Part shown: one piece after another, positions 1 to 64,000 of the stretch
Numbering within the stretch: the stretch's first letter is position 1
Layout of the letters: the number at the start of each line of letters is the position of its first letter
NCBI GenBank assembly: GCA_028284195.1
Contig: JANQSE010000002.1
Coordinates: 372,001-436,000, forward strand
Length of the DNA: 64,000 bases
Direction of reading: 5' to 3'
Source: Balneola sp.
GTDB taxonomy: Bacteria; Bacteroidota; Rhodothermia; Balneolales; Balneolaceae
Notes under the pieces: generated by a model
Databases searched by the model: none
What the model was told of the DNA's origin: nothing
The model's input: only the letters and a program-made list of their open reading frames with translations
Program-made: the position numbers and the translations under genes

Positions 1-186
1 GAATCTAAAATTGAGGAAAGTGCAGGAGCTTTATTAGATAAAGTTGAACGAGAGGACGAGTTCGTAGTTGAAAATGTTCATAAAGGACTAAAATCCAGCT
101 ACTACACTACAGGGAGATTTTCGCCAAAAAGGGAAAAAGAAATTTATCATTTCCATAGATTATTGGCCGAGTTTTTGAATGAATGA
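1..186 (+). CDS. Rieske-type ring-hydroxylating oxygenase alpha subunit, C-terminal 61 residues
   Basis: Partial gene cut by the window start; frame 1 is open from base 1 to a TGA at 184-186. The visible tail contains EREDEFVVENVHKGLKSSYY followed by TTGRFSPKREKEIYHFHR. From memory this matches the C-terminal end of Rieske [2Fe-2S]/non-heme iron oxygenases (choline monooxygenase / phenylpropionate dioxygenase large-subunit type), where a 'D..l.e.vq.Gl.s..y..GrfS..rE..v.hFh.ll' pattern is usual. The Rieske centre and iron ligands would lie upstream, outside the window, so the substrate cannot be judged. The alternative is an unrelated protein with a chance match. Identification is from this tail only. 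Confidence 0.6.
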   Translation, partial: ESKIEESAGALLDKVEREDEFVVENVHKGLKSSYYTTGRFSPKREKEIYHFHRLLAEFLNE

Positions 187-263
187 AACAGAGTTTTTAA
201 CGCGCTAGACCCGATCATTTTTATGAAATATCGTATCTTTATCTCAATTCAAAAAAAGATTTC

Positions 264-593
264 ATGCCAAAGAAAGAAATTACGATCACTGTAGAACTTG
301 ATAACGAAAATATTCCTTCAAACATAATCTGGAATGCGACTGACCTTCATGGAATAGACAAAGCACAGTGCAGAGCTATGTTGTTATCCCTTTGGGATTA
401 TGAAGCAAAGGATACTTTGAAATTGGATCTTTGGACCCGCGATATGACGGTAGATGAAATGAAGATTTTTTTCCATCAAACTCTGGTTACAATGACAGAC
501 ACTTTACAAAGAGCTACTAATGATGAACGTATCTCAGGAGATATGATGGATTTCTGTGATTACTTTGCAGAAAAAATGGAAATCAAAAAATAA
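264..593 (+). CDS. gldC: Gliding motility protein GldC
   Basis: A 109-residue protein with no signal peptide or membrane segment. The central DLWTRDMTVDEMKIFFHQTL, then RATNDERI and the ending FCDYFAEKME, match the GldC family well, and the length is that of the family (about 110 aa). In Flavobacterium, GldC is a small protein needed for efficient gliding; its biochemical role is not settled. Gliding genes are linked to the type IX secretion system, and a protein with a T9SS sorting tail occurs in this window at 33800-38284. It follows the Rieske oxygenase tail by 77 bp and is followed by a long gene-free stretch, so it is probably transcribed alone. The start is the first ATG of the frame, and the family begins at this point. 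Confidence 0.88.
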   Translation: MPKKEITITVELDNENIPSNIIWNATDLHGIDKAQCRAMLLSLWDYEAKDTLKLDLWTRDMTVDEMKIFFHQTLVTMTDTLQRATNDERISGDMMDFCDYFAEKMEIKK

Positions 594-1166
594 TTTTCCC
601 GGCTCTTAACGAAGGGGGAGGTTCTTTATAATAATTCTCAGCCAAATTAAAAAATCATCCAGAAGGAGCGGGAGCGACTGATGGATCCACATAATTCTGA
701 TCCAGCTCGCTTCTTGATTGGGCAGGCTCATCACTCCATCAACTTCGTTGATTCCGTTCTGAGTGACTCACCTTGTCATTCTGAATCTCACTCGACCGCT
801 GTCGGGACGGGGGGTCCCCTCTGCAAGAGAGGAATAAAAAAGCAATTACATGAGAAAGGTGCCTGGGAGTGAGTAAAGAGAGGTTAATACATCAAAAACA
901 AAATCCTGCCAATCCTGGGAATCCGCATATAATCCCGGTAAAACGGGAGCAAGAAATGAAATACAGAGAAACTACCCATTAGCTATGTGGGACTAAAATC
1001 CCATACTTGCGTACAATCTTTATACTATTTCGTGCATAAACAATCTTGCCTCCCGAAGGGATGACTGTGGCAGGTCCCGCCAATACCAGATGCCAAATGG
1101 ACCGGAGTACCCTTAGCGGGCAAATGCAGTACCTCGAATTAAATAAATGATGACCTCCTACCAGAT
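594..1166. other. 573-bp gene-free stretch with several short palindromes
   Basis: No convincing gene is seen between gldC and the aquaporin. The stretch holds short inverted repeats: GTGACTCAC at about 762-770, GGGAC-n5-GTCCC near 802-816, and TGGGA-n6-TCCCA near 988-1003. The phrase GTCATTCTGAATCT near 776-789 resembles the start of dispersed intergenic repeats common in this group; related hairpin-rich elements occur at 17961 and 55451. A 63-codon open frame at 681-872 crosses these repeats and looks like chance. I infer decayed repeat DNA, but no flanking duplication or transposase is visible. Confidence 0.4.
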
Positions 1167-1784
1167 CTATTCTTCGCTATCTACAAACTTATAAACATAA
1201 GCAGCTAAAACGCCAGCGATGATACTTGCTGTAAGGTAAATCCAAAGATTTGCCCATGAGAATAAACCTGCAACACTAACTCCAATGGCTACGGCTGGGT
1301 TAAAAGCACCTCCAGAGATCCCTCCAAGAGTGAAAGCTAATCCGGTAACCGTAAACCCGATGGCAAGGCCAAAATAGCTGTTACCCTCAGATTTTTTGGA
1401 TGTTGCCACATTCAGAATAACAAATACCAGCGCAAATGTTCCCAGAAATTCAGCAAGCATTGCTGACCAAAGATCAACCTCAAGACCGCTTCCTGGTTCA
1501 GTACCAAGCATAAAGTTTGCAATTAATGCTGCTAAAGAAGCACCAATCAATTGCGCTATTATGTAGCCAGGTATGTCTTTTACTTCACAAACACCTCGTA
1601 ACCATGCAGCGATAGTAACTGCAGGATTATAATGAGCTCCTGAAATTGGTCCGCCTGCATAAACCATTACCATAAGAATGGAGCCAATCGCTAAAGGTGC
1701 CAGGGCTCCTGCTTTTGCCACGGCAACGACAATGCCCAGCACTAGGAAAAATGTTCCTATGAATTCAACTGTGTATTTTTTCAT
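1167..1784 (-). CDS. MIP-family aquaporin / glycerol channel
   Basis: A 205-residue polytopic inner-membrane channel for water or small neutral solutes. Both hallmark half-helix motifs are present: SGAHYNPAVT (about residue 50) and GGAFNPAVA (about residue 160), each with the NPA triad, separated as expected for the two halves of the six-helix fold. The length is short but within the range of bacterial aquaporins (AqpZ about 230 aa). Whether it passes only water or also glycerol cannot be decided: the residue two after the second NPA is Ala rather than the Arg usual in the selectivity filter, which is unusual and needs alignment. It is transcribed away from gldC and 42 bp downstream of nth, so co-transcription with nth is possible. 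Confidence 0.88.
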   Translation of the reverse strand: MKKYTVEFIGTFFLVLGIVVAVAKAGALAPLAIGSILMVMVYAGGPISGAHYNPAVTIAAWLRGVCEVKDIPGYIIAQLIGASLAALIANFMLGTEPGSGLEVDLWSAMLAEFLGTFALVFVILNVATSKKSEGNSYFGLAIGFTVTGLAFTLGGISGGAFNPAVAIGVSVAGLFSWANLWIYLTASIIAGVLAAYVYKFVDSEE

Positions 1785-1826
1785 CTATCTACGTAATTGT
1801 TAGTATTGTTGAGCAGAATATGCTGA

Positions 1827-2513
1827 TTATTTAGATTCTTTTTCACGCATCTTTTGACATTCACAGTATTTACCATATTTAATGCATAAAGGGTGATCGG
1901 GAGGGGAAGAGATTCGAGCCTTGCAAGGCCCACGGCCATGATGTATCATCAGGTGAGAAAGGTCGGTCCAGTTTTCCCGAGGAAAAAGACCCATTAAATC
2001 CCGTTCAATTTTATCCGTATTGGATGAATGTTTGGTAAGCCCGAATCTGTTAGAGAACCGTTTTACATGGGTATCTACCACTACGCCTTCATTAATCCCA
2101 AAAGCATTTCCGAGAACTACATTGGCGGTTTTTCTTGCCGCACCTCTTAGTTTCAATAAATCATCCATAGTGTTGGGGACTTTCCCACCAAATTCTTCCG
2201 TTAATATTCTGGAGGTTTCTTTCAGTGACTTAGCTTTATTGCGGAAGAAGCCCGTTGTTCTAACCAGTTCTTCTAATTCTTCGAGAGGGGCTTCCGCCAT
2301 CAGTTCCGGAGTGGGGTATGTTTCAAAAAGCTTTGGAGTGACTTTGTTTACTCTGACATCGGTGCATTGAGCACTCAAGATGGTAGCTATCAATAACTCA
2401 AAAGGATTCCGATGATCCAGTTCGCACTCTGGATTTGGATAATGAATATAGAGTTCTTTTAAGATATCGGCTGCCCGTTCTTTTTGGGCTTTTGTTTTTT
2501 TGGGGAACTTCAT
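1827..2513 (-). CDS. nth: Endonuclease III-like DNA glycosylase/AP lyase with atypical FeS loop
   Basis: Base-excision-repair enzyme that removes oxidised pyrimidines and cleaves abasic sites; 228 aa, close to E. coli Nth (211). Visible are NPFELLIATILSAQCTDVRVNKV (N-terminal helices), the helix-hairpin-helix with catalytic Lys in LRGAARKTANVVLG, and the catalytic Asp in VVVDTHVKR. Two departures stand out. The hairpin reads RGAAR where LPGVGRKTA is usual. The C-terminal cysteines are spaced C-x12-C-x6-C-x-C (CKAR...PLCIKYGKYCEC) rather than C-x6-C-x2-C-x5-C, so the [4Fe-4S] loop is either remodelled or non-standard. Fold and active site are clear; cluster binding is uncertain. It lies upstream of the aquaporin on the same strand. 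Confidence 0.88.
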   Translation of the reverse strand: MKFPKKTKAQKERAADILKELYIHYPNPECELDHRNPFELLIATILSAQCTDVRVNKVTPKLFETYPTPELMAEAPLEELEELVRTTGFFRNKAKSLKETSRILTEEFGGKVPNTMDDLLKLRGAARKTANVVLGNAFGINEGVVVDTHVKRFSNRFGLTKHSSNTDKIERDLMGLFPRENWTDLSHLMIHHGRGPCKARISSPPDHPLCIKYGKYCECQKMREKESK

Positions 2514-2657
2514 GTATGTACTATTAATCTATACTTTCAAAAAAAAATCATAAATAAGATTGGCATTAAGTTGATATGTCATCTCTAAACTAATCTTAAA
2601 TAAAGTATATACAGCATTTGGAAATAGAATAAAAGAGCAACGAAAAAGCAAACAAAG

Positions 2658-3146
2658 TTACTGAACGGCAATCAGTGTTATATCAAAAATTAAAATTGAG
2701 TTTGCTGGAATAGTATCAGTTGATCGGCTGCCAAAAGCATAACCAGATGGGATATATAAAGTTATTGATCCTCCGGGTCCTATCTTAGGTATCCCAATCT
2801 GCCATCCAACTATGAGGTTTGAAAGCGCAAATGGTACCGCTATTTCGCTGGAATCAAAAACTTCGCCTGTTGCTAATAATCTGCCTTCATAAGTAACGAG
2901 AATATCGCTGCATAAATTAGCTCTTACATCACTTCCTCTCCTATCAATTACATACCTTAGTCCTGTTTCATCTGTTTCAGCAGCTATGCTTATTTCCGCA
3001 AGATGAGCATCTATTGTATCTAGATCTTGTTGAAATCTTTCTTGATTTACATTTAGGTTTGCTTCCAGTTCACATTTTGGATCTCGAAGACAACCTGCTG
3101 TGGATATAAATAATACAAGCAGTATAAAAAGTGAGATTAATTTCAT
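2658..3146 (-). CDS. FKBP-type peptidyl-prolyl isomerase lipoprotein
   Basis: A 162-residue exported protein. The N-terminus is a hydrophobic signal ending in a lipobox (STAGC, Cys at about residue 19), so it should be lipid-anchored in the envelope. The C-terminal ~90 residues carry the FKBP fold signature: VTYEGRLLATGEVFDSS, then FALSNLIVGWQIGIPKIGPG, SITLYIPSGYAFGSRS and a final IPANSILIFDITLIAV. These align with the standard VxYxGxLxDGxxFDSS, viGW.egl..m..Gek..l.iPs..aYG and IP.n..L.F.veL blocks. The linker (residues 20-70) is rich in helix-forming and acidic residues. Proline isomerase/chaperone activity on periplasmic proteins is inferred from the family. It is downstream of pntB with a 22-bp gap, so it may be read from the pnt operon. 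Confidence 0.85.
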   Translation of the reverse strand: MKLISLFILLVLFISTAGCLRDPKCELEANLNVNQERFQQDLDTIDAHLAEISIAAETDETGLRYVIDRRGSDVRANLCSDILVTYEGRLLATGEVFDSSEIAVPFALSNLIVGWQIGIPKIGPGGSITLYIPSGYAFGSRSTDTIPANSILIFDITLIAVQ

Positions 3147-3168
3147 TTAATTAAGTTTTAATGTTAGT

Positions 3169-4584
3169 TCAAATATCATTTAATGCTTCATTCAACGCCT
3201 GTAAGCTTTTTTTAGCATCTCCGAAAAACATTTGATTCTTTTCCTCATAGAAGAGAGGGTTATCAATTCCGGCGTAGCCAAAACTTAAGCTTCTTTTAAA
3301 GACTACCGTTCGTTTGGCTTCATCTACATTTAGAATAGGCATACCATAAATAGGGCTTGCCGGCGAGGTTTTTGCCATTGGATTTACCACATCATTTGCA
3401 CCAATAATTAGTACAACATCTGTGGTTGCAAACTCGGGATTGATCTGATCCATGTCATAAAGTAAATCGTAAGGTACGTCTGCTTCAGCGAGTAACACAT
3501 TCATATGTCCTGGCATGCGTCCTGCAACAGGGTGAATTCCATATTTAACCTGTACGCCTCGCTCTTCAAGTTTGGTTGCTACTTCTTTGATGATATGTTG
3601 AGCTTGTGCTACAGCCAACCCATATCCGGGTACAATTACAACTTTAGATGCATAAGCAATTTGAATGGCAAGATCATCTGCTGAAGTCTCCCGCACTGTT
3701 TTATCACCATCATTAGAATTAGAACCTTCACCTGTTACAGCAAAACTTCCAAAGATCACATTTGTAAGCGAACGGTTCATTGCTTTGCACATGATTTGGG
3801 TAAGAATTAATCCCGCTGCGCCAACTAATGCTCCAGAAACAATGAGCAGATTATTGCTTAATACAAATCCAGCCATAGAAGCTGCAATTCCTGAATATGA
3901 ATTCAACAGTGATATAACCACGGGCATGTCAGCTCCGCCAATTGGTATTACTGAAGTGATTCCAATCAAAAGTGATAATCCAAGGATTACCCAGAAAATA
4001 GTTTGGTTGGATGGGTCGAAGGTGAAAATGCCAATCAGAACTAACACGCTAATCATCGAACCAATGTTGAACACATTTAAGCCAGGGAAAGTAATGGCAT
4101 TTCCTGAAATGAACCCTTTCAACTTTCCAAAAGCAATAAAACTACCTGTAAGGGTAAGTGCACCAATAAAAATACTGAGCCCTGTAGTGATTAAACCGGT
4201 TGTATCCAGAAGGGAAGGATCGCTCGATTTTGAAAGCTCTCCCCATGCAACCAAGGCAGAAGCTCCACCTCCAAAGCCATTAAAGACTGCAACCAGTTCG
4301 GGCATGGCAGTCATGGCAACCTTTTTAGCAAGTACAGCACCAATAATACATCCAACCAATACTCCCGCAATAATCCATTCAAAAGAAATGATCTGTCGAT
4401 CAAAAAGAGTAACTACAATTCCAATCAGCATTCCAATTGCAGCAAGCTGGTTTCCTTTTCTTGCTGTTGCAGGGGAGCCCAGCAACTTCAGACCACGGAT
4501 AAAAAAAGCCGTTGCAACCAGGTAGATTAACTGGATTGTATCGGGGAGATAAGCTAAAATTTGTTCAGGCAGGAACTGACTCAC
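3169..4584 (-). CDS. pntB: NAD(P) transhydrogenase subunit beta
   Basis: A 471-residue membrane subunit that binds NADP(H) and, with the alpha subunits, couples hydride transfer from NADH to NADP+ to proton entry. The N-terminal ~270 residues are a set of hydrophobic helices (FNGFGGGASALVAWGEL, ISGNAITFPGLNVFNIGSM). The C-terminal domain III has VVIVPGYGLAVAQAQH, KYGIHPVAGRMPGHMNVLLA, VVLIIGANDVVNP and NPLFYEEKNQMFFGDAKKS, all family signatures for NADP binding. The start codon is GTG (bases 4584-4582 read in reverse) and overlaps the pntA2 stop by four bases, indicating translational coupling. Length agrees with E. coli PntB (462). It ends the three-gene pnt operon. Confidence 0.95.
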   Translation of the reverse strand: MSQFLPEQILAYLPDTIQLIYLVATAFFIRGLKLLGSPATARKGNQLAAIGMLIGIVVTLFDRQIISFEWIIAGVLVGCIIGAVLAKKVAMTAMPELVAVFNGFGGGASALVAWGELSKSSDPSLLDTTGLITTGLSIFIGALTLTGSFIAFGKLKGFISGNAITFPGLNVFNIGSMISVLVLIGIFTFDPSNQTIFWVILGLSLLIGITSVIPIGGADMPVVISLLNSYSGIAASMAGFVLSNNLLIVSGALVGAAGLILTQIMCKAMNRSLTNVIFGSFAVTGEGSNSNDGDKTVRETSADDLAIQIAYASKVVIVPGYGLAVAQAQHIIKEVATKLEERGVQVKYGIHPVAGRMPGHMNVLLAEADVPYDLLYDMDQINPEFATTDVVLIIGANDVVNPMAKTSPASPIYGMPILNVDEAKRTVVFKRSLSFGYAGIDNPLFYEEKNQMFFGDAKKSLQALNEALNDI

Positions 4585-4871
4585 TTGTCATCCTCCTTTT
4601 TCTTGAACATTTCGAGCATGCGGTCGGTGACCATAAATCCACCCACCACATTGATGGTGGCAAAAATGATCGCAGAAATTCCAAGAATTTGTGTAATCAA
4701 ACCTCCGTCAGTTCCAGATATGATCAATGCACCAACAATGGTAATACCGGAGATTGCATTAGCTCCACTCATTAAAGGAGTGTGCAGGGTAGGTGGTACT
4801 TTTGAGATTAGTTCAAACCCGATAAAACAGGCGAGAACAAATATGAAAAGAGAAAAAATTAGTGCCGACAT
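4581..4871 (-). CDS. pntA2: NAD(P) transhydrogenase subunit alpha part 2 (membrane part)
   Basis: A 96-residue membrane protein with three or four hydrophobic helices; it corresponds to the C-terminal membrane part of E. coli PntA, split into a separate gene here as in many bacteria. Signature stretch: GFELISKVPPTLHTPLMSG followed by ANAISGITIVGAL. A longer reading from an ATG at 4907 would add MKLFLPCLNRID, but that overlaps pntA1. The ATG at 4871 starts the usual hydrophobic N-terminus (MSALIFSLFIFVLACFIGF) one base after the pntA1 stop (TGA-t-ATG), so I chose it. Its stop overlaps the pntB GTG start. It forms part of the proton channel. Confidence 0.93.
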   Translation of the reverse strand: MSALIFSLFIFVLACFIGFELISKVPPTLHTPLMSGANAISGITIVGALIISGTDGGLITQILGISAIIFATINVVGGFMVTDRMLEMFKKKEDDK

Positions 4872-4872
4872 A

Positions 4873-5997
4873 TCAATTCGATTTAAGCATGGGAGAAATA
4901 ATTTCACCTTGATGGGTGATGGTAGTATTTAAAATAATTTCATCTTCAAAGTCGAAATCGAGTTCACCTTCTTTAATGAGTAAGTTCAATAATGCAAGCA
5001 TATTTTTTGCATACAAAGTGCTCGCATCACTTGCTAGCTGACTGGGAAGATTTATTGGTCCAACAATTTTCACTCCGTTAACATTTTTTGTTGCTCCCAT
5101 TTCAGTAAGCTCACAGTTTCCGCCATTTTCAGCAGCAATATCTACAATTACAGATCCGGGTTTCATATCAGTGACCATTTCTTTTGTAATAAGAACAGGG
5201 GCTGGTTTTCCAGGAATCAAAGCTGTAGTAATAATAACATCTGACTTCTTTGTATGCTGATGGATTAACTCTCGTTGTTTGAGTTTATCGTCTTCCGTTA
5301 ACTCTTTAGCATAACCGCCTTTGGTTTCAGTTTCCTCTTCAGACAACTCCACTTCGATAAATTTAGCTCCTAAACTTTCTACTTGCTCTTTTACTGCCGG
5401 CCGCACATCAAATGCTTCAACAACAGCTCCTAGTTTTCGGCAGGTTGCAATTGCTTGTAATCCTGCAACTCCTGCACCTAGAATTAAAGCTTTAGAAGGA
5501 GGAATCGTGCCGGCAGCAGTCATCATCATTGGGAAATATTTATCCAGTTTATTTGCTGCGATCAGCGACGCTTTATACCCCGCAATCGAGCTCATGGAAG
5601 AAAGGGCATCCATATTTTGAGCTCTTGAAATTCGAGGGATTGCATCCATTCCCAGAGCAGAAATTTGTAGGTCCTGAAGTAATGAAACCAAGTTCGGATT
5701 TTGCAACGCCCAAATGAAACATACTAAAACAGCATTCTTTTTAAGGGATCTCAAATCTTCATGAGATGGAGTTTGGACAGTGAGCAGAATATCTGCAGTT
5801 GAAAGAAGTTCATTTTTAGAATCCAGAATTTTAGCACCTGCTTCTTCATAATGGGCATCAGGGAAATTGGAAGAAGCTCCAGCATTTTGCTCAATCCAAA
5901 CTTCAAAACCCTTTTTTATAAGTTGAGAAGCAGCATCCGGGCTTAAAGCAACTCGTCGCTCATGCTCTGCAGTTTCTTTGATAATGGCTATGACCAC
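4873..5997 (-). CDS. pntA: NAD(P) transhydrogenase subunit alpha part 1 (NAD-binding)
   Basis: A 374-residue soluble subunit, domain I of transhydrogenase, which binds NAD(H). It starts MVIAIIKETAEHERRVALSP, the standard alanine-dehydrogenase/PntA N-terminus, and has the Rossmann stretch LILGAGVAGLQAIATCRKLG followed by VVEAFDVRPAVKEQVESLGA. The hydride-exchange region ALIPGKPAPVLITKEMV and SVIVDIAAENGGNCELTE also match PntA. Alanine dehydrogenase is the main alternative, but the size, the neighbouring pntA2 and pntB and the RPAVKEQV loop favour PntA. First gene of the operon; 172 bp divergent from trxB. Both genes feed the NADPH/redox pool, which is a sensible pairing. Confidence 0.95.
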   Translation of the reverse strand: MVIAIIKETAEHERRVALSPDAASQLIKKGFEVWIEQNAGASSNFPDAHYEEAGAKILDSKNELLSTADILLTVQTPSHEDLRSLKKNAVLVCFIWALQNPNLVSLLQDLQISALGMDAIPRISRAQNMDALSSMSSIAGYKASLIAANKLDKYFPMMMTAAGTIPPSKALILGAGVAGLQAIATCRKLGAVVEAFDVRPAVKEQVESLGAKFIEVELSEEETETKGGYAKELTEDDKLKQRELIHQHTKKSDVIITTALIPGKPAPVLITKEMVTDMKPGSVIVDIAAENGGNCELTEMGATKNVNGVKIVGPINLPSQLASDASTLYAKNMLALLNLLIKEGELDFDFEDEIILNTTITHQGEIISPMLKSN

Positions 5998-6169
5998 CTT
6001 TCCTCCATTAGTTGGTTGAAGATAACATAGTGAAATACAAGGTCAGGAAAAATATAGATTGGTTGTTTTTAGTTAGTGAAAAGCTATACCCGTGATAGAA
6101 ACATTCGAGCAATTCGCTGATTGAATTTTTGTACTTTTACAGCGTTCAAAAATTTAGAAGCACATAATT

Positions 6170-7147
6170 ATGGAAGACATCACAGGTAAAACATTCAATG
6201 TAGTAATAATAGGAAGTGGCCCGGCAGGGTTCACAGCGGCTCTTTATGCAGCACGGGCTGATCTGAATCCAATTATTTTTGAAGGCCCCGAGCCCGGCGG
6301 CCAGTTAATGACGACTACTGACGTAGAAAATTTCCCCGGCTATCCTGATGGGGTTATGGGCCCACAAATGATGCAGGATTTTCGCGAGCAGGCTACAAAG
6401 TTTGGGGCAGATTGCAGGTACGGATATGTTACAGATATCGATTTCGGATCGATGCCCTATAAGATGACTATTGATGAGAAAACTGAAATAAAAGCCCATA
6501 CTATTATTATTTCTACCGGAGCTTCTGCTATGTGGCTGGGGCTGGAAAGTGAAACCCGATTACGCGGCAAAGGAGTTTCTGCTTGTGCTACTTGTGATGG
6601 AGCTTTTTTCCGCGATCAGCATGTGGTAATTGTAGGCGGTGGTGATACAGCAATGGAAGAGGCTACTTTCCTTACAAAGTTTGCAAGTAAAGTAACGGTA
6701 ATTCACAGGAGAGACGAACTGCGTGCATCAAAAGCAATGCAAAACAGAGCTTTTGAAAATGAGAAAATCGAGTTTATGTGGGATAGCGAGATTGCTGAAG
6801 TACTTGGCGGTCAGGTAGTGGAAGGTGTGGATATCAAAAACAGAAAAACCGGAGAGATTACTACCCTTGAAGATGTAACCGGAGTATTTATCGCCATCGG
6901 GCATAAGCCTAATACTGATTTATTTAAAGGCGTACTTGCTATGGATGATGTAGGCTACATCCAAACCAAGGGTCAATCTACAAAAACAGATCTTCCGGGA
7001 ATCTTTGCCTGTGGTGATGCCATGGATTCATTCTACCGGCAGGCAGTAACAGCTGCAGGCACAGGTTGTAAAGCTGCACTGGATGCAGAACATTATCTAA
7101 GTAATGAGCTCAGTAAAGAAGCAATTGCTGAAGGGCATTTAGAGTAG
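6170..7147 (+). CDS. trxB: Thioredoxin-disulfide reductase
   Basis: FAD enzyme that uses NADPH to reduce thioredoxin; 325 aa, the normal size for bacterial TrxB. Visible: FAD-binding IGSGPAGFTAALYAARA (residues 14-30), the redox pair C139-A-T-C142 within ACATCDGAFF, the NADPH-binding VGGGDTAMEEATFLTKFA, and the final FAD contact GIFACGDAMD with RQAVTAAGTGCKAALDAE. It is cytoplasmic. Transcribed divergently from the transhydrogenase operon, which would supply its NADPH. Nothing is unusual apart from a short extra C-terminal tail (SKEAIAEGHLE). The start at the first ATG gives the usual distance to the FAD motif. Confidence 0.96.
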   Translation: MEDITGKTFNVVIIGSGPAGFTAALYAARADLNPIIFEGPEPGGQLMTTTDVENFPGYPDGVMGPQMMQDFREQATKFGADCRYGYVTDIDFGSMPYKMTIDEKTEIKAHTIIISTGASAMWLGLESETRLRGKGVSACATCDGAFFRDQHVVIVGGGDTAMEEATFLTKFASKVTVIHRRDELRASKAMQNRAFENEKIEFMWDSEIAEVLGGQVVEGVDIKNRKTGEITTLEDVTGVFIAIGHKPNTDLFKGVLAMDDVGYIQTKGQSTKTDLPGIFACGDAMDSFYRQAVTAAGTGCKAALDAEHYLSNELSKEAIAEGHLE

Positions 7148-7245
7148 TAAAGAAAAAGGATTTGAAAACGTCTATAATACAGGCGGATAAGGTGGCTCTA
7201 AAAACACAGGTTTTTAAACCATAACAATTAAAAGTAAAGGCATCT

Positions 7246-8061
7246 ATGCAGGCATTGCTACATGTACTTGAGCAAACACAAGTAATAGTAGCGGTTGTTG
7301 GGCTAATTCTATTGTTGTTATTTGAGCATGCTCATCCGTTTTTCGACTTTTTTAGGGATTCCAAAAAATCCCGTTGGATCCACTTTTTAAGAAATGCATC
7401 GTTAGGTTTAGTGAATGCCGCGGTTACCTCCGTGCTTTTTGTAGGAATTTGGTTGTGGGTTTCAAACTGGGCAAATACCAATAATTTTGGGATACTGAAT
7501 TGGCTTCAGCTTTCTTATTGGCCTCATTTGGTAGGCGCAGTTCTATTAATGGATACATGGACTTATTTCTGGCATGTAATAAATCATAAAATTCCCTTCT
7601 TTTGGCGGTTTCATCGGGTTCATCATTCCGATCCAAACATGGATGTAACAACAGCAAACAGATTTCACACGGGAGAGATTATTTTTTCGTCGATGCTGAG
7701 GACGATCGTTATTCTGTTTATCGGGTTACAGATTTGGGAACTCCTTGTGTATGAGATATTGCTTGTTATTGTGGTGCAGTTCCATCATGCAAATATCGGT
7801 TTGCCTGAAAAAGTGGACAAATTGTTACGAACGGTTATTGTAACTCCGGCTATGCACAAAGTACATCATTCCAGAGTTCAGTCAGAGACAGATTCAAACT
7901 ATAGTTCACTGTTTTCATTTTGGGATCGGATCTGTAAAACATTCAACCTCAATGACGATCCTCATTCCATCCGGCTTGGTTTGGATGATTTTGATTCCGA
8001 AGAAGATCAAAATGTGAAAGGACTGTTCCGGATGCCTTTTAAAAGCCCTGAAGAAAAATGA
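7246..8061 (+). CDS. Sterol desaturase / fatty acid hydroxylase family membrane protein
   Basis: A 271-residue polytopic membrane enzyme with the histidine clusters of the diiron fatty-acid-hydroxylase superfamily: HVINHK (about residue 109), WRFHRVHHSD (about 122), HHANIG, and MHKVHHSRVQSETDSNYSS (about 206). The clusters lie between four or so hydrophobic helices on the cytoplasmic side, as known for the family. Substrate (sterol, fatty acid, sphingolipid or carotenoid) cannot be told from sequence. The stop overlaps the start of the next gene by four bases (ATGA), so the two are translationally coupled and likely act on the same lipid. A similar gene occurs at 16995-17855 on the other strand. 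Confidence 0.85.
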   Translation: MQALLHVLEQTQVIVAVVGLILLLLFEHAHPFFDFFRDSKKSRWIHFLRNASLGLVNAAVTSVLFVGIWLWVSNWANTNNFGILNWLQLSYWPHLVGAVLLMDTWTYFWHVINHKIPFFWRFHRVHHSDPNMDVTTANRFHTGEIIFSSMLRTIVILFIGLQIWELLVYEILLVIVVQFHHANIGLPEKVDKLLRTVIVTPAMHKVHHSRVQSETDSNYSSLFSFWDRICKTFNLNDDPHSIRLGLDDFDSEEDQNVKGLFRMPFKSPEEK

Positions 8062-8510
8062 TTCTGAAAATTCCTCCTGCATTGGTATTTGCAGTAACGG
8101 CTTTTTTAATGTGGTGCATTTTTAAATATATGCCGTTCCAGGTTTTTGAATTTTCAGTTACCATGTGGATCCCAAAGTTGTTGGCTTTGACAGGTACGAT
8201 ACTTGGTGCATTAGGAGTTATTCAGTTTTCTTCAAGCAAAACTACCATCGATCCTCACACTCCTGAGAAAGTAACTTCACTTGTTAGTAATGGGGTTTAT
8301 CGGTTCAGCCGAAATCCGATGTATCTGGGTTTGTTGATGCTATTAATTGCTTTCGCTTTTTATTTAGGAACAGGGCTTTCATTTGTGATGATCCCGATAT
8401 TTATTTGGTACATGAATACGTACCAGATTAAACCGGAGGAAGAAATACTAATTCACATATTTGGGGATGAGTATAAAGAGTATCAGAAAAAAGTACGGCG
8501 TTGGATTTAA
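8058..8510 (+). CDS. Isoprenylcysteine carboxyl methyltransferase-like (ICMT/PEMT family) membrane protein
   Basis: A 150-residue membrane protein with three or four hydrophobic segments and the family signature GVYRFSRNPMYLGLLMLLIA (about residues 73-92) followed by KPEEEILIHIFGDEYKEYQK near the C-terminus. In ICMT and phospholipid N-methyltransferases these blocks bind S-adenosylmethionine. Many small bacterial members are annotated as methyltransferases without proven substrates, so the reaction is inferred. It overlaps the upstream hydroxylase gene by ATGA. Possible roles are methylation of an isoprenoid or lipid product of the hydroxylase. It ends 75 bp before the convergent DUF4342 gene. 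Confidence 0.8.
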   Translation: MILKIPPALVFAVTAFLMWCIFKYMPFQVFEFSVTMWIPKLLALTGTILGALGVIQFSSSKTTIDPHTPEKVTSLVSNGVYRFSRNPMYLGLLMLLIAFAFYLGTGLSFVMIPIFIWYMNTYQIKPEEEILIHIFGDEYKEYQKKVRRWI

Positions 8511-8585
8511 AATCGATTGGGATCAAAAGCCTGTATTATAGATTTACGATCCGATCATTTATTCCATTATCCACCAATAACTAAA

Positions 8586-9017
8586 TCATTTCTTTTTCTT
8601 CTTACCTACCGTTTTTTCTTCCTTCTTTTCTTTTTCACCGGCCTTAGTTTCTTTTTTGGCTTTTTCTTCTGCCTTCTCTTCTTCTTCCTCAGTAATCTCA
8701 ATTACTTCTGCATCCACTGAATAGTCGTCGTCTTCGGTAACTTCTTTTTCTACCAGAATTTGATAATCGTTGATGAACATAGCAAACATACCAATAGCTG
8801 AAATTACCGGTGCCATAGCTCCAACTAAAGCCGCCCCGCCAACACCAAACGCAAGTTGAGTTTGGAATACCACTTCACCTTCTTTGTTTTTTATGATAAG
8901 CTTGCGTGCACTGCCTTCTTTAATCATTTCGCGGATGGAACTAATCACTTCATTCACTCCGCCCTGCACTTCTTCATAGATGCGTTTTGCCTTAGATTTT
9001 ACTTCTTCTTTCTTCAT
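8586..9017 (-). CDS. DUF4342 domain protein with acidic/lysine-rich tail
   Basis: A 143-residue protein. The N-terminal ~90 residues match the DUF4342 pattern as I recall it: an amphipathic helix (VNEVISSIREMIKEGSARK), a short strand block LIIKNKEGEVVFQTQLAFGV and one hydrophobic segment of about 22 residues (GAALVGAMAPVISAIGMFAM). The remaining ~50 residues are a low-complexity Glu/Lys tail ending KKKKK, likely unstructured. Function is unknown; the family is often found in Gram-positive and Bacteroidota genomes as a single-pass membrane-associated protein. Its start codon abuts the first copy of a 95-bp sequence that recurs in front of comM, suggesting that this gene and comM once shared a divergent promoter region. 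Confidence 0.7.
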   Translation of the reverse strand: MKKEEVKSKAKRIYEEVQGGVNEVISSIREMIKEGSARKLIIKNKEGEVVFQTQLAFGVGGAALVGAMAPVISAIGMFAMFINDYQILVEKEVTEDDDYSVDAEVIEITEEEEEKAEEKAKKETKAGEKEKKEEKTVGKKKKK

Positions 9018-9018
9018 G

Positions 9019-9112
9019 ATATGTGTGATTTATGAAAATTTTTGTAAGGAATTAGTTCCGAACTGGCCTGACTACGGCAAACAAACAAAAAAGATTCGGA
9101 ATTAAAAATATG
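9019..9112. repeat. First copy of ~95-bp duplicated intergenic sequence
   Basis: About 94 bp beginning ATATGTGTGATTTATGAAAA, directly after the DUF4342 start codon, matching 11821-11915 at roughly 83 of 95 positions by eye; the first 35 bases are identical. The end of the copy includes an ATG that corresponds to the comM start codon in the other copy. The two copies flank the glycosyltransferase cassette 9250-11764 in direct orientation. I infer that this is the ancestral DUF4342-comM intergenic region, duplicated when the cassette arrived. Confidence 0.85.
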
Positions 9113-9249
9113 CTTTGCCTTTTGTGTTCCCTTATCTTTTTTTTATAGAGGTTTATACAACTGGTACAGGTATCATAAAAAACAGATTATTTTTTATATT
9201 TCGCACTAAATAATTCTTTTGAAACTCTAATGCCAATCAATTTGCTTAG

Positions 9250-10188
9250 ATGCACATAACCCTTCTTATTCCTCTTTATAACGAAGAAGAGATGCTTCCA
9301 CTATTAGTTGATGAATTAGAGAATTTCAGGAAAAAGAGAGATGAGAATATTGATATTCTTTTTGTAAATGATGGAAGCAAAGATGCTACGGAAGAATTAG
9401 TAAAACAGCTAACCTCAAGCATATCTGGATATCGGGTGATCAATTTTTCCAGAAATTTTGGCCATCAAATTGCCGTAACTGCAGGCTTGGATTATGTAGA
9501 GGCAGATGCTGTAATAATTATGGATGCAGATCTTCAAGATCCGTTATATGTAGCAGGAGAAATGATCGATAAATGGAAAGAGGGTTATGATGTAGTGTTT
9601 GGTGTAAGGGAATCGAGAGAGGGGGAAAGTTTCTTTAAAAAATTTACGGCCAAAATATTCTATCGTTTCTTTAAGTGGTTTACCGAGCTGGATATTCCAT
9701 ATGATACGGGAGATTTTAGGCTGCTTTCGCAACCAGTAATTCAGGCTTATCAAAAGGTAAAAGAGCAAAATCCGTTTGTAAGGGGCTTAATTGCATGGCT
9801 AGGTTATAAGCAAATTGGGCTGCAGTATAAGCGGGAAAGTAGAAAAGCTGGCGAAACAAAATACCCGTTAAAAAAAATGCTAAAACTGGCAGGCAATGCA
9901 ATAAGTTCTTTTTCTAATAAGCCACTTAAAATTACTATTCAATTCGGAATGATGGTGTCTGTGATCGCATTTTTAGGAATCGGGTGGGTGATATACGTAC
10001 GACTTTTTCTGGAGCAGGTGGTACCGGGTTGGGCCTCAACGTTGCTGATAGTTCTGTTAATAGGTGGAGTGCAATTCATTTTTATGGGAGTTCTGGGTAT
10101 TTATATATCTAAAATTTTTAATGAAGTTCGGCAGCGTCCGCGCTATTTAATCAATGATATTTGGGAATCGGATCCACATGAAAAATAA
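9250..10188 (+). CDS. Polyprenyl-phosphate glycosyltransferase (GT2, DPM1/GtrB-like)
   Basis: A 312-residue GT-A glycosyltransferase with a membrane anchor. N-terminal domain: ITLLIPLYNEEEMLPLLVDE, FVNDGSKDAT, INFSRNFGHQIAVTAGLDYV and the DXD-like IIMDADLQDP, all typical of dolichol-phosphate-mannose synthase and bacterial GtrB/ArnC-type enzymes that move a sugar from a nucleotide donor to undecaprenyl phosphate. Two hydrophobic helices near residues 232-252 and 264-290 anchor the C-terminus. The next gene is a polytopic GT-C-type protein that starts within this one, so the pair likely makes a lipid-linked sugar and transfers it outside the membrane. The sugar is not predictable. Both genes lie between direct repeats, suggesting acquisition. 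Confidence 0.87.
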   Translation: MHITLLIPLYNEEEMLPLLVDELENFRKKRDENIDILFVNDGSKDATEELVKQLTSSISGYRVINFSRNFGHQIAVTAGLDYVEADAVIIMDADLQDPLYVAGEMIDKWKEGYDVVFGVRESREGESFFKKFTAKIFYRFFKWFTELDIPYDTGDFRLLSQPVIQAYQKVKEQNPFVRGLIAWLGYKQIGLQYKRESRKAGETKYPLKKMLKLAGNAISSFSNKPLKITIQFGMMVSVIAFLGIGWVIYVRLFLEQVVPGWASTLLIVLLIGGVQFIFMGVLGIYISKIFNEVRQRPRYLINDIWESDPHEK

Positions 10189-11764
10189 AAATAAGGTCAT
10201 TGAGTTAGAATCGGTTACTCTAAAAAACTGGCAATTAGCAGCGATTACAGGGGGGGCTTTTTTAGTCTATTTTACTTATTCCTTTTTTTCGGATGGATAT
10301 TATCAGCATGATGAGGCTGCTCATTACTTGAACATGAGAAGCTTTTGGTACGATCCCTCTGTTATAATGGGCAATTGGGCAAAACCCGGGTATAAAATTC
10401 TTTATGTGCCTTTTTCTCTGTTGGGGCCCTCCGCTTTAATTGTAGTAAATAGTTTAGTTACATCGCTAACGTGCTATGTTACTTATAAACTTTCTCAGGC
10501 GATTGGACTTAAGATCCCAATTCTTGCATTTATTTTTTTAGCTTTACAGCCATTTTGGTTACAGCTCTCATTTCGAAATTATTCCGAATTTATAACAGCC
10601 TTAATTTTGATTTGTTCGGTATATGCTCATCATAAAAACAAATACTGGGTGGCTGCACTACTGCTTTCGTACACGGCAACTATCCGCCAGGAGATGTACC
10701 CTGTTATTGCGATATACTTTTTCTACTTAGCGTACCGAAAACAATGGATACCCATGCTTTGCCTTGGTGTTTTTCCGCTGATAATAAACGGCATTGGTTG
10801 GATGCAATCAGGTGATCCTCTATCTCTGGTCAACCAAATAATTGGTAAAAGCCAAACTATTGGAAATGCTTATCCGCGGCAGGGGGGCGATCATTATTTC
10901 AAAATGGCTTTAACAGTTTATGGAGCACTTACTCTCACTTTTTTTATGGCTTATATTGCTACAGGTTTATTTCACAAACGAAAATGGCATTGGTTTATAT
11001 TTTTTCCGGCGGTTGCATTTTTTGGAATGCACGTGATTTTTAATATAAAAACGCTCGATTTCGGCCCTGCAACAGGTGGAAACCTCAGATATTTGGTGAT
11101 TATTTCTCCTTTGCTTGCTGTTTTGGGTAATATTGCAGTGGAAAGAATGCTGGTGTTTAAATCGTTCAAAGAAAAAAAGTGGGTATTCTTTGTACTGGTT
11201 TCTTTTGCGTTTGCAGTATTGATATTTTTGAGCTACGCACACAATAACATAAAATTTACCGGCCAAAAGGATCTATTCCCATTCCTAACCGTTGTTCTAA
11301 GCGTGGGCTTAGCTGCTATTAGTTTACCATCAAAAAAGTTTGTGTATGCTTCTCTGGGAATTGCCATTTTTTCTGTATTAGTTACTGTTAAACCATACAA
11401 GATTACCGCTGAAGATACTTCGTGCAGACAGTTTGTTGAATGGGCAAAACACTCAAATATTGAAGAACGGCCGCTTTTGTTGAATCATACAATGATTTAT
11501 TACTTCTATGGAAAGGTGGCAGAAGATTTTAAAAACGGAGCTGAAAGAATTAACGAAACCACGGTAAGCGAAGCGGAACCTGGCACCTATATTATTTGGG
11601 ATTCTCACTATTCGTATAGGCCAAACCTCAGGTCAGGTTCGTTAAAGCATACTTATTTTTTAGAGAGGCCCGAAGAATTTCGTCTGGTTATTAATCCCAT
11701 AATCACACCCGATCAACGCTTTGGGATATTCGTTTTTGAAAAACTTGTCCCTAAAAAGAGCTAG
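10178..11764 (+). CDS. Polytopic GT-C-type glycosyltransferase-like membrane protein
   Basis: About 528 residues with roughly ten to twelve hydrophobic helices and a C-terminal soluble part. Near the first periplasmic loop is SDGYYQHDEAAHYLNMRSFW, resembling the acidic DE motif of PMT/ArnT/GT39-type enzymes, which use polyprenyl-phosphate sugars as donors. A frame from 10154 is open, but the ATG at 10178 gives a lysine-rich cytoplasmic N-terminus (MKNKNKVIELESV) and only an 11-base overlap with the upstream gene. The partner GT2 supplies a likely donor. Acceptor (protein, lipid A or other glycan) is unknown. Specific family membership is tentative; the fold class is better supported than the reaction. 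Confidence 0.7.
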   Translation: MKNKNKVIELESVTLKNWQLAAITGGAFLVYFTYSFFSDGYYQHDEAAHYLNMRSFWYDPSVIMGNWAKPGYKILYVPFSLLGPSALIVVNSLVTSLTCYVTYKLSQAIGLKIPILAFIFLALQPFWLQLSFRNYSEFITALILICSVYAHHKNKYWVAALLLSYTATIRQEMYPVIAIYFFYLAYRKQWIPMLCLGVFPLIINGIGWMQSGDPLSLVNQIIGKSQTIGNAYPRQGGDHYFKMALTVYGALTLTFFMAYIATGLFHKRKWHWFIFFPAVAFFGMHVIFNIKTLDFGPATGGNLRYLVIISPLLAVLGNIAVERMLVFKSFKEKKWVFFVLVSFAFAVLIFLSYAHNNIKFTGQKDLFPFLTVVLSVGLAAISLPSKKFVYASLGIAIFSVLVTVKPYKITAEDTSCRQFVEWAKHSNIEERPLLLNHTMIYYFYGKVAEDFKNGAERINETTVSEAEPGTYIIWDSHYSYRPNLRSGSLKHTYFLERPEEFRLVINPIITPDQRFGIFVFEKLVPKKS

Positions 11765-11791
11765 TTAAAACAGCACATTCTTTGATACTTA

Positions 11792-11817
11792 AAAGCCTTT
11801 TTGAGAGGCTCATTTTA
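11792..11817 (+). terminator. Possible weak intrinsic terminator after the glycosyltransferase pair
   Basis: Stem AGCCT (11794-11798) and AGGCT (11806-11810) with a seven-base loop, flanked by AAAA on the left and CATTTTATAA on the right. The stem is short, so efficiency is doubtful. It lies 30 bp after the stop of the polytopic glycosyltransferase and just before the second 95-bp repeat copy, which would insulate the cassette from comM. Confidence 0.4.
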
Positions 11818-11820
11818 TAA

Positions 11821-11915
11821 ATATGTGTGATTTATGAAAATTTTTGTAAGGAATTGGTTCCGAACTGATCTAACTATGCAAAACGAATAAAAAAGATATC
11901 GGAATCAGAAATATG
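11821..11915. repeat. Second copy of ~95-bp duplicated intergenic sequence
   Basis: Direct copy of 9019-9112, beginning ATATGTGTGATTTATGAAAA and ending with ATATG, whose ATG is the comM start codon. The copies differ at about a dozen positions, mostly in the second half. It probably carries the comM promoter. The copy at 9019 sits in front of DUF4342 on the opposite strand, so the original single copy would have been a divergent promoter region between DUF4342 and comM. Confidence 0.85.
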
Positions 11916-13454
11916 TTAGCCAGAGTTTATTGCGCATCCACCGTAGGCGTAGATGCCCGGATTATAGATGTAGAAACGCATCACACAAATGGAATGGTAA
12001 AGTTCTTTTTGGTAGGGCTGCCCGACCGGGCGGTAAGTGAATCACGCGACAGGGTAGAAGCCGCAATCAGGAATACCGGTTCCTATTATCCGTTGGGAAG
12101 AATTACCGTAAATCTCGCTCCTGCTGATCTGCCAAAAGAAGGGAACGCATTTGATTTGCCCATAGCTATTGGGCTGCTTCGAATGTCCGGGCAAATCCAT
12201 ACCGAAAAACTGGACGAAACCGTAATGGTAGGCGAGCTTTCGCTTGACGGGCAAATTCGTCCGGTTAAAGGAGTACTACCCATAACTGTTGAGGCAAAGA
12301 AACAAGGCTTTAAATACCTGATTGTGCCTAAAGAAAATGGTGGGGAAGCTGCCGTGGTGGAAGGGATTGAAATATTTGCCTTCGACCATTTGAACCAGGT
12401 AAAAGATTGGTTGGAAAATCGCGGTTCAATGCAGCCGCTTGAGGTAGATGTAAACTCCTTTTTCAGCAAAAATGGTCATTCCAAAGTACTGGATTTCAGT
12501 GATGTTCGTGGGCAGGAAAATGTAAAACGAGGATTAGAGATTGCCGCTGCAGGTGGCCATAATGCCATTATGGTAGGGCCTCCTGGATCGGGGAAAACGA
12601 TGATGGCCCGGCGCATACCAACTATTTTGCCACCACTTTCTTTAGATGAAGCATTAGAAACTACAAAGATTCATTCAGTGTCTGGAATTTTGGATGGAAG
12701 AAAAGCTTTGATTACATCCCGTCCATTTCGGGCTCCGCATCACACCGTTTCGGATGTTGCATTAGTTGGCGGAGGAAGCGTACCCATGCCGGGCGAAATC
12801 TCTATGTCTCATAACGGGGTTTTATTCCTTGATGAATTACCTGAGTTCAAGCGAAGTGCGTTAGAAGTAATGCGGCAGCCACTTGAGGATGGTTTTGTTT
12901 CTATTTCGCGTGCACGAATGAGTGTTACTTATCCAAGCAGAGTGATGTTGGTTGCATCAATGAACCCTTCTCCGTCTGGCGATTGGTATAATCCTCAGGA
13001 TATGAATGGAGCCTCTGCATTGGCAATGCAGCGATACCTGAGCAAGATAAGCGGCCCGCTTTTAGACAGAATTGATTTGCATATCGAAGTAAATAAGGTG
13101 AGCTACGATGAGCTTTCAGGGAAGGCTAAAGGAGAATCGTCTGCAATAATCAGAAAAAGAGTAGTTGAAGCCAGGGAAGTGCAAACCAAACGATTTATAG
13201 GTTTAAAATCAGTGTATTCGAATGCACAAATGAATACCAGAATGGTTCGTAAAGTTTGTAAGCTCGATAAAACCGGCTCAGAAATTTTGAAGAAAGCTAT
13301 TACCTCGTTAGGGTTATCTGCACGAGCATATGATCGTATTCTAAAAGTATCCAGAACCGTTGCCGATCTGAATCGATCGGAGAATATACAGCCGCACCAC
13401 ATTGCAGAAGCAATTCAATATAGAAGCCTGGATAGAGAGGGGTGGTTGGGGTGA
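11913..13454 (+). CDS. comM: ComM/YifB-family Mg-chelatase-like AAA+ ATPase
   Basis: A 513-residue AAA+ protein, the usual length. The N-terminal domain (LonC-like, residues 1-170) contains KFFLVGLPDRAVSESRDRVE and ITVNLAPADLPKEGNAFDLP. The ATPase core has Walker A GPPGSGKT (222-229), RPFRAPHHTVSDVALVGGG, Walker B NGVLFLDELPEF and the sensor region VMLVASMNPSPSG. The C-terminal Mg_chelatase_C region includes LSARAYDRILKVSRTVADL. In naturally competent bacteria ComM is a hexameric helicase promoting branch migration during DNA uptake; here that role is by homology. The start codon is shared with the end of the duplicated 95-bp sequence. One oddity: the zinc-type cysteines seen in some relatives between the core and C-terminus are absent here. 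Confidence 0.93.
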   Translation: MLARVYCASTVGVDARIIDVETHHTNGMVKFFLVGLPDRAVSESRDRVEAAIRNTGSYYPLGRITVNLAPADLPKEGNAFDLPIAIGLLRMSGQIHTEKLDETVMVGELSLDGQIRPVKGVLPITVEAKKQGFKYLIVPKENGGEAAVVEGIEIFAFDHLNQVKDWLENRGSMQPLEVDVNSFFSKNGHSKVLDFSDVRGQENVKRGLEIAAAGGHNAIMVGPPGSGKTMMARRIPTILPPLSLDEALETTKIHSVSGILDGRKALITSRPFRAPHHTVSDVALVGGGSVPMPGEISMSHNGVLFLDELPEFKRSALEVMRQPLEDGFVSISRARMSVTYPSRVMLVASMNPSPSGDWYNPQDMNGASALAMQRYLSKISGPLLDRIDLHIEVNKVSYDELSGKAKGESSAIIRKRVVEAREVQTKRFIGLKSVYSNAQMNTRMVRKVCKLDKTGSEILKKAITSLGLSARAYDRILKVSRTVADLNRSENIQPHHIAEAIQYRSLDREGWLG

Positions 13455-13615
13455 TTTAATTTGTTCATCGATTCTATGTATGTGAAAACCCGCTGAGCAC
13501 GGGGCAAAACATACTCGGACACCCATTAAGTTGTTTTTCTTAGGTCAAATTTTGTACAACATCGAAGGTATGAAATTTTGAAGACGGTTTTTGATGGTAT
13601 TAATTATGAATTTTA

Positions 13616-13654
13616 AATTCTAAATGTGATACCATTCGTTTAACATTTAGAATT
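13616..13654. promoter_or_regulatory. 11-bp inverted repeat upstream of the WbqC-like gene
   Basis: AATTCTAAATG at 13616-13626 and CATTTAGAATT at 13644-13654 form a perfect 11-bp inverted repeat with a 17-base loop, ending 17 bases before the TTG start of the next gene. It is not followed by a T-run. It could be an operator, an RNA hairpin in the leader, or simple-sequence DNA. The rest of the 217-bp gap after comM shows nothing recognisable. Confidence 0.35.
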
Positions 13655-13671
13655 AACTACTGAGTATTTAC

Positions 13672-14334
13672 TTGAACGTAGCGATCCTTACCCCCCAATT
13701 TGCCCCCAATCTATACGATCTGGCATCTGTGTTAAAAGCCGGCCGTGTGGTTCTTGCCGATGTTGAGAAATGGTCGCGAAAAGGAAGAACTCACCGAGCC
13801 AGAATCAGAAATGAAGAAGGGGTACAATGGATAAATCTTCCTGTTGTAGCAGAAGACCGAAAGAAGCCTATCAAATATGTAAGGCTGGATCATTCTCAGC
13901 GATGGTTTGAGTCATTTTGGAATGCCATTCATCACAACTACAAAAATGCAACCTGGTTCGATTTTTATGAGGATGAGCTGTTTGCCGATTTCAGTAAGGT
14001 GAATGAATTTGAGTATTTGCTCGAGTTCAATCAGCATTTCTTTAAGAAGTTATGCACCTACTTTGAAATTGAAGTTTCTACGGAGTTGGCAAGTTCAGTA
14101 GAAGGTTACAGCACCTTTCCTGATGAAACAGCAAAAAACCTAAATGCACATGTACTTTTACTTGAATACCAATCTAAGAACTACCAACGGCAAAGCTTAC
14201 ATGCTGTTGCTTCTTTGGAAGAACATCCGGTTTACACACAAAGCTATCCCGGATTTGTGTCGGGTTGTTCTTCTTTAGATTTACTATTAAATGTTGGCCC
14301 TGAGAGTTACAGAATTTTAGAGAAACTATGGTAA
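13672..14334 (+). CDS. WbqC-like family protein
   Basis: A 220-residue soluble protein starting at a TTG codon. The N-terminus MNVAILTPQFAPNLYDLASV fits the WbqC pattern (a strand, then a Gln in 'q..f.P...y'), followed by a basic, aromatic region LDHSQRWFESFWNAIHHNYKNATWFDFY and the C-terminal SGCSSLDLLLNVGPES, which corresponds to the conserved 'lSilDllfn.G' of the family. The family is often found in O-antigen and lipid biosynthesis loci and its enzymatic role is not established. No ATG lies near enough upstream to improve the start. It is followed 19 bp later by a tiny membrane ORF and the symporter, possibly one transcript. Confidence 0.75.
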   Translation: MNVAILTPQFAPNLYDLASVLKAGRVVLADVEKWSRKGRTHRARIRNEEGVQWINLPVVAEDRKKPIKYVRLDHSQRWFESFWNAIHHNYKNATWFDFYEDELFADFSKVNEFEYLLEFNQHFFKKLCTYFEIEVSTELASSVEGYSTFPDETAKNLNAHVLLLEYQSKNYQRQSLHAVASLEEHPVYTQSYPGFVSGCSSLDLLLNVGPESYRILEKLW

Positions 14335-14353
14335 TCAATTACTATCATTCACG

Positions 14354-14470
14354 ATGCAAAATGAAGAACCCGTTACGAACTGGAAAAAAATATACATCTA
14401 TGTTTTTATAACAGGCATATTGTTCATTTTCTTATTTCTTTGGTTCACTGCAACATTTAATCTTCCCTAG
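14354..14470 (+). CDS. 38-aa single-pass membrane protein ahead of the symporter
   Basis: A short frame: ATG at 14354, TAG at 14468-14470, encoding a polar start (MQNEEPVTNWKKIYIYVF) and one hydrophobic helix of about 18 residues (ITGILFIFLFLWFTATF). It stops two bases before the ATG of the sodium:solute symporter, so the two are almost certainly co-translated. Small membrane subunits preceding SSS transporters are known in other bacteria (for example the DUF4212-type partners of acetate/solute symporters), although this one is shorter and I see no sequence match. Positive residues before the helix predict an N-in orientation. Function is inferred from position only. Confidence 0.6.
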   Translation: MQNEEPVTNWKKIYIYVFITGILFIFLFLWFTATFNLP

Positions 14471-14472
14471 GT

Positions 14473-16206
14473 ATGCACTGGATTGATTGGGGCGTACTCA
14501 TCTTATTTTTGCTCTACATTATTTGGGATGGAACCCGCCGGGGCAGAAATGCCGAAAATATAGAAGGTTATTTATTAGCAGGCAGGAGCATGCCTTGGTG
14601 GGCTGCGGGGCTTTCCATAATGGCTACCCAGGCATCTGCTATTACTTTTATTGGAACCACAGGCATTGCTTATGTAGAAGATATGCGTTTTGTTCAGGTA
14701 TATCTCGCCATTCCCTTCGCCATGATCTTGATCTGCATGTTTCTGGTACCATTCTTCAGCAAAATGAAGGCATTTACCGCCTATGAAGTACTTGAAGAAC
14801 GATTTGGATTAAAAACCAGACTCACCACAAGCGGATTGTTTCTTATTTCAAGAGGGCTGGCGCTTGGGGCTGTAATAGCTGCGCCAAGTTATGTATTAGC
14901 CTTATTACTTAATCTGCCACTTACCGCTACCATTCTTATTATCGGCTTAATTGCTACACTTTATACTATGTACGGTGGTGTAGCAGGGGTAATTCAAACT
15001 GATGTAAAGCAAATGGCGGTAATGATGTTTGGATTAATCTTCTGCTTTTTTGTGATTATGTTTGAACTGCCCGAAGATATCGGTTTTGGGGATGCTTTAT
15101 ATCTTGCAGGCAGCCTGGATAAATTAACAGCTTTAGACCTCAATTTTGATCTCAGCGAAAAATACAATGTTTGGAGCGGAGTGTTTGCGGCTCTCTTTTT
15201 AATGCTCTCTTATTTCGGAACCGATCAAACCCAGGTACAGCGATACCTAACAACCAGTGATGATACCCAGGCAAAAAAGTCGTTATTGCTTTCTGCTTAT
15301 GCAAAAGTGCCTATGCAGTTCTTCATTTTGCTACTTGGGGTAATGTTATATGTGTTCTTTATTTTTAATGATGCCCCAATTTCTTTCCGGGCTACAGAGC
15401 CCGTCGCTCAAACAGAAGAGCAATTAAGCCGTGAAAAAGTTATCGCAAATACCTATGAAGAAGCCCGGCAAAACAGGCAAATTTTAGCACTGGAGGCAGC
15501 GACAAGCCGAAGCTCTGAATCTCAAAAAGCTTTTTTAGATGCCGATGCCAGCCTAAATCGGGCACGACAACAGGAACTTGCTTTACAGGCAGAAATCCGG
15601 CAAGCCGATGTAAACGACACCAACTACATATTCCCCTACTTCATCTTAAAGTACATCCCGATTGGTTTGGTGGGGCTGATTGTAGCCGGGATTTTTGCAG
15701 CAGCAATGAGTAGTATCGATAGTGAGCTAAATGCACTCACAACCGTTTCTATTGTGGATTGGTATAAAAGGCTCAGGCCTGATGATCCGGGAGAAACTCA
15801 CTTTCTGAAATCCTCACGTTTAGTAACCATATTATGGGGTATTATTGCCACGTGTTCTGCCCTTGTGTTAGGAGAAACCCGATCCATTATTGAGCTGATC
15901 AATCAGATTGGAAGTTACTTCTATGGTTCCATTCTGGGAGTGTTTATTCTCCTTCTTTGGGTTAAAAAAGCAAACGGAACCGGAGCGTTAGTAGGACTTC
16001 TTTCCGGGATGCTTTCTGTGTTTACATTTGACCGTTTATTCTATAATGCTGCAACTTCTGATTATTCATTCTTCCTCCCATGGAGTCAGGTTCCGGATGG
16101 ATATTCCAAAGCCATCGAGTTCTTATGGTTAAATCCACTGGGTGCTTTTGTGGTAGTTATAGTGGGAATCGTTGTAAGTATTGCTTTACCAAAAAAGAAT
16201 AAATAG
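14473..16206 (+). CDS. Sodium:solute symporter (SSS family)
   Basis: A 577-residue, roughly 13-helix transporter. Family features: EGYLLAGRSMPWWAAGLSIMATQASAITFIG near the N-terminus, YTMYGGVAGVIQTDVKQMAVMM, LSYFGTDQTQVQRYLTT, and a later helix AAAMSSIDSELNALTTVSIVDWYKR. These match SSS members that use the sodium gradient to import sugars, amino acids, vitamins or anions; the solute is not predictable. A soluble, Ala/Glu/Gln-rich insertion of about 80 residues (approximately 305-385, TEEQLSREKVIANTYEEARQ and following) interrupts the membrane core and is predicted to be helical or coiled-coil. It follows a 38-aa membrane ORF by two bases and precedes a phosphatase gene by 24 bp. Confidence 0.9.
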   Translation: MHWIDWGVLILFLLYIIWDGTRRGRNAENIEGYLLAGRSMPWWAAGLSIMATQASAITFIGTTGIAYVEDMRFVQVYLAIPFAMILICMFLVPFFSKMKAFTAYEVLEERFGLKTRLTTSGLFLISRGLALGAVIAAPSYVLALLLNLPLTATILIIGLIATLYTMYGGVAGVIQTDVKQMAVMMFGLIFCFFVIMFELPEDIGFGDALYLAGSLDKLTALDLNFDLSEKYNVWSGVFAALFLMLSYFGTDQTQVQRYLTTSDDTQAKKSLLLSAYAKVPMQFFILLLGVMLYVFFIFNDAPISFRATEPVAQTEEQLSREKVIANTYEEARQNRQILALEAATSRSSESQKAFLDADASLNRARQQELALQAEIRQADVNDTNYIFPYFILKYIPIGLVGLIVAGIFAAAMSSIDSELNALTTVSIVDWYKRLRPDDPGETHFLKSSRLVTILWGIIATCSALVLGETRSIIELINQIGSYFYGSILGVFILLLWVKKANGTGALVGLLSGMLSVFTFDRLFYNAATSDYSFFLPWSQVPDGYSKAIEFLWLNPLGAFVVVIVGIVVSIALPKKNK

Positions 16207-16230
16207 AAATTAAAATCTCTGATTTATTAA

Positions 16231-16929
16231 ATGAATCGACAACTTTTCATCGGGGATATTCACGCATGTTCAAATACCTTTACTGCTTTATTGGCCAAGC
16301 TTGATTTTTCGAAAAACGATACGCTTTATTTAGTAGGTGACTACATCAACAGGGGGCCGGATTCGAAAGGAGTTATTGACAAAATTATTCAACTGAAAAA
16401 AGGCGGATATAATCTGATTGCTTTAAGGGGAAATCATGAACAAATGCTTCTCAGTAATTATGAGGCAGAAACTGCTAAGGGTTGGTATAGTATGGGCGAT
16501 GAAGAGCTACTTAAAAGCTTTGAGATCGAAAGCCTGAAAGAACTACCTGAAAAGTACATCCGATTTTGTGAAGAGCTTTCTTTTTACCATGAAGAAAATG
16601 AGTTGATTATTGTACATGCGGGGCTGAATTTTGAATACGAAAACCCGTTTGAAAACAAAAACGATTTGTTGTGGATAAGAGACTGGTACAGCTCGATAGA
16701 TTATGATTGGCTTGGGCAAAAGTTCATTATTCATGGGCATACTATGCAATCAAAACAAGAAACAGAAGCCCAGTTTCAGCAACTGGAAACAAACCGATAT
16801 TTGAATATTGATTGTGGGGCCGTAATGTCAAAATCTAAAGAATATGGACTGGGGTACTTATGCGCTTTTGACTTCACCAATAAGAAATTGTATTTCCAGA
16901 AAAATGTGGAAACAAAGAATATCTTTTAA
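16231..16929 (+). CDS. PPP-family metallophosphoesterase (serine/threonine phosphatase-like)
   Basis: A 232-residue cytoplasmic enzyme with the calcineurin-like metal-binding blocks: GDIHACSNTF (residues 8-17), GDYINRGPDSKGVID (about 36-50), RGNHEQML (about 69-76), then IIVHAGLN and FIIHGHTMQ. These place it in the PPP group with bacterial PrpA/PrpB and lambda phosphatase, which remove phosphate from proteins, and also with ApaH (Ap4A hydrolase); the short length and the RGPDS signature favour the PrpA-like type. Substrate unknown. It lies directly after the symporter gene and may share its transcript. Beyond it, a 65-bp convergent gap holds a GGTGCT/AGCACC inverted repeat that might terminate either strand. 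Confidence 0.85.
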   Translation: MNRQLFIGDIHACSNTFTALLAKLDFSKNDTLYLVGDYINRGPDSKGVIDKIIQLKKGGYNLIALRGNHEQMLLSNYEAETAKGWYSMGDEELLKSFEIESLKELPEKYIRFCEELSFYHEENELIIVHAGLNFEYENPFENKNDLLWIRDWYSSIDYDWLGQKFIIHGHTMQSKQETEAQFQQLETNRYLNIDCGAVMSKSKEYGLGYLCAFDFTNKKLYFQKNVETKNIF

Positions 16930-16994
16930 ACTTCGAGCGGCAAAACATTAAACAAGAAAAGACCGGTGCTTTAATTTTTCTTGGGTATAGCACC

Positions 16995-17855
16995 CTAAGA
17001 ATCTTCCTCCTCTCCAAACTTAGAACCAACGGGCGGGCGGTATTCCTGAAATGGCATTTTTAGCAAGTTTACTGCATCATCGTGTTCTTCGGGATCCATA
17101 TGGGTATCAATTCCATAAGTGAGCTCTTTGGTATTTTCTACTTCTGCAAACGTTCCAAAAACCCGATCCCAGATTGCAAAAATATTCCCATAGTTGGTAT
17201 CGGTTAGCGGTTGAGTGTAGTGATGATGCACTTTATGCATATAAGGAGTAACAAACACCCAGGACAATGCCCTATCTACTTTTTTTGGCATTTGAATATT
17301 GGCATGGTTGAAGTGTGTAAACAGTGCTGATATACTTTGGTAGAGGAATACAATCCATATTGGTGCTCCAACAATCAACACACCCATTACGGTGAATAAC
17401 ATTCTGAACACGGCCTCTCCGGGATGGTGGCGAAGCCCGGTAGTTACATCTACGGTGGTATCGGAGTGGTGAACCAGGTGAAAACGCCACATGAATTTTA
17501 TTTTATGTTCTACCCAATGAACGGTGTAGGCTCCAATCAAGTCAAGAAGCATAACTCCAATTACAGCCTGAACCCAGACAGGCATTTCAAATAGATATAA
17601 AACTCCAAATTCATTAGCAGTTGTCCAGTCAGAAGCCCATAACAATGTGCCAGCAAAACCAAACCCGATAATGACAAAGAACACCGTGAGTATTCCATTT
17701 ATCAGGGCATGGCGAACTTTTTTGTAGCCGAACTCAAACAAAGGGAATACCCCTTCGATAATCCAGAATACGAAAATTCCGCCGACCAAAATGCCGGCCC
17801 TAAATGCTGTGGGGATATTCTCAAAAAAATCTATGAATGCTTCCATACTCAACAA
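16995..17855 (-). CDS. Sterol desaturase / fatty acid hydroxylase family membrane protein
   Basis: A 286-residue membrane enzyme with the diiron histidine clusters HWVEHKIKFMWRFHLVHHSD (about residue 117), LRHHPGE, HFNHANIQMP, and MHKVHHHYTQPLTDTNYGN (about 207). It resembles the product of 7246-8061 throughout this core and is probably a paralogue. The N-terminus carries several hydrophobic helices, and the C-terminal tail is acidic. Start is either the first ATG at 17855 or the third-codon-later ATG at 17846; I cannot decide. Substrate unknown. It stands alone on the minus strand, preceded by the terminator of the upstream large secreted-protein gene. Confidence 0.85.
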   Translation of the reverse strand: MLSMEAFIDFFENIPTAFRAGILVGGIFVFWIIEGVFPLFEFGYKKVRHALINGILTVFFVIIGFGFAGTLLWASDWTTANEFGVLYLFEMPVWVQAVIGVMLLDLIGAYTVHWVEHKIKFMWRFHLVHHSDTTVDVTTGLRHHPGEAVFRMLFTVMGVLIVGAPIWIVFLYQSISALFTHFNHANIQMPKKVDRALSWVFVTPYMHKVHHHYTQPLTDTNYGNIFAIWDRVFGTFAEVENTKELTYGIDTHMDPEEHDDAVNLLKMPFQEYRPPVGSKFGEEEDS

Positions 17856-17917
17856 TTTGATTTGCTGGAAAAGTAAGCCACAAAAAAGCTAAAACACAAA
17901 ATTTGATACGTATTAAA

Positions 17918-17947
17918 AAAGCCTTCTCTCAAAAGAAAGAAGGCTTT
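17918..17947 (-). terminator. Intrinsic terminator downstream of the BNR/VPS10-like gene
   Basis: Perfect 10-bp stem AAAGCCTTCT / AGAAGGCTTT (17918-17927 and 17938-17947) with a 10-base loop. Read on the minus strand it is followed by TTTTTTAATA, a good uridine tract. It sits about 120 bp after the stop of the gene ending at 18066 and 63 bp before the next minus-strand gene, so it separates the two transcripts. Confidence 0.8.
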
Positions 17948-17960
17948 AGCAAATTAGTAG

Positions 17961-18060
17961 TCATGCTGAACTTTGCCAAAGGCATCCCTTTGGGAGATTC
18001 AGCATCTGCAGTGTCAGAGTTGTGAATACACCGCAGATCCCGCATCAAGTGTGGGATGGC
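17961..18060. repeat. Two-hairpin dispersed repeat element
   Basis: About 100 bp with two internal hairpins. Hairpin 1: ATGCTGAA (17963-17970) pairs with TTCAGCAT (17998-18005), enclosing a 7-bp stem CCAAAGG/CCTTTGG with a CATC loop. Hairpin 2: ATCCC-n-CA (18037-18044) pairs with TG-n-GGGAT (18050-18057). The layout TCAT-stem-AGATCCCG-stem-GGATGGC recurs at 55451-55521 inside the ABC-F gene, indicating a dispersed family. It lies in the 3' untranslated region of the large secreted-protein gene. Confidence 0.6.
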
Positions 18061-18065
18061 TGATA

Positions 18066-21000
18066 TCAATCCATATCCACCTTTTTGAATTCCTTGAATG
18101 GATTGAAGTTTGCTCCTTCCATGGTTTTCTGATATTCCGGCCAGTCAGTAGTAAAGAATGTATTTATCTCTTTCAGTGCTTTATCTACTTCTTCTTTGGC
18201 AAGCCTTAGAAGATTTTCCTCCGTTGCGCCGGGGCCGTCATAATCATTCCCAAGATATCGGAAAGGAGCAAACAAAGCCCTTTGGGTATTCGGTGCCGGA
18301 TTACGCGTTATTCCCTGTCGATCATCCGGTTTACCAAACACCATATTCATTAGATCTTCGATCTTTTTCTTGGTTTCTTTGTTTGCATCGTTAATCTCTT
18401 TTAGATCTTTCTTGTCGCGACTGTCTGCTTTTGCCAGTGCTTCATGGGTTTTCACAATTTCCATTGCATCAATCAACTGATCGGTTGCTTTAGAAAGTGT
18501 ATGGTTTAGCTCACTTATTTGATCTCTAAGCTCTGCAGATTTACGAAGTGCAGCATTGGTTACTTCAATTCTTGGATCAGTCATTACATTCACCATTGTT
18601 GAATCAGAGTAGTCACTATAAGTGAATTTTACTTTGTAAGTACCCGGCATTACTGGTCCGCCAGATGGTTCCGGAGCATTTGGCCGTGCTTTACGACGAC
18701 TTGCACCGCGTAATCCTGCTTTATCCATACTCCAAGAAGTTCGATTAATACCATCTTGCTGAGGAGTACGTTCAAAAGTTCGGATCTTTTCACCGGACAT
18801 ATCAAACACTTCGATTTTTACTTTCTCTTTTTTGTCTGATTTCTTCTCATCTCCACCTTTTTTATTCAGTATTTTACTATTTACAGAATAGGTCAAGCGA
18901 GCTCCACCTGGACGGTTATCACCTGAAAAAACTCCATCAGCGGAAAAACGCATACCGCGTGCTTGCCGCCAAACTGCCTGATATGCATCTGGAGCAGGAT
19001 ATACTTTTATTGCTTTTTCAAGCTCATTTACTCCATTCCTAGCAAGCTCTCGTAGCGGGCGGATATCATCCAATACCCAGAAAGCACGGCCAAAAGTTCC
19101 TATTACCAGGTCATGCTCTCGAGGATGAATTACCATATCATAAGTAGAAACGGTTGGGTACCCATTGGTCCATTTTGTCCAGGTTTTGGCACCGTCAATG
19201 GTTACATACAAACCGAGCTCAGTTCCAATAAACATCAAATTTGGCTCCATTGGATCCTGAACGAAAGATAATGCATAACCTTCAAGACCTTTATCTTTGG
19301 CAATATTTGTCCACTTCTTGCCATAGTCTTTAGTGTGCATTACATAAACACCCCAGTCATCACGCCGATAATTGTTAATAACTGCTACCGCTTCACCGGC
19401 ATTATATGTTGATGCTTTTACCTGAGAAACCCAGCTGCCATCTGGCACGCCTTTTGTATTTTTGGTAAGGTCGGTCCAGGTTTCGCCTCCATCACGGGTT
19501 ATGTGCACTTTACCGTCATCCGCTCCTGCCCAAATTAAGCCTTGTTCCAATGGGCTGGGCTCGATGGCTAAAATAGTGGTAAAGTTTTCTGCTCCGGTAG
19601 CATCCATTGTGATACCACCACTTTCGTGCTGTTTTTGCTTGGTAGTATCGTTGGTTGTTAAATCCGGTGAAATGATTGTCCAGGATTCGCCACGATTTGT
19701 ACTTTTGTGTACATATTGTGATCCAAAGTATATGGTCTCTTCATCAAATGGGTCAAAGTTTATGGCAGAGTTCCAGTTGAAACGAAGGTTCTCTCCATCC
19801 GGATGAGTTGGACGCACAAAGCGCCCGCCACCAGTTTCAAGATCAACACGCCCAACATTTCCCTGTTGAGACATGGCATACACATAACGGTCATCGCTTG
19901 GATCCATCATCACATCAAAACCGTCTCCAAAGTAGAGCTCTTCCCAATATGCATTTCGGATTCCCCCTGATCGCCATACATAAGCAGGCCCTTGCCATGA
20001 ACCGTTGTCCTGCATACCGCCATAAATATTGTATGGAATGCGATTATCTACATTTACATGGTAAAATTGCCCAACAGGAATATTGTTAATGAATCTCCAG
20101 GAGTTTCCTCCATCATACGTGATATTTAACCCACCGTCATTTCCATCAATCATAAAGCCAGGATTACTATGGCTTAACCATAGTGCATGATGGTCAGGGT
20201 GTACCCAGTTATAATAGGGGTATAAACTTTCGAATGAACGGGCTCCATCTGTACTTTTTGAGATATAGGTATAGATACTGTATACCGTATTTTCGTTAAA
20301 AGGATCTACATAAATTTCGGCGTAATAAAATGGCCGGTTGCCTACATCACCATCTTCTTCTACGGTTTGCCTAAGCTCCCAGGTATAACCTCCGTCATCA
20401 GAACGATAAATTGCGTTTTTCTTGGATTCGATATGGGCATATACTATGTTGGGGTTACTTGGCGCAATTGCGATTCCCATTCTCCCAAGATCACCTTTTG
20501 GGAGTCCGTCTTCTTCGGTAAGTTCTTTCCACGTGTTACCACCATCAAGAGTCATGTAAAGGCCGGAGCCTTCTCCTCCGGATTCAAAGAACCATGGCCA
20601 TCTTCTGAATTGCCACATAGCGGCGAATATCTTATTTGGATTGGCTGGATCCATCACCATATCGCCAATTCCGGTGCGTGTATTCACATAAAGAATTTTT
20701 TCCCAGGTTTCACCGCCATCTGTGGTTTTGTAAACACCACGATCTTCGCTGTCGCCCCATGCAGAGCCTTGAGCTCCTACATAAACCACATCCGGATTGT
20801 CGGGATGAATAATTACACGATGAATATTTCGTGTTCCTTCAAGACCCATCAATTTGAATGAACGGCCACCATCAATACTTTTATAAACCCCGGCACCGCT
20901 GCTTTGGCTGTTTCTTGGGTTACCTTCGCCGGTTCCTACCCAAACAATACTTGGATTTTTTTGGTAGATGTCGATTGCTCCTATAGAAGCAGCACCATAC

Positions 21001-21260
21001 TCATCAAAAATTGGTTCCCATTTAATACCACCACTTTCAGATTTCCAAACACCACCGGATGCGGAACCTGCATATATGATGTCGTTGTTGGATTCAACAA
21101 CATCGATAGCTGTAATACGGCCACTCATTCCTGCAGGGCCTATATTTCTGGGTTCCATTCCTTTTAACAATTCCATATCTAATTGTTGCGCATATGAAAT
21201 TGAGCTGCCTGCACACATGGTTAATACCAATGCCAGGCTAATTGCTACTACTTTTTTCAT
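18066..21260 (-). CDS. Secreted BNR/VPS10-like beta-propeller protein
   Basis: A 1064-residue exported protein with a signal peptide (MKKVVAISLALVLTMCAGSS, cleavage after SYA near residue 24). Residues 30-730 are filled with Asp-box/BNR-type units such as SESGGIKWEPIF, SIDGGRSFKLM, TTDGGETWEKIL, TLDGGNTWKELT and TRDGGETWTDLT, the S/T-x-D-G-G-x-T/S-W pattern of sialidase and sortilin (VPS10) propellers. The C-terminal ~250 residues contain a beta-rich segment and a helical region (AALRKSAELRDQISELNHTL). Proteins of this layout are common in Bacteroidota and are annotated as glycosyl hydrolases or VPS10-domain proteins, without proven activity. No T9SS tail is seen. It is followed by a repeat element and a strong terminator, and preceded by another terminator, so it forms its own transcript. 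Confidence 0.8.
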   Translation of the reverse strand: MKKVVAISLALVLTMCAGSSISYAQQLDMELLKGMEPRNIGPAGMSGRITAIDVVESNNDIIYAGSASGGVWKSESGGIKWEPIFDEYGAASIGAIDIYQKNPSIVWVGTGEGNPRNSQSSGAGVYKSIDGGRSFKLMGLEGTRNIHRVIIHPDNPDVVYVGAQGSAWGDSEDRGVYKTTDGGETWEKILYVNTRTGIGDMVMDPANPNKIFAAMWQFRRWPWFFESGGEGSGLYMTLDGGNTWKELTEEDGLPKGDLGRMGIAIAPSNPNIVYAHIESKKNAIYRSDDGGYTWELRQTVEEDGDVGNRPFYYAEIYVDPFNENTVYSIYTYISKSTDGARSFESLYPYYNWVHPDHHALWLSHSNPGFMIDGNDGGLNITYDGGNSWRFINNIPVGQFYHVNVDNRIPYNIYGGMQDNGSWQGPAYVWRSGGIRNAYWEELYFGDGFDVMMDPSDDRYVYAMSQQGNVGRVDLETGGGRFVRPTHPDGENLRFNWNSAINFDPFDEETIYFGSQYVHKSTNRGESWTIISPDLTTNDTTKQKQHESGGITMDATGAENFTTILAIEPSPLEQGLIWAGADDGKVHITRDGGETWTDLTKNTKGVPDGSWVSQVKASTYNAGEAVAVINNYRRDDWGVYVMHTKDYGKKWTNIAKDKGLEGYALSFVQDPMEPNLMFIGTELGLYVTIDGAKTWTKWTNGYPTVSTYDMVIHPREHDLVIGTFGRAFWVLDDIRPLRELARNGVNELEKAIKVYPAPDAYQAVWRQARGMRFSADGVFSGDNRPGGARLTYSVNSKILNKKGGDEKKSDKKEKVKIEVFDMSGEKIRTFERTPQQDGINRTSWSMDKAGLRGASRRKARPNAPEPSGGPVMPGTYKVKFTYSDYSDSTMVNVMTDPRIEVTNAALRKSAELRDQISELNHTLSKATDQLIDAMEIVKTHEALAKADSRDKKDLKEINDANKETKKKIEDLMNMVFGKPDDRQGITRNPAPNTQRALFAPFRYLGNDYDGPGATEENLLRLAKEEVDKALKEINTFFTTDWPEYQKTMEGANFNPFKEFKKVDMD

Positions 21261-21282
21261 GTTTTTAGTTTTTGGTGATTAC

Positions 21283-21310
21283 AAAAAAGGGCAGCACATG
21301 GCTACCCTTT
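21283..21310 (-). terminator. Intrinsic terminator downstream of the metalloprotease gene
   Basis: On the minus strand the stem GGGTAGC / GCTGCCC (21307-21301 and 21295-21289, one G-U pair) has a five-base loop and is followed by six T residues (21288-21283). It begins 19 bp after the metalloprotease stop at 21329 and lies before the next minus-strand gene start at 21260. Confidence 0.75.
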
Positions 21311-21328
21311 AAATTGGTTTATGAAAGA

Positions 21329-23812
21329 TCAATCATTGCCTTCCAGGATCTCATCGATCCGGGCTCTGGAATCTTCCAAATGGATACGTGTGGCTCTGTT
21401 TAAACCACCCCCGGCAATCGCACTGTTAATATCTCTTTTCAGGATATTTAATTCATTACGAACTATTGGCCTGATGTCTGATTGACTTACATCCACAGCA
21501 CGTGCAAAGAATCCGGTGGGTTCCTGATTAAGCAGGTTATCCATCCTTTCGATGTATGCTCTTTGCAGATGTCTGCGATGGATGTTGATGTTTCGTTTGG
21601 CACGTGCTTCTGTCCAAATACCATTTCTGGTATCATCCATCATTTCCATTAATGTATATATGTTACCCGTTCCACGTGCTTCTGCTTCGATTAATCGAGC
21701 TAAACGGTCCGGCCTCATTAAGTTATTAAGTACTCCAACCTGAGCACGACGGAATGTTTCTACAGCCGAAGACTGATTAACACGATCCAGAATGTCTTTA
21801 TTAAAAGCCCACGTAGGAGCAGAAAACGCATGTTTTACCAGAAAGTTCATGGCTCGTTTTTGATCAGCTTTATCAACGATTTCGTAAACAACGCCATCCT
21901 GGTCATATGTTTTATAAGTTTGATATACTCCACCAATATACGTGGTAACATGCCCCATATATCTTCTCCACTGTCCAAGAACATTGTTGTAAAGCTCTGA
22001 AAGGTCAGCGAATTGTTCGCCATCTCTGTCTGTCCATTCAACCAGGTTTTCTGTGATAACCTGCAGGTTAGCAAGGCCAAGCTCACTAGCCCTCATTGCA
22101 TCGTCACCTATTGCTTCGGTTTGTGATCGGGGATCAGCACCATTGGCATACCCAAACCAATAAAGAGGATCATCACCATTGGCTACAATCCATTCATTTA
22201 AAGTCTCGTTCTCGTCATCGGGATTTTCGATATCGGGGAACCATGTGTAGCCCCATTTAATAGACCATTTGTCATACTCTCCAATTTGCGGATAAAAATG
22301 AGTTACTCCATCGCCTGGTTGAGCGATGTAATTAAAACGTGCATAATCCATAATAGATGGCGCAGTGCCATGAGTTGAAGTGAATTCAGGATCACGAAGT
22401 TGTTCTACAGTATATCCTACACTGGAGCCCATGTTATGAGGAAGCCCCAATGTGTGCCCAACTTCATGAGCCATTACAAAACGTAGCATGTCACCCATTA
22501 TCTCATCAGACATTTTTACATTTCTTGCATTCGGGTTAGCAGCTGATGTTTGGATAAAGAACCAGTTTCTTAACAGATTTTGAATGTTGTGATACCATAG
22601 AATATCGCTTTCCAGAATCTGTCCTGTTCTTGGGTCATGAACATGCGGTCCTTGCGCATTCTGAATTGGATTGGTGATATAGCGCATAACTGAATAGCGT
22701 ACATCTTCAGGAGAAAACTCAGGATCTTCTTCAGGAGTTGGTGCTGCCTTACCGATAATGGCATTTTTAAATCCTGCTTCTTCAAAAGCAACCTGCCAGT
22801 CTTCAATACCTGCAAGCAGATATGGGATCCATTTTTTAGGAGTTGCAGGATCCAGGTAATACACGATGGGTTCTTCCGGCTCAACAAGCTCGCCTCTTAG
22901 GTATGCAGCTTTGTCTTTTGGAACCAGTTTGTATCTGGTTATAAACCGGTTAGTTGCTGCCTTATGCTCATCAGAGCTATAATCGTACTGGCCGATTGAA
23001 AAATACCCAACACGTTGATCCCAGTTACGAGGCATAGCCGGCTCGTCTGGCAAAAGGATCATCGACTGATTCACTTCAAGAGAAATGGTGTTTGTAGAAC
23101 GATTGTCCGGTGGATTTGACGCATCATACGTAAGTACATGCCTTACTTCCAGGTTTTTGGGGTAGCTGGTCATTCTTTCTACAAAAGAACGACTTCCATC
23201 TAATCGCCGAACCTGAAAATTTCTTCGTTGAAAACTACTTAAGCCACTTATTAAAGCAATATCACTGGTATAAAGTTTAGTAGCTTCAATAACGATCCCG
23301 GTTGTGTCTTCATTATTGGCTTCAATCTTGAAGGTATAAACAACCGGTTCAAAATTATTATTTCGAACAGATTTGTAAATAGGATCTTCCTCGTCTGCAA
23401 CGCTAGAGTATGATACATGCCGAAGCAGGATATTGTTTTCTTTACGCTGCCAACGTACCACCTGTTGCCCTCTGGCTTTTTGGCCGGCTCCGCCAAAGCT
23501 CAGGTTTTGTACAGAACCTGCTACACGTGTAACAAGTAACATTTCACGATCCAGCATTTCGTTCGGGATTTCGAAGTAATACTTATCCTTTACCTTGTGC
23601 ACATTAAACAAACCTTCGTCTGTTTTGGCATCTTTGGTTATTACGTCACTGAATTTCTTTAAGTCGCCTTTTTTCGGCGCAGGCCTTTTCTGGGCTGATG
23701 AAGAATTACTTGGTTTAGTAGCAGAGCCGGATGATTTACAGCCAGATACTACCAAAACAAAACAAAGAGATAGAGCAAAAAATCTGCTCATTAACTTAAT
23801 ACCATAGTTCAT
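21329..23812 (-). CDS. Zinc-dependent metalloprotease lipoprotein (DUF5117/DUF4953 type)
   Basis: An 827-residue exported protein with a lipobox (LVVSGC, Cys at about 25), so probably envelope-anchored. The zinc-binding motif HEVGHTLGLPHNMGSS (first His near residue 449) fits the metzincin HExxHxxGxxH consensus. The N-terminal region (YYFEIPNEMLDREMLLVTRV, IVYYLDPATPKKWIPYLLAG, IEDWQVAFEEAGFKNAI) and the Met-turn candidate SIMDYARFNY also match the Bacteroidota family with DUF5117 and DUF4953 domains. Natural substrates are unknown. The start may be the ATG at 23812 or at 23791 (MSRFFALSLCFVL), both leaving the signal intact. It lies upstream of the BNR/VPS10-like gene but is separated by a terminator. 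Confidence 0.87.
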   Translation of the reverse strand: MNYGIKLMSRFFALSLCFVLVVSGCKSSGSATKPSNSSSAQKRPAPKKGDLKKFSDVITKDAKTDEGLFNVHKVKDKYYFEIPNEMLDREMLLVTRVAGSVQNLSFGGAGQKARGQQVVRWQRKENNILLRHVSYSSVADEEDPIYKSVRNNNFEPVVYTFKIEANNEDTTGIVIEATKLYTSDIALISGLSSFQRRNFQVRRLDGSRSFVERMTSYPKNLEVRHVLTYDASNPPDNRSTNTISLEVNQSMILLPDEPAMPRNWDQRVGYFSIGQYDYSSDEHKAATNRFITRYKLVPKDKAAYLRGELVEPEEPIVYYLDPATPKKWIPYLLAGIEDWQVAFEEAGFKNAIIGKAAPTPEEDPEFSPEDVRYSVMRYITNPIQNAQGPHVHDPRTGQILESDILWYHNIQNLLRNWFFIQTSAANPNARNVKMSDEIMGDMLRFVMAHEVGHTLGLPHNMGSSVGYTVEQLRDPEFTSTHGTAPSIMDYARFNYIAQPGDGVTHFYPQIGEYDKWSIKWGYTWFPDIENPDDENETLNEWIVANGDDPLYWFGYANGADPRSQTEAIGDDAMRASELGLANLQVITENLVEWTDRDGEQFADLSELYNNVLGQWRRYMGHVTTYIGGVYQTYKTYDQDGVVYEIVDKADQKRAMNFLVKHAFSAPTWAFNKDILDRVNQSSAVETFRRAQVGVLNNLMRPDRLARLIEAEARGTGNIYTLMEMMDDTRNGIWTEARAKRNINIHRRHLQRAYIERMDNLLNQEPTGFFARAVDVSQSDIRPIVRNELNILKRDINSAIAGGGLNRATRIHLEDSRARIDEILEGND

Positions 23813-23915
23813 TTCTTACGTATTTTTTATGAAAATTAAAAAGTATGCTAAGGTGAGAGTATGTTAGGAGCTAATCAAGTATAATTTGCTGGCAGGTGTA
23901 AAAAGATTAAAAGAG

Positions 23916-24791
23916 CTATTTAAGATACTGCCTGAACCAGGCACCGGTGTGATCTACCAGTTCTTTAAATGTGGGAGGGAAGAATTCATCTTCAAAAGGG
24001 TGTGCAGCACCAAATGTATGCCCTGCTTTAGAGATTAATCTAAGTTCTTTGTTTTTAGCACCGCACTCAATTTCGAGTTTTTCAGAATCGGTATATGGAA
24101 CTGCTTCGTCTTCTCTGCCGTGAATAAATAAACATGGCACCACCAGGTCTTTAACTCTGCGAATGGCAATAAGCCGGTCTGCGTTTTCTCTGGTATCGTC
24201 CCACCATATACGATCTACTTTCATTTTTTGGCCGGTGCGGGAATTTTCGATTTCGGTAAACCCTTTCTTTTCCCAATCTGATTTTGCTTTATCTGAAAAG
24301 CGTTCCAGGTAATCTGCCACAGCAGCCCAGGTTACAAGACATTGAATGGATTCATATTCAGCTGCGGCAGCAACAGCAGTGTGCCCTCCGCGTGAATGGC
24401 CTACAATTCCAATTGTATCGGTGTTCAAATTGGAATGAGAGTCGCCAATGTTACCGGTTTGTAATGCATTAATTACCAAGCCTATTTCATCGAGGTCTTT
24501 TGATAGTGTGGATTTTTCAAACAGATCTAGTCGTTCATATTCCGTTCGTCCATTTCCAATTCCATTATGTGAAAAATTTATCGCAAGCACGCCAAATCCA
24601 TACCTGGCCAAATCTTCACATGCATCGGGGAATGGCCCCCAATCTTTGAAACCTTTAAATCCATGTAGGAAAATGATGACCGGAAAATCTTTTGCTGTTC
24701 CACTGATTGGAGAATAAAGATCGTACTTGATGGGCAGTTCTTCGTCTGTGAAAATTTGCCCTGATGAAACGGATAGATTATCGTACTCCAT
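23916..24791 (-). CDS. Alpha/beta hydrolase (dienelactone hydrolase-like)
   Basis: A 291-residue soluble hydrolase. Family features: DFPVIIFLHGFKGFKDWGPF (oxyanion-hole strand), nucleophile elbow GIVGHSRGGHTAV (Ser in GHSRG, near residue 155), acid residue in CLFIHGREDEAVPYTDSEKL and catalytic His in ISKAGHTFGAAHPF. These fit a serine hydrolase of the dienelactone/prolyl-oligopeptidase-like group; the substrate is unknown. It starts four bases after the rluB stop, so it is the last gene of the compact minus-strand operon that begins with the GCS2-CBS gene. No signal peptide is seen. Confidence 0.85.
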   Translation of the reverse strand: MEYDNLSVSSGQIFTDEELPIKYDLYSPISGTAKDFPVIIFLHGFKGFKDWGPFPDACEDLARYGFGVLAINFSHNGIGNGRTEYERLDLFEKSTLSKDLDEIGLVINALQTGNIGDSHSNLNTDTIGIVGHSRGGHTAVAAAAEYESIQCLVTWAAVADYLERFSDKAKSDWEKKGFTEIENSRTGQKMKVDRIWWDDTRENADRLIAIRRVKDLVVPCLFIHGREDEAVPYTDSEKLEIECGAKNKELRLISKAGHTFGAAHPFEDEFFPPTFKELVDHTGAWFRQYLK

Positions 24792-24795
24792 AAAG

Positions 24796-25620
24796 TTAGT
24801 TTTTTTTAAAATCCAGTGATTCCAGCTTAACGAGCTTACGGAGATTGTTAATCTCTTTTTGTTTGAGGTATCGCCAGCGGCCGATTTTTACACCTTTCAA
24901 TGTAAGCCCGGCATATTCGATACGTTTTAGTTTAGTTACCTGTGTGCCGAAATGTTCCACCATTCGCCGGATAAGCCGGTTTCTGCCTTCAAACACTGAA
25001 ACCTGGAACACATTTGGCATATCTACAATGTATTTTAATTGATGCCCTTTTGCTTCGCCATCTTCTAAAGGGATTCCACTTCTGAACATGTTCAATTCAT
25101 CGTTAGAAAGCGGCCGTTCAGATTCTACTTCGTAGGTTTTTCGAACTTTATAGCTTGGATGCATTAAACGATGGGTAAGATCGCCATCGTTTGTTAAAAT
25201 CAACAATCCGGTGGTATTTCTGTCTAACCGACCCACCGGATAAACACGTGCACCTGTAGCATCTTCTACTTCATCCAGTACAGTATTTCGGCCGCGGTCA
25301 TCATCTGTAGTGGTAATTGTATTTTTTGGTTTATTTAACAGCAGATATACAAAAGGCTCCAGCTGAATTCGTTGCCCGTTCACTTCTACGCTATCCTGCC
25401 GGCGAACCTGAGTGCCCATTTCCTTAACAATTTTTCCGTTTACTTTTACCAGGCCATCAGCAATATATGTGTCAGCCTCTCTGCGGCTGCAAAGCCCGGC
25501 GTGGGCAATAAATTTGTTAAGGCGGATCTTTTCTTTTTGGGAATAGTTTTGGTCTATCTGGGTTGGTAAAGTTCCAGAGTTTTTCTTCTTATTTCTTTTA
25601 TTCCTATTGGAAGACTTCAT
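24796..25620 (-). CDS. rluB: RluB-like 23S rRNA pseudouridine synthase
   Basis: A 274-residue RNA-modifying enzyme. It has an N-terminal basic stretch (SSNRNKRNKKKNS), an S4 RNA-binding domain (IRLNKFIAHAGLCSRREADTYI then LVKVNGKIVKEMGTQV) and the catalytic domain with PVGRLDRNTTGLLILTNDGD, where the Asp in GRLD is the nucleophile, and RRMVEHFGTQVTKLKRIEYA. This is the RsuA/RluB/RluE/RluF subgroup; RluB, which isomerises a uridine in helix 93 of 23S rRNA, is the usual partner of scpB. It directly follows scpB with no intervening base (scpB TAA, then ATG), the order conserved in many bacteria. Confidence 0.92.
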   Translation of the reverse strand: MKSSNRNKRNKKKNSGTLPTQIDQNYSQKEKIRLNKFIAHAGLCSRREADTYIADGLVKVNGKIVKEMGTQVRRQDSVEVNGQRIQLEPFVYLLLNKPKNTITTTDDDRGRNTVLDEVEDATGARVYPVGRLDRNTTGLLILTNDGDLTHRLMHPSYKVRKTYEVESERPLSNDELNMFRSGIPLEDGEAKGHQLKYIVDMPNVFQVSVFEGRNRLIRRMVEHFGTQVTKLKRIEYAGLTLKGVKIGRWRYLKQKEINNLRKLVKLESLDFKKN

Positions 25621-26367
25621 TTACTCTTTTTCTGATCCGTTCGGGTTCTCTTCACCATTTTCTGACCCCTGTTCAGGAATTTCTGTGTTAATTTCATCTG
25701 TTTTCTTTTGCTCTTCCTCTACCATTTCTTCCTCATCCATAATAATAGATTGTTCGAGCAATAATTGGCGGTGTTCTGCCATATCATCATCTTTTAGTAT
25801 TTCTTCAATCTCCCGGGGTTTAGGAAGTTCATCTACTGAATTGATACCAAAATGGCGAAGAAAATGAGGGGTGGTTTTATAGAGCAATGCTTTACCCGGC
25901 CCATCATGCCGGCCTGATACTTCAATTAATGCTTTTTCCATTAGCTGGCGAAGGATGTAACCAGAATCAACTCCCCTGATTTGATCTACCTCGGGCTTGG
26001 TGATGGGTTGCTTGTAAGCAACTATGGCGAGGCTTTCGATAGCAGATTGAGATAGTTTTCGATAAGCATTTTCGTGTTGGAAAACACTTAACCAGTAGTG
26101 GAATTTTTTTTGAGTAACGAAGGTATAGCCTTTAGCAATTCTTTCGATCCTGAAGCTCAGCCCATTTTCATCGTAACGGGTGTTGAGCTTATCTACAAAA
26201 TCGCTAACTGTTTCTTCAGAAATTTCGATCTGTTCTTCGTTCTCAACAATAATTGACCTTATTTTTTGCCCTGATATAGGCTCTTCGCTTGCAAAAATTA
26301 GTGCTTCAATAACAGATGTTAATCGTGTTCCATCAACAAACTCATAATCGTTAAGTCGTTCGCTCAT
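25621..26367 (-). CDS. scpB: Segregation and condensation protein B
   Basis: About 248 residues. ScpB is a winged-helix dimer that binds ScpA and SMC to compact and segregate the chromosome. Signature stretches: LTSVIEALIFASEEPISGQKI, FRIERIAKGYTFVTQKKFHYWL, LSQSAIESLAIVAYKQPITK with VDQIRGVDSGYILRQLMEKA. The frame is open back to 26487, but the ATG at 26367 begins the family N-terminus (MSERLNDYEFVDG) and overlaps the upstream gene stop by ATGA, so I chose it. The C-terminal ~60 residues are acidic and low-complexity (EEMVEEEQKKTDEINTE). No scpA is next to it, which is different from the common scpA-scpB order. Confidence 0.92.
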   Translation of the reverse strand: MSERLNDYEFVDGTRLTSVIEALIFASEEPISGQKIRSIIVENEEQIEISEETVSDFVDKLNTRYDENGLSFRIERIAKGYTFVTQKKFHYWLSVFQHENAYRKLSQSAIESLAIVAYKQPITKPEVDQIRGVDSGYILRQLMEKALIEVSGRHDGPGKALLYKTTPHFLRHFGINSVDELPKPREIEEILKDDDMAEHRQLLLEQSIIMDEEEMVEEEQKKTDEINTEIPEQGSENGEENPNGSEKE

Positions 26368-27335
26368 TCTTCCTCGATATCTTTTACAATAAAAAAGCCA
26401 TCGCTGCCTTGTTTCTGGTACAATGGCATAAGAATATAACCGTTTGCCTGAGCTTCGATCTTCCCATGGCAGTCGTTTGCTAACCAATCTCCTTTTTCAA
26501 CGCAGTCAAAGTTCTTAAAACCGGGTCTCATCTCAAACTCATCCTCATCTTCAATGATATGCTTGTACACAAACTCAACTTGTTCGGGCAAAGCCCTCGT
26601 TTGTTCTTTTAAAAAGGCATCATACTTCGAATAGTCATCAATTAGTTTGCTTTCTAAACATCCTGAGGCAACAAGAAGAGAGTATAAGCCGGCTGTTGCA
26701 TTAAACTCAGCACTTTCGCTAAAGTGCATCCCTGCTTCAAAAGCGAAGCCAATATTGCCGGCGTTTTGCACATACTTTAAAGCTGTGCCATGTAAGGCTT
26801 TTTCAATGCCGAATATTAAGGGTACTTCCAGTTCACTAAGTAATTCAACATTTTTATTTGCACTTGAACTTATTACAAACAGTGCGTTTTCTGACGAAAA
26901 TGTATGAAAGTCAGCAAAAATTACCGGAGCAGGTTTTTCTTCAGGAAGAATAATCGGGTCTAAAATTTCCAGAAGGTCTTTGGTTTCTTTTCGTTCAGTA
27001 GTTTTTAGTTCATTTCTTGGTGTACGCCGCACCTTATCTAAAATGGAAGTGAACCAAATACGATTCATGTCTTCATCTATATACCGAACTCCGGTTTCAA
27101 GAGCGGGCAAATTTCCTTTAAGCCCTATAAGTGTTCCACAAAAATGGGATTCAGCACCTTCAAGGTGCTCGAGCACGTGTTCGATAGCTGCAATTCCAGT
27201 TGGTTCATTGCCGTGCACACCAGCTAAGGCAATAATAGTTGGGCCGGGTTTCTTGCCTTGCATGTATCCAATAACCCGTTCTGAGTGTTTTTCTGCAAAG
27301 AGCTCACTTTTTTGTGGCTTTATCAACGTCTCCAA
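26364..27335 (-). CDS. M14-like succinylglutamate desuccinylase / aspartoacylase family protein
   Basis: A 323-residue zinc hydrolase of the carboxypeptidase-A clan. Visible ligands: GVHGNEPTGIAAIEHVLEHL (HxxE near residues 40-43) and ADFHTFSSENALFVISSS (His near 143). The proposed acid/base Glu could be FAFEAGMHFSES. Family members remove acyl groups from N-acyl amino acids or deglutamylate; the substrate here is unknown. The frame starts at a TTG at 27335 directly after the GCS2-CBS stop; a second TTG three codons later or the ATG 24 codons in (MQGKKPGPT) are alternatives. Its close linkage to a glutamate-cysteine-ligase-like gene suggests an acyl-amino-acid or gamma-glutamyl substrate. Confidence 0.8.
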   Translation of the reverse strand: METLIKPQKSELFAEKHSERVIGYMQGKKPGPTIIALAGVHGNEPTGIAAIEHVLEHLEGAESHFCGTLIGLKGNLPALETGVRYIDEDMNRIWFTSILDKVRRTPRNELKTTERKETKDLLEILDPIILPEEKPAPVIFADFHTFSSENALFVISSSANKNVELLSELEVPLIFGIEKALHGTALKYVQNAGNIGFAFEAGMHFSESAEFNATAGLYSLLVASGCLESKLIDDYSKYDAFLKEQTRALPEQVEFVYKHIIEDEDEFEMRPGFKNFDCVEKGDWLANDCHGKIEAQANGYILMPLYQKQGSDGFFIVKDIEEE

Positions 27336-29270
27336 TCAATTATCCTTTTCTTTTTTTTCTTCAGCCAATGTTTTGATCAGCGTTCTGCTAATATTTATAA
27401 AATTACCTTCGGTAATAATACCAACTAATTGACTATTCTTCACTACAGGAAGGCATCCAATTTTTTGATCCTGCATAATCTCCATCGCCTCAAGAATGGA
27501 TGCTTCGGGATGTATCGTAATGGGATTATCGATCATGATTTTTTCAATTGTAAGGCTTTCATCATTCATTTTTTCGGTAATTATTTTTGAGTATTCCCGC
27601 ATTACCATCCGCATAGAAACAAGGCCTACCAAATGCTTTTGGTCATCCTCAATTGGTATGTAGCGAATACGTCTCCAGTCCAAAAGGTTTGCTGCAAATT
27701 CTATCAGGTCATCCTTGCGGGCTGTAAATAAATCGGTTGTCATAAATTCTTCGACCAACAGAGTAGAGGGCCTCCAAAAATTCACGTCCTCAATTCTTGC
27801 CAAGCCCCATTTATGTACAGGCTCTCCCTTTTTTTGATTTTTAGCCATTGCCATGGTTATAGCAGATAATGTTTGCTCTCTGTTATGTTCTTTTATCAAT
27901 TTGCCATAAGACTTTACTACCCAATAAGCACCGGTTTGGGCACTTTCTACACGATCTTCGATTACACTCAAATAAGTATCGATATCAGATTTTTGTATGC
28001 TGGCTTTTTCTAAACCTGCACGGGCAATGGGTAATAATTCTTCTGTGATCAAATCTCGTGCTGTAATCTTTGAATCACCTGTCCAGATAAATTTAGTGTC
28101 TGTTCCCATTTTGGATGCAGCAAAAAAGTTCATTCTTGCATCATCAAAATCTAATTCTTGGGTAATGTCTGGATAAGCATCTTCGAAACCATTCATCAAA
28201 CCCAGCCAAAAAGCTGTATTCGCAATTTCATCTACTACCGTTGGGCCCGATGGCAAAACCCTGTTCTCGATTCTCAGATGTGGTTTACCGCCGCCAATAC
28301 CATAGCATGCCCTGTTCCAGCGATATACCGTTCCATTATGAACATTGAGGGCCATTAATTTAGGAGGCTCTCCATTTTGGAGCATTTCTTCTACATTTTC
28401 TACAACATTTGAGCTTAAAAGAACCCGATACCTGGAAATGTCTTCCTTATAAATATCCAGGATGCTTCCCCGCAGCCAATCGTTACCAAATGTTACCCGT
28501 GGCAGGCTGTCCCTGAGGTGATCCGTAACTCCCCGTGTATCCACAGATTGATGAAAAAGAGCAATTCGTGTTTCTGCCCATAACCTTTTTCCAAGAAGAA
28601 TAGGAGAATTTACTGCACTTGCTAAAACAGGTGCACTTATGGCTTGTGCAACATTATACTTTGATACAAACTCATCGGGTTTAATCTGCAGATGCACCTG
28701 ATATCCGGTATTGCAGCCTTCTAAAAGGGGAGTATCGAATTTCATTAACAGTTCATCCATTCCCTGAATGCGGATATCATACTCTTTGCCCCGCATATTA
28801 TCGATCGCATCGCAGAGTGCTTTATATCTTGGTAGAGGAGTGAGGTTTTCAATGGCAACATCTGATTTCCGGATGGAAGGAAGAATACCGGTTAAAAGAA
28901 TATCACCACCAAGCTTTTGAACGGTTTTTCGAACATACTCAACTTCTTTTTGGAGGTTACTTTCCAGTTGTGAGAGGCAGTTCCCGGTAAACTCCAGGGG
29001 ATCAAGATTTATTTCTACGTTAAACTTGGCGATTTCGGTGGTATAATTGCCTTCGCCCAAAGCTTCCAACACTTCCATGGCATTTGTCATGGCCTTACCA
29101 TGATCGTCAATCAAACATAATTCCTGCTCTGCGCCAATTCTGATTGTATCTGTTTCGAACCAATCATCTTCCAGCATTTTTTCCATGGCACGTACATCTT
29201 TGAGTACATACTTCATGAACTGCTGAATTTCTTCGTTGCTTTTTGCCAGTTTAACTCGTTCTTCGCCCAT
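27336..29270 (-). CDS. GCS2-type glutamate-cysteine ligase-like protein with C-terminal CBS pair
   Basis: A 644-residue fusion. Residues ~20-480 match the GCS2 carboxylate-amine ligase family: IRIGAEQELCLIDDHG, EIAKFNVEINLDPLEFTGNC, GCNTGYQVHLQI and GGKPHLRIENRVLPSGPTVVDE, which contain the acidic metal/ATP-binding residues. Residues ~515-640 form two CBS domains (EEFMTTDLFTARKDDLIEFA; EKIMIDNPITIHPEASILEA), which usually bind adenine nucleotides and regulate the attached enzyme. Typical GCS2 ligases lack CBS domains, so ligation probably responds to energy charge; this is inference. True glutathione synthesis is not shown, since no gshB is nearby. First gene of a compact operon with the M14-like deacylase, scpB, rluB and a hydrolase. 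Confidence 0.85.
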   Translation of the reverse strand: MGEERVKLAKSNEEIQQFMKYVLKDVRAMEKMLEDDWFETDTIRIGAEQELCLIDDHGKAMTNAMEVLEALGEGNYTTEIAKFNVEINLDPLEFTGNCLSQLESNLQKEVEYVRKTVQKLGGDILLTGILPSIRKSDVAIENLTPLPRYKALCDAIDNMRGKEYDIRIQGMDELLMKFDTPLLEGCNTGYQVHLQIKPDEFVSKYNVAQAISAPVLASAVNSPILLGKRLWAETRIALFHQSVDTRGVTDHLRDSLPRVTFGNDWLRGSILDIYKEDISRYRVLLSSNVVENVEEMLQNGEPPKLMALNVHNGTVYRWNRACYGIGGGKPHLRIENRVLPSGPTVVDEIANTAFWLGLMNGFEDAYPDITQELDFDDARMNFFAASKMGTDTKFIWTGDSKITARDLITEELLPIARAGLEKASIQKSDIDTYLSVIEDRVESAQTGAYWVVKSYGKLIKEHNREQTLSAITMAMAKNQKKGEPVHKWGLARIEDVNFWRPSTLLVEEFMTTDLFTARKDDLIEFAANLLDWRRIRYIPIEDDQKHLVGLVSMRMVMREYSKIITEKMNDESLTIEKIMIDNPITIHPEASILEAMEIMQDQKIGCLPVVKNSQLVGIITEGNFINISRTLIKTLAEEKKEKDN

Positions 29271-29635
29271 TTCGCAGTTTGTTTTAATCCAACTCCTAAA
29301 TACCGATTTTCTTAAGCGTATTGCAAGTTTAAAAAGTAAATAACCACTAAGGCCACAGAGTTAGTAATAAATGCCGCAACCTAATAAATATTACTTTAGG
29401 TTTTTAGTTCAGTGCTGTTGTCTAAATAAATTTTGTGGTTTGCTATTACCGAATTGCTTCTACATTAATATTTATCCTAATGGAGGAAGCATTTTTACCA
29501 GCTTCTTGGTTTAATAAAATTCTCAACTTCAGTTCAAAATATTATATCTTTATTCATCAAAAACTACTTGATTCAACCTTGATATTTAGTATTCTATAAG
29601 CAAGTATTTTATTCGAAAATTAGATTTATTCAGTA
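29271..29635. other. 365-bp intergenic stretch holding a priA 3'-end remnant
   Basis: Between the divergent GCS2-CBS gene and the first island gene. The segment 29271-29445 is AT-rich with no recognised motif apart from presumed promoters. The segment 29446-29541 is a decayed copy of the end of priA, listed separately. From 29542 to 29635 the sequence is AT-rich and contains TATCTTTA at about 29545, resembling the Bacteroidetes -7 box, roughly 85 bp before the GTG start at 29636. Confidence 0.6.
29446..29541 (-). pseudogene. Remnant of the priA 3' end (island boundary)
   Basis: Minus-strand frame of 31 codons plus stop, ending IRININ then VEAIR-stop, compared with the intact PriA ending VIRVNINVEAIR-stop at 40100. 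The last 36 bases agree at 33 positions; 25 bases (29450-29474 and 40104-40128) are identical. Differences in the tail are third-position changes and V/I. Further in, the frame reads FELKLRILLNQEAGKNASS against FIEKLLDRIMKVYEAESKIGTS, a weaker but aligned match. A stop codon lies immediately upstream of the match, so this is a fragment only. It has the same orientation as priA and marks the left edge of the 29.5-40.1 kb block. Confidence 0.8.
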
Positions 29636-31381
29636 GTGCGTGTATTTGTAATATTAATTGGGCTTGCTCTCGCCTCATGCAAAAAAACTGTTCGAACTGA
29701 ATTTGTTTTTATTTCAGAGTCATTTCAGAACCGATTTGTGGATGATGGTACTACACAAATTCATGATGAAAATGACGAAGGATTTTTTAAAGATCATTTC
29801 AATATTTCTAAAGCCAATCGTGAATTTTTTTCAGCTCAACAGATCGATAAAGAAATACTCTTTAAGAAAACGGGAATTGCCTGGAATCAGATTGCACATT
29901 TTGATTCGGTATTAAATTTCAAAAACCTGTTTTCGATAAATACCAATAGGGTCGCTTATGTTATCGAATATCGATTCGTAGATTCTTATAAGGATCTGTT
30001 TTTATCCTTAGGTTCAGATGATGGAATCAAAGTATGGGTAAACGGAGAGGAAATTTACTCAAGGAATGTGTGGCGGGGTATTCAAATAGATGATGATTTT
30101 ATAGACATCAAGTTAAATTCTGGATGGAACACGATTGTCTACAAAGTAAGCCAAGGCGATGGTGGCTGGGGATTATATAGAACGTTCAAAGAGAAAAAGT
30201 ATCTAGAGTCGTCTATATCTCATAAATCCTTTGATATTTATAACGACATTCTTGAAGCTGCAATTTTAGAAGAAAATGAAATACTGCAAATAAAAATTGA
30301 TCCTCGTTCAAAGCTGGATACTTTCAATACTGTTGAATTAAAATTAAACGAGGTTTTACAAAACTTTGACAAAAGTGAGGTCCTAAAAAAAGAGGTGCTT
30401 GGAAGCGAGCTTCCATTTGAAATTAAATTGCCTGCAAGTTTTACAGGATATGGAATCTTCTCCCTAAAAGTAACGCGCAAAAACAGAACTGTATTTAAAG
30501 AAGATATTCCTGTCTTTAACAGAAGCTATATTGACCGGCAATATTCAAAGTACTCTGAAACCCAAAATGGTTCGCAAAGTGATGAGTTTTACTGGGCTAA
30601 AAAGAATGCGTTTCTTGTCTTGTACGATAAGGGAGAAAAAGCTTCCACTCGTATGCTGGCTGAATCTTTGCATGACCTACTGCAATATGAACATAAGAAA
30701 GAGTCCATAAGTCATCCTGGATTTGATATCCTGGGATACAGGTCCAGAACAGATAACTCAGTACAAACCTACACTCTGTTTTCTCCCAATGATAGCCCAG
30801 TAAGAACTGGGGTTTTGATTATGCATGGGGAATATGATAAAGACAGCGATTATTGGTACAGTTATGAAGGTGGAAGCCATTCTGTAACAACTGGGCGCAT
30901 CGCATCCAGCATAAAATGGAACATACATCTTGTTATGACCCATGGGCGTGGAATCCAGAATTACTTAGGAGAAGCCAAAGAAGAGTTACCATTAATATCT
31001 AAACAATTATCTTCTTTATCCGGAATTAACGCCTCGCATATTTTAGTATGGTCTAAAGGAACTACTTCGCTGCTTGAGCTTTTAAAGAATGTTGACTTAA
31101 AACTGGAGTCTGTCGGGATTATAAGCCCGTTTGTGCCGGACAAAAAAATAGAAATGCAGCAATTGATCAGCTATATAAAAATCAGATATCCTGAGTTGAA
31201 GTGGTTCATTCGCCATGGACTTAACGATTCTGATTCGCCTATAAGTCGTACACGGAAGTTTGTAGAATTACTTAAAAACAACAACTATGAAATAAATTAT
31301 GAAGAGATTCCCTATTCCACACACTGGAATTATATTTATGATCAGGAACACAAATACTATGAATATGTTTCGCAGAATTAA
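29636..31381 (+). CDS. Lipoprotein with PA14-like module and esterase-like alpha/beta hydrolase domain
   Basis: About 581 residues starting at GTG. The N-terminus (MRVFVILIGLALASCKKT) is a lipoprotein signal with Cys at 15. Residues ~100-180 hold LSLGSDDGIKVWVNGEEIYS with SGWNTIVYKVSQGDGGWGLY, the DDGxxVWxNG signature of PA14/galactose-binding-like modules. The C-terminal half is hydrolase-like: GVLIMHGEYDKDSDYWYSY, elbow ILVWSKGTTSLLEL (candidate Ser in WSKGT), acid in HGLNDSDSPISRTRKFVELL and His in STHWNYIYD. The elbow deviates from GxSxG. I infer an envelope-anchored carbohydrate or peptide esterase. It is the first gene of the AT-rich block; the next gene begins inside its last codons. 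Confidence 0.65.
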   Translation: MRVFVILIGLALASCKKTVRTEFVFISESFQNRFVDDGTTQIHDENDEGFFKDHFNISKANREFFSAQQIDKEILFKKTGIAWNQIAHFDSVLNFKNLFSINTNRVAYVIEYRFVDSYKDLFLSLGSDDGIKVWVNGEEIYSRNVWRGIQIDDDFIDIKLNSGWNTIVYKVSQGDGGWGLYRTFKEKKYLESSISHKSFDIYNDILEAAILEENEILQIKIDPRSKLDTFNTVELKLNEVLQNFDKSEVLKKEVLGSELPFEIKLPASFTGYGIFSLKVTRKNRTVFKEDIPVFNRSYIDRQYSKYSETQNGSQSDEFYWAKKNAFLVLYDKGEKASTRMLAESLHDLLQYEHKKESISHPGFDILGYRSRTDNSVQTYTLFSPNDSPVRTGVLIMHGEYDKDSDYWYSYEGGSHSVTTGRIASSIKWNIHLVMTHGRGIQNYLGEAKEELPLISKQLSSLSGINASHILVWSKGTTSLLELLKNVDLKLESVGIISPFVPDKKIEMQQLISYIKIRYPELKWFIRHGLNDSDSPISRTRKFVELLKNNNYEINYEEIPYSTHWNYIYDQEHKYYEYVSQN

Positions 31382-32414
31382 CTTTTACCTAGTTGTGGTT
31401 ACTCTGCTGGGAATTACAGTTTCTTGTAACAAAAAAACTCAAGACTTTGATATAACAGTAGATCTTGCTCATGAAATGGGAGCCGGTATGTTTGCGCCAG
31501 ATAAGGGAGACAGTATTTTTATTTCCGGAAACTTTAATGACTGGAGCACATCTTCTGATCCACTAAAAGTATCTGCTAATGAGTGGGTATATGGGATCGA
31601 TGTTCGAGACATGGTTGACCTGGGAGACGATGCCATTCAGGTTTCCGACACCCTTGAGTATAAATTCTTTCTTAAATCTGAAGATCAAAGCAAATTATTG
31701 AATACGGGGTGGGAATCAATTGCAAACCGAAAAACTGCAATCGGAGACTTAATTATCGAAAAACCTACCTTTATTTTTAATGATCTTGATCCGGTTCAAG
31801 AAACACGTAATGTTACTTTTACAGTGGGAATGTCGAACCAACAGGTATTAGGCTTTTTTGAACCTGACTCCGGAGATGTTGTAGTTGTTACGGGATCATT
31901 TATTGACTGGAACCCAGTTGGTATTCCCTTGGAATTAACTTCTAAAGATAATTTAGTCTACTCAGGTATAATCCCTATCTCTGATAATTCAATTTCATAT
32001 AAATATGTTATACACTCAAAAAGGAGGTCTACATTGACCTCTGCTAGATGGGAAACAATACCTAATAGAGAGATGCTTTTAAATAACGAAGGAACTAGTA
32101 ATTATTCCGATTTTAATAATCAAAATAGATTATTGCGTATACAACTGAATACTGAAAGAGCTTCTAAGAATAAAATATTTGAAGAATCAAAAGGCGATCG
32201 ATTACAAGTAAAGCTATTACTAGATAACAAAGAACATTTAACCAGCTATATGATAAATGTAGGTAAGAATGTATACGAAATTGCTGTAGAGATCCCGCCT
32301 AATGTTCTTAATATAGAGTATAAGTTTGTGTTAAACATTAATGAATCGATTGATGAGTATAAACCGTTAAATGTTCCTGTTGGTGGTAAGTTTTTGAAAT
32401 TAAAAGATATTTAA
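31359..32414 (+). CDS. Lipoprotein with repeated CBM48/CBM20-like modules
   Basis: About 352 residues. An earlier ATG at 31299 exists, but the ATG at 31359 (or 31365) gives a proper lipoprotein signal (FYLVVVTLLGITVSC). Two clear beta-sandwich repeats follow: AGMFAPDKGDSIFISGNFND-W (about residues 35-55) and VLGFFEPDSGDVVVVTGSFIDW (about 162-183), each with the G-x-F-x-D-W core and later YKFFL or YKYVIHS strand plus a W-E-x-I-x-N-R motif. A third, degenerate repeat may occupy ~265-345. Such units resemble starch/glycogen-binding modules attached to Bacteroidota exported proteins. No catalytic domain is seen. It overlaps the upstream gene by about 23 bp, so the two are coupled. Confidence 0.65.
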   Translation: MNMFRRINFYLVVVTLLGITVSCNKKTQDFDITVDLAHEMGAGMFAPDKGDSIFISGNFNDWSTSSDPLKVSANEWVYGIDVRDMVDLGDDAIQVSDTLEYKFFLKSEDQSKLLNTGWESIANRKTAIGDLIIEKPTFIFNDLDPVQETRNVTFTVGMSNQQVLGFFEPDSGDVVVVTGSFIDWNPVGIPLELTSKDNLVYSGIIPISDNSISYKYVIHSKRRSTLTSARWETIPNREMLLNNEGTSNYSDFNNQNRLLRIQLNTERASKNKIFEESKGDRLQVKLLLDNKEHLTSYMINVGKNVYEIAVEIPPNVLNIEYKFVLNINESIDEYKPLNVPVGGKFLKLKDI

Positions 32415-32445
32415 GTATCATAATGCAATCATATCTTAAGTCAAG

Positions 32446-32832
32446 ATGAAGATTTTTAAAATAATTTTGCTAGTACTTTTTCTTTATTCATGCAATCTGG
32501 TACCTGATCCCGAAACAAGAGAAGTCGAAGAATATCAAACTATTATTTTGGGATTCTCATTTTCTCCCGATACAGTAGCAGTAGGGGATACCGTACTCAT
32601 TAAATGCATTATTGAAGATTCATTGGATACCTCTTTTAGGTTTGATTGGGGTTTAGAAAATAAAATACCAATTAATGGAAGGATAGATAGTTCGGTTATC
32701 AAATGGGAAGCTGTTGAAATGTCTCAGCAAACTAATATAGTAACACAATTACGGCGTTCAGTAACAGTAGATAATTCAAGTGAAACAAAAGAACCTGTAA
32801 GCGAATCTTTTTCAATAAAAATTCAACAGTAA
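32446..32832 (+). CDS. Small lipoprotein with Ig/PKD-like fold
   Basis: A 128-residue exported protein: signal MKIFKIILLVLFLYSC with lipobox Cys at 16, then NLVPDPETREVEEYQTIILG. The rest is a single predicted beta-sandwich: FSFSPDTVAVGDTVLIKCII, SFRFDWGLENK, and a final SVTVDNSSETKEPVSESFSI, resembling immunoglobulin-like or PKD repeats that occur in surface proteins. No active-site motif is visible and I do not recognise a named family. It follows the CBM-like gene by 31 bp and is probably in the same operon; a weak terminator hairpin follows it. Confidence 0.55.
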   Translation: MKIFKIILLVLFLYSCNLVPDPETREVEEYQTIILGFSFSPDTVAVGDTVLIKCIIEDSLDTSFRFDWGLENKIPINGRIDSSVIKWEAVEMSQQTNIVTQLRRSVTVDNSSETKEPVSESFSIKIQQ

Positions 32833-32842
32833 AAAAATTGGC

Positions 32843-32875
32843 GACAGCTTAAACTGTCTTTACCCCTATTTTTTA
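32843..32875 (+). terminator. Possible intrinsic terminator after the small lipoprotein gene
   Basis: GACAG (32843-32847) and CTGTC (32854-32858) with a six-base loop form a 5-bp stem, followed by TTTACCCCTATTTTTTATC. It lies 10 bp after the stop of the lipoprotein gene. The short stem makes it weak, but the following T-rich tract supports termination. Confidence 0.45.
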
Positions 32876-33032
32876 TCTTCAAAATGTTGTTCAATTATAG
32901 GTTACTAAAATTGACTTGGGTTGCAATTGCTGCAAATTCTTTAAAATAGGATGAAAACCAGTATGGAATAAGAATGTTTATTAAGGAAAAATTTTATATA
33001 AAAGAACCGAAATATTTCAGTTACCCAAGCAT

Positions 33033-33683
33033 ATGAAAACACTCTCTCTAATACTTTTTTTGATTTTATTTAATCCGGTTTTGAAAGCCCAACTTGACTA
33101 CAGCATAGACATCGGCTTAAATGTGAATAATTTAAACTTGAATAGTTCATTAAGTGAAGATATAGAACCGAGGTTAGGTTATCATGTTTCCACTTCTTTC
33201 AGCCATCCACTAAGTACAATGTCAAAATTTAATGTTCAGCTTGGCTTCGAAAAAATAGGGTTTAATGACCTTGTTTCTTCTAAGGTCTTTGATGATTCAG
33301 CAAACCCACTACCCGATATAGAGTCTGAAGTAAAATTATACAATATTGTTATTGTACCAAGCTTTCATCATTCATTTCTATTAGCAAACAAAAAGATTGG
33401 ACTATCCATAGGCTTTGCTGGCAATATTAATATTGCTCGGGATATTGAAGATTTCCTCATCTTGATTGAAGGGAAATCACCTATTGGTGAAAATATTAAA
33501 AGTTTTTGGATCGACTTTATGTTTCGATCAGAATATGAGTTACACAAGAACCTGAATGCACATTTATTTCTTACAAAAAGCATAATGCCGGTTATAGAAA
33601 CCGTAGGCTTTATATCTGGAGAAGATGAGAAGGGTTATTTTTTGAAATTCGGAATTGGGTTATCATACCGGCTAAAGATATAA
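33033..33683 (+). CDS. Outer-membrane beta-barrel protein
   Basis: A 216-residue exported protein with a signal peptide (MKTLSLILFLILFNPVLKAQ, cut after KAQ). The mature part alternates polar and hydrophobic residues in short strands with turns, such as YSIDIGLNVNNLNL, GYHVSTSFSHPLS, KFNVQLGFEKIGF, and it ends with FLKFGIGLSYRLKI, a typical terminal aromatic strand for Bacteroidota 8- to 10-strand barrels (PorT/OmpW-like). No enzymatic motif. It could transport or anchor substrates for the neighbouring secreted lyase-like protein; this is only a guess from position. A 10-bp inverted repeat lies just downstream. Confidence 0.65.
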   Translation: MKTLSLILFLILFNPVLKAQLDYSIDIGLNVNNLNLNSSLSEDIEPRLGYHVSTSFSHPLSTMSKFNVQLGFEKIGFNDLVSSKVFDDSANPLPDIESEVKLYNIVIVPSFHHSFLLANKKIGLSIGFAGNINIARDIEDFLILIEGKSPIGENIKSFWIDFMFRSEYELHKNLNAHLFLTKSIMPVIETVGFISGEDEKGYFLKFGIGLSYRLKI

Positions 33684-33705
33684 GGGTTTTCTTAAACTGA
33701 TAAAT

Positions 33706-33729
33706 ATTACTCTTAGATGTAAGAGTAAT
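33706..33729 (+). terminator. Perfect hairpin between barrel gene and lyase gene
   Basis: ATTACTCTTA (33706-33715) and TAAGAGTAAT (33720-33729) form a perfect 10-bp inverted repeat around GATG. The following GATTTTGAATTTATTTAAA is T-rich. It lies 22 bp after the barrel gene stop and 70 bp before the chosen start of the lyase-like gene, so it may terminate the first or regulate the second. An AT-rich stem makes a strong terminator doubtful. Confidence 0.45.
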
Positions 33730-33799
33730 GATTTTGAATTTATTTAAACTTACATTATTATTTGATAATGGTTTATGTAAAAAATTATCGTGTATTATT

Positions 33800-36700
33800 A
33801 TGAGTTTTTTAAAACGTATTTTAGGTCTCTTGGTTTTAGTGTTCGTTGCACAAGATGTAACTTCTCAAAGTTGGAATTTGCCAGACAACAGAGTTAATGA
33901 TAGGCACAATCAGATAGACTATATGGTGGTTCCTCGACCTGCCCTTTCCTTAAGAGGATTTGATAATTCAGTTTCTGATCAATATAGCCACACTCACAGT
34001 ACCAAGGTATATGGAGTTAGACAGTTGCTGGAAAAATTATACGGAAACATAAATATTTATGGATCAGGTAGCGGATCTTCTTCTTATACAATAGATACTT
34101 TTGACTATATCAATAAATTAGCTGATGAAAACTTCCTTACTGACATTAATGATAACAGAGAAGAAAATGCAGCAATTTTAGAAGCTATTGCATTTATGGC
34201 TTTGGTTACTTACATCATAGAAGAAAACAATGGGTCAGGTGAATATTTAAATGGTTTATCTGATCCAATTTTAGGTCTTGAATCACACAGTTATTACAGA
34301 AGCAAACTTATTAGCGCCTTAACTTCGAGTAGAAATTACTTAAGAGATGTTACTGTAGATGTTGCGTTTAAAAAACAGAAATCCATCTTAAGATTAACCA
34401 GAGCCTGGGATTTGTATTTAGCATTAGAAAATGCTTATGAAGATCTTGGTGGCACAGTTTCGTTGCTTTTAACGTCTACTCAGAAAAGCTCAATGAATAC
34501 AAAAATTTATAATGGTATAAAGACTATGTGGCAGCAGTGCCATGCTGATGTTCCATATGTGGGATGGGCAACAGGCATTCAACTTCATGAGGCTCAAGCA
34601 GGAAATTGGCCTCTTATTTGTGACGTCGCATTAGCCTCGGCGGCTTTTGCAATAAATGGGGATCAGTTAACTTTCTTTCAAAGTTTTAGTGACGATGATG
34701 GGACTACTATATATGGGCCTCAGGATATAATTAACAGAGGTATTAAGTCTGCAGATTTTAAATACTGGGATACTTCAAATAAGAGGTATAATTATTGGTG
34801 GTTTCAAACGGATGCAGGAAAAGGTTATTGGGCAGAGGGTACTTATTATTTTGATATTTTGTTGAGACCAGTTTTTGACTTTTGGCATGTAATCAGATCC
34901 AATAACATTCAGCATTCAACATCAACAAGTGATATTTATGCCAATGGAAATAATGATCCATTTAATTATTCTAAATTTTTAGAGCCTGTAGAATGGTTAG
35001 CCGATTTGGTATCAAATAATGGTGAAAATATACCTCTAGATGATGCAAATAAAAGACCTATAGAATCTGCGAGATTATTCAGTTGGGGCCACTCTTACGG
35101 CGATACTAGTATAAGTAAAAAATTTGCATATATAAGAGATTTAGATGCAGTTGCTGCAAGGTATAACAATGTTACTAGATATAACTCAAAAACCGTTGAA
35201 ATTTCATATGACCATATTGAAAAGAATCAGGGAGCCCAATATACATCTGTTTACGGCAATACTTCTTCTGCACAGCTGGAAAAAACTGAATCATACCTGC
35301 GACATTATGAATCATCAGGTGATTCTCATTTCTTACTAATGAATGGAGAGTATGGCGGAGCAATTTCCAGAGCTGAAGGACACGAACAACCTGACCAGCT
35401 TCAGTTGCTTTATTATACTAAACACGGTAATACGGAAATCTCTCGCTTAATGGATTCAGGATATGACTCAGGAGGACCAATAAGTAATAGCTCTTGGAAT
35501 GACTTTGAATATCATAATGTATTTCACCCAACAGGTGGTGATGCTTTAGATACCCCTGTTTTAGCTTTAGATAAAAAAAGAAAAACATCTGAGCATGAAG
35601 AAGTATCATATAACTACATTACTGAAGATGGAAATCTAACCATTTTACGAGGCAGTGTTCCTGTTGGTACATTCAGTACTTATGGAAATGGGAATAAGCT
35701 TTCTGCCGAGTATCGAAGAAATGTAATTTTCGTTAAGGATGGATCATATGGAGAAGGTGAGTACATAATTGATATGAACTCGCAAATATTACCAAATAAT
35801 TACACCAATCCTGTAGCAGATAATGTGGTTAACAGGATGAGGTACTACACTGAAAAAAATGGCGGGTTTTATTCTACAGAAGCCTATGCCTCTTGGAATA
35901 CATACTATTCGCCGTATCTATCAGGCATTCCTAATTTATATTCTAATATTCGGCCATTAAGCCCTTACGTCACAAATGCTGATTTTGATATTGACTATCA
36001 GAATGTTCAGGAAACAGGTTCAAGCACTACTCAACAAGTTAGAACAAACTTTGAGTTTAAAGCATACAATACTCGTGAAAAAGGTGTAATTGCATTTTTA
36101 AAAGTAGATGGTTCTGTGCCTGCAAGTGATGCTATTGCCAGTCTATCTGGAACGGATTATAAGACAAGAGCTTACTCATTCAAAATTTCACCAACTATAA
36201 TTGATGTAGTAGTGAAGAGGATTAAAAAAGATGGAGCGGGAGCAAGTAACTCTCATTTCAATAGTGATTATATTTTTGATGTCCCCCGAGCAGGTGGGTT
36301 TTTATTGTCGTTTGAAAAAAATCAGGAATTCGGATTTGTAAGACTTTTTAAGAATAATGGATTTTGGGAAATAGACGAGGATTATAATTATGGATTTACA
36401 AAAGAATATGAGCTACAGGCAAACACTACTTATACTATAAGTGGAGATGTTGGTATTAATAAGGGCTCTACATTTATTCTTGGTACTAATACCCGATTAG
36501 TTTTTAATGGTGAAGTAAATGCTCAAGGAGAATCAGGAAATCCTATCAAATTCAAAAGCACCAATCCTTCAAATAGTTCATACAACTATGATCGAGTATG
36601 GTTTAAAGATGATGCAATTCTTAAATGGGTTATCTTTGAAGGTGGTGATCATAACGCTTATTTCACGAATGTAAATTTTGCCGATATAGATAATGTCACA

Positions 36701-38284
36701 TTCAGGAATGGAGAGACCGGTTTGTATTCAGACAACTCCGTAGTAAATATTAAATATGGACTGATAACAGACAACAGCGCTCGTGGCATTGTTTTGAATA
36801 ACTCGTCAGTAGCTTTAAATGATTCTAAGGTAACCAATAACGGAGCTCGGGGGATAGATACATATTCTTTTACTGGAGTGGATATTTGGAGATCTGTAAT
36901 CCAAGGAAATGGAAGCTATGGCATTGCATCTTCTAGCCCATCTAACATTTATCTTCAGAATAGCATTGTAAAAGATAATAATGGTCATGAGATATACTTA
37001 CTTTCCGACGCAGGCTTGATATTGAATTGGGATTATAATTCTATATACGATCCAAACGAAAGTTATTCTTATAGCCAATATAAGTATATATATAAATCCA
37101 TCCTGACCTCTCAGGGAGAGAATAACGTTAGCCCGACTACCTATGCACATGGTAATTATTGGGGACAGTCTCAGATGTCATCTGCTATGTTTTATGGATC
37201 TGTCCAAGCATCTAATAATCTTACTTATGATCCTAATTCGAGTTTGAACCCTTCAAACTTTCCTCTTGAAAGTAATCATGATGATGGTGAGCAATTAATA
37301 CTAAGAGAGACGATTACTTCCGCAATTGCTTCTAAAGTCAAAGCCAAAAATACAAGTGAAAAGAATCGTGAAAAGAAATTAGCATACAAAACATATTTTA
37401 ATCAGTATCGAAATAATTTTGCTGGTGAAAAAAATCCTTTAAACAAGGTATCACATCTTCGGTCAATGAGATCAATAATAAAATTTGAGAATGAAGGACT
37501 GGAAAGTGAAAAAGAAGAATACAGAAGACTTGTTGGACTGATAAAAAGACAGGCAGATAATAAATTGATAGCTAATTCTTTAGCTATAGAGAGTAATCAA
37601 ACAAATTATTCACAAGCCGCTGCTTCAGATTCACTAAATGAATATCTGTTATTAAAGAGTTATTTAGAATACTTTGAGATTGAGGATGCGTTTCTCGACA
37701 ATAAGTATCAACAAGTAATATCTAAGGTAAATCAATCAATTAAAAGAGAAACAAATCAAGATTTAGTAAGATCCTTATTATTCTTAAAACTCTACTCCCT
37801 ACAAAGGCTATCAAGACATGAAGAAGCATTAGCTATACTCGAATTGATAGAAAATCAGGCTCCTGATGAAGAGATTGTTAAAGGTGATTTTGAACAGGCA
37901 GATTTTAGCTTCCTCAAATTGGATTTACAAGATCAAGCAGGACAAAAGGACGATGTTCAAAATCAAAACACAAAACAGGTAGATCCAAATAACATAGATG
38001 ATACAAAAGAAGAAAACCCTTCTGATTTTACTTTAAATCCAAGTTATCCAAACCCATTTAATCCCTCGACTAATATTTCATTCACATTACCAACTAGATC
38101 ATTTGTTCAAGTTGAAATATTTGATATTAATGGTAAATTGATATCTGTTCTAGCTAACAAACAAATGAATCAAGGAAAACACATTTTGCAGTTTAATGCT
38201 AACAATTTAGCAAGTGGAGTGTATATCATTAGAGCAAGGCTGGGAACAAAACAATTTTTTGATAAAGTCACATTAATTAAATAA
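33800..38284 (+). CDS. T9SS-secreted heparinase II/III-like polysaccharide lyase with beta-helix
   Basis: About 1494 residues. The frame extends upstream to 33728, but the ATG at 33800 gives a clean signal peptide (MSFLKRILGLLVLVFVAQDV, cut after SQ). Domain order: an alpha/alpha-toroid-like region (residues ~30-480, with WFQTDAGKGYWAEGTYYFDI); a beta-sandwich core containing GAISRAEGHEQPDQLQLLYY (about residue 520) and LMDSGYDSGGP, matching the heparinase II/III pattern of a His-x-x-x-Asp then Tyr/Gly-rich strand; a parallel beta-helix (about 880-1120, repeats such as NDSKVTNNGARGIDTYSF); a helical linker; and a T9SS type-A tail (NPSYPNPFNPSTNISFTLP, GVYIIRARLGTKQFFDKVTL). The pattern of the catalytic residues is suggestive, not proven. 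It should be surface-exposed or secreted. Confidence 0.72.
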   Translation: MSFLKRILGLLVLVFVAQDVTSQSWNLPDNRVNDRHNQIDYMVVPRPALSLRGFDNSVSDQYSHTHSTKVYGVRQLLEKLYGNINIYGSGSGSSSYTIDTFDYINKLADENFLTDINDNREENAAILEAIAFMALVTYIIEENNGSGEYLNGLSDPILGLESHSYYRSKLISALTSSRNYLRDVTVDVAFKKQKSILRLTRAWDLYLALENAYEDLGGTVSLLLTSTQKSSMNTKIYNGIKTMWQQCHADVPYVGWATGIQLHEAQAGNWPLICDVALASAAFAINGDQLTFFQSFSDDDGTTIYGPQDIINRGIKSADFKYWDTSNKRYNYWWFQTDAGKGYWAEGTYYFDILLRPVFDFWHVIRSNNIQHSTSTSDIYANGNNDPFNYSKFLEPVEWLADLVSNNGENIPLDDANKRPIESARLFSWGHSYGDTSISKKFAYIRDLDAVAARYNNVTRYNSKTVEISYDHIEKNQGAQYTSVYGNTSSAQLEKTESYLRHYESSGDSHFLLMNGEYGGAISRAEGHEQPDQLQLLYYTKHGNTEISRLMDSGYDSGGPISNSSWNDFEYHNVFHPTGGDALDTPVLALDKKRKTSEHEEVSYNYITEDGNLTILRGSVPVGTFSTYGNGNKLSAEYRRNVIFVKDGSYGEGEYIIDMNSQILPNNYTNPVADNVVNRMRYYTEKNGGFYSTEAYASWNTYYSPYLSGIPNLYSNIRPLSPYVTNADFDIDYQNVQETGSSTTQQVRTNFEFKAYNTREKGVIAFLKVDGSVPASDAIASLSGTDYKTRAYSFKISPTIIDVVVKRIKKDGAGASNSHFNSDYIFDVPRAGGFLLSFEKNQEFGFVRLFKNNGFWEIDEDYNYGFTKEYELQANTTYTISGDVGINKGSTFILGTNTRLVFNGEVNAQGESGNPIKFKSTNPSNSSYNYDRVWFKDDAILKWVIFEGGDHNAYFTNVNFADIDNVTFRNGETGLYSDNSVVNIKYGLITDNSARGIVLNNSSVALNDSKVTNNGARGIDTYSFTGVDIWRSVIQGNGSYGIASSSPSNIYLQNSIVKDNNGHEIYLLSDAGLILNWDYNSIYDPNESYSYSQYKYIYKSILTSQGENNVSPTTYAHGNYWGQSQMSSAMFYGSVQASNNLTYDPNSSLNPSNFPLESNHDDGEQLILRETITSAIASKVKAKNTSEKNREKKLAYKTYFNQYRNNFAGEKNPLNKVSHLRSMRSIIKFENEGLESEKEEYRRLVGLIKRQADNKLIANSLAIESNQTNYSQAAASDSLNEYLLLKSYLEYFEIEDAFLDNKYQQVISKVNQSIKRETNQDLVRSLLFLKLYSLQRLSRHEEALAILELIENQAPDEEIVKGDFEQADFSFLKLDLQDQAGQKDDVQNQNTKQVDPNNIDDTKEENPSDFTLNPSYPNPFNPSTNISFTLPTRSFVQVEIFDINGKLISVLANKQMNQGKHILQFNANNLASGVYIIRARLGTKQFFDKVTLIK

Positions 38285-38288
38285 GTAT

Positions 38289-40040
38289 TTGATAACAGAA
38301 TCAAAGAATGTTATTTACAACGAAAGCAAGTTTATAGTTCTTAGCTTTTTAGTATTTCTTTTTTTGATTAGTGCTATATATACTTCTTCCTTGTATGATA
38401 GCATTCATTCGCCCAAAAATCTGACCTTAATAGTATACGGCTTAATCATAGCTCCTTGGGTTTTCTTTTTTCAAAAGAAAACTATGGAGCTAAGGGTTGG
38501 CATAGTCGGTTTTTTGTTACTTATTAGGATATTATACATAGTACTAATAGAGACTTCCTCATTACACGTTATTGAGTTTTCTCTTCTCTTAATATTATGC
38601 TTTTTTGTTGTATATCAAATTGGAAACCAGACAGAAACTATTAAAGAGAGAAAAATAGTTGTCATTTTATGTGCAACACTATTTTTTTCTGGTATAGTAT
38701 TGAGTTTTGTTGGGTACTACCAGTTTTTCCAGTCTTACCATATAATTAATCAGTCGATAAAAACAGCTGTTGTGGGCACATTTGGTTCTTCAAATGCATT
38801 CGGAAATTGGTTAGGCATATCTATTGTTGGAGGTTTTTTTCTCTTTAGAAAATTTGAAAAGAATAAAATAATTCTTGCCGGAATGGTCTGCATTTTTATC
38901 TGTTTGATATTAACAGAATCTCGTGGTGCCTTAGTTTCACTTTTTTTGGCTGGTTTAGTTTGGGTCGGACTTGAGAAAAAAAGAACAATCTCTTTTTATA
39001 TTTATGGTTCTCTGTTTTTAATACTGACCTTTCTTTCTCTCGTATTCGTAGATATAGATTCATCCACCGGTCGTTTATTTATTTGGGAGATCAGTATTCA
39101 GATGTTGAAGGAAAACTATATCACCGGTGTTGGTATTGGGAATTTTGGCAATGAATTCCTGGAGTATCAAGGAGAGTTCTTAACAATGAATAAAGATATA
39201 CCTTCTTCCAAAGCAGCATTCATCAGAAGTCCTCACAATGAATACTTACAAGCGTTTGTGGAAGGAGGAGTCATCGGGGGCGGCTTATTTTTAGCTATTA
39301 CAATATTCCACATACTTAATTTAGTAAGGGGTGTGAAGAGCAAAAACAAAGAACACTTTCTGGTATCAATGGCCTTAAGCACTATGATAATAGTGCACTC
39401 TTTTATTGACAGCATTCTGCATTTTACACCACAAATGATACTGTTTTACTTTTTGATTGGACTATCTGAGAACACTCGCACATTTTCAATAAAACCTAAA
39501 AAATATATATCTATTCCTTTTTTTATCATTTTGACTATATACTCTTCTTCTTTTCTTTATCATCAAGTTCTGGGAAGATATAATTGGAAAAAAGGTATTG
39601 ATCACTCCGGGAAAGCACTTTTTTCCATATCTGTTCCATACTTTGAAAAAAGCCTTAAATACATCCAATATGGCGAACTCTATTTTCATTACGGGGCAGC
39701 GTTAGTACATAATGGAAGTCCTGAAAAGGGAATCTACTTCTTAGAAAAAGCATCGGATACTTTTTTAGATAAAAATTTATTCCTGTCAATATCCGAAGCT
39801 TTTATCAAAATCGAAGAATACGAAAAAGCTATTGATGAAGCTGATAAAGTACTTTTTTACTACCCAGATTTATTAGCTCCTCACTTATTAAAGGGAAGAG
39901 CATATTACCACCTAGAAGAATTCGACAAGTCCAAAGAAGAGCTTTTAAAATGTATAAGGCAAGAAACAGCAATTAAATCCAAAGACACTGAACAAATCGC
40001 AAGAGAAGCATTAGAAATTTGGCAGAAATATGGCTATTGA
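38289..40040 (+). CDS. O-antigen ligase/polymerase family protein with C-terminal TPR
   Basis: About 583 residues starting at TTG, two bases after the lyase gene stop. Ten to twelve hydrophobic helices fill the first ~400 residues; a large periplasmic loop contains GVGIGNFGNEFLEYQG, SPHNEYLQAFVEGGVIGGGL, the Wzy_C/WaaL signature (His before N-E-x-L-x-x-x-x-E-x-G). WaaL ligases join O-antigen to lipid A; Wzy polymerases and O-oligosaccharyltransferases share the fold. The C-terminal ~150 residues show tetratricopeptide-like helices (LYFHYGAALVHNGSPEKGIY, LFLSISEAFIKIEEYEKAID). The TPR extension and linkage to a T9SS cargo suggest a glycan transferase acting on exported protein or polysaccharide; the specific reaction is inference. 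Confidence 0.75.
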   Translation: MITESKNVIYNESKFIVLSFLVFLFLISAIYTSSLYDSIHSPKNLTLIVYGLIIAPWVFFFQKKTMELRVGIVGFLLLIRILYIVLIETSSLHVIEFSLLLILCFFVVYQIGNQTETIKERKIVVILCATLFFSGIVLSFVGYYQFFQSYHIINQSIKTAVVGTFGSSNAFGNWLGISIVGGFFLFRKFEKNKIILAGMVCIFICLILTESRGALVSLFLAGLVWVGLEKKRTISFYIYGSLFLILTFLSLVFVDIDSSTGRLFIWEISIQMLKENYITGVGIGNFGNEFLEYQGEFLTMNKDIPSSKAAFIRSPHNEYLQAFVEGGVIGGGLFLAITIFHILNLVRGVKSKNKEHFLVSMALSTMIIVHSFIDSILHFTPQMILFYFLIGLSENTRTFSIKPKKYISIPFFIILTIYSSSFLYHQVLGRYNWKKGIDHSGKALFSISVPYFEKSLKYIQYGELYFHYGAALVHNGSPEKGIYFLEKASDTFLDKNLFLSISEAFIKIEEYEKAIDEADKVLFYYPDLLAPHLLKGRAYYHLEEFDKSKEELLKCIRQETAIKSKDTEQIAREALEIWQKYGY

Positions 40041-40099
40041 GATTAAAACTAGCATGCGCAATTAAATCGAAAACTTTTATCTATATCCATCTAAACTTC

Positions 40100-42532
40100 T
40101 TAACGAATTGCTTCTACATTAATATTTACCCTGATAACTGAGGTGCCGATTTTGGATTCAGCTTCATATACCTTCATTATTCTATCCAGTAATTTCTCTA
40201 TAAAATTTTCTCCTTTACTGGTAGGCAACTTCAGTGTTACTTCCCATAAAAAGTTTTTATTCATCCACGCAATTGCTGCGGGAGAAGGGCCTAGAACGTC
40301 AAAATCCGGTACAACCCGTTCCACAACGTTTTTCAGGTTAAGGGCACATGCCCGAACCTGATGCTCTTTTTTTCCTTTTAATACAAACTTTACCAGCCTT
40401 GAGTAAGGCGGATAGTGAAGTGTGTTTCTGAATTGCAATTCCGACTTAGCAAAGTCATTATAATTATGAGTGCTTGCAAATTGTAATGCTTCATTTTCTG
40501 GCTGCCTTGTTTGGATAAAAACCCTCCCCGGTTTATCACCACGTCCTGATCTTCCGGCAACCTGGCTTAATAATTGAAACATTCTTTCCGAAGACTGGAA
40601 GGATGGAAATGCCAACTCGGTATCAGCATCTATTACTCCTGCCACAGTTACGTTGGGGAAATCCAGCCCTTTTGCCACCAACTGGGTTCCAATCATGATA
40701 TCGGCTTTTCCTTCGGCAAATGTATTCAAAATTTGTTCGTGCGCTCCTTTTTGGGAAGTAGAATCACGGTCGAAACGAAGGATGCCGGCTTCAGGGAAAA
40801 GTATTTCGAGTTGTTCTTCAATTTTTTGAGTTCCGGCACCTTGTTCAATCAGATGTTCGGAACCACATTCTTCGCAAATGGCATCTGCTTTTCTGGAATA
40901 ACCCGAGTAGTGACAAATCAATTGATTTTTTCTTTTGTGATAAGTCAGGCTTATGGAACACTCCGGGCTTTGAGGAATATGGCCGCAAGTTTCGCATTGC
41001 AGATAATTAGCAAATCCACGGCGGTTGTATAAGAGAATGACTTGTTCTTTTTTTGTCAGCGCTTCTTCGATAGCGTTGTATAGCGGGATGGAGAGTTCTC
41101 CTTTCATTGCTCCGGTATATTTTTTCAGGTCGATGATCTCTACTCCCGGAAGTTCAGCTGATTGGTGCCTGTTATTAAGTTGCAGCAATGTTGCTTTTCT
41201 TTTTTTCGCCATCTCCAAAACCTGCATACTTGGGGTTGCTGAACCCATTACTACTACCGCATTGCATTTACTTGCTCTTACAATAGCTGTTTCTCTGGCA
41301 TGGTACCTGGGTGCCGGATCAGTTTGTTTGTAGGAAGCATCGTGTTCTTCATCCACAATAATGATTCCAAGATTTTGAATCGGTGCAAAAACAGCCGAAC
41401 GTGGTCCAATCGCAATTTTCTTTTCACCAGATTTAAGTTGTTCCCATGAGTTTAAGCGCTCTCTGTCAGTCATTCTGCTATGAAGTACGGCTATTTGCTC
41501 GCCAAAGATTTTATAAAACCTTGAAACTGTTTGCGGTGTCAACGCGATTTCAGGCACTAATACAATTCCACCTTTACCGTTTTTAAGTACTTCTTTAAGT
41601 GCATGAATATATACTTCTGTTTTACCGCTTCCGGTAATTCCTTTCAGCAAATAGCTTGAGAACTTATTCTCATTAATAGAAGCTTTAACACATTTAAATG
41701 CGGTTTGCTGTTCCTTATTTAGTTTTTTAATGGATCCGGGTTCGTAACTCAGGTTTATTCTTTCAGGTTCAGATTCTATATCAACAGGTGCAATCCAGCC
41801 TTCTAGTTTTAGCTTATTAACCGAATAAGAAGAGATACCCAGTTGCTTTAATTCCGAATTTCTGAGTGGTAATTTCCTGGCAGCAAAAACAGACAATGCC
41901 TCCATCCATTTTAAAGTCCTGGATTGTTTTTTTAGAGATTCTAACGCCTGTTCTTTGGTTTTGCCTGGTGCCCAATCCCAGGCTCGTTCTGTTTTGGCAG
42001 GTACTTTAATTTGAGGGGTTTCCCATACCTCCAGCACGCCCGACTTCATCAGTTTTTTGAATACGTTATTCAGAGAAGTTCGGCTCCATCTTTTTTTTGC
42101 GGAATCAAAAGTAATGGCTTCATCGGTTTTTATCTCATTTACAATGTCGTGTTCTTCTTTTGTGAAAGAACCGCCCAGTCGTGCTTTATTTACCTGAAGT
42201 TTTTTTTGAGATATAAAATTCAATCCTGCTGGGAGTGCTGCCTGAATCACCTCTCCCCAGCTACAAAAATAAAACTGATGTACCCATTCCGTTAAATCAA
42301 GAAGTTCTTGTGAGAGAACCGGTGCAGTATCCAATATCTCCCGAACATCTTTGGTTTTAAACCCGGGCTTTTGATTATGCAAACGAACGGCAACGCCTAT
42401 CGCATAATGAGATCGAAAAGGAACCCAAACGCGCATTCCCCGTTCCAACTCTAATTGATGAGATTCGTTAACACGGTAAGTAAATGATCGACGAACTGCG
42501 GTTGGAAAAATTATGTCAGCAAATTGCGGCAA
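40100..42532 (-). CDS. priA: Primosomal protein N' (replication restart helicase)
   Basis: An 810-residue SF2 helicase that restarts stalled replication forks. Visible: N-terminal DNA-binding domain (ADIIFPTAVRRSFTYRVNES, ERGMRVWVPFRSHYAIGVAV), Walker A LLKGITGSGKTEVYIHALKE, DEEHD motif IIVDEEHDASYKQTDPAPRYH, motif III VVMGSATPS and motif VI VAGRSGRGDKPGRVFIQTRQ. The Zn-binding region has CETCGHIPQSPECSISLTYH and CHYSGYSRKADAICEECG: comparing with E. coli, cysteines corresponding to C445 and C466, both ligands of the same zinc, are Ser here, while the other site is intact. The last ~96 bp recur as a remnant at 29446, marking an island at its 3' end. Confidence 0.95.
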   Translation of the reverse strand: MPQFADIIFPTAVRRSFTYRVNESHQLELERGMRVWVPFRSHYAIGVAVRLHNQKPGFKTKDVREILDTAPVLSQELLDLTEWVHQFYFCSWGEVIQAALPAGLNFISQKKLQVNKARLGGSFTKEEHDIVNEIKTDEAITFDSAKKRWSRTSLNNVFKKLMKSGVLEVWETPQIKVPAKTERAWDWAPGKTKEQALESLKKQSRTLKWMEALSVFAARKLPLRNSELKQLGISSYSVNKLKLEGWIAPVDIESEPERINLSYEPGSIKKLNKEQQTAFKCVKASINENKFSSYLLKGITGSGKTEVYIHALKEVLKNGKGGIVLVPEIALTPQTVSRFYKIFGEQIAVLHSRMTDRERLNSWEQLKSGEKKIAIGPRSAVFAPIQNLGIIIVDEEHDASYKQTDPAPRYHARETAIVRASKCNAVVVMGSATPSMQVLEMAKKRKATLLQLNNRHQSAELPGVEIIDLKKYTGAMKGELSIPLYNAIEEALTKKEQVILLYNRRGFANYLQCETCGHIPQSPECSISLTYHKRKNQLICHYSGYSRKADAICEECGSEHLIEQGAGTQKIEEQLEILFPEAGILRFDRDSTSQKGAHEQILNTFAEGKADIMIGTQLVAKGLDFPNVTVAGVIDADTELAFPSFQSSERMFQLLSQVAGRSGRGDKPGRVFIQTRQPENEALQFASTHNYNDFAKSELQFRNTLHYPPYSRLVKFVLKGKKEHQVRACALNLKNVVERVVPDFDVLGPSPAAIAWMNKNFLWEVTLKLPTSKGENFIEKLLDRIMKVYEAESKIGTSVIRVNINVEAIR

Positions 42533-42597
42533 TACTCAGCTTTTTGAATTTATAAAAGAGCTGAAAGCTTATCTATTTAATTAGCTGAAATCAACTT

Positions 42598-42690
42598 TTA
42601 GATAGTGAGTAACAGATAAATAATGAGAATAAGTAAAGGCAGTGCAAAAATAAGTCCACTTTTCGAAGTATGATATCTTTCGGTTTTCAT
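42598..42690 (-). CDS. 30-aa single-pass membrane ORF with strong ribosome-binding site
   Basis: Minus-strand ATG at 42690 with stop TAA at 42600-42598 encodes MKTERYHTSKSGLIFALPLL then a hydrophobic end. Residues 12-30 form one membrane helix (LIFALPLLILIIYLLLTI). A perfect AAAGGAGG lies nine to sixteen bases upstream of the ATG, conspicuous because most genes here lack Shine-Dalgarno sites. The length is like KdpF or CydX, but no kdp or cyd genes are near. It occupies part of the 385-bp gap between priA and gltX; the remainder is described with the hairpin at 42783 and the promoter at 42864. Coding is supported by the RBS and codon layout, not by homology. Confidence 0.5.
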   Translation of the reverse strand: MKTERYHTSKSGLIFALPLLILIIYLLLTI

Positions 42691-42782
42691 AGCTGCCTCC
42701 TTTCTCATAGTTGTTTTTCTTTATTACACATTATCGTTTACATACCCTTAACTGTTAAATAGTGCAGATTGTTTCTAAAGCT

Positions 42783-42804
42783 GCATCACATGTTGATGTG
42801 ATGC
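42783..42804. promoter_or_regulatory. Perfect 9-bp hairpin upstream of gltX
   Basis: GCATCACAT (42783-42791) and ATGTGATGC (42796-42804) form a perfect 9-bp inverted repeat around GTTG, 60 bp upstream of the TATCTTTG box and 113 bp before the gltX start. No T-run follows on the plus strand; on the minus strand the next bases are AGCTTTAGAAAC. It may be an operator for gltX or the divergent 30-aa ORF. Confidence 0.45.
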
Positions 42805-42863
42805 GGGTGAGATTACTTCAAATAACTTGTGGCAAAACATCAGGTACTGCCTTTAAAATTTCC

Positions 42864-42871
42864 TATCTTTG
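42864..42871 (+). promoter_or_regulatory. Bacteroidetes-type -7 promoter box for gltX
   Basis: TATCTTTG matches the TAnnTTTG consensus of Bacteroidetes primary-sigma promoters. It is 47 bases before the gltX start codon. I see no clear -33 TTG at the expected spacing. Confidence 0.45.
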
Positions 42872-42917
42872 CTGCCTGTTAAAAATCAAGAAATTCATTT
42901 AAAGGATTAATTGTTTT

Positions 42918-44399
42918 ATGAGTGTTAGAGTACGTTTTGCTCCATCCCCAACAGGGTTTTTGCATATAGGTGGACTTCGCACAGCTTTATATAATTATTT
43001 ATTTGCCAGACATAATGGAGGCACATTTGTTCTTCGGATCGAAGATACCGATCAATCCAGATATGTAGAAGGCGCAGAACAAGACATCATAACATCGTTA
43101 GAATGGGCGGGAATGGCTATTGATGAGGGGCCTACAAATCCGGGAGAACATGGCCCATATCGTCAAAGCGAGCGTAAAGAAATGTATCATAAATATGCTA
43201 AACAGCTTATTAATGACGGACACGCTTATTACGCTTTTGATACTACTGAAGAAATTGATGAGATGCGTGAACGATTGAAAGCTTCAGGCAACCCTTCTCC
43301 AAGTTATGATTCAATCACCCGTCAATCTATGAAAAACAGCCTTACTCTTCCTCAGGATGAGGTTGAGAAGCGTTTGGAAAATGGAGATGAGTATGTAATT
43401 CGTTTGAAAGTGCCAAGGAGAGAAACCATCAGGTTTGAAGATTTGATTCGAGGGATTGTTTCTTTTGAAACATCAGGATTGGATGATCAGGTGTTGATGA
43501 AGTCCGATGGAATGCCAACCTATCATCTTGCTAATGTAGTAGATGATTATACAATGGGGATTACTCATGTGATAAGAGGAGAGGAGTGGTTAAGTTCAGC
43601 ACCTAAACATATGCTTTTATATAATGCTTTTGGGTGGGAACCACCTGTTATGGCACACTTGCCATTAATCATGAGCCCAAGCGGTGGCAAGCTTTCTAAG
43701 CGAAAAGCAGAAAGCGAAGGAATTCCGGTAAACACTAAAGATTACATTTCCGGAAATTATGAACCGGAAGCTCTGATTAATTTTTTAGCGTATTTGGGAT
43801 GGAGCCCCGGGGATGATTCTGAGATCCACAATATGAAAGAACTATGCGCGCTATTTACGTTAGATAGAGTAAGCAAAGGGGGGGCGGTATTTAACCACAA
43901 AAAACTGATGTGGTATAACGAGCATTACATTCGTGAAACTTCTGTGGATGACCTACTACCAAGAGTGAAAGAACTTGCTGTAGGTCAGGGCTATAATACC
44001 GGAGATGAGGAGTATCTTAAAACAGTAGTTGGACTGCTATACGAGCGGATTTCCAAGGTGGATGAGTTCGTGGCAATGGGATCGTTTTTCTTTGAAGCTC
44101 CAAGGGAATATGACGAGAATGCACTTAAAAAATGGAAAGATGACAGTGCCGGATTAGTAACTGCCTGGAAAGAAAAAGTGGAATTGCTAAGCGAGAACGA
44201 ATTCAAAGCAGTAACGTTAAAATCTAAGCTGGAAGAAACTATTTCAGAAAATGAAGTAGGTTTTGGCAAGTTGATGATGCCGCTTAGAATTGCGGTTACC
44301 GGGCAAGGGTTTGGCCCTGATTTATTTGAATCGCTTGAATTGCTGGGAAAAGAGGAAGTGATGCAACGAATTGATACAGCGTTGGAGAAGTTAGGATAG
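42918..44399 (+). CDS. gltX: Glutamyl-tRNA synthetase
   Basis: A 493-residue class I synthetase that charges tRNA(Glu) with glutamate. The HIGH-type motif is PSPTGFLHIGGLRTALYNYL (residues 9-28), the second motif is FVLRIEDTDQSR, and the KMSKS-type loop is GGKLSKRKAESEG (about 255-267), followed by FLAYLGWSPGDDSEIHNMKE and a helical anticodon-binding domain. The length fits standard GltX (about 470-500). Discriminating or non-discriminating behaviour cannot be decided. It is on its own, with a small membrane-protein gene 17 bp downstream; a -7 box lies upstream. Confidence 0.96.
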   Translation: MSVRVRFAPSPTGFLHIGGLRTALYNYLFARHNGGTFVLRIEDTDQSRYVEGAEQDIITSLEWAGMAIDEGPTNPGEHGPYRQSERKEMYHKYAKQLINDGHAYYAFDTTEEIDEMRERLKASGNPSPSYDSITRQSMKNSLTLPQDEVEKRLENGDEYVIRLKVPRRETIRFEDLIRGIVSFETSGLDDQVLMKSDGMPTYHLANVVDDYTMGITHVIRGEEWLSSAPKHMLLYNAFGWEPPVMAHLPLIMSPSGGKLSKRKAESEGIPVNTKDYISGNYEPEALINFLAYLGWSPGDDSEIHNMKELCALFTLDRVSKGGAVFNHKKLMWYNEHYIRETSVDDLLPRVKELAVGQGYNTGDEEYLKTVVGLLYERISKVDEFVAMGSFFFEAPREYDENALKKWKDDSAGLVTAWKEKVELLSENEFKAVTLKSKLEETISENEVGFGKLMMPLRIAVTGQGFGPDLFESLELLGKEEVMQRIDTALEKLG

Positions 44400-44416
44400 A
44401 AACAAAAAGATTTTGG

Positions 44417-44662
44417 ATGGAAATAAGAGTTCCAACCCAAGAAGAAGCAAGAAAAGAGAAAAAGAAAAAGTGGTTCAATTTTGCTCTTGGGATTATACTT
44501 GGATTTATCTTTTTTGGGTTAGTAGGGATGCGGATTTTTGTATATGGCTTTGATGCAGTTAGTCTTCTTAGCTGGGTTTGTTTGTCTTTCGGTGTATTAT
44601 CATTTGGATTATTGGCATACAGATTTGGTGAAAGTTTCTGGGATATCATATTGAAAAAGTAG
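44417..44662 (+). CDS. Small two-helix membrane protein
   Basis: An 81-residue protein with a charged N-terminus (PTQEEARKEKKKKW) followed by two hydrophobic helices (about 20-43, FNFALGIILGFIFFGLVGMR, and 47-68, VSLLSWVCLSFGVLSFGLLA). No family is recognised. It begins 17 bp after gltX in the same direction and may be read through from it. The convergent asd gene ends 12 bp away. A short basic N-terminus suggests N-in orientation. Function unknown. Confidence 0.6.
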   Translation: MEIRVPTQEEARKEKKKKWFNFALGIILGFIFFGLVGMRIFVYGFDAVSLLSWVCLSFGVLSFGLLAYRFGESFWDIILKK

Positions 44663-44674
44663 CATCGATAAAGC

Positions 44675-45730
44675 TTAATCCTTTTTAAAAATCCCTTTTT
44701 TAACCAGCAATTCTGCATTCAGTATGGCACCGCCGGCTGCACCTCTTATCGTATTGTGAGCCATTGCTACAAAGCTTATATCGAATACTTCTGATATTCT
44801 CAATCTGCCAATATGTAACTGCATTCCGCCTTCCTGATCGGCGTGTAAGCGAGGTTGAGGATATCGATCCTCTTCATGTACAAGAATCACTTGCTCAGGA
44901 GATGAAGGAAGATCAAGCTTGGCAATCGGGTTTTTCCAGTTTAAAAAAGTTTTTTTTATTTCTTCAAGATCAGAAGGTGATTGACGTAGTTTTACCGTTG
45001 CCGAAAGCATATGACCATTTATTGTAGGAATACGGGTGGCTGTAGCTTGTAGTTTTATTTCAGGAGAATTTAGTTTTCCGTCTTCAAAATTGGCTAAAAG
45101 CTTTTGAGTTTCAGGTTTAATTTTTGACTCTTCTCCCGAAATAAAAGGAACTACATTTCCCAGGATATCCAGGCTGGCAACTCCGGGATAGCCGGCCCCT
45201 GAAACAGCCTGCATCGTTGTAAGTATTACGGTTTCAATTCCAAAAGTATCATGCAATGGTTTTAACGCCATTGATAATGGCACAGCTACACAGTTAGGAT
45301 TGGTAACAATCCAGCCGGAGCCGTTATTGGTGAATTTTTGATTTTTAATTAGCTCAATATGTTCAGGATTTACTTCGGGAACCAAAAGAGGCACAGTTTC
45401 ATCCATCCGGTAATTTTTGGCATTAGATATCACAGGGATCCCGGCTTTGGCAAATGCTCCTTCAATTTCAAATGCCGCTGATGAATCTAATCCCGAGAAC
45501 ACAAAGTCGATGCCTTTAAACTCAGAAGGACGACATTCCAAAACTGTTTTGGAGGCTATATCATCCGGCAGGGGTACATCCTCAATCCAGTTGGTTGCCT
45601 GATTATACTGTTTGCCCGCCGAGCGTTGCGAGGCACCAAGAGCTTCGATCTTAAACCAAGGGTGGTTTTGCAGCAATCGTATAAATTTTTGACCAACGGC
45701 GCCTGTGGCACCAAGAATACCAACGTTCAT
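44675..45730 (-). CDS. asd: Aspartate-semialdehyde dehydrogenase
   Basis: A 351-residue NADP enzyme that converts aspartyl phosphate to aspartate semialdehyde for lysine, threonine, methionine and cell-wall diaminopimelate. Visible: the nucleotide-binding start MNVGILGATGAVGQKFIRLL, the active-site Cys in IVTNPNCVAVPLSMALKPLH (Cys near residue 150), the SNAKNYRMDETVPLLVPEVN block and HMLSATVKLRQSP. The NPNC context and overall length resemble the archaeal/fungal type rather than E. coli Asd (which has SNCTT-like surroundings). It works with lysC (58379) and lysA (59876) elsewhere in the window; the three are not one operon. Confidence 0.93.
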   Translation of the reverse strand: MNVGILGATGAVGQKFIRLLQNHPWFKIEALGASQRSAGKQYNQATNWIEDVPLPDDIASKTVLECRPSEFKGIDFVFSGLDSSAAFEIEGAFAKAGIPVISNAKNYRMDETVPLLVPEVNPEHIELIKNQKFTNNGSGWIVTNPNCVAVPLSMALKPLHDTFGIETVILTTMQAVSGAGYPGVASLDILGNVVPFISGEESKIKPETQKLLANFEDGKLNSPEIKLQATATRIPTINGHMLSATVKLRQSPSDLEEIKKTFLNWKNPIAKLDLPSSPEQVILVHEEDRYPQPRLHADQEGGMQLHIGRLRISEVFDISFVAMAHNTIRGAAGGAILNAELLVKKGIFKKD

Positions 45731-45834
45731 TTTAAATCAGCAATACTGTTAATAGGTAAATTAAGAACAGCAAAAGTACGTATTCCTGATTCCTAATTCT
45801 TAATTATTCATCAATAATGGTAATTGTAAATCCT

Positions 45835-45842
45835 TATCTTTG
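45835..45842 (+). promoter_or_regulatory. Bacteroidetes-type -7 promoter box for glyS
   Basis: TATCTTTG, 37 bases before the glyS start codon, matches TAnnTTTG. Upstream at 45782-45809 four imperfect heptamers (ATTCCTG, ATTCCTA, ATTCTTA, ATTATTC) occur in tandem, of unclear meaning. Confidence 0.4.
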
Positions 45843-45879
45843 ATGCCATTCATAATTTTAAAATAGTATCAGATACTAC

Positions 45880-47328
45880 ATGTCGAATTTAGATAGCCTT
45901 GATAAGATCGTTTCGCTGGCAAAATCGCGGGGATTTATTTTTCAATCGTCCGAAATTTACGGAGGCCTGAGTGCTGTTTATGATTATGGCCCCTTAGGTG
46001 TTGAATTGAAGCGAAACATCCGGAATGCCTGGTGGAAAGAAATGACACAGCGGCATGATAATATTGTTGGGGTTGATGCAGCTATTTTCATGCACCCAAA
46101 AGTTTGGGAAGCAAGTGGGCATGTAGGCGGCTTTAACGACCCGATGATTGACGACAAACAATCTAAAAAACGTTACCGTGCCGATATGCTGATTGAGCAG
46201 TTCATCGCAAAGCTCAACAAAGATGGTAAAGGAGAGAAGGCTGAGGAAATTCAGCAGCTACTGGATACTTCAGGAACAAGAAAAAGCCTGACAGAAGATC
46301 TGTACGATATCATCATAGAGAATGAGATCAAGTCGCCGGATTCCGGTGCTTTTGACTGGACGGAAGTTCGCCAGTTTAACCTGATGTTTAAAACACAGTT
46401 TGGAGCTACTTCGAGCGAAGAGGATGGAGTGTATTTGCGACCCGAAACAGCGCAGGGCATTTTTGTGAATTATAAGAATGTGCTGGATACAAGCCGTGTA
46501 TCAGTGCCTTTTGGAATAGCACAAACAGGAAAAGCATTCAGAAACGAAGTGGTTGCACGGCAATTTGTATTTCGTATGCGCGAGTTTGAGCAAATGGAAA
46601 TGCAGTATTTTGTAGAGCCTGGTACAGATAAAAACGCGTATGAAGAATGGTTACAAAAAAGATTAAACTGGCATAAAAGCATTGGTATCAGGGAAGAGAA
46701 TTTACGAACTGCTCCTCATCCCCAAGACAAGCTTGCGCATTATGCCCGTGCTGCTGCCGACATTCAATACAAATATCCGATTGGGTGGCAGGAAGTGGAA
46801 GGAATTCATAATCGCTCAGATTTTGATTTAACTCAGCATCAGGAATTCTCAGGCAAAAAGCTGGACTACTTCGATCAAAAAAATCAAAAGCGATACATCC
46901 CTTATGTAATTGAAACTTCGGTTGGGTTAGATCGACTTACTTTGATGGTTCTTTGTGATGCCTATCGCGAAGAAGAAGTGGATGGCGATAATCGAACAGT
47001 TCTCAAGCTTGATCCGCGATTAGCACCTGTACAAGTTGGCGTTTTACCTCTTATAAAAAAACCCGAACTGCAGGAGTTAGCCTATAAAATTGATAAAGAT
47101 CTCAGAGAAGATTTTTCAGTTCAGTATGATGAGGCTGGTTCTATCGGGAAACGATATCGAAGGCTGGATGAAGCAGGAACACCATTTTGTATTACGGTTG
47201 ATTTTGATGGACTGGAAGATAGTACCGTAACCATCCGGCATCGCGATGATATGAGCCAAAAGCGTATTTCTGTGGATAAAGTTGCTGATGTAATCAAAAC
47301 CGAAATGAAAAACTGGAAAGCTAATTAG
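45880..47328 (+). CDS. glyS: Glycyl-tRNA synthetase (dimeric, class II)
   Basis: A 482-residue enzyme charging tRNA(Gly). Class II features: FQSSEIYGGLSAVYDYGPLG (motif 1 region), LRPETAQGIFVNYKNVLDTS (motif 2), EMQYFVEPG, YVIETSVGLDRLTLMVLCDAY (motif 3) and the C-terminal anticodon-binding domain with DEAGSIGKRYRRLDEAGTPF. This is the alpha-2 type, not the alpha2-beta2 GlyQS of E. coli, and 482 aa is typical. Its stop overlaps the convergent hydrolase stop by four bases. A -7 box lies 37 bp upstream. Confidence 0.95.
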   Translation: MSNLDSLDKIVSLAKSRGFIFQSSEIYGGLSAVYDYGPLGVELKRNIRNAWWKEMTQRHDNIVGVDAAIFMHPKVWEASGHVGGFNDPMIDDKQSKKRYRADMLIEQFIAKLNKDGKGEKAEEIQQLLDTSGTRKSLTEDLYDIIIENEIKSPDSGAFDWTEVRQFNLMFKTQFGATSSEEDGVYLRPETAQGIFVNYKNVLDTSRVSVPFGIAQTGKAFRNEVVARQFVFRMREFEQMEMQYFVEPGTDKNAYEEWLQKRLNWHKSIGIREENLRTAPHPQDKLAHYARAAADIQYKYPIGWQEVEGIHNRSDFDLTQHQEFSGKKLDYFDQKNQKRYIPYVIETSVGLDRLTLMVLCDAYREEEVDGDNRTVLKLDPRLAPVQVGVLPLIKKPELQELAYKIDKDLREDFSVQYDEAGSIGKRYRRLDEAGTPFCITVDFDGLEDSTVTIRHRDDMSQKRISVDKVADVIKTEMKNWKAN

Positions 47329-48710
47329 TTGTTCAGTATCCAGGTGCTGATTGTCTGCAAAAACCCATCTACAAATGCCTTTTCAAGGAAAGGATATTCG
47401 TTTACCATTCCGGTATTTGCTTTCTGAAATAAGTGATTGGCTTCGTCAAAAATTTTGACTTCATAATCTGTTCCGGAAGTTTCCAGAGCAGCTTGAATTC
47501 CTGCTTGGTTTTGAGCTACTGTAACCTGAATATCTTTGCCGCCGAACAGAACAAGCACAGGGATATCAATTTCTTTTAAATCATCGGCAGGTACATAAAA
47601 AAGAAGTGATTTCATTTGAGGGCTTCCATAAAGAAAAACCAGTTGAGCGGCCTGATTATTTGCCGTTCCGGTTATGTCAGGGATGGAATTTTTTTGCGCA
47701 TCGGGCAGCTCGTTCAATAAATTGGCATAGGCCGCTGCATAATTTTCCTTGGCTTGCTCTACATCCGTTTCTTCTACAATTGTTTTCATGAGAGTTTCCC
47801 GGGCATCAATTTCTTTTTCTACAAAACTTTTTTCAACAGGTGTATTTGCATATGCAAGCTCTACCTGGTACCGAAGGATCTCGCTTAAAGCTGGTGCAGT
47901 TGAACCCATAAGTATGAGCTGATCGATAGCGTCATTTTCAGCTGCTACTTTGCCTGCCACCACGCCGCCCTGGCTGTGCCCAAGCACTGCAAAATTTTCA
48001 AACCTGTTTTCATCATTATTTTGAAAGAAAGTTATAATGGCGTTTACATCCAAAGCCAAATCATCTAATGTAGCCTTCGAAAAATCGCCGGACGATTTAC
48101 CAATACCACGATCATCATAACGAAAACTTGGTATTCCTTGTTTGGCAAGGTGTTGTGCGATTACAGCAAATATTTTGAAATCGTATATGTTAGAATCTCT
48201 GTCTTGTGCAGCGCTTCCCGAACTCATAATTAGCAGCGGGCCTTTGATGGGCCCATCAGGAAGTGTGAGCGTTCCACCGATTTCGATATTACCGTTTGGT
48301 ATTATATAGTCAGTTTCATTTTTGGGTTTTTCGGGCTCCACATTTATATCAGAAGTTCTTTCCACCGAAAAAGTTGTACTTGGTCCGCCTTGGGAATATG
48401 AGCCGGTGATTTTTGTTTCGGATTCAAACACACCGGTAAATGTACCTGTTATTTGCCCGGCCGAAAAAACGATACGTATCGAATCGTTTTTCTCTGAAAT
48501 GGAATCGAACCTTAACCCTTTTACACCTTGTTGTGGAATATCCAGTGTGCCGGAATAACCACCGGTTGTTTTCTCAATGTTAAAAACGATTTTGAGCTGC
48601 CCGCCCGGAACGGTAATGCCGCCTTCCCATATTCCTTGTAAAGAATGCTGAGCATTGGTTTGAAGCATTAGTGAAAGCGATATGGCAAAAGAAATAAGTA
48701 AGAATTTCAT
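47325..48710 (-). CDS. Secreted alpha/beta hydrolase with N-terminal beta-barrel-like domain
   Basis: A 461-residue exported protein with a signal peptide (MKFLLISFAISLSLMLQTNA). Residues ~24-120 are a beta-rich domain (GIWEGGITVPGGQLKIVFNI, GYSGTLDIPQQGVKGLRFDS). Residues ~135-460 are an alpha/beta hydrolase: LLIMSSGSAAQDRDSN (oxyanion strand), elbow FAVLGHSQGGVVAGKVAA (Ser in GHSQG, near 245), PVLVLFGGKDIQVTVAQNQA (acid) and FDEANHLFQKA (His). The layout is common in Bacteroidota, with unknown substrates. The gene start overlaps the SdpI-like stop by one base (TGATG), so the two are co-transcribed with the ArsR-type regulator. Confidence 0.85.
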   Translation of the reverse strand: MKFLLISFAISLSLMLQTNAQHSLQGIWEGGITVPGGQLKIVFNIEKTTGGYSGTLDIPQQGVKGLRFDSISEKNDSIRIVFSAGQITGTFTGVFESETKITGSYSQGGPSTTFSVERTSDINVEPEKPKNETDYIIPNGNIEIGGTLTLPDGPIKGPLLIMSSGSAAQDRDSNIYDFKIFAVIAQHLAKQGIPSFRYDDRGIGKSSGDFSKATLDDLALDVNAIITFFQNNDENRFENFAVLGHSQGGVVAGKVAAENDAIDQLILMGSTAPALSEILRYQVELAYANTPVEKSFVEKEIDARETLMKTIVEETDVEQAKENYAAAYANLLNELPDAQKNSIPDITGTANNQAAQLVFLYGSPQMKSLLFYVPADDLKEIDIPVLVLFGGKDIQVTVAQNQAGIQAALETSGTDYEVKIFDEANHLFQKANTGMVNEYPFLEKAFVDGFLQTISTWILNN

Positions 48711-49378
48711 CAGTCCTCTCCATTTGAAGTTTGAATTTGTTTGAATGCGATGTATGAATAAATCAACGGTACACCCGCAAGCACAACTATAGTAAAAGTG
48801 GTTAAGTAAGCGGTATTCGGTATCCCAATTGTAATTGGAACAATGATAAATAGCAGCCCGCCAGTCATCCAGATTTTACTGGCAAGCCGATGCGTTTTCT
48901 TCCAGACTTCAGGATTTTCTAATGTCCAGGGGGTACGTATCCCGATGAAGTAGTTTGGCTTTACAGAGTTCATGTAATTTCCTATCACCATGAACAAAAG
49001 CCCTACGGCTATAAAAATATATGTTGATATATCTGCTGCATAACCCAGGGTTATTGCCACCACAATGCCATAAATGCCGGCAAAGAAAAGCGAGATAAAA
49101 ATTCTGATTGCGGTTATGGGTTTTTGTGTGGATTCAATTCTTTTCTTAGGGTCGATAGAGGGAAGAAAAAGCAGCAAAAAATAAACCACTATTCCAATTG
49201 AAGGTAGCATAATGGCCGTCACCCACTTTGGGCCGTAATCATCTGCTTCTCCTTTTAGGTTAAAGTGGGTTGGAACTTCTTCAGGCAAATCGTCCCACAA
49301 CATAGCAGATACAATAAATGGGATAAGCAGTATGATTAATACATACCATTCTTTTTTAAGGATTGCAGTAATCTTCAT
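48710..49378 (-). CDS. SdpI-family membrane protein (DUF1648)
   Basis: A 222-residue protein with six or seven hydrophobic helices. The N-terminal DUF1648-like region is LPEEVPTHFNLKGEADDYGPK and the SdpI signature is FIGIRTPWTLENPEVWKKTH (about residues 145-164). In Bacillus subtilis SdpI protects against the SDP toxin and sequesters the ArsR-type repressor SdpR; here the gene lies four bases after a similar regulator, so a related membrane-sensing circuit is likely. No sdpC toxin-like gene is nearby, so immunity to self-toxin is not supported. It is coupled to the downstream secreted hydrolase gene. Confidence 0.85.
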   Translation of the reverse strand: MKITAILKKEWYVLIILLIPFIVSAMLWDDLPEEVPTHFNLKGEADDYGPKWVTAIMLPSIGIVVYFLLLFLPSIDPKKRIESTQKPITAIRIFISLFFAGIYGIVVAITLGYAADISTYIFIAVGLLFMVIGNYMNSVKPNYFIGIRTPWTLENPEVWKKTHRLASKIWMTGGLLFIIVPITIGIPNTAYLTTFTIVVLAGVPLIYSYIAFKQIQTSNGED

Positions 49379-49382
49379 AGGT

Positions 49383-49643
49383 TTAGTTTTTATTCAACAG
49401 ATCAAAAAGCCATTGGGTGGCTTCTTCTAAAGCGGTTGTATCCAGCGAGTAAATAATAAACTGTCCGTTTCTTTCAGGTGAAACGAGCCCGGCATTTTTT
49501 AAAAGTTCCAGGTGATGGGAAATGCTTGGTTTTGAAATATCAAAAGCTTCAGCAATTTCTCCGGCACTTAACTCTTTTTCCTTCAACAAATTCAGGATTT
49601 GTCTTCGGGTTGGGTCATTTAATGCTTTAAATAATTTATTCAC
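49383..49643 (-). CDS. ArsR-family transcriptional regulator (SdpR-like)
   Basis: An 86-residue winged-helix repressor. It starts LFKALNDPTRRQILNLLKEK and has the recognition helix in AGEIAEAFDISKPSISHHLE, followed by wing residues LVSPERNGQFIIYSLDTTAL. No metal-binding ELCVCDL motif is present, so it is a non-metal ArsR, as in SdpR. The four-base gap to the SdpI-like gene supports SdpR-SdpI pairing. An inverted repeat TTAGA-n6-TCTAA lies directly upstream and would be its operator, implying autoregulation. Confidence 0.85.
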   Translation of the reverse strand: MNKLFKALNDPTRRQILNLLKEKELSAGEIAEAFDISKPSISHHLELLKNAGLVSPERNGQFIIYSLDTTALEEATQWLFDLLNKN

Positions 49644-49651
49644 TTAGATAA

Positions 49652-49667
49652 TTAGATAAACTTCTAA
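49652..49667. promoter_or_regulatory. Candidate operator for the ArsR/SdpR-like regulator
   Basis: TTAGA (49652-49656) and TCTAA (49663-49667) form an inverted repeat with six-base spacer, eight bases upstream of the regulator start on the minus strand; another TTAGATA lies adjacent at 49644. Short AT-rich palindromes at this position are usual for ArsR-family autoregulation. Confidence 0.5.
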
Positions 49668-49708
49668 ATATTAAATGTAATATCGAAAACTTTCAAGAAT
49701 GGTTTCAT

Positions 49709-50242
49709 TTATTTTGAAATTCCTATAACGCCGCAGGCAATTCTTTCACCTGCTGCACCCGATGGTTGTGAATTGAAGTCGTCTTCCCCGGCATGGACGA
49801 TTACTCCTCTGCCTAAAATATGGGACAGTTGTATTTTATTATCGATATAACTCATGGAGGTTAAAGGATTATCCTGATCGTTTTCTAGGTTTCCCATGTC
49901 ACCCATGTGCCGGTTTTCAGAATCCGGAGAGCTGTGCTGCATATTCAAGGGATTGAAATGCCCGCCAGCCGATGTCCCATCAATGGATGAGCAATCGCCA
50001 TATTCATGGATATGAAAACCATGCTTTTTCGAAGAAAGGTTTTCTATTTCGGCAGAAATCTTTACCCCGGTAGAAGTTTTTTCAAACGTAACAATTCCAT
50101 TCACGTTACTATTACCCAGGGGATGAATTAATGCCACGGCTTTTACAGTGTCAGATTCAGTAGTTTTATAGGCAGTATCGCGTTTATCAGGATTGGTACA
50201 TGCCAAAAGCATTACCAAGGAAAGTGAAAGAGCTTTTACCAT
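49709..50242 (-). CDS. sodC: Copper/zinc superoxide dismutase lipoprotein
   Basis: About 177 residues; converts superoxide to peroxide and oxygen in the envelope. The ATG at 50242 gives a lipoprotein signal (VKALSLSLVMLLAC); an upstream ATG at 50281 would precede it with MFGIWSLKLFPNK, less likely. Metal ligands: HGFHIHEYGDCSS, SAGGHFNP, HMGDMGNLE and GVIVHAGEDDF; the second disulfide Cys is in GERIACGVIG. All usual Cu and Zn histidines can be matched. It lies 65 bp downstream of the acyltransferase gene start region of another strand-wise cluster, with no obvious partner. Confidence 0.93.
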   Translation of the reverse strand: MVKALSLSLVMLLACTNPDKRDTAYKTTESDTVKAVALIHPLGNSNVNGIVTFEKTSTGVKISAEIENLSSKKHGFHIHEYGDCSSIDGTSAGGHFNPLNMQHSSPDSENRHMGDMGNLENDQDNPLTSMSYIDNKIQLSHILGRGVIVHAGEDDFNSQPSGAAGERIACGVIGISK

Positions 50243-50295
50243 TTTGTTAGGGAATAGTTTTAATGACCAGATACCAAACAAGAGACAGGGTTACA

Positions 50296-51579
50296 TCATT
50301 CACCTTGTATCACTTCTTTTCTGAAAACCAAAAGCTCAGCAAGGTGGTTTTGTACAGTTTCATACTTTTCAGGATGGGTTTGCTTAAAGTGTTTAATTTT
50401 TTGTTTCTCTTTTATAGTTCTGACAAACTCATGAGCTCTTTTGAATAAAACAGATGAGAACAGGCTTAAAGTAAAATATCCAAGTGCCCACACGCCAGGA
50501 ACACCCAATAACAATACCATAGCAAGTGAAACGAGGAGATAGAATACAGGAAAAATTACCAGGCTTAAAACAAATTTTATAGAGGCATCAAATGCAGGGT
50601 CTTTAATTTTTGTTTTGATGATGTGCCTTGCAGGCTGATAGGGGATAATACCGTTTAGCCAGGCAAGTGCGTACAAGGGAGATAAAAGTCCGAGCTTCAA
50701 CAAAGGGAGTTTTACATTTATAAGCACTCTAACAGAGAGATCATATTCTTTAGCAATTTTCAGTACTTCTTCCGCTTTTTCAATTAAGTCCGGGGTTTGG
50801 CGGGATTGCAGACAATCAACCAGGCTGTTCATATAATTGGGGTTGGCAAGTTTGGCCCGATCGGATTCCATCTCATCAAGTACAACTTTTACCAGGGGAT
50901 ATTGATCGAGCTTGGAAACATGCATAACAAGCGGTTTTAACCGGTCTGATACTTCGTTTTTTAGTTCATCGGAAGCAGCCCGTTGATCTTCTTCGAATTT
51001 CTTTTTGAAACTTTTGACCGGGAATGATTTTCCAAATACCACTCGTACTTCATTTCTGGAATTTCGATGATCGCTATAGTTTAGCCCAACCGGAACTACT
51101 TGCAGATCAAGGTTCCAGTTGTTTTGCGCTTCCGCATCAAAAGCTATACGGGTAAAGCCTTTACTGAATGGACGAAGTCTTCTTTTTAAGTCATGGTTTG
51201 CTTCTGGAAAAATAAGGACGGCTTCATTATTAGATAAACGATTTATGCATTCCTGAAAAATCTCTTCATTTTTTTGAACGTTTTTAATTCCATCGCGAAC
51301 TCTGTATACCGGTAACATATTTAAAGAACGTAGATACCAGTTCATAAATGGATGCGAAAAAGCTTGTGCCCGCGTAAGAAAAGAAAGGGTTTTATGGAGC
51401 CTTGTGGTTATAAGCAAAGCATCCATAAACGAGTTTTGATGATTAGGAATAATTAAAAGTGGTTTTTTGCGGGGTACTTTATGTAAGCCTTCTACCCGGA
51501 TCTTTCTATAAAAAAGATCCAGTCCAAACTTTACAATTATTGTTCTGTATAGGTGAAACCAGAGAAAGTTTTTACGCAT
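50296..51579 (-). CDS. PlsC-type acyltransferase, two-domain
   Basis: About 427 residues. The acyltransferase motif NHQNSFMDALLITTRLHK (His-x5-Asp) is near residue 46, followed by VLIFPEANHDLKRRLRPFSK (FPE-like block) and LDLQVVPVGLNYSDHRNSRN, all of the lysophosphatidate/glycerol-3-phosphate acyltransferase superfamily. The C-terminal ~150 residues contain two hydrophobic segments (ASIKFVLSLVIFPVFYLLVS, AMVLLLGVPGVWALGYFTLS). It would acylate glycerolipid at the inner membrane. The frame extends to 51630, but the ATG at 51579 (MRKNFLWFHLYRT) begins the family region and overlaps the upstream symporter by only eight bases. Confidence 0.82.
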   Translation of the reverse strand: MRKNFLWFHLYRTIIVKFGLDLFYRKIRVEGLHKVPRKKPLLIIPNHQNSFMDALLITTRLHKTLSFLTRAQAFSHPFMNWYLRSLNMLPVYRVRDGIKNVQKNEEIFQECINRLSNNEAVLIFPEANHDLKRRLRPFSKGFTRIAFDAEAQNNWNLDLQVVPVGLNYSDHRNSRNEVRVVFGKSFPVKSFKKKFEEDQRAASDELKNEVSDRLKPLVMHVSKLDQYPLVKVVLDEMESDRAKLANPNYMNSLVDCLQSRQTPDLIEKAEEVLKIAKEYDLSVRVLINVKLPLLKLGLLSPLYALAWLNGIIPYQPARHIIKTKIKDPAFDASIKFVLSLVIFPVFYLLVSLAMVLLLGVPGVWALGYFTLSLFSSVLFKRAHEFVRTIKEKQKIKHFKQTHPEKYETVQNHLAELLVFRKEVIQGE

Positions 51580-52498
51580 TGCTGAATACGCGTTGAATTG
51601 ATTTTTTACCGATTGACCAATACCATCCAAGGCTCATTCCGGCGATGATATGCCAGATTCCCCACCACGCCGTGATAAGGGCCATACCTCCCAGTCCATC
51701 AAAAAAATTAAAGATCAGAAGTAATCCAAGGCCTGAGTTTTGAATGCCGGTTTCGATAGAAATAGATCTTCTGTCAGCCTCAGGCAGTTTAAATACAGAG
51801 GCTATACCATATCCGGAGGTTAAAGCCATTGCATTGTGCAGGAATACAAGTACAAGTACGAATTGCACATAATTGATGAAGTTATCGAAGTTGGTCATAA
51901 ATGCTACTACAACAAATCCTCCAAAAAAAAACACTCCGAAACCTTTAATCCAGGGATTAATTTTTTCTGCTAACCTGGATTTATAATGTCGGACAAACAT
52001 TCCGAGAATTAAGGGGATTCCTAAAATCAATACAATAATTTCGAATACCTTCCAAAGATCAAGGCTTATTTCCTGCAGTATTGCATTTGTTGGGCTGTAC
52101 ATGCTTGCCCAAAATGTAAAGTTTAAAGGAGTCATTACAACAGCAAGCAATGTTGCTATAGCCGTCATGCTTACAGAAAGTGCCGCATTGCCTTTAGCAA
52201 GTAGTGAAAAGAAGTTAGAAATATTGCCGCCAGGGCAAGCTGCTACCATGAACATACCAAGAGCAATGCTTGGTGCCGGCTCCATTACCCAAACCATGAT
52301 AAAAGTAAGAAAAGGCAGAAGCAGAAACTGCGAACAGGATCCAATTAAAGTAGATTTAGGGTTCTTCGCAATATCCTTAAAATCCTGAATGGTTAATTCT
52401 AATGCTACGCCGAACATAATTACTGCAAGCGATACATTCATTACCATTAAACCATCGTTCCCCAAATTTAACCGAAGAGCGTCTATAGATTCAACCAT
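51572..52498 (-). CDS. Bile acid:sodium symporter (BASS) family transporter
   Basis: A 308-residue inner-membrane carrier with nine to ten helices. Family landmarks: FGVALELTIQDFKDIAKNPK (about residues 29-48), MFMVAACPGGNISNFFSLLA (about 77-97, the BASS 'aCPGGn.SN' block), and SIETGIQNSGLGLLLIFNFF (the second crossing helix region). Members move bile acids, pyruvate or other organic anions with sodium; the substrate is unknown. The acyltransferase gene overlaps its stop by eight bases, so the two share a transcript. Confidence 0.9.
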   Translation of the reverse strand: MVESIDALRLNLGNDGLMVMNVSLAVIMFGVALELTIQDFKDIAKNPKSTLIGSCSQFLLLPFLTFIMVWVMEPAPSIALGMFMVAACPGGNISNFFSLLAKGNAALSVSMTAIATLLAVVMTPLNFTFWASMYSPTNAILQEISLDLWKVFEIIVLILGIPLILGMFVRHYKSRLAEKINPWIKGFGVFFFGGFVVVAFMTNFDNFINYVQFVLVLVFLHNAMALTSGYGIASVFKLPEADRRSISIETGIQNSGLGLLLIFNFFDGLGGMALITAWWGIWHIIAGMSLGWYWSIGKKSIQRVFSNA

Positions 52499-52570
52499 GC
52501 CGCAAAGGTATTAAAAAAATTGGCGATTGGTTAATAGTTATTCAAGAAAACAATTAACCAATAACCGTTA

Positions 52571-53332
52571 CTAATCTTCTAGATATTTTTCAGCCCAGGT
52601 TCCTAATACACTACCTACATACAAGCTGTCTTCTTTTTTGATAAGCAGATGATCGGCTTTATCGAGTGAGATAAAACTTTTTGGGTGCTTCGCCGCCATA
52701 AATATTTTTGATGCGTTTTCTATTCCAACGGTGTTATCAATAGGGGAGTGGAATACAATAAGGGCACGATTTAACCCATGAATGAATTCCTTCATTCGGG
52801 TTTCTTCCAAATCGTCAACAAACTGTTTTTTGATGGTGAATGGCCGTCCGGCGAGTGTTACTTTTGCCTGGCCTTTTTCTTCGATCTCTTTTAAATCCAT
52901 TGCAAAATTCTCTTTCACATGGGCAGGTTCTGCCGGTGCACCGATAGTTGCAACTGCTTTTACCGAATCCATTTTATGAGCCGCTTGTAAAACAGCAGCA
53001 CCACCTAATGAATGGCCGATCAAAACAGAGGGTGCTTCGAGTTCCTGTTGCATATATTCTGCTGCTTTCACCAGATCTTCTACATTAGAAGAAAAATTGG
53101 TGTCTGCAAAATCGCCGGAACTTTGGCCAAGCCCTGTAAAGTCGAAGCGAAAAGTAGCAATGCCAATTTCTGCTAAAGCCCTGGTGATGTTTCCTACGGC
53201 ACTTAAATCTTTAGAGCAGGTAAAACAGTGCGCAAATAAAGCACATGCTTTTGTTTCGCCACCGGGAAGATCAATTTTCGCAGACAATGTTTCCCCGGTT
53301 GATCCGGTAAATTCTATTTTTTTCGATTCCAT
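52571..53332 (-). CDS. Alpha/beta hydrolase (OsmC-associated type)
   Basis: A 253-residue soluble hydrolase. CALFAHCFTCSKDLSAVGNI (oxyanion region), FRFDFTGLGQSSGDFADTNF, elbow SVLIGHSLGGAAVLQAAHKM (Ser near residue 106), VFHSPIDNTVGIENASKIF (acid) and ADHLL (His). The FTCSK and GLGxSxGxF blocks are typical of the hydrolase that is fused to OsmC in many bacteria; here it stands alone without OsmC. Substrate unknown; a role in detoxifying peroxides or lipid products is only suggested by that association. It is transcribed separately from the BASS gene, with a 72-bp gap. Confidence 0.83.
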   Translation of the reverse strand: MESKKIEFTGSTGETLSAKIDLPGGETKACALFAHCFTCSKDLSAVGNITRALAEIGIATFRFDFTGLGQSSGDFADTNFSSNVEDLVKAAEYMQQELEAPSVLIGHSLGGAAVLQAAHKMDSVKAVATIGAPAEPAHVKENFAMDLKEIEEKGQAKVTLAGRPFTIKKQFVDDLEETRMKEFIHGLNRALIVFHSPIDNTVGIENASKIFMAAKHPKSFISLDKADHLLIKKEDSLYVGSVLGTWAEKYLED

Positions 53333-53431
53333 AGTTTCATTTCATTAAATTGGGCAGAAATTTAATTGCCACAGAAACATTAAACCACTAAAGTTTTGAA
53401 CTCCTCTGCTTTTGTGGTTAACAAAAAGACT

Positions 53432-53857
53432 ATGAGTAAAAACATTCCACCTTTTCATCTTGCGTTTCCGGTTAAAGACCTGGAAGAAACCTATACGTTT
53501 TATACTGAAATACTTGGCTGCACAACCGGACGAACTTCCGATCATTGGATCGATTTTAATATGTGGGGGCACCAGGTAGTAGCACATTTAAGTCCCGAAG
53601 AGGCTAAAGAATCTGCTATGAATGCAGTGGATGGAAAAGGGGTGCCTGTGCGACATTTTGGAGTAATTCTTGAAATGGATGACTGGCAAGCTCTTGCTGA
53701 AAAAGTAAAAACAGCCGGAATTGAATTTGTGATAGAGCCTTATGTTCGTTTTCAGGGAGAACCGGGAGAGCAGGCTACTATGTTTTTTCTCGATCCAAGT
53801 GGAAATGCCTTAGAGTTCAAAGCTTTTGGAGACAAAAGCCAGATTTTTGCTAAGTGA
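53432..53857 (+). CDS. VOC-superfamily (glyoxalase-like) protein
   Basis: About 141 residues. FHLAFPVKDLEETYTFYTEI (about residues 7-26) is the standard N-terminal beta-alpha unit, then GCTTGRTSDHWIDFNMWGHQ, VRHFGVILEMDDWQALAEKV (second unit) and MFFLDPSGNALEFKAFGD with the C-terminal metal-ligand Glu. VOC members include dioxygenases, glyoxalases and resistance proteins; this single-domain type is often of unknown activity. The frame is open from 53396, but the ATG at 53432 gives the conserved start. Divergent from the 52571 hydrolase gene. Confidence 0.85.
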   Translation: MSKNIPPFHLAFPVKDLEETYTFYTEILGCTTGRTSDHWIDFNMWGHQVVAHLSPEEAKESAMNAVDGKGVPVRHFGVILEMDDWQALAEKVKTAGIEFVIEPYVRFQGEPGEQATMFFLDPSGNALEFKAFGDKSQIFAK

Positions 53858-53876
53858 AAGAGGTTTAAATATTGGC

Positions 53877-54416
53877 TTAAAAGGAATAGCCAAAGCTTAT
53901 TCCAAAGGCACCACCAAGTCCATATTTAAAGGAAGGCGAGGAATCTATTGATAACCCAATCTTAAATAGTAACCCTGCTTTCGATGGTTGATATCTGTAG
54001 TTAATGGTTCCATTTATTCCAATTCCTCCTGTATCAGCATCAAATAAAAGTACCCGCTCCGTTCTATTTGGTAAGTTATTTTTAACGGTAAATCGTTGCA
54101 GGTTAAAGCCTACTCCCAATTCTAATTTTGATGAATTTTTTCCAATCATGGTATTAAATATAATAGGTATGATTATACCTTTATATTCGTTCAAATCTCC
54201 CTCACTCTCTTGTGTAGTATAAGCGATATACATTATTCCTGATCTTAAAGACCTATTTCTTTTAACAAAATACTCATAGTTGAAAGTATAGAGTAAACCC
54301 ACACCACCTAACTCAACATAAATAGAATTCTTAAGGTGACTTTCATTTTGAGATTTAGCTTCATAGGGGATTAGAATGGATCCAAAAATAACAAAAATCA
54401 GAATTGCACTTTTCAT
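53877..54416 (-). CDS. Putative outer-membrane beta-barrel protein
   Basis: A 179-residue exported protein with a signal peptide (MKSAILIFVIFGSILIPYEA, cut near KSQ). The mature part has alternating strands (SIYVELGGVGLLYTFNYEYF, SLRSGIMYIAYTTQE, LELGVGFNLQRFTVKN, FKYGLGGAFGISFGYSF) ending in a terminal aromatic strand, as in small Bacteroidota barrels. Four glycine-rich strands end each pair. No named family recognised. The gene ends 19 bp from the convergent VOC gene; a 6-bp inverted repeat at 53872-53893 overlaps its stop and might act as a terminator. Confidence 0.65.
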   Translation of the reverse strand: MKSAILIFVIFGSILIPYEAKSQNESHLKNSIYVELGGVGLLYTFNYEYFVKRNRSLRSGIMYIAYTTQESEGDLNEYKGIIIPIIFNTMIGKNSSKLELGVGFNLQRFTVKNNLPNRTERVLLFDADTGGIGINGTINYRYQPSKAGLLFKIGLSIDSSPSFKYGLGGAFGISFGYSF

Positions 54417-54580
54417 GGAAGAACTTATTCTTTATCTGCAATTATACCAAATTAGCACTTGGTTTATTTTATATGTTTAGTACGTTCTCGACGGTTTTTG
54501 CCAACTCAAAATGGGTGTCAAAAGTGTATTATCTGGTTTTTAAAAAGTTGAAGTAAATTGAGAACTCAGAAGAATAGCAC

Positions 54581-55135
54581 CTACTGTAACCCCTTCATCT
54601 CATTAATCAAATAAGTGCTGAAAGTAACTATATTTTGAGATTGCCAATTTTCAGAAAGTTCACCTTCGGGATTAAAATAGTTGTAGTTTCTTTTTTCTCC
54701 GTTGTTCACAACTACAACTTTATATTCCCTGGAAAGATTGGTGATAGGTCCAGGTTTTCTTTTCTCAATGTCTTTTTGATCAGGTAAAGTATAGACGCTA
54801 AGAAACTCTACCATTTCTTCAAAATCATTCCATCCATAAGTTGGGATGAGCTGAATAGTTTTTACTGCTTTTCTGACAGCCGGATCGTTGCTATCAAATT
54901 GAACCACCGTTCCCGACCAGGAAGTATCCGTCTTAACAAATGAATATCGAACTCTTCCGTTGATGGTAACCTGAATAAATTGAGAAGTGTCAGTAGTGGC
55001 TTCATCCAGCATTTCCGGGATGGGGTTTTCGGGTAAAGGGGTGGGTGTTACGATTACCTTTTCTGAAGATCTGCATCCAGCAAAACCAACCAGCATTATC
55101 AACAAAAACAATATTCGCGTGTTCTTTAAGGTCAT
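54581..55135 (-). CDS. Lipoprotein of unknown function
   Basis: About 184 residues. The ATG at 55135 gives MTLKNTRILFLLIMLVGFAG then a lipobox Cys (GFAGC, near residue 21); the open frame continues to 55195 but would place a charged extension before the signal. It overlaps the ABC-F stop by four bases (ATGA). The mature part is short on hydrophobic stretches and has two modest beta segments (FIQVTINGRVRYSFVKTDTS, YKVVVVNNGEKRNYNYFNPE). I recognise no family. Coupling to the ABC-F gene suggests common expression, not necessarily shared function. Confidence 0.6.
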   Translation of the reverse strand: MTLKNTRILFLLIMLVGFAGCRSSEKVIVTPTPLPENPIPEMLDEATTDTSQFIQVTINGRVRYSFVKTDTSWSGTVVQFDSNDPAVRKAVKTIQLIPTYGWNDFEEMVEFLSVYTLPDQKDIEKRKPGPITNLSREYKVVVVNNGEKRNYNYFNPEGELSENWQSQNIVTFSTYLINEMKGLQ

Positions 55136-57147
55136 TCGTATTCCTGTTCTATTACTTCTATTCGATTGGCGTACTCTTCCCACTTCGAATAACATGTAGT
55201 AAGATCCATTTTTAATTGCTCATATTCTAATGAGGTTTCTTTAACCTTTTCATTATCCTCGTAGAAATCAGTGCTGGCCATCATCTCTTCAATGGCTGTT
55301 TTACGGTTTTCTGCATCTTCAATTTTCTGTTCAATAACCTGCAGTTTCTTTTTTATTGGGTTAATTCGTTTGCTTAGTGCATTTCGGCGTTCCGCTTCTA
55401 ACCGGCGCTCTTCTTTTCTGGAAAGCGATTGTTTTTCTGAAGCAAAGTTGCTGTCATTCCCGTGAAAACGGGAATCTGGATTTTTATTGGAACTAAGATC
55501 CCGACCTTCGCCTGGATGGCCTTGAGAAGTGTAAGTTTGTTTTTCCTTCTTCTTATCAAGGAAGTAAGAAATATTTCCGAGAAAAGTTCTCACTTTATTG
55601 GGTTGTACTTCCAATACTTTATTTACAATCGGGTCTAAAAAAGCCCGGTCGTGTGATACAATCATGCAGGTACCTTTGTACTGCTGTAGTGCTTGTTGCA
55701 GGATATTTTTGCTGCTCATATCCAGATGGTTTGTAGGCTCATCAAAGATCAAGAAATTGGCAGGGGAGAGTAACATTTTTGCCAGAGCAAGCCTGCTTTT
55801 TTCCCCACCGGAAAGCACTTTTACTTTTTTGAAGACATCATCGCCGCGGAATAAAAAACTCCCAAGAATAGAACGCAGCCTGCTTTCTTTTTCGCCAGAG
55901 CCGGCATTCATCATAACAGAAAGTGCGTCCTGTTTAAGGTCCAGCTCCTCTGCCTGGTGCTGAGCAAAATAGTTAGTGGTTACTTTATGTCCTTCTACTC
56001 TCTCACCACTTTGAATGGGCTCGTTTCCCGACAGAATTCGAATTAAAGTAGATTTTCCTGCTCCATTCGGGCCAACAACGGCAATCTTATCCCCACGTTC
56101 TATTTCATAATCCAGTCCATGGAACACAACATTATCACTGTATTGTTTTCGAACATTCTCTAATCTCATCACTACTTGCCCGCTTCTCTCCGGTTCCGGG
56201 AAGCTAAAAGATACTTCGGCGAGATTATCCTCGATTTCTATACGCTCAACTTTTTCCAGCTGCTTAACACGGCTTTGAACTTGGCGGGCTTTGGTTGCTT
56301 TATACCGGAAGCGCTCGATAAACTCTTCGGTTTCTTTGATCTGTTTTTCCTGATTCTTCTGGGCGTTGATTAACAATTCCCGCTCTTCTTTCCACTTGGT
56401 TTCATAGAATGTGTAATTACCAGAGTAATCGAACAGACTTCCATTTCTAAGAGCAAGAGTCCGGTTGGTGATGGTGTCTAAAAACGTGCGATCATGTGAG
56501 ACAACAATGACAGTACCTTCATATCCATTCAGGAAGTTCTCCATCCATTGCAAGGATTCAATATCCAGGTGATTGGTCGGCTCATCCAGTAACAAGTAGG
56601 TAGGTTTTTTGAGTAAAAGCCTAGCTAATGCAATTCGCATCAACCAACCACCACTGAATTCAGAAGTTGATCTTTTAAAATCTTCCACACTAAATCCTAA
56701 ACCCATCAAAATCTTTTCAACGTTAGACCTGAGAGTGTACAAACCCGAAGCTTCAAGCGCGGTTTGTTTTAATCCGTAAATATCCAACAAAGATTGATGC
56801 GTATCAGAACCCGGATCGGTTTCTGCCAGTTGCTGCTGAATCTTATTCACTTCTTTTTCGAGTTCAAAAATATCGGCAAAAGCAGTTTCTACTTCTTCAA
56901 TTACTGTTAACCTGAAATCAGGATTTACCCCATCCTGGGGCAAGTATCCAAGAGACTCTTCTGAAGAGATTTGAATACTTCCACCATCCGTTTGCTGAAT
57001 GCCCATAATTATTTTAAGCAGGGTGGATTTCCCGGTTCCGTTAGGCCCTACAAGCCCGATTCGTTCACCAGGATTTATAAGCGTGCTTATCTCATTAAGC
57101 AGGTCCCGATTGCCTAATGAAAGTGATATTTTTTCTAAAGCCAGCAA
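55132..57147 (-). CDS. ABC-F ATPase (Uup/YheS-type) with repeat-derived insertion
   Basis: A 671-residue soluble protein with two ABC domains and no membrane helices. Domain 1: Walker A GLVGPNGTGKSTLLKIIMG, signature SEFSGGWLMRIALARLLLKK, Walker B YLLLDEPTNHLD. Linker ~240-305 is helical. Domain 2: VVGPNGAGKSTLIRIL, KVLSGGEKSRLALAKMLL, FLIFDEPTNHLD. ABC-F proteins act on the ribosome (translation factors, antibiotic resistance) or, for Uup, in DNA/ribosome biology; exact type uncertain. Residues ~541-567 (SQGHPGEGRDLSSNKNPDSR...) are the translation of an inserted palindromic repeat, after which a coiled-coil C-terminal domain (RKEERRLEAERRNALSKRIN) follows. The frame is intact, so the protein is probably still functional. 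Confidence 0.9.
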   Translation of the reverse strand: MLALEKISLSLGNRDLLNEISTLINPGERIGLVGPNGTGKSTLLKIIMGIQQTDGGSIQISSEESLGYLPQDGVNPDFRLTVIEEVETAFADIFELEKEVNKIQQQLAETDPGSDTHQSLLDIYGLKQTALEASGLYTLRSNVEKILMGLGFSVEDFKRSTSEFSGGWLMRIALARLLLKKPTYLLLDEPTNHLDIESLQWMENFLNGYEGTVIVVSHDRTFLDTITNRTLALRNGSLFDYSGNYTFYETKWKEERELLINAQKNQEKQIKETEEFIERFRYKATKARQVQSRVKQLEKVERIEIEDNLAEVSFSFPEPERSGQVVMRLENVRKQYSDNVVFHGLDYEIERGDKIAVVGPNGAGKSTLIRILSGNEPIQSGERVEGHKVTTNYFAQHQAEELDLKQDALSVMMNAGSGEKESRLRSILGSFLFRGDDVFKKVKVLSGGEKSRLALAKMLLSPANFLIFDEPTNHLDMSSKNILQQALQQYKGTCMIVSHDRAFLDPIVNKVLEVQPNKVRTFLGNISYFLDKKKEKQTYTSQGHPGEGRDLSSNKNPDSRFHGNDSNFASEKQSLSRKEERRLEAERRNALSKRINPIKKKLQVIEQKIEDAENRKTAIEEMMASTDFYEDNEKVKETSLEYEQLKMDLTTCYSKWEEYANRIEVIEQEYE
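55451..55521. repeat. In-frame palindromic repeat inside the ABC-F gene
   Basis: On the plus strand a perfect 8-bp hairpin, ATTCCCGT-GAAA-ACGGGAAT (55456-55475), then a second imperfect one, ATCCCG...CTGGAT (55498-55517). The phrase GTCATTCCCG...CGGGAATC with a later GATCCCGACCTTCGCC...GGATG is characteristic of dispersed bacterial palindromic repeats. Read on the ABC-F strand it encodes GEGRDLSSNKNPDSRFHGND, the typical translated form of such repeats. It resembles the two-hairpin element at 17961. The insertion keeps the reading frame. Confidence 0.75.
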
Positions 57148-57282
57148 TTATGTATTCATAAAGTTCAGGTCGATCAATAAAATAAGCATTATCAAAAAGA
57201 AAGATGCGGAGGAGTTAAACTTTAGCTATTCTTAATTGGTTTTAATTATTCATACAAATCAGACTTTCTATCCAAATCATTC

Positions 57283-58377
57283 ATGGTCTTATTAATTGTT
57301 TATTTGCTCATTGCTGTGGGAGTTTCTTTCTTATGCTCTATTCTTGAGGCGGTAATTTTATCAGTTTCTCCATCTTTTATTGCACTGAAAGAACAAGAAG
57401 GAGCTAAATCAGGAAAAATTCTTACAAAATTAAAAAGGGATATCGATCGTCCATTATCAGCAATTCTAAGCTTGAATACTATTGCGCATACAGTTGGGGC
57501 AGCCGGAGTTGGGGCTCAGGCTCAGGTTGTATTTGGGAATGCTTACGTAAGTATTACTTCGGCTATTCTAACCTTAGTTATTTTGGTATTCTCTGAAATT
57601 ATTCCCAAAACACTTGGCGCTACTTATTGGAAAGAATTATCGGGTTTTGCAGCTCGTGTTACCCAATTTCTGATTGTGCTAACTTACCCTTTGGTTCTGC
57701 TTTCAAAAATAATTACTGCCTGGCTCTCTCCTGAGGAGAAGAATGCAACATTAAGCAGAGAAGAGTTTTCTGTGATGGCAGATATTGGAGTTGAAGAAGG
57801 TGTTTTTGAAGAGGGAGAATCCAAGATTTTCAAAAACCTGATCAGATTCAGTTCGCTACGTGTAAGTGATATTATGACTCCAAGAATTGTGGTTGCCCGT
57901 TTCCATGAAGATTCGACGGTTGAAGAAGCATTGAGTAAACAGGAGAAGCTCATTTTTTCCAGGTTTCCAATTTATGGAAAAACCGATGAGGATATTCGGG
58001 GATATGTACTAAAGAATGATCTTTATAAGATGCTTTCTCAAGATCGGGGTAGTGCTCAGCTAAAAGAAATTCGAAGAGATATTTTGATATTTCCCGAAAG
58101 TATGAAATTGAAAGGCGCTTTCGAGAGAATTATCGAACAACAGGAACATATTGCCATAATTGTGGACGAATACGGAGGGTTTTCCGGAATTGTAACTATG
58201 GAAGACATGGTAGAAACACTACTTGGATTGGAGATTGTAGATGAAATAGATACTATTGAAGACATGCAAAAGCTGGCGCGTTTAAAATGGAACGAGAGGG
58301 CCAAACGATTAGGGATTGTACTTCCTGAGCAGAAACTGGATTCCGAAAAGCAAGATAAGAATCGGGATTCTGACTGA
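57283..58377 (+). CDS. CNNM/HlyC-CorC-type membrane protein with CBS pair
   Basis: A 364-residue protein with a DUF21 membrane domain (residues 1-170; VSFLCSILEAVILSVSPSFI, IVFSEIIPKTLGATYWKEL) followed by a CBS pair (about 195-320; SSLRVSDIMTPRIVVARFHE, RFPIYGKTDEDIRGYVLKND, IAIIVDEYGGFSGIVTMEDM). The C-terminal CorC_HlyC transporter-associated domain of longer relatives is missing; the protein ends about 40 residues after the CBS pair. Members are thought to move magnesium or cobalt, and the CBS domains may sense nucleotides. Convergent with lysC, one base apart. The preceding ~135 bp shows nothing recognisable. Confidence 0.88.
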   Translation: MVLLIVYLLIAVGVSFLCSILEAVILSVSPSFIALKEQEGAKSGKILTKLKRDIDRPLSAILSLNTIAHTVGAAGVGAQAQVVFGNAYVSITSAILTLVILVFSEIIPKTLGATYWKELSGFAARVTQFLIVLTYPLVLLSKIITAWLSPEEKNATLSREEFSVMADIGVEEGVFEEGESKIFKNLIRFSSLRVSDIMTPRIVVARFHEDSTVEEALSKQEKLIFSRFPIYGKTDEDIRGYVLKNDLYKMLSQDRGSAQLKEIRRDILIFPESMKLKGAFERIIEQQEHIAIIVDEYGGFSGIVTMEDMVETLLGLEIVDEIDTIEDMQKLARLKWNERAKRLGIVLPEQKLDSEKQDKNRDSD

Positions 58378-58378
58378 T

Positions 58379-59743
58379 CTAACCAAAAAGCTGGTTGTGG
58401 ATGCTTTCAGCGGTTGCAATCAAATCATTCTTAGGTACAGCAATATTCAAAATATTCTTTTCTTTAGTAAAAGAGATCATATCTAAATCCACATTCTGAA
58501 TAGTTGAGAATATCTCAGAAATGAAATCTTTGGACGATGAAAAATTACAGCCGATAATGCTGATTAATCCTTTTTGCTTTTCAACTTCCACTGTTCCTAT
58601 CTCGATAAATGACCTGGTGATTTCATTAAGATGCTCCGGTTTTTTCAGAGCAATGGTAACGGATGCTTCCGTAGTGTTTACAGCATCAACTGCCAATCGA
58701 TAACTCTCAAGAACATTAAAAACCTTGGTTAGAAAGTTGAATCCCATAATGGTTTCATAAGCACTCACGGTAAGCAAAACGATATCATCTTTGAAAGAAA
58801 TAGCGAGTGCTTTCCTGTTATGATGTGCATCCCGAACAATTTTAGTTCCAGCGTCTTCCGGCTTAAACATATTTTTTACCCAAACCGGGATATTTCTTTC
58901 CTGTGCAGGTTTCAATGTAGATGGATGAAGTACTTTCGAGCCAAAGAAAGCCATCTCTGTAGCATCATAATAGCTAAGTTCGGCAATTGGCTGGGCTTTA
59001 CTTATATAACGCGGATCGCTGGTATAAACGCCGCTTACATCCGTCCAGATTTCAATAGCCTGAGCATGCAAAGCACCACCAATTAGACTAGCAGAATAAT
59101 CGGATCCTTCAAACCCAAGAGTAGTAATGGTTCCGTCATTAGCTTCGCCGTAAAAACCTCCAATCACCGGAGTGAATCCACCATCCATAATGGTTTCGAG
59201 AGAATTAATTCTTTGACTGATCAGCCCAAAGTTAGGATTTGCTTTCCCGTATGAGTCATCCGTTTTGATGATTTTACGGGCATCTACAAATTGAGTAAGC
59301 TGGTCGGTAGCCAATCCACACTGAGCCAGGAGATAAGAAGATATTTGTTCACCTATTGAAGCAATTGCATCTTTCATCTGCGGAGTAAGTTCCCCTACTT
59401 TATCTGTATAAGTGAGTAGTTTATTTAGTAAGCCTGTTTTTTCGTTAAGCTTTTTTTCACAGCTTTCCTTAATCAGGTTTTTTTTAGGATGAGGATTTTC
59501 GTGAAGAAAACGATGAACAAGATCAAGATGCCTTGACTTGATGGACTCAGCAATTACGTGTGCTTTTTCCAGGTTATTTTCGGCTGCCAGGTTTGCTGCT
59601 TCAATGAGTTTTCGTGTGGTGTTTGCTGTTGCAGAAACCACTACAACCGGGTATTCATATTGTTTTATGATTTCCAAGACTTGTTTCCAGGTCTGGTGAT
59701 CATTCATGGAAGTTCCGCCAAATTTAAGTACGTGTATATGCAT
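58379..59743 (-). CDS. lysC: Aspartate kinase (monofunctional)
   Basis: A 454-residue enzyme phosphorylating aspartate, the first step toward lysine, threonine and methionine. The kinase start HVLKFGGTSMNDHQTWKQVL and the catalytic/loop FEGSDYSASLIGGALHAQAI (about residue 222) with EIWTDVSGVYTSDPR fit aspartokinases. Residues ~325-450 form two ACT domains (LAVDAVNTTEASVTIALKKP, GLISIIGCNFSSSKDFISE) that bind lysine or threonine for feedback control. No homoserine dehydrogenase is fused. It lies 132 bp downstream of lysA; the two may share a transcript. Confidence 0.93.
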   Translation of the reverse strand: MHIHVLKFGGTSMNDHQTWKQVLEIIKQYEYPVVVVSATANTTRKLIEAANLAAENNLEKAHVIAESIKSRHLDLVHRFLHENPHPKKNLIKESCEKKLNEKTGLLNKLLTYTDKVGELTPQMKDAIASIGEQISSYLLAQCGLATDQLTQFVDARKIIKTDDSYGKANPNFGLISQRINSLETIMDGGFTPVIGGFYGEANDGTITTLGFEGSDYSASLIGGALHAQAIEIWTDVSGVYTSDPRYISKAQPIAELSYYDATEMAFFGSKVLHPSTLKPAQERNIPVWVKNMFKPEDAGTKIVRDAHHNRKALAISFKDDIVLLTVSAYETIMGFNFLTKVFNVLESYRLAVDAVNTTEASVTIALKKPEHLNEITRSFIEIGTVEVEKQKGLISIIGCNFSSSKDFISEIFSTIQNVDLDMISFTKEKNILNIAVPKNDLIATAESIHNQLFG

Positions 59744-59808
59744 GCTGAAATTGGTGAGCGCTGAAAATAAGGCTTCTGTTAGCGGATTGCATTCCTTATA
59801 TGGAAGAA

Positions 59809-59833
59809 AGTTCCAGGATCATTTTCAGGAACT
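59809..59833 (-). terminator. Weak hairpin between lysA and lysC
   Basis: On the minus strand AGTTCC (59833-59828) pairs with GGAACT (59814-59809) around 13 bases, followed by TTCTTCC. The stem is six base pairs and the T-tract is broken, so at most partial termination after lysA. Confidence 0.35.
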
Positions 59834-59875
59834 GCTAAGAATAGCTTAAATAAAGAATGGTTGAGGAAAGGCTGT

Positions 59876-61051
59876 CTAATCCATTTTAAGTTCCACCAAT
59901 TCATCCGAATATATGGTTTCTATATGGTGCCTTAAGTTATAGTTGCTTTTCATTACTTCTCCGTATGCGCCACAACTTCGTATAGCAAGTAAATCTCCTC
60001 TTTTCAATTCCGGAAGTTCGTAATCTGTTCTGAATATGTCGGAACTTTCACAAATAGGGCCTACTACATCATACTTTTTTGCAGGGCGGCTATTTTTTGA
60101 TAAGAGCTCAATTTCATGTTTGGCCTGATACAGTGCCGGACGAATTAGTTCTGTCATCCCTGCATCTACAATTGCGAATTTTTTTTGTCTGCCTTCTTTT
60201 GTGAACAGAACACGTGTTACCAGACTTCCGGATTGCCCAATAATCGATCTTCCAAGCTCGAAATGCAGCTTTTGATGAGGTTTTAGTTTTATATGTTTAT
60301 GGAATGTGCCAAAGTAATGCTCGAAATCTGGTACACCGCTTGAATCAGGATTTGAATAATCGATTCCGAATCCACCTCCCACATTAATAACAGAGATGTC
60401 AAAGCCTTTTTCATCAAAAAGCTTGTTCAGCTCATTTGCTCTGTTGCATAGATGTGTAAAAGGTTCAATCTGCTCTATTTGTGAGCCAATGTGAAAATGG
60501 ATGCCGATTAATTCGATTGCTGTTAAAGCCGGGAGTAGTTCAAAGATGGACGGAAGTTCTTCTTCGTTGATCCCAAATTTATTTTCCTCTAACCCGGTGG
60601 TGATGTATCGATGAGTTTTAGCATCTACGTTTGGATTTAGCCGAAGGGCAACACGGGCTTTTTTGTTATTGGCAGCGGCCAGTCCATTGATAACTTTTAA
60701 TTCCTGCACCGATTCCACATTAAAACAGAAAATATCGTTGTTGAGCCCGGTCAAAATCTCAATATCCCGTTTTCCAACCCCGGCAAAAGCTATTTGATCA
60801 GGGTTGAACCCACAGGAAAGTGCATGCTCCACCTCGCCCCCGCTTACACAGTCTGCACTTAATCCGGCGGCAAGAATATAACCTAGTATTTTTGGTTGAT
60901 GATTTGCTTTTAAGGCATAATGGATATGGTACCCTTTTGAAATGCCGTGCTTGGTAATGGAATCGAGAGTGTTCCTGAGAACGTCCAGGTCGTAATAATA
61001 GAAAGGAGTTTCGAGCGAGCTGAGTGCTCTAAAGGTTGAATCAGAAATCAT
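59876..61051 (-). CDS. lysA: Diaminopimelate decarboxylase
   Basis: A 391-residue PLP enzyme that makes lysine from meso-diaminopimelate. The pyridoxal lysine lies in YHIHYALKANHQPKILGYIL (Lys near residue 48), with SADCVSGGEVEHALSCGFNP, IGIHFHIGSQIEQIEPFTHL (HIGSQI block), INVGGGFGIDYSNPD (glycine loop) and VVGPICESSDIFRTDYELPE with the substrate-contacting CESSD. The end GAYGEVMKSNYN also fits. Length is slightly shorter than the ~420 of E. coli LysA. Its start overlaps the antiporter stop by one base, so it is translationally coupled to it. Confidence 0.95.
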   Translation of the reverse strand: MISDSTFRALSSLETPFYYYDLDVLRNTLDSITKHGISKGYHIHYALKANHQPKILGYILAAGLSADCVSGGEVEHALSCGFNPDQIAFAGVGKRDIEILTGLNNDIFCFNVESVQELKVINGLAAANNKKARVALRLNPNVDAKTHRYITTGLEENKFGINEEELPSIFELLPALTAIELIGIHFHIGSQIEQIEPFTHLCNRANELNKLFDEKGFDISVINVGGGFGIDYSNPDSSGVPDFEHYFGTFHKHIKLKPHQKLHFELGRSIIGQSGSLVTRVLFTKEGRQKKFAIVDAGMTELIRPALYQAKHEIELLSKNSRPAKKYDVVGPICESSDIFRTDYELPELKRGDLLAIRSCGAYGEVMKSNYNLRHHIETIYSDELVELKMD

Positions 61052-62904
61052 TAAGCAGGAATATTAGGATTAATTGATTCGTCTGTTTCCATATCCATAG
61101 ATTTCTTTGAATCTATACCTTTTGGAATTAAACTGACAATAGTATCCCCCGTTTGAGGAGTAGGGGGATTGTCTAATGAAAAAGGCTCAACTTCGTCCGC
61201 GCTTGTAATGAGAAATAAGGGGTGAGCCTCTCCATTGTATTGCTTGTTATAGTTTTCAAATGAGAATTCAGCAGTAATCGGAGTCGCATGTATTTTAGCA
61301 TCTTTCTTTACTAAATCATCAATTTTATCATAATTGAGTTTTTTTTCGAACAATGTTCGTCCACCTAAAGAATCGCTCGATTCAATTTCTTTCATAACTC
61401 CATTAGATCGGGGAGGGAGTTGAAAGATAGAGGAGTTTCCAAATATTTCAGCAAATTGAATGGATGCTAAAGAGTTAACCTCATCATTTGGGGTTAGGGA
61501 TAGTGATTTTCCAATACCTTCCAAATCAATTTCATCGATGGCGTATTCAGATAAAATATTTCCGTAGTAGGTATCAATTCCTGACTTTCGGGCTTTAGAA
61601 ATATTTTCCCAGTTAGAGTCGGCCATCATAACTTTGAAACCGAATTCTTTTAATTGTTGAGCAATTTCTCTGGCCCATATGTGGGCACCAATAATAATAA
61701 CTCCTTTAGGGGCTGCTTTAGCTACGCCAAGAAGTTTAGCAACAGGGCTGGCAGTTAATCCATAAATGGTTACAGTAGTAATAATAACGATGAATGTATA
61801 AGGAACGAGCTGCTCGGCCTCTACGTATCCTTCTTGTTCCAGCCGTAAAGCAAATACTGCAGAAATTGCGGCAGCAACAATCCCTCTTGGAGCCATCCAT
61901 GCTACAAACGCTTTTTCTCTAACATTCAGATTTGAGCCGATAGTAGATAAGAAAATGGAAACCGGACGGATCAATAAAATTAAAACAGCTAAGAACAGCC
62001 CGGACGACCAATTGAAATAACTTAAATTCTCGACTTCGAGCCTTGAAGCAAGAAGTATGAATAGCGTGGAAATCAATAGAACCTGGAGGTTTTCCTTGAA
62101 CTCGATAATATGCTTAATACGGGCCGATTTTTGATTGGCAAGAATAATACCCATTATGGTAACTGCCATAAGGCCCGATTCATGTTGAAGGTGGTTAGAA
62201 ATTACAAATACCCCAACTACCACCATTAACGTAACCGGGTTTTGCAGGTAGTCGGGAATCCAGTGTTTTTTAAGAGTGAAGTACATGATTGCGGCACCAA
62301 ACGCTCCAAAAAAAGTGCCATCTACTATAGTAGTTACAATAGTGAGCCCTGCTTTGCCAGATATATTGTCGAACCCGCCTGATAGCATAATCTCAAAAAC
62401 CAGAACGGCCATCATGGCGCCAATCGGGTCATTAACAATGCCTTCCCATTTAACCACCGAGCCAGCGCGTTCAGTAGGCCTTACCTGCCTTAGGAGTGGA
62501 ATAATTACTGTGGGCCCGGTTACAATGAGAATTGCCCCGAATAATACTGACAGCTCAAGCCCAAGATCTAAAATGTACAACGCTGCAATAGATGCTAAAG
62601 TCCACGTAACAAGTACTCCAATGGTGATAAGTTTTATAACAGTACCGCCTATTTTTTTGAACTCAGCCATTTTAAGACTTAAGCCGCCTTCGAAAAGTAT
62701 TATAGCCACCGAAATCGAAACGAATGGGGTTAATAAGTCTCCCATTAGTTTGTCAGGATCAAGTAATCCGGTTACCGGGCCGGCAATTATCCCAAAACCA
62801 AGCAACAAAAGAATGGCCGGTAATTTAGTACGCCAGGCTAACCATTGTGCTGAGATGCCAAGTGCTAAAACCGATGCTAATCCAATAGCAATATATTCGG
62901 ACAT
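61051..62904 (-). CDS. CPA1-family Na+(K+)/H+ antiporter with TrkA-N domain
   Basis: A 617-residue protein with about 12 membrane helices in the first 395 residues. The Na+/H+ exchanger signature includes VSISVAIILFEGGLSLKMAE (about residue 68), the ND pair in VVKWEGIVNDPIGAMMAVL, and FVAWMAPRGIVAAAISAVFA. Residues ~400-500 form a TrkA-N/Rossmann domain (GVIIIGAHIWAREIAQQLKE, KVMMADSNWENISKARKSGI) that usually binds NAD(H), and a second TrkA-C-like region follows, implying redox or nucleotide control. Transported ion (Na or K) is not decidable. It is the first gene of the antiporter-lysA transcript; divergent from the permease at 63057. Confidence 0.9.
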   Translation of the reverse strand: MSEYIAIGLASVLALGISAQWLAWRTKLPAILLLLGFGIIAGPVTGLLDPDKLMGDLLTPFVSISVAIILFEGGLSLKMAEFKKIGGTVIKLITIGVLVTWTLASIAALYILDLGLELSVLFGAILIVTGPTVIIPLLRQVRPTERAGSVVKWEGIVNDPIGAMMAVLVFEIMLSGGFDNISGKAGLTIVTTIVDGTFFGAFGAAIMYFTLKKHWIPDYLQNPVTLMVVVGVFVISNHLQHESGLMAVTIMGIILANQKSARIKHIIEFKENLQVLLISTLFILLASRLEVENLSYFNWSSGLFLAVLILLIRPVSIFLSTIGSNLNVREKAFVAWMAPRGIVAAAISAVFALRLEQEGYVEAEQLVPYTFIVIITTVTIYGLTASPVAKLLGVAKAAPKGVIIIGAHIWAREIAQQLKEFGFKVMMADSNWENISKARKSGIDTYYGNILSEYAIDEIDLEGIGKSLSLTPNDEVNSLASIQFAEIFGNSSIFQLPPRSNGVMKEIESSDSLGGRTLFEKKLNYDKIDDLVKKDAKIHATPITAEFSFENYNKQYNGEAHPLFLITSADEVEPFSLDNPPTPQTGDTIVSLIPKGIDSKKSMDMETDESINPNIPA

Positions 62905-63056
62905 ATTTTGAGTATAACTTCTGTAGTTCGTTTTATCGAAATAACTTACTAATTTTCTAAGAAATTTCGGGGGAACTATTCAAAAGATAAATGATATTAT
63001 ATTGTTCAATCAAAAGGGCGGAAATCCTTTAGTTTTTCACTTTCGATAAAAGTTGT

Positions 63057-64000
63057 ATGAAAGAAAAGTTATCAAAAAAGTTAACGCTCTTTGATGTTTA
63101 CGCAGTTAGTACCGGAGCGATGTTCAGCTCAGGTTTTTTCTTGTTACCGGGAATAGCCGCTATGGAAACCGGGAGCTCGGTATTTTTGGCTTACCTGGCA
63201 GCAGGTGTCCTTATTTTGCCTTCGATGCTGAGTGTTGCCGAACTTTCTACTGCAATGCCTAAAGCAGGTGGAGCATACTATTTTCTGGACCGGAGTTTAG
63301 GCCCTATGCTGGGCACCATTGGCGGGCTGGGTTCCTGGGTTGCTTTGATTTTTAAAAGTGCGTTCGCATTAATTGGTATGGGGGCTTATCTAACACTGTT
63401 CGTAGATGTGCCTATGCTTCCACTTGCGTTGGTTCTAACTTTTGCTTTTGGGTTGCTTAATGTATTTGGTGCCAAAGAAACAGCCTTATTACAGCGCATA
63501 CTGGTTTCGGCATTGGTCTTAATTATGGCCTTTTTTCTGATTCAGGGCTTGAACTACATATATACCGGAGAAAATCCATTACCGGAGTTTCAAGAAGACA
63601 ATTTTTTCACAAATGGAATTAATGGGTTTATCGGCACAATCGGTTTGGTTTTTGTTTCTTATGCCGGGCTAACCAAAGTTGCCAGCATAGCCGAAGAAGT
63701 TCAAAATCCTGATAGAGCTATTCCGTTGGGGATGGCACTTTCTTTGGCTACAGCCAGTGTGGTTTATGTGGCAGGTGTTTATGTTTTGCTTAAAGTTCTT
63801 CCGACAAGTGTTTTTTTTGAAAGTTTAACTCCGGTTGCGGATGGGGCAAATGTTATTTTTGATTTTCTACCTGGCTCATTAGGGCTTTTGTTAGTTGTTA
63901 TAGCTGCAATAGCTGCTTTTGCTTCTACCGGCAACGCAGGAATCATGTCAGCATCAAGATATCCTCTGGCAATGAGCCGTGATAAACTGGTTGGTACTTT
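63057..64000 (+). CDS. APC-superfamily amino acid permease, N-terminal part (cut by window end)
   Basis: Partial gene: ATG at 63057, open to the window end (about 314 codons). It has a lysine-rich cytoplasmic start (MKEKLSKKLTLFDVYAVSTG) and successive hydrophobic helices: FSSGFFLLPGIAAMETGSSV (the GxG-containing first helix), LSVAELSTAMPKAGGAYYFL (second helix end, APC signature), and FVSYAGLTKVASIAEEVQNPDRAIPLG (about residue 200, the conserved E-E...NP..aip.g). These fit amino acid/polyamine permeases. A C-terminal domain such as universal-stress-type may follow outside the window. Substrate unknown. Divergent from the antiporter across 152 bp. Confidence 0.88.
   Translation, partial: MKEKLSKKLTLFDVYAVSTGAMFSSGFFLLPGIAAMETGSSVFLAYLAAGVLILPSMLSVAELSTAMPKAGGAYYFLDRSLGPMLGTIGGLGSWVALIFKSAFALIGMGAYLTLFVDVPMLPLALVLTFAFGLLNVFGAKETALLQRILVSALVLIMAFFLIQGLNYIYTGENPLPEFQEDNFFTNGINGFIGTIGLVFVSYAGLTKVASIAEEVQNPDRAIPLGMALSLATASVVYVAGVYVLLKVLPTSVFFESLTPVADGANVIFDFLPGSLGLLLVVIAAIAAFASTGNAGIMSASRYPLAMSRDKLVGT

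Follow-up and report, generated by a model that had tools for sequence, protein, structure and literature searches.

In the 64-kb window, by which we mean the whole stretch of DNA that was analysed, a DUF4342 gene and comM point away from each other and are held apart by two genes of glycosyltransferase type, and this cargo is bracketed by two copies, A and B, of one and the same intergenic region (Table 1). The window genome (G000) belongs to the Balneolaceae, and going by the named matches its nearest named relatives are Balneola. The original prediction held that a polyprenol-sugar GT2 and its GT-C partner are all that lies between the copies, and that no transposase or integrase remains. 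The ORF and profile searches bear this out, and neither of these enzymes was found there with Pfam and NCBIfam; a tRNA gene is likewise absent. The terminator-like hairpins that were found, among them the weak one ahead of copy B, are not more numerous than in shuffled sequences.

Table 1. Features of the DUF4342/comM locus, with positions counted from the first letter of the window
Feature	Position	Strand	Support or remark
DUF4342 gene on the left, pointing away from comM	8586..9017	-	Pfam PF14242, E 8.9e-15
Copy A of the region between the divergent genes DUF4342 and comM	9019..9119	+	the first 3 codons of comM survive as a remnant at its end
Two-box promoter-like motif, copy A	9039..9073	+	TTTTTGTAAGG (9039-9049) and CCTGACT (9067-9073)
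Cargo gene 1, GT2 of GtrB/PgfS type (polyprenyl-phosphate glycosyltransferase)	9250..10188	+	Pfam PF00535
Cargo gene 2, multi-TM GT-C-like protein	10181..11764 (alternative start 10154)	+	
Weak terminator-like hairpin between cargo and copy B	11794..11810	+	
Copy B, immediately before comM and containing the comM start	11821..11921	+	repeat comparison with relatives
Two-box promoter-like motif, copy B	11841..11875	+	TTTTTGTAAGG (11841-11851) and TCTAACT (11869-11875); fits the strict pattern
comM (YifB-family Mg-chelatase-like AAA ATPase), right neighbour	11913..13454	+	TIGR00368, E 9.3e-191, above cutoff; Pfam

The first cargo gene starts about 130 bp past copy A, and its product is similar over its full length to enzymes of the sll0501/ArnC type, with E 1.8e-78 over residues 3-306 against the solved homologue sll0501 and E 3.8e-82 against the PgfS model, the latter below the curated cutoff. 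The GT-C-like protein carries HDEAAH in its first loop, has no sequence match in Pfam, NCBIfam or PDB, and gave a predicted model of low confidence (pLDDT 52). No close relatives of it turned up in a search of the genome contig collection. Among 128 genomes of the order its gene was seen in four (G000, G017, G032 and G035, where there is one further homologue), and it is absent from all same-genus relatives. The pair had been proposed as something to look for elsewhere in relatives, and we did find the two-gene unit in G017 and G032, where a GT-C homologue of 41-43% identity stands beside a GT2 of 61-63% identity at another locus, adjoining a MacB-like permease. Wherever it was checked, a GT-C homologue adjoins a GT2. 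Because these homologous pairs sit at another locus, the GT pair is, as far as the compared genes tell, a rare unit that has moved or been lost independently of the DUF4342/comM site. In G017 the pair at the second locus (L143:3691-6181, on G017:C2) is decaying, its GT-C gene having two in-frame stops. The G+C content of the pair in the window is 0.38 against 0.45 for comM, the values of some DUF4342 genes being close to that of the cargo (0.396).

The copies have the same orientation, and over a core of 95 bp they match at 83 positions (87%), the first 35 bases being identical. Their alignment scores 130, whereas 1000 dinucleotide-preserving shuffles reached 41 at most. The similarity, as well as the inclusion of the comM ATG in it, is confirmed as originally described, and the excess similarity that was to be tested for is evident. 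The ATG of comM lies inside copy B and corresponds to an ATG at 9112-9114 in copy A, and the similarity ends about 10 bp inside comM. Within the window A and B are the sole long intergenic direct-repeat pair, and a search of the whole genome found the full-length repeat at these two sites only, the next best matches being about 35 bp long.

A pattern search for boxes and spacing revealed a promoter-like motif of two boxes in the duplicated region, TTTTTGTAAGGAATT-N-(G)TCTNACT, which is ECF-like in that its two-box form may resemble the ECF promoters of Bacteroidota. The second box of copy A departs from TCTNACT, and this copy thus fails the strict pattern. The region can be aligned across seven genera with 58 conserved columns, 56 of which are kept in copy A and 55 in copy B, and the conserved blocks in the alignment of single-copy regions are TATGT...ATTTA..TGAAA, TTTTTGTAAGGA, TCT.ACTACG and AAAAGATTC. 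The differences between the copies tend to fall outside the conserved columns (p 0.02 in G000 and p 0.0009 in G017), a pattern that is consistent with constraint on both copies, and that is confounded if some of the differences predate the duplication.

The related pattern TTTGTAAGG-N14-19-TCTNAC occurs at 11 places in the window genome and its reversed form at 0, and a slightly longer pattern occurs at 2-19 places per same-genus genome. The sites in G000, on contigs C4, C12, C13, C14 and C18 (L170-L180), precede recA, ssb, radC, comM and comEC, as well as two four-helix genes of the 23S-intervening-sequence type and glycine-rich mini-genes; in relatives the motif also precedes GIY-YIG, DUF559 and PD-(D/E)XK genes. 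This gene set looks like a candidate competence or DNA-processing regulon in Balneolaceae. In a small search of the open literature we found no description of a competence regulon of Balneolaceae, and no direct precedent in what is written on Balneola competence, comM regulon genes or DUF4342. The LexA/SOS regulon of Balneolaeota, which is known from the same phylum, likewise includes recA, but its box, the direct repeat TTACACATATTTTWTACATA (PMC7739468), was not found here. A LexA operator was therefore rejected as an explanation of the conserved block: the best matches have at least 5 mismatches in the region and 7-8 in single-copy relatives, and the 5-mismatch match in G000 overlaps the junction of cargo and copy B. 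Two of the mini-genes are tandem paralogues, both preceded by a motif copy of their own (L180:1030-1700, that is G000:C18:9240-9910), and encode glycine-rich peptides beginning MTDIDNNCYLNRPDG and MIDIHNNYYLNRPGG; one possibility is that such products are pheromone-like peptides.

The recurrence of the motif could be taken to mean that A and B are alike through a genome-wide promoter element and not through duplication of the region, since the two-box core is found at all 11 places. We regard this as highly improbable, and for the full repeat it is refuted: the other regulon sites share just the two boxes with it, and the complete 95 bp, which include the spacer, the upstream block and the start codon, are found only here. 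The original prediction would have failed if the repeat were a genome-wide element of many intergenic regions; the full sequence is not, being unique to this locus, but the promoter core inside it does recur before other genes.

We located comM in 92 genomes of the family, fetched the upstream DNA and measured the interval between DUF4342 and comM, and the 70 genomes that had the two genes on a single stretch could be tested. In 68 of these the genes are divergent neighbours with a single region of 44-378 bp and no cargo, the region being about 90 bp in the nearest genera, and all 7 same-genus relatives have this single-copy, cargo-free arrangement. Longer intervals were seen only in the window genome (2895 bp) and in G017 (1285 bp). 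Other families of the Balneolales likewise have the divergent pair. Since 68 of the 70 genomes are single-copy and cargo-free, the comparison shows that the ancestral state is a divergent pair with one region of about 90 bp, and that the two-gene insert and the second copy are derived. This agrees with the original prediction that DUF4342 and comM were once divergent neighbours sharing one region, and the opposite case, that all relatives carry the cassette and both copies, is not what the family looks like. The left side of the locus is also variable, since in same-genus relatives (L039-L043) the interval between a TrxR-like gene and a fatty-acid-hydroxylase (sterol desaturase-like) gene varies by several kb.

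One could also imagine that the genus had the cassette from its beginning and that it has been lost elsewhere by precise recombination between the copies, which direct repeats would permit. Copies A and B and the region of the sister group are about equally distant from each other (identity 0.84 between A and B, against 0.83 and 0.82 to the sister group), and with A, B and the G001-group region near a trichotomy the duplication could date back to that split; the tree of these regions of about 90 bp is too short to order the events. Such a history would demand many independent losses, as the other genera, except for the lineage of G017 and G032, are single-copy and without the GT pair, and we hold it to be very unlikely.

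In G017 the interval contains a gene for 307 amino acids with WD40-like/TolB-like matches, situated between two copies of the same region. This cargo, a putative TolB/WD40-like lipoprotein gene, is different from that of the window. On the left the repeat begins at the very base where it does in the window, immediately beyond the start codon of DUF4342, and on the right it once more reaches about 10 bp into comM. The spacer of copy B has diverged in G017, with the boxes and the TATGTGCGATTTATGA block retained. In G032, the sister of G017, the region upstream of comM is of the G017 copy-B type, the contig ends inside the repeat and DUF4342 is absent from the assembly, which suggests that G032 probably shares the G017 duplication event. 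The two copies of G017 group together, apart from those of the window (support 86 in a short alignment), and because of this two separate duplications, one in each lineage, are favoured. The second lineage and the nature of the duplicated promoter are what is new compared with the earlier reading.

Two lineages with the same site, nearly the same repeat ends and different cargo could point to the region being the attachment site of an integrase or small mobile element, with the copies as attL and attR and the enzyme lost or acting in trans. Recombinases do visit the comM locus, since islands of about 9.5-40 kb interrupt the comM ORF in four relatives (L055:2566-12652, in G012; G061:C2:127976-139237; G080:C9:190591-200144; G066:C1:1373076-1412910), three of the four near codon 216-221 and the one in G012 with a large serine recombinase. 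These islands, however, enter within the ORF and not in the intergenic region, and neither of the two inserts has an integrase, a terminal motif or a tRNA. The copies have moreover diverged and keep signals of promoter function, unlike short att cores, and a cargo of 0.9-2.6 kb without a recombinase would be unusual. We find an attachment site unlikely, while the near-identical ends in two lineages keep some kind of site-specific process possible.

The reading that we prefer, with a probability of about 0.72 for the account as a whole, is that the two genes share divergent promoters within some 90 bp and that an insert survives only if this region is duplicated. Judged from the sequence, the region would hold overlapping control elements for DUF4342 and comM, among them one or more ECF-like promoters directed at comM and, upstream, a block whose conservation extends to the DUF4342 start codon. 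Because the same 90 bp would serve two genes, a plain insertion would be costly and strip one neighbour of its control, and duplication would remove this cost. The inserts that persist would then be those that bring or make a duplicate of the region, after which copy A would serve DUF4342 and copy B comM. Both of the longer inserts (2/2) are bracketed by the duplicated region, and such a division of roles agrees with the second box, which departs from the consensus in copy A but is preserved in copy B, the one before comM. It also counts for the account that conserved columns are kept in both copies, that the motif stands before recA, ssb, radC and comEC too, and that the GT pair is found as a two-gene unit elsewhere and has a G+C content below that of comM. 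Two events are few, though, and a filter by selection leaves the near-identical repeat ends in both lineages unexplained. Against the account it also counts that a search beyond the repeat ends in G000 and G017 gave no decayed comM or DUF4342 fragments above shuffles, and that comM and DUF4342 have ordinary identities to relatives and no sign of foreign origin.

How the second copy came about is the least certain part of the account. We favour homologous recombination, for instance Campbell-type integration of a fragment, circular or rearranged, with the cargo and one copy of the region, which could have been acquired by natural transformation. Nearly as likely as such an integration is that a local tandem duplication came first and that illegitimate recombination afterwards brought the cargo in between the copies, an order of events that taken by itself is possible but doubtful. 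It would fit with A and B being mutually nearest, if only by the small difference in identity given above, with the grouping of the two G017 copies, and with ATATG at the start of the region and at its comM start end, a possible microhomology. Copy A nevertheless reaches about 10 bp into comM, past ATATG, in both lineages, and no cargo-free tandem copies were seen among the 70 genomes, of which G064, with an interval of 209 bp, was not looked at more closely. The data are consistent with the claim that the pair came in along with the duplicate, but duplication in situ followed by insertion fits them equally well; in its main points the original account is supported. A bolder idea, which we think improbable, is that a recombination with fixed ends repeatedly adds cargo together with a near-exact promoter copy in competent Balneolaceae, and that the promoter belongs to an undescribed competence regulon of comM, comEC, recA, ssb, radC and small nucleases. 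Promoter duplication, as we prefer to read the locus, would show a way for genes to settle in a compact bidirectional promoter and leave the neighbours unharmed, the promoter being duplicated and the copies free to specialise, and with at least two lineages at the same site the idea is testable.

Among known systems, insertion-duplication of the Campbell type also leaves the region of homology directly duplicated around the inserted genes. Here the homology is only about 95 bp, there are no vector, replication or integrase genes, and the homology would lie in a divergent promoter and thereby account for the insertion being tolerated; the mechanism is in our case inferred. The att site of a genomic island may carry a replacement gene end or promoter, so that insertion regenerates the control or coding end of the flanking gene, whereas the present locus has no recombinase, a larger repeat, and two flanking genes served instead of one. 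In Streptococcus pneumoniae, DNA uptake and short repeats can likewise create duplications, but the transformation-induced merodiploids and tandem duplications reported there are of about 100-900 kb and involve existing chromosomal repeats, in contrast to the roughly 95 bp around foreign cargo in our case (PMC3784515). The AbaR islands of Acinetobacter also insert at or near comM and disrupt its ORF (PMC7508600), whereas comM is intact here and has kept its promoter.

A scan for repeat pairs over 436 kb of the same contig gave no further promoter-bracketed inserts, the other long pair outside ORFs being degenerate tRNA-Pro-like fragments. These are 94% identical and bracket a gene of 3 kb (G000:C12:247625-247719 and 251016-251110). 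Close to them are what by eye is an apparent tRNA-Pro, at about 254350-254424, and a glyoxalase-gene fragment that is present twice, at 254058 and 254500, and the tRNA-Pro-like fragments are probably traces of tRNA-site integration.

Follow-up and report, generated by a model that had tools for sequence, protein, structure and literature searches.

Foreign DNA at the 3' end of priA in a Balneola genome: the probable footprint of a decayed or passive genomic island

Tyrosine integrases place genomic islands and prophages at the 3' ends of protein-coding genes, such as the fis, icd and trmE sites. In the genome of a Balneola sp. (a 2.68-Mb draft in 19 contigs, 98.5% complete) a long block of AT-rich DNA lies between the 3' end of priA and the neighboring GCS2-CBS gene, and what looks like a second priA end is found at the far edge of this block. 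How did the block come to lie there? We have addressed this question in a window of 64,000 nucleotides, the whole stretch of DNA that was analyzed, and in comparisons with congeners and with other genomes of the family and class. The block is likely a decayed or passive genomic island that integrated at the 3' end of priA. The features of the locus are collected in Table 1.

Table 1. Features of the priA-GCS2 locus in the window (positions count from the first letter of the window; a point marks a feature that is given no strand).
Feature	Position	Strand	Remarks
GCS2-CBS gene, 644 aa, other flank	27336..29270	-	Pfam GCS2 and CBS; adjoins priA in relatives
Ancestral priA-GCS2 intergenic region, conserved with congeners beside the GCS2 start	29271..29445	-	local score 36-47, reached by 0/300 shuffles
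Repeat copy, GCS2 side (attR-like), displaced priA end	29446..29481	-	33/36; downstream ancestral, upstream not
Inserted block, about 10.6 kb, AT-rich, six plus-strand genes	29482..40099	.	absent here in 7/7 congeners
Lipoprotein, 581 aa: N-terminal SDDGIKVWVNG motif, alpha/beta-hydrolase-like C-terminal part	29636..31381	+	27% homolog in G087
Lipoprotein with CBM20/CBM48-type domains	31299..32414	+	Pfam CBM_20 3e-11, two stretches; 31% homolog in G087
Small lipoprotein, 128 aa	32446..32832	+	ORF with lipobox-like signal; no family matched
Outer-membrane beta-barrel protein, 216 aa	33033..33683	+	OMP_b-brl_2 1.4e-5, just under the curated cut-off
Secreted protein, 1518 aa: head, right-handed beta-helix, T9SS C-terminal sorting domain	33728..38284	+	Pfam Beta_helix, Por_Secre_tail; TIGR04183
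Membrane protein, 583 aa: Wzy_C (WaaL/PglL superfamily) and C-terminal TPR	38289..40040	+	Pfam Wzy_C 8.7e-16, TPR
Repeat copy, priA side (attL-like), in frame, stop codon included	40100..40135	-	upstream ancestral, downstream not
priA, target gene, intact, 810 aa	40100..42532	-	Pfam PriA_3primeBD, DEAD, PriA_C

The last 36 bp of priA, used as a query, occur at two places in the window, in priA itself and, on the same strand and with three mismatches, beside GCS2. The two copies form a direct repeat that is identical at 33 of 36 positions, 25 of them consecutive. A match of this kind arose in none of 100 dinucleotide shuffles, and its E-value at whole-genome scope is 7.4e-8. Both copies read in the same frame, the intact priA ending in IRVNINVEAIR-stop and the far copy in IRININVEAIR-stop, and the far copy lies 175 bp from the GCS2 start, which is where priA of the relatives ends. 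A preliminary description of this DNA had claimed that two copies of the priA 3' end bound a block of about 10.6 kb, and this is borne out by the numbers above. It had also read a 96-bp segment (29446-29541) as a PriA C-terminus, of which the last 36 bp are indeed priA-like; the alignment of both edges gives a repeat of this length and not of 96 bp. Of the 36 bp directly upstream 12 agree with priA, of the 60 bp directly upstream 19, and shuffles score equally well in a local alignment of this upstream part against priA (p about 0.4). Since the likeness to priA is confined to the last 36 bp, the stop codon further upstream in the fragment is no evidence for the decay of a longer priA copy. The similarity of the two copies breaks off abruptly at 36 bp, and the DNA on the block side is unrelated at both.

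The two copies are about equally distant from the congeners and have the bases GTA GAA in common, which are absent in the congeners. Their three differences are silent or conservative (p about 0.06 under random change); we considered this as an argument for a foreign priA origin and dropped it as too weak. Inverted-repeat arms in the 36-bp core did not rise above shuffles and no typical tyrosine-recombinase core is evident in it. Viral contigs were searched for the core and for homologs of the block, and neither was found.

The arrangement in the relatives supplies the empty site. In all seven congeners, whose PriA is 63-71% identical to that of the window, GCS2-CBS adjoins priA with order and orientation unchanged, the two matches lying 66-192 bp apart, and 27 further genomes of the wider family carry both genes on one contig with a gap of 62-250 bp. 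Therefore an empty site exists; genomes with GCS2-CBS directly beside priA had been named in the preliminary description as what should be looked for. We have then compared 175 bp on either side of each repeat copy with each of the seven congeners and with shuffles. Upstream, the priA side aligns with all seven (scores 34-107, equalled by no shuffle), whereas the fragment side gives no significant alignment (scores 16-22, p 0.04-0.83). Downstream, it is the GCS2 side that aligns with all seven (scores 36-47, again equalled by no shuffle), while the priA side does not align significantly (scores 13-20, p 0.18-0.94). In the alignment the fragment is followed by the conserved GCS2 upstream region, just as in the relatives. 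A circle that enters a gene end by one crossover leaves the old upstream flank with one repeat copy and the old downstream flank with the other. Here the upstream flank is ancestral next to priA alone and the downstream flank next to GCS2 alone, which fits an insertion with attL/attR geometry, and this four-way comparison agrees with the earlier proposal that the insertion took place at the 3' end of the gene, leaving priA intact on one side and displacing its old end. The intergenic DNA of several congeners (corresponding to window positions 29270-29445) contains CCACAGAGTTCACAAAG / TTCTTTGTGGTTT-like inverted repeats, which differ from one species to the next and may represent a small dispersed repeat.

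Other loci of the family were inspected for the same pattern. A second priA end is missing from ten loci with a wider gap between priA and GCS2 (0.5-9 kb; G008, G010, G013, G015, G016, G018, G024, G028, G044 and G075). A separation of 41 kb in G021 (C18, 30001-77000) was examined as a second island at this site and rejected: it is made up mostly of core and efflux genes, and because there is no repeat and the interval holds core genes (lexA, transaldolase, ribosomal protein L21 and others), this locus represents a rearrangement instead of an island. A search for a second family genome with two copies of the priA end, which is effective within the genus only, found none, and in no other searched genome was the block seen beside priA.

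By its composition the block is foreign. Its GC content is 33.7%, compared with 40.5% and 39.9% in the flanks, and its tetranucleotide distance is 0.265, compared with 0.091-0.149 for 33 other stretches of 10.6 kb from the window. The GC content at third codon positions is 0.21-0.33 in the genes of the block and 0.33-0.40 in the neighboring genes. The comparison of GC content and codon use inside and outside the block that had been proposed earlier thus marks it as an outlier. The cargo is also rare. Of 245 class genomes, only two match a profile of the putative ligase (E <= 1e-60), and these two, the window genome and G087, are also the only ones in which the 581-aa lipoprotein occurs at full length. 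No defence system was matched.

What the block does not have is an integrase, an excisionase or any other mobility gene. Three proteins of the window genome match PF00589, but their genes lie on other contigs or, where the contig is shared with the block, at a distance of about 250 kb, in keeping with the earlier remark that no integrase is visible in the block; two of the three look like housekeeping Xer proteins, judging from their length and, for one, from its neighbors. Because an integrase is missing, we speak of a decayed or passive island and not of a complete one: the block would be either a remnant that has lost its integrase or DNA that was mobilized in trans. As a separate observation, a 330-aa tyrosine recombinase at G000:C17:7000-18000 (983-5640) is accompanied by genes for a DNA cytosine methylase, a Vsr-like endonuclease, a nucleotidyltransferase and a small membrane protein, and, as read from the sequences, this locus looks like a small defence islet.

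A homologous module is present in G087, an uncultured Balneolaceae MAG that is distant within the family. It lies on a contig of 22.4 kb (C224) and encodes homologs of the 581-aa lipoprotein (27% identity), the CBM lipoprotein (31%), the T9SS beta-helix protein (26%) and the ligase (33%). The likeness to the window block is limited to these identities of 26-33%, and the N-terminal part of the beta-helix protein differs, with a HELGH metallopeptidase-like motif read from the sequence and no Pfam match. In contrast to the window block, the G087 contig carries a 422-aa tyrosine integrase as well as replication and recombination genes (a YqaJ-type recombinase, a DnaB/AAA_25 protein and a DUF932 protein), and it ends, beyond the integrase, in a tRNA-Met gene. 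Since the homologs share their contig with an integrase and a tRNA gene, the cargo module travels on integrase-bearing islands in this family, and the G087 contig is a good candidate for the complete version of this type of element. Its integrase has relatives in 34 of 89 family genomes, the window genome not among them, and because the G087 element lies at a tRNA gene this integrase is not the enzyme that acted at priA.

We therefore favor a model in which a circular element entered priA by a single crossover within the 36 bp at its 3' end. This circle would have brought its own copy of these 36 bp, so that the end of priA was rebuilt and the gene stayed intact, and the old end would have been pushed to the far edge beside GCS2. 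A tyrosine recombinase probably catalyzed the crossover; as none is encoded in the block, this enzyme would have disappeared later or would have worked in trans. Against this model stand the absence of any mobility gene from the block, the lack of a typical inverted-repeat core and of viral matches to the core, and the fact that no second genome has the element at priA, so that use of the site is seen once.

The main rival is a crossover without any site-specific enzyme, that is homologous or homology-assisted illegitimate recombination with a relative in which 25-36 bp of the priA end served as short homology. Such a crossover of a circle would leave the same footprint, the absence of an integrase in or near the block speaks for it, and the bases GTA GAA that both copies share to the exclusion of the congeners imply a close priA as the source of the incoming end. 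Nevertheless, we consider it unlikely. The repeat is short, its limits are sharp and the block DNA next to either copy is unrelated, no searched genome has the donor arrangement, and a homologous exchange with a donor that already had the block at priA does not by itself create a duplication. The preliminary description was right about the insertion at the 3' end and the displaced tail; its suggestion of homologous recombination with a diverged relative is not favored, because the similarity stops sharply at 36 bp, no donor arrangement was found and the module sits on an element with a tyrosine integrase elsewhere. A single crossover of a circle, site-specific or by short homology, fits better.

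A foreign block with a direct repeat at each edge would also result from a transposon-like event with a long target-site duplication and later loss of the transposase. However, the repeat lies exactly at the gene end with the stop codon included, 36 bp is far above the usual length of a transposon target duplication, and no transposase was seen by Pfam among the proteins of the block, which makes this origin highly improbable. Equally hard to believe is that the arrangement is ancestral or an artefact of assembly. Admittedly, priA and GCS2 are apart in some other family genomes as well and the window genome is a draft, but all seven congeners have the empty site, the separated loci that were inspected lack the repeat and the largest of them is a rearrangement. 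An artefact would need two misjoins at an identity of 25 bp within a contig of 697 kb.

The six genes of the block encode predicted secreted and surface proteins, so that the cargo may be read as a surface/secretion module. The C-terminal part of the 581-aa lipoprotein contains the motifs WSKG, HG..D and HW, and the protein weakly matches Peptidase_S9; from these motifs an alpha/beta-hydrolase fold is suggested. The CBM lipoprotein probably starts at an internal Met. These two lipoproteins resemble an esterase and a glycan binder, respectively, which hints at what the cargo might do, while no Pfam family matched the 128-aa lipoprotein. The 1518-aa protein ends in a sorting domain (PF18962 Por_Secre_tail 5.2e-12, TIGR04183 3.8e-9) and is by this C-terminal domain a predicted T9SS cargo; no family matched its N-terminal head. 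Structure models of the 581-aa protein and of this head were of too low a quality to be informative (mean pLDDT 36 and 31). A second gene with the architecture of the 1518-aa protein, 43% in the head, is found at G000:C11:232000-238166 (2385-5866), where, close to a contig end, two overlapping ORFs of 372 and 813 aa make up this paralog, which is frameshifted, decayed or misassembled.

The 583-aa protein belongs to the WaaL/PglL superfamily by its Wzy_C match, its invariant HNE motif and its match to 7tpg, a solved polysaccharide polymerase/ligase; PglL-specific models and motifs did not match, only those of Wzy_C and TPR. Its homologs, 31-33% identical, are encoded beside T9SS beta-helix proteins. 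In the window, in a Bacteroidetes MAG and in a Calditrichaceae MAG the Wzy_C-TPR gene directly follows the beta-helix gene, and in G087 the gene of the CBM lipoprotein lies between the two. The heads of the beta-helix proteins differ between genomes, that of the Calditrichaceae MAG being of a repeat type. Because PglL genes adjoin those of their substrates, the ligase may, by analogy, modify or anchor the beta-helix protein. One may go further and imagine an integrase-less cassette moved in trans, in which a T9SS beta-helix protein with exchangeable head is served by a dedicated WaaL/PglL-like TPR ligase that adds a glycan or lipid, and which spreads between phyla on islands with different targets, priA included; we think this broader picture rather unlikely.

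The locus is a precisely mapped footprint of an integrase-less island in a poorly studied lineage, and it makes a probable attachment gene of priA, which functions in replication restart. We found no report of priA in this role in the literature searched. The cargo pairs a T9SS-exported protein with a ligase-like enzyme in four distant genomes, and if the pair works together, this would offer a testable route to anchor or glycosylate exported proteins.

Ligases of the PglL/WaaL type are known to be encoded beside their protein substrate (PMC3643930). The window likewise has a Wzy_C membrane protein with HNE motif directly after a secreted protein. There are differences, since the partner here is a T9SS beta-helix protein and not a pilin, the ligase has a C-terminal TPR part and PglL-specific Pfam models do not match. 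O-antigen ligase family proteins distantly like that of the block (25-28% over part of the length) are also encoded near secreted proteins on plasmids of Bacteroidaceae. In these Bacteroides and Phocaeicola operons the partners are NVEALA peptides, six-bladed beta-propellers, a signal peptidase and thioredoxin-like proteins, and unlike in the window no T9SS beta-helix protein is annotated nearby.

For the insertion itself, islands at protein-coding genes in general have been described (PMC12884075), and the same anatomy of attachment sites has been reported for genomic islands, with blocks that restore the gene and with a site at the extreme end of fis among the cases (PMC10111431). The window block shares with islands that tyrosine integrases place at 3' ends the repeat that completes the gene, the restored and the displaced end, the flank geometry, the empty attB (in seven of seven congeners) and a foreign cargo. 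It differs in that no integrase lies inside, the target is priA and the element is seen in one genome only, with no related element at the same site as further support. Events of this type are known; less familiar are priA as a target and the module carried as cargo.
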